A stretch of 20,515 bases of DNA from a virus. Below are positions 1-20,515 of this stretch, piece after piece. Position 1 is the first letter of the stretch. Every line of letters starts with the position of its first letter. A program made the translations under genes and the position numbers. The stretch is taken from positions 1 to 20,515 of IMG/VR virus record IMGVR_UViG_3300042534_000228, one strand, 5' to 3'. Under the pieces are notes generated by a model. That model was not told the DNA's origin. It did not search any database and worked only from the letters and a program-made list of their open reading frames with translations.

Positions 1-1
1 A

Positions 2-199
2 GGGTTGTATAGACTTTATAAACTAAAACAAGGTAGTATATCTAAAATCATTTTAAAGTTCAAAGAACACTTAAAAATATATCCTAAACAGCATAAAGAT
101 ATAAGCGACTTTAAAAAACATTTTGCATCATGGGTGCGGTTAAAAATAAACAACAAAGAACTAACGGAATTTTGTAAACATCAAAAAGGAGAATTATGA
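2..199 (+). CDS. C-terminal fragment of a probable phage replication-module protein (partial)
   Basis: The reading frame is open to the left edge of the window, so this is the end of a longer gene. A TTG at 5 is the first possible start but is unlikely to be real. About 64 residues are visible. They are basic and helical, with a segment around DFKKHFASWVRLK. This resembles the C-terminal end of DnaT/helix-turn-helix-type replication proteins that precede the ATPase gene in Bacteroidota phages, where a 'F..H..W' pattern closes the protein. That assignment is from memory of the family pattern and the catalytic or DNA-binding part is not in view. The stop TGA overlaps the next ATG (ATGA), so the two genes are translationally coupled. 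The real start and full function cannot be determined here. Confidence 0.6.
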   Translation, partial: GLYRLYKLKQGSISKIILKFKEHLKIYPKQHKDISDFKKHFASWVRLKINNKELTEFCKHQKGEL

Positions 200-1017
200 G
201 CGAACGGTTAAACATCGAAGATTATAAAAACGCTGAAGAAGTTGTTATAAATCCAGAAACAATACATGATGAATGTTTAATAGATGCTGATGAACAGATT
301 GAACACCCACCAATAGCGATAAGTATTGGTTATAAATATGATGGTAATGTGCCATTAGTAACTTATGGTAATATTTGCTGTATTGTTGGAGCATCAAAAT
401 CTATGAAATCGTTTTTTAAATCTGCATTAGTTGCTTGTTACATTGGAGGTAAAGCACAAACATACTTTCCAGATATAAAAGGTCATGAAACGAAAGGCAA
501 GTATGTAATTGATGTAGATACAGAGCAGGGTAAATATCATGTACAAAAAGTAGTTAAGAGAACGCATACAATGATAGGTGGTGGTTACAAAGGTTACAAA
601 GGGTTTGCATTACGATCAAAGACACCAAAAGAACGTGTAGCATTTATTGAATGGATATTAAAAGAATCTGTTTACGCTGGTAATATTGGTTTATTATCTA
701 TTGATGGGGTTGCTGATTTAATAGAAAATGTAAACGACTTAGATTCAAGTAATGAGATAACACAAAAATTAATGACATGGTCGAATGATTATAATATAGC
801 AATTATAACTATATTGCATAGAAATTTTGAAAGCGACAAACCAACTGGTCATCTCGGTTCAGCGATATTAAAGAAAAGTGAAACGGTTGTATTTGTGAAC
901 AAAGAAGACGCAGTTGTACAAGTAACCGCTAAATATTCAAGAAATATACCGTTTGATGATTTTAGTTTTACAGTAGATGAGCATGGAATACCACATGAAA
1001 CAGGCGTAAATTATTAA
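196..1017 (+). CDS. RecA-like AAA ATPase, replication helicase / RepA-type (AAA_25-like)
   Basis: This 273-residue protein is probably a replicative or recombination ATPase of the RecA/RepA hexameric helicase fold. It has a Walker A P-loop, GASKSMKS, at residues 65-72. An acidic strand, YVIDVDTEQG, lies at about 103-112 where AAA_25 proteins carry the catalytic Glu. A Walker B strand, IGLLSIDGVADL, is at about 164-175, and a sensor-like strand with His, IITILHRN, is at about 203-210. A purine-rich AAAGGAG lies 4 nt before the ATG, one of the few Shine-Dalgarno-like sites in the window, and the start overlaps the previous stop. The next gene begins 2 nt after this stop. Context places it in the early replication module. 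It could equally be a recombinase-like ATPase. The fold is fairly certain, the exact role is not. Confidence 0.85.
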   Translation: MSERLNIEDYKNAEEVVINPETIHDECLIDADEQIEHPPIAISIGYKYDGNVPLVTYGNICCIVGASKSMKSFFKSALVACYIGGKAQTYFPDIKGHETKGKYVIDVDTEQGKYHVQKVVKRTHTMIGGGYKGYKGFALRSKTPKERVAFIEWILKESVYAGNIGLLSIDGVADLIENVNDLDSSNEITQKLMTWSNDYNIAIITILHRNFESDKPTGHLGSAILKKSETVVFVNKEDAVVQVTAKYSRNIPFDDFSFTVDEHGIPHETGVNY

Positions 1018-1019
1018 TT

Positions 1020-1520
1020 ATGAATATAAACAAAGCCTTAGAACATTTTAAGTTCAAGTTTGAGAGAAGTTGGAAACCAACACCAACGGATATAGAAGCG
1101 TATAACGCAATCATTGATTATAAAAGCACGCAGGAATCTGTAAATTTAGAAGAAAATAATCTACTCGCTAAACTATGGATTGAGAAACTAATAATGTTAT
1201 CCAGATGTAATATGTATTCTGGAGAACGTGCAATTCAAGTTATAGACGAAATATTAAAAAAACCGTTGTATGATATATGTATTACTTTAAAAGAAGAAAT
1301 GGCTATGATGCGTTTTAATGCAGTTGGAAGTGATAAATATCCATTAGAGCAGATAGATATTTTAAATCGAACTAAGACGCTGCAACGCAATAAAGAAATA
1401 GTTTATAACTATGAAACAGAATTAACAAAAGCATTGATTACAGAGATAGATGAAGATGCTATTATAAAGTTTGTAGAACGACAAATTAATAGGATTATAA
1501 ATAAATATGAAAAAAATTAG
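1020..1520 (+). CDS. conserved phage protein of unknown function, replication module
   Basis: This 166-residue, mostly helical and charged protein has no signal peptide, membrane segment or recognisable catalytic motif. Features include an N-terminal KALEHFKFKFERSWKPT segment and a central ERAIQVIDEIL helix. Proteins with the same pattern occur beside the AAA ATPase in Bacteroidota phages and prophages, to my recollection, and their role is unknown. It starts 2 nt after the ATPase stop and is surely cotranscribed with it, which suggests an accessory role in replication such as helicase loading or single-strand binding. That is inference from position only. It is the last gene before a 187-nt non-coding gap. 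Confidence 0.75.
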   Translation: MNINKALEHFKFKFERSWKPTPTDIEAYNAIIDYKSTQESVNLEENNLLAKLWIEKLIMLSRCNMYSGERAIQVIDEILKKPLYDICITLKEEMAMMRFNAVGSDKYPLEQIDILNRTKTLQRNKEIVYNYETELTKALITEIDEDAIIKFVERQINRIINKYEKN

Positions 1521-1707
1521 TGGTAATTGAAAAAAGTTTTATATATTTGATAACGTTAAAATATAAGAATAGTAGCGTGTTCACAAAAACAGACTGTTCA
1601 GGTTTCGTGAACATTAGTAAATAATGAACAAGGTAATAGTTAATCACTACATAGCTATTATTTTTATATAGTGTTAGCATTAGTACGGATTAATTAAAAA
1701 ACAAAAT
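1521..1707. promoter_or_regulatory. 187-nt intergenic region with a four-copy TGTTCA/TGAACA operator-like array
   Basis: No ORF of note lies here. It contains TGTTCA at 1578-1583 and 1595-1600 and TGAACA at 1608-1613 and 1625-1630. The four are mirror-symmetric about position 1604, with start-to-start spacings of 17, 13 and 17. The inner pair forms TGTTCA-N7-TGAACA, the size of a typical dimeric helix-turn-helix operator. A second, imperfect inverted repeat spans 1645-1673 (CACTACATA / TATATAGTG). It is the longest gap in the early module and precedes the methyltransferase gene, so it is probably a control region, less likely a replication origin. No good housekeeping promoter was found. Confidence 0.55.
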
Positions 1708-2481
1708 ATGAGAGTAAACGAAATGTATAATGAAAATTGCCTTGATACAATGGCAAGAATGGAAGATAACTTTATTGATTTAACTGTTACTTCTCCACCT
1801 TATGATAATTTAAGAAACTATAATGGTTATAGTTTTGACTTTGAAAGCGTAGCGAAAGAATTGTACCGGGTAACTAAAGAAGGTGGTGTAGTTGTTTGGA
1901 TTGTTGGAGATGCTACTATAAAAGGTAGTGAAACTGGTACATCGTTTAGACAAGCAATATTTGCGATGGATTGTGGATTTAATTTACACGACACAATGAT
2001 TTGGAATAAAGGCGGATTTACTGCTGTTGGTGCTTTGAAAACAAGGTACGCCCAAGTTTTTGAATATATGTTCATATTTGTAAAAGGCAAACTAAAAACA
2101 TTTAACCCTATTAAGGATAGAAAAAATAAACAATTTGGAAGGAAGCAAATAGGTACTATAAGACAAAAAGACGGAAGCACAAAAGACAAAAGCACAAATG
2201 GCAATATAACTCCAGAATTTGGGCAAAGATTTAATGATTGGCTTTTATATCCTGAAAATAATAACAATAACAGGAAGCATCCTGCAACATTTCCTGAACA
2301 ATTAGCACAAGACCACATAATTAGCTGGAGTAATGAAGGAGATTTAGTTTATGACCCTTTTATGGGTAGCGGAACAACTGCAAAGATGGCAAAGATTAAT
2401 AACAGAAACTATATAGGTAGTGAAATAAGTAAAGAGTATTGCGATATAATAGCAGAGCGGTTAGCACGTGTTGAAGGCTAA
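1708..2481 (+). CDS. site-specific DNA methyltransferase, beta class (N4-cytosine or N6-adenine)
   Basis: This 257-residue S-adenosylmethionine-dependent amino-methyltransferase belongs to the N6_N4_Mtase family. The catalytic motif IV, TSPPY, is at residues 28-32 and precedes the SAM-binding motif I, DPFMGSGTT, at 216-224, so the order is that of the beta class. HPATFPEQL at 191-199 is the family's usual element before motif I. SPPY is commonest in m4C enzymes, but several m6A enzymes share it, so the base is left open. The length is complete for the family. The first ATG (1708) lies behind an A-rich leader; ATG 1723 (MYNENC) is a possible alternative start. No restriction endonuclease is adjacent, so it is an orphan. 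Protection from host restriction or epigenetic control are the usual roles for such phage enzymes. Confidence 0.92.
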   Translation: MRVNEMYNENCLDTMARMEDNFIDLTVTSPPYDNLRNYNGYSFDFESVAKELYRVTKEGGVVVWIVGDATIKGSETGTSFRQAIFAMDCGFNLHDTMIWNKGGFTAVGALKTRYAQVFEYMFIFVKGKLKTFNPIKDRKNKQFGRKQIGTIRQKDGSTKDKSTNGNITPEFGQRFNDWLLYPENNNNNRKHPATFPEQLAQDHIISWSNEGDLVYDPFMGSGTTAKMAKINNRNYIGSEISKEYCDIIAERLARVEG

Positions 2482-2489
2482 AAAAATAA

Positions 2490-2517
2490 TTGTACATAAC
2501 GCTTATGTATAACTTTA
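2490..2517 (+). promoter_or_regulatory. candidate flavobacterial promoter whose spacer is a perfect palindrome
   Basis: TTG at 2490-2492 is followed by exactly 17 nt and then TAACTTTA at 2510-2517. This matches the Flavobacterium consensus TTG-N17-TAnnTTTG except for the last base. The 17-nt spacer (2493-2509) is itself a perfect inverted repeat, TACATAA-CGC-TTATGTA. It lies 33 nt before the ATG of the 82-residue gene. The repeat could be an operator or a weak hairpin after the methyltransferase gene. The promoter call rests on pattern only. Confidence 0.4.
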
Positions 2518-2549
2518 GTTGTGATTGAACAAACAAAAACTTAACAAAT

Positions 2550-2798
2550 ATGGACTTAAAACTTAGAAAAATTTTACGAGATTTCATTACATGGCAAAGG
2601 CATAATGACCTTTTGAAAGACCCTTTAACAATTGATTACGAATTGGCAGAAACTTACTTAGAAGAAACTGAAAAACAATTGAAGTTATACGGTGTTGTAT
2701 TGCAAAGCGAACAGTTGTGCGAACATCATTGGGAAAGGTTAGATTTAGGAAATGCTGTATGTGATAAATGCGGTAAAATAGAAGGCTGTGTTGATTAG
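2550..2798 (+). CDS. small protein with a Cys/His zinc-ribbon-like C-terminus, unknown function
   Basis: This 82-residue protein has an N-terminal helical part (about 1-50) and a C-terminal part with CEHH at 57-60 and CDKCG at 71-75, followed by C80. The spacing C-x-H...C-x2-C fits a small zinc-binding knuckle, although zinc binding is inferred. No enzymatic motif is seen. The ATG is behind a typical A-rich Bacteroidota leader and about 33 nt from a candidate promoter. It is the last gene of the rightward module, ending about 50 nt before the terminator of the convergent late module. A role in early regulation or host takeover would be speculation. Confidence 0.65.
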   Translation: MDLKLRKILRDFITWQRHNDLLKDPLTIDYELAETYLEETEKQLKLYGVVLQSEQLCEHHWERLDLGNAVCDKCGKIEGCVD

Positions 2799-2848
2799 CA
2801 CAATTGAATACAACAAGTGTGTATGTTTACAAAAAGTATTACAATTAT

Positions 2849-2874
2849 AAAAAACCCCACTAAAGTAGTGAGGT
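2849..2874 (-). terminator. rho-independent terminator of the leftward late module
   Basis: Read on the minus strand, ACCTCACTA-CTT-TAGTGGGGT forms a 9-bp stem (one G-U pair) with a 3-nt loop, followed directly by a T run (2849-2854). It lies 29 nt beyond the stop of the tail-tube-like gene. On the plus strand the stem has a C-A mismatch and the following bases (CTTTCC) are a poor U tract, so it acts mainly leftward, at the junction of the two convergent modules. Confidence 0.85.
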
Positions 2875-2902
2875 CTTTCCAAAAAACAAAACAAAATGAA
2901 AA

Positions 2903-3415
2903 CTATGCCACTACTAATAAGAAGGCTGCTGCAGCAGTTGCATCTAATTTAGGCGATAAGTTTTGCTCTACACTAACACCCGTTAGCGTGAATCCGTTTA
3001 AATCACTTTTAGCTGAACCCGTTGCAGATTCAATACTAAAATCAATCCCATCAGTTTGCCCAACTAAATGATATATTCCATTTCTATCTTTTATTACCGC
3101 AATAGGATAAGCCTTAGCAACTAAATTTAGTTCTGCTGATGTTGCTGCATCTATTTTGTGTAATACCGCTGTGATAGTCTGTGTGTTCGTTACCGTTCCT
3201 GTTTGCCTGTCTGAAACAGGGTTTTCAGAAAAAGAAGAACCATCACCAACTAATTCGTAAGAATAGGCAGCCGTTAGAGCAACGTTCATCGCTGTCGCTT
3301 CTCCTGTCAATATTGTAAATGCATCTGCTAAATAGTTGAAAAGATATAACACCGATGTTCCACCAATACTATCTTTACAACCTTTTACACGTCCGCTAGT
3401 TAAATCGCAAGCCAT
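2903..3415 (-). CDS. phage virion protein, tail-tube-like, downstream of the capsid gene
   Basis: This 170-residue protein lacks membrane segments or enzyme motifs and has the alternating beta character of tail-tube or decoration proteins. It starts MACDLTSGR-x-x-GCKDSIGG. Its centre reads AVIKDRNGIYHLVGQTDG and its end includes the pattern GSAKSDLNGFTLTGVSVEQ. These are recurring signatures of a virion protein found next to the major capsid gene in Bacteroidota phages, and a small all-beta tail-tube or major tail protein is the best guess. It is the last gene of the late module. A terminator-like hairpin separates it from the capsid gene, so it is probably made from read-through. Decoration or head-tail joining protein remain alternatives. 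Confidence 0.7.
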   Translation of the reverse strand: MACDLTSGRVKGCKDSIGGTSVLYLFNYLADAFTILTGEATAMNVALTAAYSYELVGDGSSFSENPVSDRQTGTVTNTQTITAVLHKIDAATSAELNLVAKAYPIAVIKDRNGIYHLVGQTDGIDFSIESATGSAKSDLNGFTLTGVSVEQNLSPKLDATAAAAFLLVVA

Positions 3416-3431
3416 ATATTTTTATGTATTA

Positions 3432-3465
3432 AAAAAGGGATGAGATGTAAACCCCACCCCTTTTT
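3432..3465 (-). terminator. terminator/attenuator just after the major capsid gene
   Basis: On the minus strand AAAAAGGGGTG pairs with CATCCCTTTTT (11-bp stem, one G-U pair) around a 12-nt loop, and the run of T continues after it. It sits between the capsid stop and the next ATG, 17 nt before that start, leaving no room for a new promoter. It therefore looks like a leaky terminator that lowers expression of the 170-residue protein relative to the capsid. Confidence 0.7.
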
Positions 3466-3487
3466 GGTTATTAATTAAATCTATATA

Positions 3488-4420
3488 CTATACAGTAGTT
3501 GTAAGTAGCCAAACAATCTCTGCCGAATTATAATATCCGACGGCACATCCGTAAACAAGTTTTCCTCTTACTTTTCCAGTTAATAATCCGATTTCATCTT
3601 CATCCGATAATGTAAGTTCATTAAAATCTGATTGTAAACCAGTCGCAAATACTACGTTTTTCTTTTCAAAGATTATAATAGTATTGTCAGGCAACCCATT
3701 TACTTCTGTTAAAGTATAACGTCCAAATCTAGCTTGTTTATCTTCTGCATCTGCATTAGTTGAGATACCTTTAGAAACTAAGTAAAACACATAATTTTGG
3801 AATACGTCAGGAGAAACCGCAACGGTTAAATCTCTACGTCTTAAAGCAACTGGCACAGCGTTTAAAGCAATTTTTAAATTAGCTTCTACGGTTGCTTCAG
3901 TAGTTGCAGCACCGATGGCAGTGATACCTGCATTCGCTTTTATAATAGAACTATCAGCAGTGAATTGCTCAATCAATCCAGAAAACTCTCCAGCAGTAGC
4001 AGCAAGACCAGTCCAAATGTCTGTATCAATTTTAGCAGCTTGTGCAGATAATAATTCTAATTGGATAGCTTCCATAATGTCCTGTGGAGCATTAGGATTT
4101 GAAGCACTACCACCCATTGAAGGATCACTCCATGTTTGTCTAAAATCTTCTTTACAAACATCAAAATCATTTTTAACTTTTTCAATTACTAATTGTTTTT
4201 CAGTTAAAACGATTGCACCAGCAGGAGTATGACCACATGAATAATCGGTAGTTCCATCTGTGTAAGCGATCTTACGTAAGTTCATTTTATAATTTACGTT
4301 TTCAGCGACTGTCATAAGTCCAAGACGTAAAGTGTCAGCTTCTTTAAAAGCTGCTCCTATAATTGCACCAGCAACCGAGCCAGCGTATTTAGGTGAGGTA
4401 ATTGTGGTTGTTGTAGCCAT
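3488..4420 (-). CDS. major capsid protein (HK97-fold type, Bacteroidota phage family)
   Basis: This 310-residue protein forms the icosahedral shell. It follows a protease/scaffold gene by only 2 nt (TAG-AT-ATG), the classical protease-capsid pairing. The N-terminal part (SPKYAGSVAGAIIGAA...) is an Ala-rich helix. The middle contains CGHTPAG and a KNDFDVCKEDFRQTW segment, and the last third contains a VAVSPDVFQNYVFYLVSKG stretch, as in capsid proteins of Bacteroidota phages that I recognise by pattern. No signal peptide or membrane segment is present. Its length suits an uncleaved or little-cleaved shell protein. A strong hairpin terminator follows, as expected for a highly expressed gene. HK97 fold is an inference from family and context. 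Confidence 0.85.
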   Translation of the reverse strand: MATTTTITSPKYAGSVAGAIIGAAFKEADTLRLGLMTVAENVNYKMNLRKIAYTDGTTDYSCGHTPAGAIVLTEKQLVIEKVKNDFDVCKEDFRQTWSDPSMGGSASNPNAPQDIMEAIQLELLSAQAAKIDTDIWTGLAATAGEFSGLIEQFTADSSIIKANAGITAIGAATTEATVEANLKIALNAVPVALRRRDLTVAVSPDVFQNYVFYLVSKGISTNADAEDKQARFGRYTLTEVNGLPDNTIIIFEKKNVVFATGLQSDFNELTLSDEDEIGLLTGKVRGKLVYGCAVGYYNSAEIVWLLTTTV

Positions 4421-4422
4421 AT

Positions 4423-5541
4423 CTAGTTATTTCTTATTTTATTTAAAATTCTTTCATTCTTAGTCATTTTCGATAAATCAACTTGTACTGGTGTTGAGTT
4501 AATCTTTTTACTTGCAGGTTGGTCTTTCAACTCTACAATTTCTTTTCTTAGTAATTCAAATTTAGCATCTTGTGCTTCAGCGTATTTAATCATAATTGAT
4601 TTGATACTTTCTTGAACTTGACTAACTACACTCGACGCATCTTGAACGCCTGTGTTTGGTGCTGCTGGTTCAGCTTCCATTTCTGCTGGTGCTTTTTCTA
4701 CTTCTGGCATTTGAAAAGAAGCAATAACGCCATCTTCTTCAACTTTTAAAACGCTGGTATCTTCCATAACATACTCACCAACTGGAACGGGTACTTTCGT
4801 CCCATCTTCAGCAACTACCCAAATAGCACCGCCTACTTGTGGTGCATCACCTTCAAACTCGAACGTGATTGCTCCATCTTGCGATTTTGCACTACCCATT
4901 TTAACCTCAATAACTTTTTCATCTTTTACCTCAACTTTTTTTAAGTTCAAAGCAATTAACAAATCGTTTTTAAAGTCATTTAGAGTCTCCTTAATTTCAC
5001 TCATACTTATCTCTGATTTTAAATTAACTTCTTTTAGTGATAACATAGCATCGATACTGAATCCTTTTACCTTGCCTGTTTTAACATAATTTTCCCAAAT
5101 ATCATCATCATCAACTTTCATAGTTGCCATCCAAGTTCCTTTAGGATATGAAAACCCGTAAGCATTAGATTTGTCTTTTTTACTATCTTCTACCAACCAA
5201 CTTTCAACAAAAGTAACCCCTTCGATTTTTTGCTTCTCATCGTGTTCTATTGTACTGTTTTTATGTGAATTTGATTTGAAGAAGTGATACGATAAATCTT
5301 TAATAGTAGATTCGTTAAAAATTATGTTGAACTCCTCGCCATTTTGATTTCTGTAAATTGGTTTGTTAGGTTCTAAAACTAAACCCATCAAAATACGTTG
5401 TTCTAAATCTACGGCTGCAAGTTTAACATCTTCTTTTTTTAATGCAACGAAAACGCCTTCCATTGCAGGATCGTGTACTAAGGAAATACCAAATACTCCT
5501 TTGGTTTCCTTTTCATTAAAAATAGCTTGAAATGTTTTCAT
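4423..5541 (-). CDS. prohead serine protease fused to scaffold-like domain (XkdF / peptidase S78-like)
   Basis: This 372-residue protein is probably the capsid maturation protease. The N-terminal domain (about 1-175) has the family's GISLVHDPAMEGVFVAL opening, a His in STIEHDE (H100) and a Ser in KGFSIDA (S162) as the likely catalytic pair, plus FVESWLVEDS between them. This matches the XkdF-type serine protease. A linker domain (about 214-276, with GTKVPVPVGEYVMED) and a C-terminal coiled-coil region (about 300-345, VQESIKSIMIKYAEAQDAK) then form a scaffold-like tail. An internal ATG at 5004 (M180) could start a scaffold-only product. The ATG lies 9 nt after the ACGTT element of the shared late motif. 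The capsid gene follows by 2 nt. Confidence 0.85.
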   Translation of the reverse strand: MKTFQAIFNEKETKGVFGISLVHDPAMEGVFVALKKEDVKLAAVDLEQRILMGLVLEPNKPIYRNQNGEEFNIIFNESTIKDLSYHFFKSNSHKNSTIEHDEKQKIEGVTFVESWLVEDSKKDKSNAYGFSYPKGTWMATMKVDDDDIWENYVKTGKVKGFSIDAMLSLKEVNLKSEISMSEIKETLNDFKNDLLIALNLKKVEVKDEKVIEVKMGSAKSQDGAITFEFEGDAPQVGGAIWVVAEDGTKVPVPVGEYVMEDTSVLKVEEDGVIASFQMPEVEKAPAEMEAEPAAPNTGVQDASSVVSQVQESIKSIMIKYAEAQDAKFELLRKEIVELKDQPASKKINSTPVQVDLSKMTKNERILNKIRNN

Positions 5542-5550
5542 TATATTAAT

Positions 5551-5575
5551 AACGTTTTAAAGTTTGTATTGTTAT
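5551..5575 (-). promoter_or_regulatory. late-promoter-like motif, copy 1 (before protease/capsid genes)
   Basis: The minus strand reads ATAACAA, 13 nt, ACGTT. It lies in the 74-nt gap between the tape-measure stop and the protease ATG, with only 9 nt from ACGTT to the ATG. The same two blocks with the same spacing occur before the chaperone gene and before terS. No TAnnTTTG housekeeping -7 box is present. Promoter function is inferred. Confidence 0.55.
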
Positions 5576-5615
5576 AAATTTGTATCATACTAAATACGAA
5601 TACTATAAATTTTAT

Positions 5616-7124
5616 TTATATAGTAGCATTTTCTTTAATATTTCTATCCACCGCTTGAGCCGATGACATATCAGATGAAACTACATAAGCTTTTAATGGT
5701 TCTTTTTGCGATTGCAATGATTCTGCTATTTGATTTGAACCCGTGCCTTGTACTAAGTTAAACGCAGGTGCATTACGACCACCACCGCCACCACTAGCAG
5801 CATTACCACCACCACCACTATCAGATTTAACAGATAGTATTTTAGCAATTTGCACAGCACTAAATGCACCTGCTAAGCCTGCTTGAACAAATGGATATGC
5901 AGGAAACACCGTTGTAACTGGTGAAGCAGATGCAGTTGTAAATGCGTTCTGTACACCTTCAATACCTGATATAGTTGCTTGTGCTACTGCTACCGCTTTA
6001 CCAACCGCACTACCTTTTTTAGCGATTGCACCAACTAAAGCTAATGTGTTTTCTGTAATATTTAATTTCGCATCAGATACTGCTTGTTCTAATTGTTCTC
6101 TTTCTTGCGCTTCTTGTCTTGCAATTATTTTTCTAGCTTCCGCTGCTGCTGCTTCATTAGCAGTACGTTTTAATTGCTCTCCATTTATAACGCCTGTTAG
6201 TTGTTCTTCTTGCCATTTCTTTAAATCAAATAACTCATTAAATCTATCGTTTACAACTTGTATTCTAGCATCTTGTAGTTTGTTTTCTGCGTCTGTAATT
6301 TGCTCAACTGATTGACCTCCTACACCTGTAACTTTATCTCTTGAACCGCCTGCTTTAGCTTCTGGATTTTCTAAATCAAAGATTTTAATAGAAGTATCTA
6401 CCTGTTCTTTTTTAGCTTTTGTAATTAAGTCCTGTAATTCTAAGAATTTTTTAGAATCTTCTAATTGCCCTTCTAATATAAAAGCATCACCACTACCAGC
6501 ACTCGCTGCATTTAACACCGCTCTAACTATCTTTTCACGTATAGACAACTCAAAAGCAGCCGCTTTTATTTTAGCTGCTTGTATATTTAAACCTGCAATT
6601 TCTTCTTGGTTAGTTTCTACTAACTTATTTAATAATTCAATTTTTTTAGCAAGTAATTCTTTGTCGTTTATTTTTTGCTGACCTGCTAATTTTATTTGTG
6701 ATTCAATTAAACCTAATTGTGTACTCAATGAATCTGCATAAACTCTACTTCTATCTATTTGGTCTTGTATTTTTTTAGACGTTCCAGATATAGCATCATT
6801 GATTTCATCCCAATAAGCAACCACTAAACCAATAGCAACAACGAACGCACCAATACCAGTAGCAATAAGAGCAGTTCGCATACCTTTTAAAGATAAATTA
6901 AATAGTTTACTTGCTTCATAAGCATCTTTGAAACGTGTAGCAAGACCACCCGTTAGTTGGTCAAGTACAGCAATAGCACCACCGTTACTAGCAACATCAT
7001 CAACACTCTTACCAGTTTTAACAGCAGCCGCATCTACTTTTTTAAACGAAGTATCTAGTTTGTTTAATTCAGATTCAGCATTACCTGTATTAACTTTTAT
7101 GTTTATTGTTTTTTCAATAGCCAT
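5616..7124 (-). CDS. tail tape measure protein
   Basis: This 502-residue protein sets tail length and occupies the tail lumen. It has an N-terminal coiled region with TGNAESELNKLDTSF, a hydrophobic segment at about 84-104 (ALIATGIGAFVVAIGLVVAYW), a long Lys/Glu/Gln-rich coiled-coil region (about 115-350) and an Ala-rich segment. A Gly-rich linker (SGGGGNAASGGGGG) and a tail with GTGSNQIAESLQSQKEPLKAYVVS close it. That C-terminal arrangement is characteristic of short tape measures of Bacteroidota siphophages. At the usual ratio of about 0.15 nm per residue the tail would be roughly 75 nm (inference). The start overlaps the end of a 49-residue upstream ORF by 22 nt, suggesting coupling. Confidence 0.88.
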   Translation of the reverse strand: MAIEKTINIKVNTGNAESELNKLDTSFKKVDAAAVKTGKSVDDVASNGGAIAVLDQLTGGLATRFKDAYEASKLFNLSLKGMRTALIATGIGAFVVAIGLVVAYWDEINDAISGTSKKIQDQIDRSRVYADSLSTQLGLIESQIKLAGQQKINDKELLAKKIELLNKLVETNQEEIAGLNIQAAKIKAAAFELSIREKIVRAVLNAASAGSGDAFILEGQLEDSKKFLELQDLITKAKKEQVDTSIKIFDLENPEAKAGGSRDKVTGVGGQSVEQITDAENKLQDARIQVVNDRFNELFDLKKWQEEQLTGVINGEQLKRTANEAAAAEARKIIARQEAQEREQLEQAVSDAKLNITENTLALVGAIAKKGSAVGKAVAVAQATISGIEGVQNAFTTASASPVTTVFPAYPFVQAGLAGAFSAVQIAKILSVKSDSGGGGNAASGGGGGRNAPAFNLVQGTGSNQIAESLQSQKEPLKAYVVSSDMSSAQAVDRNIKENATI

Positions 7125-7252
7125 TGCCTTCTTATTTTACGTTTAAAATCTACCCAATTTACAACAAACTCATGCTTTCCCTTTGCTAGTTCTATATACT
7201 CACCACCTCCGTAAAAGTTATCGCTCTGCAACGTTTTTATTATATCTACCAT
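7103..7252 (-). CDS. small protein (49 aa) between tail fibre and tape measure genes
   Basis: Translated by hand: it starts MVDIIKTLQSDNFYGGGEY and ends RQWLLKKQ. Its ATG overlaps the TAA of the upstream fibre gene by one base (TAATG), and its end overlaps the tape measure start by 22 nt in another frame, so it fills an otherwise empty gap in a tightly packed operon. Composition is ordinary for a soluble protein, with a Tyr/Gly-rich turn and a basic C-terminus (VDFKRKIRRQW). No family is recognised. A tail-assembly accessory role is suggested by position only. Confidence 0.6.
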   Translation of the reverse strand: MVDIIKTLQSDNFYGGGEYIELAKGKHEFVVNWVDFKRKIRRQWLLKKQ

Positions 7253-8553
7253 TATCTTTCTTCTACTATAAAATATGAATCTAGTTCTCCTGTTATGTTA
7301 TTTGTAGCAGCAACATTTGCAACTTGAAATTTAACGTAATCATTCTCGTCTAAAATAATTTCACTTATAACTGTAAAAAACGCTACATCTCTACCACCTT
7401 GTAAATTATTAACTACTCTTCTTGTTATTCTGTAATCTACAAAAGCACTTGCTGAATTATCCCAAACTACTATCTTAAAATCTAATTCATTACCAGATGT
7501 TGAAGCTAAAATAACTTCAGCAATTACTCTAAATTCTCTTGGTGAGTTTCCTAAATGTCTTAATTGACCATTTGCTGGGCTATCAAAGTGTACTAAATTA
7601 TTAGGAACGTAAGTACCCGCTAAATCAACAAAAACACCTAGTGTCGTTATAGTTGTTGCCGTTTCTGTACTTATATTCATTTTACCACCTACAAAAGTAT
7701 TTGCTATTCCGTTGTTGTTTGTCCAAGAACTCACCAAAGAGCCTTGTGTTATGTTTGGAATTATTGTTAAATCACCAGCATTAATAACTCCATTTCTACT
7801 AACAATGCACCCTTCTAATTGCAGCGTACTAGGATTTATAAAATTAGATGCTTGAAAATCAAAGAAAGCTACCGTAGTGTTTAAATCTATATTTTGATTA
7901 CTTCTAAATCTTGATGCCATTGTAAATCCTGTTCCTTCTTCATATAGTGCATAAGCTCCGTCTGTTAATCCCCTAACTATTGAAGTATCTATAAAAAAGC
8001 CACCTGACCAAACACCTGATAAAATCAAATTTGGAGTACCGCCAAATCTACCTGTTCCTGTTTCTAACCCTTGTCTGTAGTTATCAATTTCACCTAATGA
8101 AGTACAATTATTAAAATTTATTCTATCTATTTCAAATGCTTCATTCCCAGTATCACTTACAATATCTAAGACTTGTGACCCTACACCTGTAACTTCTATT
8201 TTAAAATCCTTCCAAAGAACATCACCAGAACCACCGACTGGAGAAGTAAACATAGTGTAAGCAGTAGAGGAAGAAGTTAATCCACTTATATTAAAATCAA
8301 ATCCTTTAATATTTATTCCTCCAGAGGGCACTTCAATAGATGTTGCACCCATATCTATAATTCCATCTAAAAAGTATTCTTTAGAACTATCAATAGAGCC
8401 AAAATCAGATGCCTGTTTTACTACTATTGTATTATCAAGTAATTTTGTGTATAATTCTGTAAAGTTGCTTTCTACTTTTGTAAGTGCATCACGTAACCCA
8501 TCGCCTGTACCATCGTTGTCTACCGTTCCTAAAACTAAATTTTGCTGTGCCAT
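7252..8553 (-). CDS. tail fibre / receptor-binding type virion protein, probable beta-helix
   Basis: This 433-residue protein opens with VLGTVDNDGTGDGLRDALTK followed by VESNFTELY. That pattern (GT..NDGTGD.LR.A..K...NF.ELY) marks the N-terminal virion-attachment segment of many tail fibres and spikes. The rest is a long run of short beta-strands rich in Asn, Gly, Ser and Thr (INIKGFDFNISGLTSS, FEIDRINFNNCTSLGE), consistent with a right-handed beta-helix, then a jelly-roll-like C-terminus (FRVIAEVILAS... DYVKFQVANV). No catalytic residues are evident. It starts 6 nt after the upstream tail gene. Receptor binding is inferred; a simple structural appendage is possible. Confidence 0.72.
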   Translation of the reverse strand: MAQQNLVLGTVDNDGTGDGLRDALTKVESNFTELYTKLLDNTIVVKQASDFGSIDSSKEYFLDGIIDMGATSIEVPSGGINIKGFDFNISGLTSSSTAYTMFTSPVGGSGDVLWKDFKIEVTGVGSQVLDIVSDTGNEAFEIDRINFNNCTSLGEIDNYRQGLETGTGRFGGTPNLILSGVWSGGFFIDTSIVRGLTDGAYALYEEGTGFTMASRFRSNQNIDLNTTVAFFDFQASNFINPSTLQLEGCIVSRNGVINAGDLTIIPNITQGSLVSSWTNNNGIANTFVGGKMNISTETATTITTLGVFVDLAGTYVPNNLVHFDSPANGQLRHLGNSPREFRVIAEVILASTSGNELDFKIVVWDNSASAFVDYRITRRVVNNLQGGRDVAFFTVISEIILDENDYVKFQVANVAATNNITGELDSYFIVEER

Positions 8554-8559
8554 ATCTTT

Positions 8560-10866
8560 TTAATTTGTATCTGATGTTAGTATATTATTATCTGCTGTGA
8601 TATTATTATTGTCTGCTGTTACTCTTTTAAATGTTTGTGTTAATGTTAATGTGAACGCTTGCAATGTATCTGTATTAGTTACAACTACTTGCATAGTTCT
8701 ATCGTACCATAAAATAGATTCATCAAAAGTAAATATCAAATTACTTACAAAATCAGTTATAGTTACCCATCCAGTGCCATCACCTGTATCTGTTTTAACC
8801 GCTGTATAATTATTTAAATTAAGAACATAAGTCGTCGCTGCTTGTGCTGTATAATTTACCGTTATAGATGTTGCAGTAGGACTAAATCCTTGTATAGTAT
8901 TATCAAATGAATTAATTAGATTAAACTCTACATGTCCGTTTAATAAGTTTAAGTTATAGTTATCTATTCTATAATAGTTTTCCTTTATTTGTATTAAATC
9001 GTTCAATGATAGCGATGTTAATATTCTTAGTGGAACTATTGCTTTATATTTAAAGTTTCTACGCTTCACATTGTAGATTGAATCAAGATAAGTCTTATGA
9101 TAAACGGTATAAAGCGACTGATTTAATTCTCTACCATCCCAAGTTGAAAATTCTCTATCGAAAATCAATGAAGTTGAATCAGTTTCTAGTACTATTGAAT
9201 GGCTAGGCGTGTTAATTGTGCTATTTAACTCTTGTTTAACGCCTGTATCTGTGATAAAACCAATGCTTTTTGTCGCTAAAGTGTTAATAACTCTGTAAAA
9301 TATGTGTGGTTTAGGGTTTACTGCTGCTAATGTTTCGTCTATTGCTGCACCATATTGTAATTCTATATAGTTATTGTCATTCAAATCTAGTAATCTCTCG
9401 TAAATAATCTGCTCAAATGGTAGTTCAAACTCTAAACTTTCACCATCTAACAAGTTTCCAGTATCATCTTTTATTAAAACCTCTGAATCACCGTAAGCAA
9501 CACGTGTATCTTCTTCAAATTGTTTGTTTAATATCGTTGTAGGTTCTTGAAATTTAAAATTTATTTCGTTTAATATATCCCCACGTGCTATTTCTACCTC
9601 TGAATAATCCACATACTTTGTTAAATCAAACAATTGCCCTTCAGCATAGTAATTATCTAGTGTGTTTATATAGTAATTAGTGTTTGATGTTGGTACAACA
9701 ACCAATTTAAACATATTAAACAAACCTTTTAAAAAGTCTATTATCTTTATTTTAGGTAAATTATTAATAAATAAGAAATTACTTTCTAAAGTATTCACTG
9801 CTGCATTTGATGTATATGTACCCACAAATGAATGGTCAACACTATACCCAGCCGTATATGAAAACTCAGCACTACTACCAACCTCATAATACACTTCGTT
9901 ATCCTCACCTCCTGCGGGGTCAACGTCTCTAAAAAATTTAGTCCCTTTAAAATTATTTTCAAATTGTATTTCCCCGTTGTTGTATTTTCTAAAAATATAT
10001 TCTGTATTCTCATAACCAGCTTCTGGTATAATTGTACAGGTCAAAGTATATGTTCCAGCAGAAGGATACAAACCTTTGTTTGTTGTTAAATTCATGTAAG
10101 GGTCATTGGTAGTTGTGAAATCAAGAACTTGCCAATTAAACAATACTTCACTTGTATTATTAGCCCATAAATATAACGGGGCGAAATCAGAAGTACCAAA
10201 GAAGTCACGACTGAAAGTGATTCCGTATGCAACCTCAATAGCTTCAATTATTCTAATAAGTTTTATTGATGGTCTTAAATCATTCCATACAATACCCGTA
10301 TTAACACCACCACCCCATGCTATATTAGCAATCGTTGCTTCTTGTGTGTTATCTGTAACGTCAGCGTTATAAATATATCGTTTCTTTACTATTGGCGTGT
10401 AAACATAGTCAGCATTCACATTACTATCAATTAACCCAGCCTTAACGGTTGTAGAGTTATACGCATGATCGTAAGACGTGAAATCTAAATCTGTTAATTC
10501 ATCTTTTTTTAATAAGTCTTTTAATGATACCAAACGACCCCAAAAATTTAGAGTATATGAGCTAGGCTTATTGTTTTTTAAAGCAACTTTATTTAATCTA
10601 AACTTGCCGTATTTAAAAGGTATGCCATCGAGTTCAATAGATCCTGATTGTTTAATACGTGCGTCAAATCCATCGTCTATATTAGCATCGTAGTAATGCT
10701 TGAAAATCGCATTATTGTTATCACTCGCAGGAACGGTAAAACTCTTAGTATATTCGGTGGTGTTCTTTGTAATATCAGAAACATCAGCAATAGATGAATT
10801 TAAATTAATATCTTCATCACCAAATAAATCTAGTTTGTCAGTGCCTATATATAAATTAATTATCAT
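8560..10866 (-). CDS. large distal tail / baseplate-hub-like protein
   Basis: At 768 residues this is the largest protein in the window. It starts MIINLYIGTDKLDLFGDED, continues with ITKNTTEYTKSFTVPASDNN and then FKYGKFRLNKVALKNNKPS. These are patterns of a widespread Bacteroidota phage protein lying downstream of head-tail genes and taken to be a distal tail or tail-tip component. The C-terminal quarter (about 660-745) has beta-sandwich character (TSITVNYTAQAATTYVLNL), possibly Ig-like, and the end carries a short repeated TADNNNI/TADNNIL element. Its start overlaps the preceding stop by 4 nt (ATGA). The assignment as tail protein is fairly safe; the exact place in the tip is not known. Confidence 0.7.
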   Translation of the reverse strand: MIINLYIGTDKLDLFGDEDINLNSSIADVSDITKNTTEYTKSFTVPASDNNNAIFKHYYDANIDDGFDARIKQSGSIELDGIPFKYGKFRLNKVALKNNKPSSYTLNFWGRLVSLKDLLKKDELTDLDFTSYDHAYNSTTVKAGLIDSNVNADYVYTPIVKKRYIYNADVTDNTQEATIANIAWGGGVNTGIVWNDLRPSIKLIRIIEAIEVAYGITFSRDFFGTSDFAPLYLWANNTSEVLFNWQVLDFTTTNDPYMNLTTNKGLYPSAGTYTLTCTIIPEAGYENTEYIFRKYNNGEIQFENNFKGTKFFRDVDPAGGEDNEVYYEVGSSAEFSYTAGYSVDHSFVGTYTSNAAVNTLESNFLFINNLPKIKIIDFLKGLFNMFKLVVVPTSNTNYYINTLDNYYAEGQLFDLTKYVDYSEVEIARGDILNEINFKFQEPTTILNKQFEEDTRVAYGDSEVLIKDDTGNLLDGESLEFELPFEQIIYERLLDLNDNNYIELQYGAAIDETLAAVNPKPHIFYRVINTLATKSIGFITDTGVKQELNSTINTPSHSIVLETDSTSLIFDREFSTWDGRELNQSLYTVYHKTYLDSIYNVKRRNFKYKAIVPLRILTSLSLNDLIQIKENYYRIDNYNLNLLNGHVEFNLINSFDNTIQGFSPTATSITVNYTAQAATTYVLNLNNYTAVKTDTGDGTGWVTITDFVSNLIFTFDESILWYDRTMQVVVTNTDTLQAFTLTLTQTFKRVTADNNNITADNNILTSDTN

Positions 10867-11939
10867 ATATTATTAATTTCATTGTACGCAAAATCAAACG
10901 CTATCTCGTAATTTATTAACCTGTCTTTTTGGCGTGTTTTATATTCCAAAGATGTACTATTTATATTCAATGGTATAAATGTGTTATCAACTAATCTATA
11001 CACCTTATCAGATAATAATAACTGTTTAAATGTTTCGTTTAATGCTTCGTCTACAAAACCGCTATTAACTTTGAATTTAGATTTACCATTTATATTATAC
11101 TTTACAAATTGATGGAAGCCTAACGATGGTTGACCCCTATCGCTCTCATACTGTTCACTTGATATTGATATATCTTCAGTTAGTGATTTGAAAAATGTAA
11201 TACTTTGTTGTGTGCCTTCCTTATTGCAAAAGTGAATATCTATTGGCGTGTATCTACACTCATCTAATATGTAATACGTAAGCGTTACCCCATTGTGTAC
11301 AACCTCGAAATAAGTATCTGTCGTCGTTTCTGTGGCATCAATTAACATAGTAGATACTAACTCACTATTAGTGCCTGTACTATCGTTTAAATTAGGCGTA
11401 ATGGTGTAGTTAATTTGATTAGCTGGATATGAAATAACAGTAGTTGCAGTCGCTAATAAATTAGTTTGTAATGGTACAGCTATATAACTTGTACGTGATA
11501 CATTAAATTCAGTACCATACATCAGTATTTTGTTAGTTGGTGTTGCTATGTTCTCACCATCATTGCCATAACTATAACCACGTGTGAACATATTAACAAC
11601 ACCTAATTGTGGTGTAGATGCATCCGCTGGGTTAGTTGTTACATAAGTCACTTCTGTTTTTACCCATTGCTGGTTTACTGTGTCTAATAAACCCGTTGCT
11701 AGTGCTTTTACTGGTGTGAACGTTATAAAGTCATTTAGTATTTTAGCGATGTTTACTTTTGAATCGCCTGTTGATGTTGTTGGGTTATCTTTTGTTATAG
11801 CATAACTTGCAGTCGCTGGAAATGCTGATTGTAACCCACTCCATACATAAATTGATAGCGTGTATGATGTGCAGGTTAAAGCAGTTGCAGGACTAACAAA
11901 AGGTGTAGTAATATAATATGGGGATAGTGTCTTAATCAT
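10863..11939 (-). CDS. tail protein of unknown exact role
   Basis: This 358-residue protein is linked by ATGA overlaps on both sides to the gp10-like gene upstream and the large tail protein downstream. It begins MIKTLSPYYITTPFVSPA and has beta-rich strands (YTLSIYVWSGLQ), a LNDFITFTPV segment and a region with CRYTPIDIHFCNKEGTQQ. It ends in a helical part that includes RQKDRLINYEIAFDFAYN. Proteins with the same opening pattern accompany the distal tail gene in Flavobacterium phages and are virion components to my recollection. No signal peptide, membrane segment or enzyme motif is seen. Baseplate or tail-tip component is the likely role, from context. Confidence 0.62.
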   Translation of the reverse strand: MIKTLSPYYITTPFVSPATALTCTSYTLSIYVWSGLQSAFPATASYAITKDNPTTSTGDSKVNIAKILNDFITFTPVKALATGLLDTVNQQWVKTEVTYVTTNPADASTPQLGVVNMFTRGYSYGNDGENIATPTNKILMYGTEFNVSRTSYIAVPLQTNLLATATTVISYPANQINYTITPNLNDSTGTNSELVSTMLIDATETTTDTYFEVVHNGVTLTYYILDECRYTPIDIHFCNKEGTQQSITFFKSLTEDISISSEQYESDRGQPSLGFHQFVKYNINGKSKFKVNSGFVDEALNETFKQLLLSDKVYRLVDNTFIPLNINSTSLEYKTRQKDRLINYEIAFDFAYNEINNI

Positions 11940-12466
11940 TTCGTTACAAATTTTAAAAATTCATCGACTTCTAAGCCGTATGCTTTTGTTAGTTCTTCTG
12001 GTAATTTTTTAAACTCTTTACTAAACGGGTTCGTAAAAAAGTTAGTAGTTTCTAAACCCGTATGGAATACAGAATTAGCAATAGCTAACTGTAAACTTTT
12101 ACGACTTGTAAACTGCCCTTTTGCGTTACGTGGTGCAATTCCTTTTCTTACACTCCACTCACTAAATACTGATGCAGGCGGTTTTTTGCTTTTATATTTG
12201 AAAGGTGATTTACCAGATACCCTTTTCTTTTTCCATTTACTCCCATCTGCTTTAGTACCACCAACACCCTTAACACCCTTATCAATAAAATCTAAATAAT
12301 CTTCTGAATATATTGCTAACTCAAAACTATTTTTACTTACTTTTAATTTATAATCTAAACTTTTTGATAGTTTGCCAGACGCATTTTTCCCCTTGCTTTT
12401 TAGGTTGCGTTTAGCATCATCTATTACATCATAAGCAAAACTATCTAAAGCGTTCTTTACTGACAT
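11936..12466 (-). CDS. HK97 gp10-like head-tail joining / tail completion protein
   Basis: This 176-residue basic protein starts with a helix that continues into DDAKRNLKSKGKNASGKLSKSL. The pattern (helix, basic loop, 'SG.L..SL', then a KNSFELAIYSEDYLDFIDKG strand set) matches HK97 gp10 family neck proteins, with the usual SEDY..FIDKGVKG turn. It then carries Lys-rich segments (KWKKKRVSGK) and a C-terminal helix. It starts 1 nt after the pectate-lyase-like gene ends (TAA-A-ATG) and overlaps the next gene by 4 nt. The fold assignment is by sequence pattern; joining the tail tube to the head or capping it is the known role of the family. Confidence 0.7.
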   Translation of the reverse strand: MSVKNALDSFAYDVIDDAKRNLKSKGKNASGKLSKSLDYKLKVSKNSFELAIYSEDYLDFIDKGVKGVGGTKADGSKWKKKRVSGKSPFKYKSKKPPASVFSEWSVRKGIAPRNAKGQFTSRKSLQLAIANSVFHTGLETTNFFTNPFSKEFKKLPEELTKAYGLEVDEFLKFVTK

Positions 12467-12467
12467 T

Positions 12468-13910
12468 TTATATCTCTCTTTTATTCCTCTTACTAAACCT
12501 ATTTCTACCTTTTTGTAATTCTGTTAAAGTATGAGTTATATTACCTGATACTGCTCCATCTACACTGTTTAAAAATTCTTCCATCCAAGTATAATCGCTT
12601 GGAGCTAAGTCATTATGTACTGTTGTTGTATTAGTTACACCTCTATCGGTTAAAAATGCAGCAGGTATATGTTGATTTGTTCCATAATAACTTGTTCTAG
12701 TGTTATTTGGTAGTGTTGGTTGAACCCATGTTTTGTTATATGGGTCACGGCTTGTTGAAGTAACAACATCATTAATTCTTGTGGTGTCGTAACTGTCTAT
12801 ATATGTTCCATAAGTACCATCGGCATTTAAGTATTTATTAGCACCTGCATCAGCTAAAACATCTGTATATGCTTCAGATGCACTTTTAATTGTAAAACTT
12901 TGACCTCTTAACTCGTGCTGTGTTGTTGTAAAATAAGCACTATTTACAGGGGTTGAATTACCGTTAGGAAAAACAGTCCATAAATTTCTATCATCTAATT
13001 GAGGAGTTGTGTATAAAGCAGAATGATAATTATTTGCTGTATAAATAGAGGGTGCTGCTGGTGATTGTACCTGACCATCTGCTCCAACTGTTGATGTATA
13101 ACTACCTCGTCTTAAGTAATTACTTATGTAATTAACAGCTCCAAGTGAAGCACCATTCATATTAGTAGTTCTATATGCGTGGTTAAATATAATGTTGTTT
13201 ATAATATCTACTTGTAAATTCGCATTAAGGTTAGGTGTTCTATGTCCTTGATGTACAAATAAATTATTTAAAACAGATATATTGCCAACATCATAAGAGC
13301 TAGCATTTGAGTTTAAAATAATACCTGTCGCATTTTCTGAAAAAACACACCTACTTATAGTTTGATTTGTTAAATTTCCATAAGTAGCCTGCATACTAAT
13401 TGCTTGGTCATCATTAAAAGAAAAACTACAATGGTCTAATATTAAACCATTTGTACCCACAGAGATAAAACCGTTATGGGCATAAACATCAGCAACACCT
13501 GTATAACTACCATTTCTGAATCTTATGTATCTAAAAATAGCATTATTGCAGGGTTGATTTGCTCTACCATAACCACCACCTAATTGTATTGGTTTCCCGC
13601 TAATAGTAATGCCACCTTGTGGTGCTGTTTGTCCTGCTATCGTTACATCTGAATTTTCTAATATAAGTTCAAGTATTGATGTTAAATTAATAATTCCTGA
13701 AACATCAAAAACGATAATTCTAGGCACAGTCATTAATAAGGCTTCTCTTAAACTTCCTGTTCCGCTATCGTTTAGATTTGTTACATGAACAACTGTACCT
13801 CCTCTACCACCTGTAACATATGCTCCTGCTCCGTATGCTGATGGAAATGCTAATTGTTGCCCTATTATAAATGATGGGAGAAATAAAATTATATAAATTA
13901 ACTGTTTCAT
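12468..13910 (-). CDS. pectate-lyase-like polysaccharide lyase (PL1-like beta-helix) with signal peptide
   Basis: This 480-residue protein starts with a clear Sec signal peptide, MKQLIYIILFLPSFIIG, with likely cleavage before QQ at residue 18. The mature N-terminus matches bacterial pectate lyases: AFPSAYGAGAYVTGGRGG (21-38), VTNLNDSGTGSLREAL (43-58), VSGIINL (70-76) and TIAGQTAPQGGITISG (90-105). LDHCSFSFNDD at 158-168 and HRTPNL at 223-228 lie where PL1 enzymes have Ca2+-binding and catalytic residues; R224 is the candidate catalytic Arg. The C-terminus keeps the YTWMEEFLNSV element but lacks the usual Asp-rich loop before it and any visible secretion domain. It overlaps the upstream gene by 4 nt. 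It probably degrades host surface or algal polysaccharide; substrate and activity are inferred. Confidence 0.85.
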   Translation of the reverse strand: MKQLIYIILFLPSFIIGQQLAFPSAYGAGAYVTGGRGGTVVHVTNLNDSGTGSLREALLMTVPRIIVFDVSGIINLTSILELILENSDVTIAGQTAPQGGITISGKPIQLGGGYGRANQPCNNAIFRYIRFRNGSYTGVADVYAHNGFISVGTNGLILDHCSFSFNDDQAISMQATYGNLTNQTISRCVFSENATGIILNSNASSYDVGNISVLNNLFVHQGHRTPNLNANLQVDIINNIIFNHAYRTTNMNGASLGAVNYISNYLRRGSYTSTVGADGQVQSPAAPSIYTANNYHSALYTTPQLDDRNLWTVFPNGNSTPVNSAYFTTTQHELRGQSFTIKSASEAYTDVLADAGANKYLNADGTYGTYIDSYDTTRINDVVTSTSRDPYNKTWVQPTLPNNTRTSYYGTNQHIPAAFLTDRGVTNTTTVHNDLAPSDYTWMEEFLNSVDGAVSGNITHTLTELQKGRNRFSKRNKREI

Positions 13911-14401
13911 AATTGTGTTATAATTATATTGTCAATCGCTAAATAAGTTGCTGGCGCAGTAGTAGCACCCACTCTCATTCTTTGTGTTGCTGCATTTGTT
14001 GTGACTGTCATTGTTCTATAAACCCAAGTATTCAATCCTGTTCCATAACCATAAGAAGCTGATTTGGTTGTCGTAAAACCTTCCCAATTATAGCAGTGTA
14101 CATCCCAATTCCCTGTGTTGCAGTATCCGTACATTTCAATTGTATATGTTTGTCCACTTGCCAATGAGAAGCTATAAAAAGATTCAGAAGCAACACCTGA
14201 TGTTGTTACTGTGTGTTTTATCGAATAAGTTCCATTCTGTGCCGTTGGTACACTTGACACGCTTGATACTGTACAGTTTGTTGTTGAACCAACACCCGTT
14301 GCAGCATTTACCTCGCTATTTGGGTTTGCTGCGTTTGCTAACGTGTAAAAATTAGTTGGTGCTGTTGTGCCTTGTTTTAAAAATCCAAATTGTATAATCA
14401 T
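13907..14401 (-). CDS. beta-sandwich, carbohydrate-binding-module-like protein
   Basis: This 164-residue protein has no signal peptide (starts MIIQFGFLKQGTTAP). The core (about 45-164) runs through NGTYSIKHTV, SFSLASGQTYTIEMYGY, GLNTWVYRTMTV and APATYLAIDNIIITQL. This is the pattern of jelly-roll carbohydrate-binding modules such as CBM4/9, including the closing 'a.yl.iDni.i' strand. Aromatic residues in YGYCNTGNWDVHCYNWEGF could form a sugar-binding platform. Its stop overlaps the ATG of the pectate-lyase-like gene by 4 nt and it starts 1 nt after the repeat-rich fibre gene. It may be a detached adhesion domain of that fibre or a partner of the lyase. Function is inferred. Confidence 0.62.
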   Translation of the reverse strand: MIIQFGFLKQGTTAPTNFYTLANAANPNSEVNAATGVGSTTNCTVSSVSSVPTAQNGTYSIKHTVTTSGVASESFYSFSLASGQTYTIEMYGYCNTGNWDVHCYNWEGFTTTKSASYGYGTGLNTWVYRTMTVTTNAATQRMRVGATTAPATYLAIDNIIITQL

Positions 14402-14402
14402 A

Positions 14403-16250
14403 TTAACTAAAGTTTAAAGCATCTACACAGAAATAGCTTGTGCCATCCCAATACAATGTTATAATATCCGTTCCTGTTGTCAATGTTGTTGTCAATGTTG
14501 GAGCAACGCCACCCGCCCATTTAACACTCGCAGGAAATGTTGCTGTTCTACTTCCTACTGAATCTTGTACTAATTTTAAAATAAATGTACCCGCTTGCAA
14601 TGGTGCTGTAAAAGTAAATGTTTCATTGAACGCTCCGAATTGGAAATTAAACATATTACCTAACTGCCAATCAATAGTAGTAGCACCATCACCTGTTGCT
14701 GATTGTGCTGTTTGCCCTATTAAATTTTGTGGTGGGTTTAAATACTCCCATGTATTAGCTGCTGTTTTACGTATAGTTATAACATCTTCTAAATTATATG
14801 TTTGCCTTGTTGTAATACCTGAACCACTTACAATTACATTTCCTGCTGCACTTCGTTTATATTGAAGTAATGTGCCAATATCAAAAGCACTACCGTCTGC
14901 TGTAATTTGTGCTGCATCTGATAAAATAGTAATAGTCACATCACTTGTAGCTGTGGAATTATTCATACCATCAGCATCAGTAAGTGCTGAATCTCTTGAT
15001 ACCGTAATAGTAGATGAATCTGTAAGTAAACCTGATTGTAAAGCTACAATTTCATCCCACTTAGCAGTTGTTAATAGCCCAGCCGTACTTACCGTAGCAG
15101 CAGGAATAATAACATCATCAACACCGCCATCAGATGTAATACCTACTGTATTAACACCAACCGTTCCAATACTTAATGTTGTTGATACGTTTGATACTAA
15201 ACCACTATATATAGTATTAACTGCGTTGTCGCCTGTGTTAGTTCCAGAAGTATTAGTAAGCCTTGTACTTGATGTACTATCAAATGAAATTTTAGAAGTG
15301 TTTGCTGCAACCGATGTGTTGTTTGATACTTCTGTATCAAAATCTGTTATTTCACTTGCTGTATGTGTGTGTGCTGTCGGTGCATCACCTATATACATAA
15401 CATTACCATCACTAATAACGCCATCTAACTGTGCCTTTGTGGTTGCAGCAAATTGTGATAATGGATTAGCAACTAAAGCGTCTCCTGTTCCACCACCTGC
15501 ATATTGTGGTATGTTTAAAGTTGAACCAACTAATGTAGCAGCCCCGCTTGTTCCTGTTGTGGTTAGTGATATGTTATCTTGTTTAGAACCTGCTAAACCA
15601 CTATACAAAGTATTAGCCGCATTGTTATCAGAGTTATCAGTTCCAACAGGATCAAAATCTACACCTGTAACAGGAATTGTTTGGTCTCCTGTATTTGTTC
15701 CACTTGTGTTTGCTAATCGTGTAGAAGCTGTGCTATCAAATGAAACTTTAGCAGTATTAGAAACAATTTCAGCCCATTTACTTGTGGGTAATACGCCTGC
15801 TGCTGAAATAGTTGCCGATGGTATAATAACATCGTTAGCACTTCCATCTGAAGTGATACCAACCGTTGTTGTATTTACTGTTCCAACACTTAAAGCAGTA
15901 GAAACATTAGATACTTTAGCGTTGTTAGTTACAATGTTTGTTGCTTGTGTTGGTGTTATTCCAACTTTAGCAGTATTTAAACCCACAGCAGTAGCGTCTG
16001 TATAACTAATCTTAGCGTTGTTTGCTGTAATATTACTAGCTTGTGTCGGTGTAATACCAACTTTCGCTGTATTTAAAGCAACCGCTGCTGAATCAGTATA
16101 ACTTGTTTTAGCTGTGTTAGCATCTATCAAAGATTGTTTATCAACTAAATCATCTGCTATCGCTACTAAATTAGTTCCTACTCTTGTGGCTGTATTTGCA
16201 TTAGCTATCGTTTCATTCTTAATTACTAAAGCATCCGTTTTTATACTCAT
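14403..16250 (-). CDS. repeat-rich tail fibre protein
   Basis: This 615-residue Ser/Thr/Asn/Ala-rich protein is an elongated fibre. Residues 50-81 and 82-113 are tandem 32-residue repeats (SYTD.AAVALNTAKVG then ITPTQASNI). A larger block recurs: residues 113-163 match 352-402 (VSNVST.LS.GTV through KW.EIV). SFDSTASTRLANTSGTNTGD (170-189) also recurs at about 322-341. The centre has fibre hallmarks (AHTHTASEITDFDTEVSNN). The C-terminus (about 505-615) is a beta-rich domain with ATGDGATTIDWQLGNMF and RTATFPASVKWAGG. The modular, duplicated build is typical of trimeric fibres that evolve by repeat exchange. No chaperone gene is recognised next to it. It starts 6 nt after the tail-terminator-like gene. 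Confidence 0.78.
   Translation of the reverse strand: MSIKTDALVIKNETIANANTATRVGTNLVAIADDLVDKQSLIDANTAKTSYTDSAAVALNTAKVGITPTQASNITANNAKISYTDATAVGLNTAKVGITPTQATNIVTNNAKVSNVSTALSVGTVNTTTVGITSDGSANDVIIPSATISAAGVLPTSKWAEIVSNTAKVSFDSTASTRLANTSGTNTGDQTIPVTGVDFDPVGTDNSDNNAANTLYSGLAGSKQDNISLTTTGTSGAATLVGSTLNIPQYAGGGTGDALVANPLSQFAATTKAQLDGVISDGNVMYIGDAPTAHTHTASEITDFDTEVSNNTSVAANTSKISFDSTSSTRLTNTSGTNTGDNAVNTIYSGLVSNVSTTLSIGTVGVNTVGITSDGGVDDVIIPAATVSTAGLLTTAKWDEIVALQSGLLTDSSTITVSRDSALTDADGMNNSTATSDVTITILSDAAQITADGSAFDIGTLLQYKRSAAGNVIVSGSGITTRQTYNLEDVITIRKTAANTWEYLNPPQNLIGQTAQSATGDGATTIDWQLGNMFNFQFGAFNETFTFTAPLQAGTFILKLVQDSVGSRTATFPASVKWAGGVAPTLTTTLTTGTDIITLYWDGTSYFCVDALNFS
15912..16103 (-). repeat. tandem 96-bp coding repeat in the tail fibre gene
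   Basis: Two in-frame units, 16008-16103 and 15912-16007, each encode 32 residues (SYTD..AV.LNTAKVGITPTQ and onward). The copies differ mainly at synonymous or conservative positions, so the duplication is not recent. Confidence 0.75.
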
Positions 16251-16256
16251 TATATT

Positions 16257-16757
16257 TTAATTAAAAGTTAAGTCAAATGTTAAATCAAATAAATCACCAC
16301 TACACAATGAAAGTGTTGTGTTAGGCATCTCAATATCAAATGTCATTATCCAACCATCTAATAAGTTTTTACCGTATTCTGTGAAAGGTTCTAACGATGG
16401 GTTTTCAGTCGATGTGATATTATTATCATCAAAGTTCTTATACATTTTAGTCCACAGCCTGTTCAATGTAGATAAGGTTTCATTTAGATTATCTACTTCA
16501 TTATCATTAAGCCAAAATTTATCTGTGTTTACATTCTTGTTAATATCACGAATACCGAAGCAACCTATCTGAACATTAAACGTTACTGTCTGTCCGTTCG
16601 TGAATCCTGCACCTGTAACGTTAATATGAAGCAATGGAAATATATTAGCTTTGTCTAAATCTAACTCATCAAAATCGCCTTGTGTGATCGTATTAACAAA
16701 CGGGTCAGCATCGCCAAGTTGTTTAATATAATATAACAGTTCTGTGTATTGATTCAT
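16257..16757 (-). CDS. tail terminator / tail completion-like protein
   Basis: This 166-residue soluble protein starts MNQYTELLYYIKQLGDADPF and contains LDKANIFPLLHINV, VTFNVQIGCFGIRDINKN, NETLSTLNRLWTKMYKN, EPFTEYGKNLLDGWIMTFD and a C-terminal SLCSGDLF element. The helix-strand order (N-terminal helix, 'P.lhinv' strand, second helix, 'gw.mtfdi' strand) resembles tail terminator and completion proteins of Bacteroidota phages, which cap the tail tube. Its ATG overlaps the stop of the -1 frame of the chaperone gene by 4 nt (ATGA), which itself argues that the -1 frame is translated. Assignment is from pattern and neighbourhood. Confidence 0.62.
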   Translation of the reverse strand: MNQYTELLYYIKQLGDADPFVNTITQGDFDELDLDKANIFPLLHINVTGAGFTNGQTVTFNVQIGCFGIRDINKNVNTDKFWLNDNEVDNLNETLSTLNRLWTKMYKNFDDNNITSTENPSLEPFTEYGKNLLDGWIMTFDIEMPNTTLSLCSGDLFDLTFDLTFN

Positions 16758-17505
16758 AATCTTTTTGTATTTGCTCCTGCTCTTAAATCTGCTTTTAAAC
16801 GCTCTCTATCTATATCCTCAGCCAGCCATAAATGTAACTCGTGTACGTTCATATTAAATACCGCTTCCATTCGCCATGGTTTATACTTAGCTAACTTTTT
16901 GATTGTGGAATACCATCCCCATTTTTCAAAATAGTCCGATGCTTTTGCACCCTCGCTAGTTCCTGTATTGTATATCTCTGGATAGCTATTTCCAATTCGT
17001 TCGCTAAATTGTAAAAAAAAATCAATGCACCATTTACAATATTCATCGGTGTACGCTTCATCACATCTGCATACTTTTCAGTACCATTGTAAGTTTCAAT
17101 ATCATAGTTTTTAAAAGCATCGTCTTTTATAACTGGTCTGAATAGTATAGCCATTAGTTTGTGATACGTTTCAATATCTTCTAATGGGTATAACGATAAA
17201 TCTGTAAACTCTTTAGCAGTCATCTTATCGAAGTTGGGTATGAATCCAAACTCTACACCGTTTAATTTAAAGCGATCTACAAAAGGCACGTCTGCGTTTA
17301 ATGCTATATCTATTTGTTTTAGTATATCTTCAAAGTCTTTATTAGCCACGTTGTTTAAATCATGGTATTTTATACTCGTGAATATCTCTACCTTACGTTT
17401 ATTAAACTGATAGTCATCTAGATCTTCACGCTTCAATAGCAATGCGTACTTTTGAAACTGCTCTAGTGTTATATCCTGTATGTTTTCTGGTAATACAATC
17501 TTCAT
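16754..17505 (-). CDS. tail assembly chaperone, G-T frameshift fusion (-1 frame extension)
   Basis: A -1 slip at the T9 run leads from codon 164 into an 86-codon frame ending in TGA at 16754-16756, giving a 250-residue fusion. The -1 frame opens LQFSERIGNSYPEIYN and contains FEKWGWYSTIKKLAK, then MNVHELHLWLAEDIDRERL. This is the pattern (F..KWGWy..i..La......l......h..L) of T-type domains of tail chaperones in Bacteroidota phages. That frame has no credible start of its own in the right place. Its TGA overlaps the next ATG by 4 nt, and it fills a gap of 133 nt that would otherwise be non-coding. Together these support real translation. Frameshift efficiency cannot be judged from sequence. Confidence 0.72.
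16891..17505 (-). CDS. tail assembly chaperone, G-like product (0 frame)
   Basis: This 204-residue protein starts MKIVLPENIQDITLEQFQKY and includes FGFIPNFDKMTAKEFTDLS and YHKLMAILFRPVI, a helical pattern I associate with tail-chaperone-like genes of Bacteroidota phages. It is the short form of a frameshift pair. The 0 frame runs on past a T9 run (codons 162-164) to a TAG at 16891, adding about 40 residues of low-complexity, basic character (VQKHRTILKNGDGIPQ). The longer form is described separately. Such proteins coat the tape measure during tail assembly. Its ATG lies 8 nt after the ACGTT element of the shared late motif. The usual position directly before the tape measure is not kept here, so the functional label stays tentative. 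Confidence 0.68.
   Translation of the reverse strand: MKIVLPENIQDITLEQFQKYALLLKREDLDDYQFNKRKVEIFTSIKYHDLNNVANKDFEDILKQIDIALNADVPFVDRFKLNGVEFGFIPNFDKMTAKEFTDLSLYPLEDIETYHKLMAILFRPVIKDDAFKNYDIETYNGTEKYADVMKRTPMNIVNGALIFFYNLANELEIAIQRYTIQELARVQKHRTILKNGDGIPQSKS
17013..17021 (-). other. slippery T9 run for programmed -1 ribosomal frameshifting
   Basis: On the minus strand the 0 frame reads ATT TTT TTT TAC. It contains the classical X XXY YYZ heptamer as T TTT TTT, and a -1 slip gives TTT TTT TTA in the frame that encodes the KWGWY domain. It is the longest homopolymer I noticed inside a gene here. A stimulatory downstream structure was not identified. Confidence 0.7.
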
Positions 17506-17513
17506 ATAATATA

Positions 17514-17538
17514 AACGTTTAATAGTTTATTTTGTTAT
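17514..17538 (-). promoter_or_regulatory. late-promoter-like motif, copy 2 (before the tail chaperone gene)
   Basis: The minus strand reads ATAACAA, 13 nt, ACGTT. It begins directly after the terL stop and leaves 8 nt between ACGTT and the chaperone ATG. Copies 1 and 2 also share AAACT-x-T inside the spacer. It fills almost the whole terL-chaperone gap. An ATAAAC/GTTTAT inverted repeat overlaps it (17511-17530). Confidence 0.55.
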
Positions 17539-18747
17539 TTATCTAATTTCTATTTTAAAGCTACGTCCTAAATGATAAAATACATTGTATCGTATTGCAT
17601 CTATTAAATGATTGAAGTTATCTACATACAGCTTACTACCTTTATCTGCATACACATAGTTGTTTAACTCCTTAGCAATGTTAATGCTTTCATGATCTAT
17701 TATCAATTCATAATCTTGCATCAATGCAATACCAGCACTAATACTACCAGCCCCCTTTTCAGTAGGTACAATGTTACAGCCTAATCTATTAATTTCCTCA
17801 ATCAGTCTAGGCTCTGCACTATCAGCAACGATTAAACTCTTGCCACATACGTTTATATTAATCAATGCTATCTGTGATGTTGTTAGTTTTGGTTTGTATA
17901 GATGCTCTTTAACATATATCTTTTTACGCTTCTTATCTATTGCAACTGCCACCAATGTAGATGGGTCAATACTAAACCCGTAATCCTGCCCGTATGATAC
18001 TTGTAATTCGTCTGGGTTGAACTTACCATAAGACCAGTTAGTAAATACAACACCCTCCGCCTTATCTAACCAGCTGCCCTCTATAATGTGTTTAAACTTA
18101 ATAGGATTAGTATCCCGTATCATCTCAACTTCATGAATAAACGATTGGTCTAAATGCTGTATGTTATCTAAGTAAGTTGTATGTATGTAAGTAGTATTGT
18201 TTGCAATACCGTTAAACCCCTCTTTAACGCCTGCACGCTCAAAGAATCGTTTGTATATCCAATGTTCTTTAGATGCTGGATTAAGTATTAGTATAACTCT
18301 GTTCTGTACACCCTTTGTACGTATGGATAGATTAATCTTATCAAACGTTTCCTCGTCTACAAGTTCTTCTGCTTCGTCTAATATCCAAGTTGTAACACCT
18401 TGCAATGATTTAAGGTTTGCTGTTTGATCACCGCTAGAAGTCTTTAACCCTTTAAAGATTATGATGCTACCAGATAGCTTATTTAGTATCTCACCTCTAG
18501 CAATATCAAAATGCTCTTTAACATTGTTCAGTTCCATCTTTTCTTCAAACTCTGGAACGATTGAAAGGTTAGCAGATGTCATTGTCTGCCTTGTAAAAAG
18601 TATCTTGTGATTTGTTTCGTATGAAAGTAGTTTAGTGAATGTACCTACACCGAATGACTTAGAAGAACCACGTCCACCCGTAATAATAAAAAATCTTGTA
18701 TCGTTATAAAATAACGGTCTGTACTTTGGATTTAAAACAATGCTCAT
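17539..18747 (-). CDS. terL: terminase large subunit
   Basis: This 402-residue DNA-packaging motor has both domains. The ATPase part has Walker A GGRGSSKS at 24-31, Walker B WILDEAEE at 121-128 with D124 and E125, and a coupling motif LILNPAS at 153-159. The RNase-H-like nuclease part has acidic residues D255 (GQDYGFSIDP), D309 (VADSAEP) and D383 (LIDAIRY). This is the PBSX/XtmB type. Length is normal and all key residues are present, so it should be functional. It overlaps terS by 4 nt (ATGA). It docks on the portal, but no portal gene follows as it would in most siphophages; the tail chaperone gene comes next after a 33-nt gap holding the shared late motif. Confidence 0.95.
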   Translation of the reverse strand: MSIVLNPKYRPLFYNDTRFFIITGGRGSSKSFGVGTFTKLLSYETNHKILFTRQTMTSANLSIVPEFEEKMELNNVKEHFDIARGEILNKLSGSIIIFKGLKTSSGDQTANLKSLQGVTTWILDEAEELVDEETFDKINLSIRTKGVQNRVILILNPASKEHWIYKRFFERAGVKEGFNGIANNTTYIHTTYLDNIQHLDQSFIHEVEMIRDTNPIKFKHIIEGSWLDKAEGVVFTNWSYGKFNPDELQVSYGQDYGFSIDPSTLVAVAIDKKRKKIYVKEHLYKPKLTTSQIALININVCGKSLIVADSAEPRLIEEINRLGCNIVPTEKGAGSISAGIALMQDYELIIDHESINIAKELNNYVYADKGSKLYVDNFNHLIDAIRYNVFYHLGRSFKIEIR

Positions 18748-19016
18748 TCATCAAACTTTAGTAAGTCTTTAAGATTGAAATCATTTAAGGTATGTGTGTT
18801 GTTTTGGTCTATAACTTGTTTAGGCATACCGTAACGATATTGTAACCATGTTTTAATGGCTTGTGTATCACCATCTTTTACTTTATCGTGTAATGCTTTC
18901 CAAACGTTTTTAGGTATTGCAACCGCATCCATTTGTTCAACGATTTTTATTTCGTCTACCTTTGGTTTACGTCCTGCGTTTTTATTACCCCCGTTATTTT
19001 TTCTACCATCCGCCAT
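18744..19016 (-). CDS. terS: terminase small subunit
   Basis: This 90-residue DNA-binding protein starts MADGRKNNGGNKNAGRKPK and continues with DEIKIVEQMD. A helical core follows, with VWKALHDKVKDGDTQAIKTW and YRYGMPKQVID, the usual end of small terminase subunits in Bacteroidota phages. The basic Gly/Asn/Lys-rich N-terminus resembles that of other small terminases. I chose ATG at 19016; a TTG at 19022 in frame is weaker and would add only two residues. Its stop overlaps terL by 4 nt. The 33-nt leader after the shared late motif contains a perfect 14-bp palindrome. It selects the packaging start site on concatemeric DNA. Confidence 0.82.
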   Translation of the reverse strand: MADGRKNNGGNKNAGRKPKVDEIKIVEQMDAVAIPKNVWKALHDKVKDGDTQAIKTWLQYRYGMPKQVIDQNNTHTLNDFNLKDLLKFDE

Positions 19017-19026
19017 AATCAAATAA

Positions 19027-19040
19027 AATCATTAATGATT
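19027..19040. repeat. 14-bp perfect palindrome in the terS leader
   Basis: AATCATTAATGATT reads identically on both strands. It lies between the ACGTT of the late motif and the terS ATG. It could be an operator or a terminase-related site, but there is no direct evidence for either. Confidence 0.4.
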
Positions 19041-19049
19041 CATTATTAT

Positions 19050-19074
19050 AACGTAAAATTTAAACTTTTGTTAT
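19050..19074 (-). promoter_or_regulatory. late-promoter-like motif, copy 3 (before terS)
   Basis: The minus strand reads ATAACAA, 13 nt, ACGTT, as in copies 1 and 2. It starts one base after the stop of the 29-residue ORF and is 33 nt from the terS ATG, leaving a longer leader than the other copies. Confidence 0.55.
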
Positions 19075-19075
19075 A

Positions 19076-19165
19076 TTAGCAGTAGTATGCATAGAATTGA
19101 ATCGTTAATAAATAAATTCCTATTAATACTAATGCTGTTACTATAATGTTTCTAATTGCTTTCAT
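19076..19165 (-). CDS. 29-residue single-pass membrane microprotein
   Basis: Translated by hand: MKAIRNIIVTALVLIGIY followed by LLTIQFYAYYC and TAA. A positively charged N-terminus (K2, R5) precedes about 20 hydrophobic residues, so an N-in single membrane helix is predicted. The ATG is 2 nt after the stop of the upstream gene (TAG-AT-ATG), the same spacing as the protease-capsid junction, which suggests coupling. Too short for a signal peptide of a larger protein. It might be a small inner-membrane regulator or holin-like peptide, but no family is recognised. Confidence 0.5.
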   Translation of the reverse strand: MKAIRNIIVTALVLIGIYLLTIQFYAYYC

Positions 19166-19167
19166 AT

Positions 19168-19599
19168 CTATTTTGTTTCGTAACTTTGATACACTTTATC
19201 TAACCGTTTAATCATATCTCTAATAATCACAGCACTACCAGAACAGTTATGGCATAGATTATTTACCTTCCATAAGAATACGCCCTCATGTAATTTAACA
19301 ACTTCTTTTAATTGTTCTTCTGTTACTAAGTTAAGCGTTCTATTTTTATAATAATCATTGTACCAGTTGTATTCTGATTCTGTAAAACATCGCTTTGCTT
19401 TATATCTTATTGGCATCATTTCATTTAGTTTATCCCTACGTTCATTACAACCGCAATCTTCACCAGCTATGAATTTAACGAGTTTCTTTATCCCTGTGGC
19501 TTCTGTTATGCTCTCTATTATATCTCCAACGCCTTGTGGATGGTCTTTAATATACTCTTTGTATTCCTTAGTTCGTTTGTCTATCTTCTTCTTTGCCAT
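19168..19599 (-). CDS. conserved Cys-containing phage protein of unknown function
   Basis: This 143-residue charged protein contains GVGDIIESITEATGIKKLVKF, then GEDCGCNERRDKLNEM, C71, FTESEYNWYNDYY, and CHNCSGSAVIIRDMI near the end. Cysteines at 49, 51, 71, 116 and 119 could bind a metal ion. The 'GDIIE.ITEATGIKK' plus 'DCGC..R...LN' pattern recurs in Bacteroidota phages upstream of the terminase genes, by recollection, without a known function. The proximity to terS/terL suggests a packaging or late-regulation role, but that is inference. Its start overlaps the end of a 51-residue ORF by 32 nt. Confidence 0.72.
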   Translation of the reverse strand: MAKKKIDKRTKEYKEYIKDHPQGVGDIIESITEATGIKKLVKFIAGEDCGCNERRDKLNEMMPIRYKAKRCFTESEYNWYNDYYKNRTLNLVTEEQLKEVVKLHEGVFLWKVNNLCHNCSGSAVIIRDMIKRLDKVYQSYETK

Positions 19600-19723
19600 T
19601 GATTTCTTCTTTTAATTCGTTAAATTCCTTTCTTAGTTGTGCTAAGTTTATATAGATGTTACCTATAACCTTTTCATGGATTGCTAGTGTTTGTTTAGTC
19701 GTTTGCTTTTTTGATTCGTTCAT
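19568..19723 (-). CDS. 51-residue charged helical protein overlapping both neighbours
   Basis: Translated by hand: MNESKKQTTKQTLAIHEK at the start, then INLAQLRKEFNELKEEI and ending DRQTN before TAA. It overlaps the end of the sigma-like gene by 29 nt and the start of the 143-residue gene by 32 nt in other frames, and covers the 95-nt gap between them. Heptad-like Leu/Ile spacing suggests a short coiled coil. An AAATAA leader precedes the ATG. Small overlapping genes are common here, and the composition looks protein-like, but no family is recognised. Confidence 0.55.
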   Translation of the reverse strand: MNESKKQTTKQTLAIHEKVIGNIYINLAQLRKEFNELKEEINGKEEDRQTN

Positions 19724-20159
19724 TTATTTTTATTTTGTTCTTACCTTCTTTAATTGTTCTAAACGCAAAACCATAGTTTATTAATGGAAAGTCTTTTTGT
19801 ATATCTCTTAACGACTTTTCGTTTATGTAATGCTCTGCAATCAATTCCTTTTCAAAGTATTCTAAATTATTATACCTTAATAGTATTTCGTATTCCTCAT
19901 CCGTTGGCTCAAACGGTTCATCGTTATCTTTTAAATAAAATAGATTTTCAACCGATATATTATCTTTTTGTTTACGTATGTAATCTATGAACAACCCGTA
20001 TATTTTACGCTTTACATAAAACGTATTTACTTTAATTTTTTTATCAGAAAAATATATATACATATCTTGAACCAGATCATCTGCAAGTGCTGTATCTCTA
20101 CATATTTCTAAAGCTATCTTACGCCAAAGTTTATCATTTTTACAAAGTTCTTCTAACAT
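19695..20159 (-). CDS. phage-encoded sigma-70-like (ECF-type) RNA polymerase sigma factor
   Basis: This 154-residue protein has a region-2-like N-terminal helix bundle (about 10-64) with LEICRDTALADDLVQDMYIY, the 'A.DLvQdmf' pattern of ECF sigma factors. A linker follows, then a region-4-like helix-turn-helix at about 101-142 (YFEKELIAEHYINEKSLRDI). It is short but complete for an ECF factor. It would direct host RNA polymerase to phage promoters, as T4 gp55 does. It lies upstream of terS and the late genes, next to small genes, which fits a late switch. A shared ATAACAA-N13-ACGTT element occurs downstream in three gaps and may be its target (inference). A DNA-binding protein that only mimics sigma factors cannot be excluded. 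Confidence 0.75.
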   Translation of the reverse strand: MLEELCKNDKLWRKIALEICRDTALADDLVQDMYIYFSDKKIKVNTFYVKRKIYGLFIDYIRKQKDNISVENLFYLKDNDEPFEPTDEEYEILLRYNNLEYFEKELIAEHYINEKSLRDIQKDFPLINYGFAFRTIKEGKNKIKINERIKKAND

Positions 20160-20222
20160 ACATTTAATGGTTTGTTAAATATAATAAATATACGCTATAT
20201 TATTCAAAATAGTTATTAACAT
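20160..20222 (-). promoter_or_regulatory. AT-rich gap with a degenerate late-motif-like sequence
   Basis: The minus strand reads ATAACTA, 14 nt, GCGT, an imperfect relative of ATAACAA-N13-ACGTT, plus two TATATTTA -7-like boxes without a TTG at the usual distance. It is a plausible but unproven control region for the sigma-like gene. Confidence 0.25.
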
Positions 20223-20405
20223 TTAAAAAGGACAATATTCTTTTTTTGGTTTATGTATTAAATCACCATGTTCACGCTTTATCTTTTCGCTTATAGCATC
20301 TCTTATAAATTTAGCAACATCTACATTATAACTTTTCATTTTTATAAGTGTGTTATGTTGAACCTCTGTAATTTTTAAAACTTTAACTTTTGTATATTTT
20401 ATCAT
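20223..20405 (-). CDS. small ribbon-helix-helix-like DNA-binding protein
   Basis: This 60-residue basic protein has one beta-like strand (KVKVLKITEVQ) and a helical part, LIKMKSYNVDVAKFIRDAIS followed by EKIKREHG. The pattern 'L..l...n.dv..FIR.AI.eKI.re' resembles ribbon-helix-helix and mobilisation-type regulators of Bacteroidota phages. The C-terminus KPKKEYCPF is basic. It sits two genes before terS. A phage transcription regulator is the likely role, but DNA binding is only inferred. It is separated from the sigma-like gene by a 63-nt AT-rich gap. Confidence 0.6.
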   Translation of the reverse strand: MIKYTKVKVLKITEVQHNTLIKMKSYNVDVAKFIRDAISEKIKREHGDLIHKPKKEYCPF

Positions 20406-20449
20406 GGTTTTCAGATTAAAGTAATACTTTTATTAAATATATACAGTTG

Positions 20450-20515
20450 TTACCAACAATTATAGTCAGTTATGTCAATCCAATTACCTTTTTTATCTAA
20501 ACAACTAACACCTAC
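20450..20515 (-). CDS. C-terminal end of an unidentified gene cut by the window edge
   Basis: The minus-strand frame is open from the window edge to TAA at 20450. It encodes 21 residues ending DKKGNWIDITDYNCW. Nothing more can be said except that it lies upstream of the RHH-like gene on the same strand, so the late module extends beyond the window. Confidence 0.4.
   Translation of the reverse strand, partial: VGVSCLDKKGNWIDITDYNCW

Follow-up and report, generated by a model that had tools for sequence, protein, structure and literature searches.

The 20,515-base IMG/VR virus record IMGVR_UViG_3300042534_000228, analyzed here in its entirety and referred to below as the window, contains three copies of a bipartite element, ATAACAA-N13-ACGTT, that are probably late promoters for an ECF-type sigma factor encoded by the phage itself, with most of the late mRNAs predicted to be leaderless or nearly so. 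We put the probability of this reading, drawn from comparison of sequences, at roughly 0.86.

Copies of the element in the window

A pattern scan of both strands yields three exact matches, all on the minus strand and all within non-coding gaps (Table 1), and no further exact copy on either strand of the record, confirming the number, positions and intergenic location that the original prediction had read by eye. The terS copy is situated in the gap after a 29-codon ORF, the tail-gene copy immediately 3' of the terL stop, and the third copy in the gap that separates the protease gene from the tape-measure ORF. The TAnnTTTG box is absent from the minus strand of all three gaps, as the original prediction had also stated.

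Table 1. Putative promoters and genes of the late module, in window coordinates
Feature	Coordinates	Strand	Remarks
Putative late promoter 1	19050..19074	-	ATAACAA 19068-19074, 13 nt, ACGTT 19050-19054; C of CGTT 37 nt 5' of terS ATG; would serve terS-terL
Putative late promoter 2	17514..17538	-	CGTT begins 12 nt 5' of the tail-unit gene (204 aa, ATG at 17505)
Putative late promoter 3	5551..5575	-	C of CGTT 13 nt 5' of the ATG (5541); would serve the protease-capsid unit
Predicted ECF-type sigma factor (154 aa) with just regions 2 and 4	19695..20159	-	Would recognize putative promoters 1-3
143-aa ORF lying between the sigma gene and terS	19168..19599	-	Kept in most relatives
terS, terminase small subunit	18744..19016	-	ATG at 19016; position and conservation
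terL, terminase large subunit	17539..18747	-	Pfam Terminase_3, E=1.5e-32
204-aa conserved gene opening the tail unit	16891..17505	-	PHROG 32199, annotated as unknown function
Head maturation protease, XkdF-like Peptidase_S78_2	4423..5541	-	PHROG 24921
Likely major capsid protein	3488..4420	-	PHROG 11320 (annotated as unknown function); named by position after the protease

Shuffled versions of the window contain a mean of 0.03 matches to the motif compared with the three real ones, a figure that applies to a motif picked after being seen, and 44 dyads of the same 7+5 form with spacers of 8-21 nt occur at least three times in the window, compared with 12-42 in shuffles. Because the motif was chosen post hoc and recurring dyads are this common, three copies in the window alone prove little; they are weak evidence and not significant after correction. 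The evidential weight lies in the gap location, the common strand, the fixed distance to the ATG and the conservation in relatives.

A copy with one mismatch is present inside the sigma gene (20020-20044). This copy and those internal to the sigma genes of two relatives (L004 and L013) were considered as internal promoters and rejected; the codons on which the internal copies fall differ between the window and L004, so that chance or protein constraint is the likelier explanation. Random copies within genes, which in large number would have told against a promoter, do not share the fixed spacing.

An ECF-type sigma factor encoded upstream

The sigma-like gene noted upstream in the original prediction (Table 1) is, on sequence and modeled structure, recognizable as a two-domain ECF-type (group IV) sigma factor, an identification in which NCBIfam models, a PDB profile search and a fold search agree. 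All single Pfam and NCBIfam matches of the window protein itself fall under the curated cut-offs (Sigma70_r2, E=8e-4), but across its family NCBIfam ECF models match all 21 of 21 homologues, Pfam PF04542 (Sigma-70 region 2) matches 18 of 21 with a best value of 2e-8, and Sigma70_r4_2 matches two of 21. The profile search against PDB recovers SigW (5wuq, E=1.9e-6), the matches in the fold search are ECF sigmas, and both searches find the N-terminal fragment of SigR (1h3l), corresponding to region 2. The predicted structure, in which regions 1.1 and 3 are lacking, has nine helices forming two domains with a linker of low confidence between them, and its region 4, the helix-turn-helix, superposes on that of E. 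coli sigmaE bound to -35 DNA (2h27) with an rmsd of 1.1 A over 57 columns.

No relative was found when the ORF was used as a single-sequence query against viral_contigs; relatives were recovered once the query was an alignment, and an iterated profile detects the sigma gene in 63 of the searched loci, and wherever the terminase genes were located as well it lies upstream of them. The 143-aa ORF adjoining the sigma gene, in the position of an anti-sigma gene, has no Pfam match.

Conservation and position of the element in relatives

The exact 12-base form is absent from all members of the initial set of 80 terL relatives. A shorter core, AAC(A/T)A-N13/14-CGTT, is found in many of them, and this core together with a following WATA, rather than the 12 bases originally proposed, is the likely functional unit. 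By its sequence the motif has the canonical ECF geometry, AAC-N16-CGTT. In a position table of 25 sites C-12, G-11, T-9 and A-27 are invariant, and T-10 is present in 24.

The element also recurs in front of the same genes, as expected if the late module is divided into the three units envisaged in the original prediction. CG[T/A]T is located exactly at -12 from the ATG of the tail gene in 61 of 73 sequences, with AGTT, TGTT, CGAT or CATT in deviant relatives, and the element precedes the terS homologue in three relatives (L006, L008 and L012), the protease homologue in G008 (by PHROG match), and similarly placed and similarly sized genes in G001, G010, G011 and G016. The genes identified 3' of the element in other records are tail, protease and portal genes, and a few small genes also follow it.

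The distance to the start codon is sharply defined. In whole records of terL relatives, scored relative to the first ATG, 25 of 88 motif matches lie 11-13 nt 5' of it (0.20 expected), and the reversed pattern has none there; CGTT occurs exactly 12 nt 5' of an ATG 25 times, whereas other offsets average 1.4. The same spike is seen in 77 loci selected solely for the sigma gene (19 versus a mean of 2.7, P~1e-10), and is absent (zero occurrences) from five Bacteroidota phages lacking the sigma, so that the proposed assignment to an alternative sigma factor gains support from both the ECF spacing and a spike that follows the sigma gene. T at -1 is enriched in motif genes (18/25 versus 122/297 others, P=0.003), which is what transcription starting at the A of the ATG would predict.

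Generic promoter and terminator scans remain at shuffle level, an Rfam search has no match, and a hairpin or palindrome 5' of terS finds no support as a conserved element, with stems of at least 5 in 12/40 terS and 10/36 tail leaders.

A proposed late transcription program

We suggest that the sigma factor is made with the earlier genes and would then steer the host core RNA polymerase to the terS-terL, tail and protease-capsid units, which would be expressed late. The AAC of ATAACAA would be the -35 core, bound by sigma region 4, and CGTT(WATA) the -10 element, bound by region 2, with 16 nt between the cores; the -35 consensus of SigW is TGAAAC (PMC6713349). Because CGTT is 12 nt 5' of the ATG in most units, transcription would begin at the A of the ATG or within 1-2 nt of it, and a distance this constant makes the start codon the probable first position of the late messages. 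Strict SigW numbering, with C at -31, moves the start 1-2 nt inside the ATG, and the exact start is thus uncertain. Nearly leaderless transcripts, as originally predicted, fit the geometry at the tail and protease genes but not at terS, whose message is predicted to have a leader of about 25 nt. Ribosomes that are independent of Shine-Dalgarno pairing could plausibly accept the leaderless late mRNAs.

Isolated members of this virus group infect marine Bacteroidota. Nonlabens phage P12024S has six copies of the element, all in its structural and packaging modules and none in gp17-gp32; in line with putative promoter 3, gp01 is preceded by a CGTT at -12, although its -35 is weak. Like the window, P12024S and P12024L (Inhavirus) encode a homologue of the sigma (gp33/gp35), for which the only annotation is a Sigma-70 region 2; unlike in the window the spacing in P12024S is mostly 17 nt, and the record is silent on the promoter and on the role of the sigma. 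These two phages are isolates in which the proposal is testable.

Alternative explanations

The motifs could be promoters of a host ECF sigma that the phage exploits, with the phage sigma-like protein doing something else. ECF-type promoters whose -10 region contains a CGT box do occur in flavobacterial hosts, as described for F. psychrophilum (PMC9723704), and AAC-N16-CGT is a common ECF core that a host ECF sigma could read. However, the 12-nt spike tracks the phage sigma through loci with and without it, and the -10 variants follow the sigma clades (CGTTTATA with NEAYFYYTLRSL and CGATAATA with NESLFYFVLRNT), the independent changes being few in number, and we regard a host sigma as improbable.

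The very fixed distance to the ATG would equally be expected of an RNA or translational signal 5' of the start codon, and other tetramers (TAAA, TTAA and AATT) are also position-specific 5' of starts in the same loci. Such a signal is difficult to reconcile with copies that stand 28, 37 or 43 nt away from the start codon, with the ECF spacing of the two blocks and their linkage to a sigma gene, or with the absence of the element from Bacteroidota phages without that gene, and is quite improbable.

Ordinary promoters of the host primary sigma, with a TATAAT-like -10 and an incidental CGTT, are more improbable still. The terS copy can be read as ATAACA-18-TATAAT, a 10/12 match to the E. coli consensus, but the near-invariance of CGTT in the position table is not that of an incidental sequence, a TATAAT at that place would, in the 12-nt units, put the start within the coding sequence, and full host-type TTG-N-TAnnTTTG promoters are found at other genes and in no motif-bearing gap. 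Chance repeats in an AT-rich genome, to which the 44 recurring dyads might point, are contradicted by the conservation, the position and the controls on the 12-nt spike, and are highly improbable.

Implications and relation to known systems

If the phage-encoded sigma does read these promoters, a large set of Bacteroidota phages with seemingly undescribed late control gains an assigned sigma factor and its promoters; in the open literature, most subscription journals being outside the scope of the search, no earlier description of this sigma-promoter pair in Bacteroidota phages was found. Late units could then be annotated from sequence alone, and leaderless late mRNAs would be predicted in bacteria that initiate translation without Shine-Dalgarno sequences. 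We lean slightly toward the broader view that a widespread Bacteroidota phage lineage runs its late program in this way, with a self-encoded ECF sigma, promoters abutting the ATG, mostly leaderless late mRNAs, and sigma and promoter drifting together clade by clade (CGTT, CGAT and AGTT). The virus would in effect switch translation to leaderless messages in hosts that normally make few of them, and the clades would provide a natural set of sigma-promoter pairs whose promoter variants could serve as orthogonal parts for Bacteroidota.

Phage T4 gp55 and SPO1 gp28 and gp33-34 are phage-coded sigma factors that redirect host polymerase to phage promoters, as proposed here, although they belong to other sigma lineages and use other promoters, of which the late ones of T4 lack a -35 element. 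Xpf (Pcf) activates the late operon of the Bacillus subtilis prophage PBSX. As in the window, Xpf is a two-domain group IV sigma-like protein tied to a phage element (PMC10141391), but that element is a defective prophage of a Firmicute, the sequence link to the phage sigma is weak (PRK06930, the Xpf type, weakly matches 5/21 members, best E=4.9e-5), and the likeness is drawn without a comparison of promoters. The F. psychrophilum SM6 promoters share the CGT box at -10, ascribed to Bacteroidota ECF sigmas, but they serve host genes (type IX secretion), and leaderless mRNAs make up just 5.5% overall in that host (PMC9723704). The SigW and sigmaE-type ECF sigmas likewise have regions 2 and 4 only, and their promoters combine an AAC -35 core and a CGT-type -10 core at 16-17 nt spacing. 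These are cellular stress regulators, usually with an anti-sigma, whereas the gene for the phage sigma lies beside the terminase genes, and its proposed promoters are locked to the start codon.

Late-gene motif in the window and its relatives

The three exact, minus-strand copies of ATAACAA-N13-ACGTT in the original prediction are all present (shuffles expect 0.03), with no further exact copy in the complete 20,515-base IMG/VR contig. Each lies inside a gap, as proposed, and the reported lack of a TAnnTTTG box was borne out on the minus strand of all three gaps. Because 44 dyads occur at least three times in the window as compared to 12-42 in shuffles (all 7+5 dyads, spacer lengths 8-21 nt), a triplet of a dyad chosen a posteriori is weak evidence. 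The unusual features are the placement of every copy in a gap, their shared strand and, in two of them, a C of CGTT 12-13 nt before the A of the ATG. The case for the motif rests on relatives, not on the window copies alone.

Across ten whole records, 25 of 88 matches to ACAA-N11-15-CGTTW have an ORF's first ATG 11-13 nt downstream (0.20 expected), and the reversed pattern gave zero at that distance. With no -35 (AAC) part required, the count of CGTT exactly 12 nt upstream of a first ATG is 25 in the same ten records, versus a mean of 1.4 at other offsets. At 77 loci fetched with the sigma factor as sole query the corresponding figures are 19 and a mean of 2.7 elsewhere (P about 1e-10), and there are none among 297 starts in five Bacteroidota phages lacking a sigma-profile match (Riemerella RAP44, Bacteroides BS-TP2, Flavobacterium 11b, Polaribacter P12002L and part of Olleya Harreka_1). 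CG[T/A]T is exactly at -12 of the tail gene in 61 of the 73 sequences tallied, the relatives in these counts not being mutually independent; the sigma-selected loci and negative controls are the stronger tests.

The motif precedes terS, the 204-aa tail gene, the protease, the portal (in the relative L090) and small genes without assigned function, one of which, gp05 of the isolated Nonlabens phage P12024S, directly precedes the portal gene. P12024S has six copies, before gp05, gp08, gp35 (two genes ahead of terL), gp41, gp44 and gp45, and zero in its recombination-replication block, gp17-gp32; gp01, whose product by eye resembles the window's protease, has CGTT at -12 and a weak -35. Other genes carry full host-type promoters (TTG-N17-23-TAnnTTTG); no gap with the motif does, the host-type cases being few. 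In the 59,277-base contig behind L019 (L092-L094) the promoter set is present two times, about 29 kb apart, so this contig appears to be a fusion of two related phage genomes.

Other window features include a 480-aa tail-unit ORF, possibly a depolymerase, with a signal-peptide-like start and then, by eye, a pectate-lyase-type look; a terminator-like hairpin and T tract that may separate capsid from the downstream gene; and a 29-codon ORF with the hydrophobic stretch MKAIRNIIVTALVLIGIYLLTIQFYAYYC.

Coordinates of motif copies and associated features
Feature	Position	Strand	Location
Motif copy 1	19050-19074	-	gap before terS
Motif copy 2	17514-17538	-	directly past terL stop, before conserved 204-aa tail-unit gene
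Motif copy 3	5551-5575	-	before protease
Sigma ORF	19695-20159	-	
Promoter-like copy	20020-20044	-	sigma gene, region 2
Full core, L004	105-127	+	sigma gene, region 2
Full core, L013	4179-4201	+	sigma gene, region 2
29-codon ORF	19076-19165	-	between 143-aa ORF and motif copy 1
Palindrome	19027-19040	-	between motif copy 1 and terS
480-aa ORF	12468-13910	-	tail unit
Hairpin	3442-3460	-	between likely capsid gene and next ORF
Doubled promoter set, L092-L094 (reversed contig)	16003/45065, 22981/51958, 26409/55395, 592/32939		before genes at these positions

The phage sigma factor

Taken singly, the Sigma70_r2 match of the 154-aa sigma ORF is weak. With an iterated profile, homologues turned up at 63 of the searched loci; wherever both were located, the sigma gene lies upstream of those for terminase. 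All 21 members tested matched NCBIfam ECF-sigma models (best 5.8e-11); the family profile matches SigW (5wuq, 1.9e-6), SigL and SigE in the PDB. The best fold matches of its AlphaFold2 model are ECF sigmas, and the C-terminal domain superposes on region 4 of E. coli sigmaE bound to -35 DNA (1.1 A, 57 columns); the relative placing of the two domains is uncertain given a pTM of 0.44 and mean pLDDT of 78.6.

The -10 element varies by clade (CGTTTATA, CGATAATA, AGTT, TGTT and, in the L075 group, CTATTATA-like), as does a segment of sigma region 2, differences that would fit co-evolution, with few independent changes behind them. Three relatives (L075, L076 and L078) have an altered element without CGTT before the tail gene (ACAAATTTCTATTATATAG), and L075 and L076 also have a divergent sigma, making this a candidate shifted sigma-promoter pair.

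Motif copies also occur inside sigma genes, with one mismatch in the window and, in the relatives L004 and L013, as the full core with ATTATAGTGATG or a near match after it. These may be internal promoters, but are probably chance or protein-driven because the codon registers of the window and L004 differ.

Predicted leaderless late transcripts

We propose that the sigma would be made along with earlier genes by the host's primary polymerase, and would next steer core polymerase to the late units. CGTT at -12 would place the start site at the ATG or within one or two nucleotides of it. A T occupies -1 in 18/25 motif genes versus 122/297 others, an excess that agrees with a putative pyrimidine-purine start at the A of the ATG. 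Alignments of the tail gene to relatives mostly begin at residue 1, so its ATG is very likely the true start codon. Against the 5.5% of leaderless mRNAs recorded in F. psychrophilum (PMC9723704), a virus whose late mRNAs were leaderless as a rule would stand out. In the window, terS departs from this pattern, its predicted leader being about 25 nt long. That leader contains the palindrome AATCATTAATGATT; in several relatives different short palindromes (TTGATTAATCAA, AATCAATATTGATT) occupy roughly this position. Overall, palindromes are no commoner in terS leaders than in tail leaders.

Comparison with known systems

T4, SPO1 and PBSX (Xpf) offer known cases of phage-encoded sigmas that drive late genes, and the ECF promoter is likewise a familiar type. 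No description of a Bacteroidota-phage ECF sigma together with its promoters came up in the literature searched, and the sole remark on the sigma in the P12024S record is a Sigma-70 region 2 domain. The motif core, AAC-N16-CGTT (N17 in most P12024S copies), has the layout of ECF promoters; across 25 aligned sites C-12, G-11, T-9 and A-27 are invariant, T-10 is present in 24, and WATA comes after CGTT. SigW reads a TGAAAC -35 with C at -31 (PMC6713349), to be compared with the AAC core of the phage -35, and F. psychrophilum promoters ascribed to ECF sigmas are marked by a CGT box (PMC9723704), where the phage motif has CGTT.
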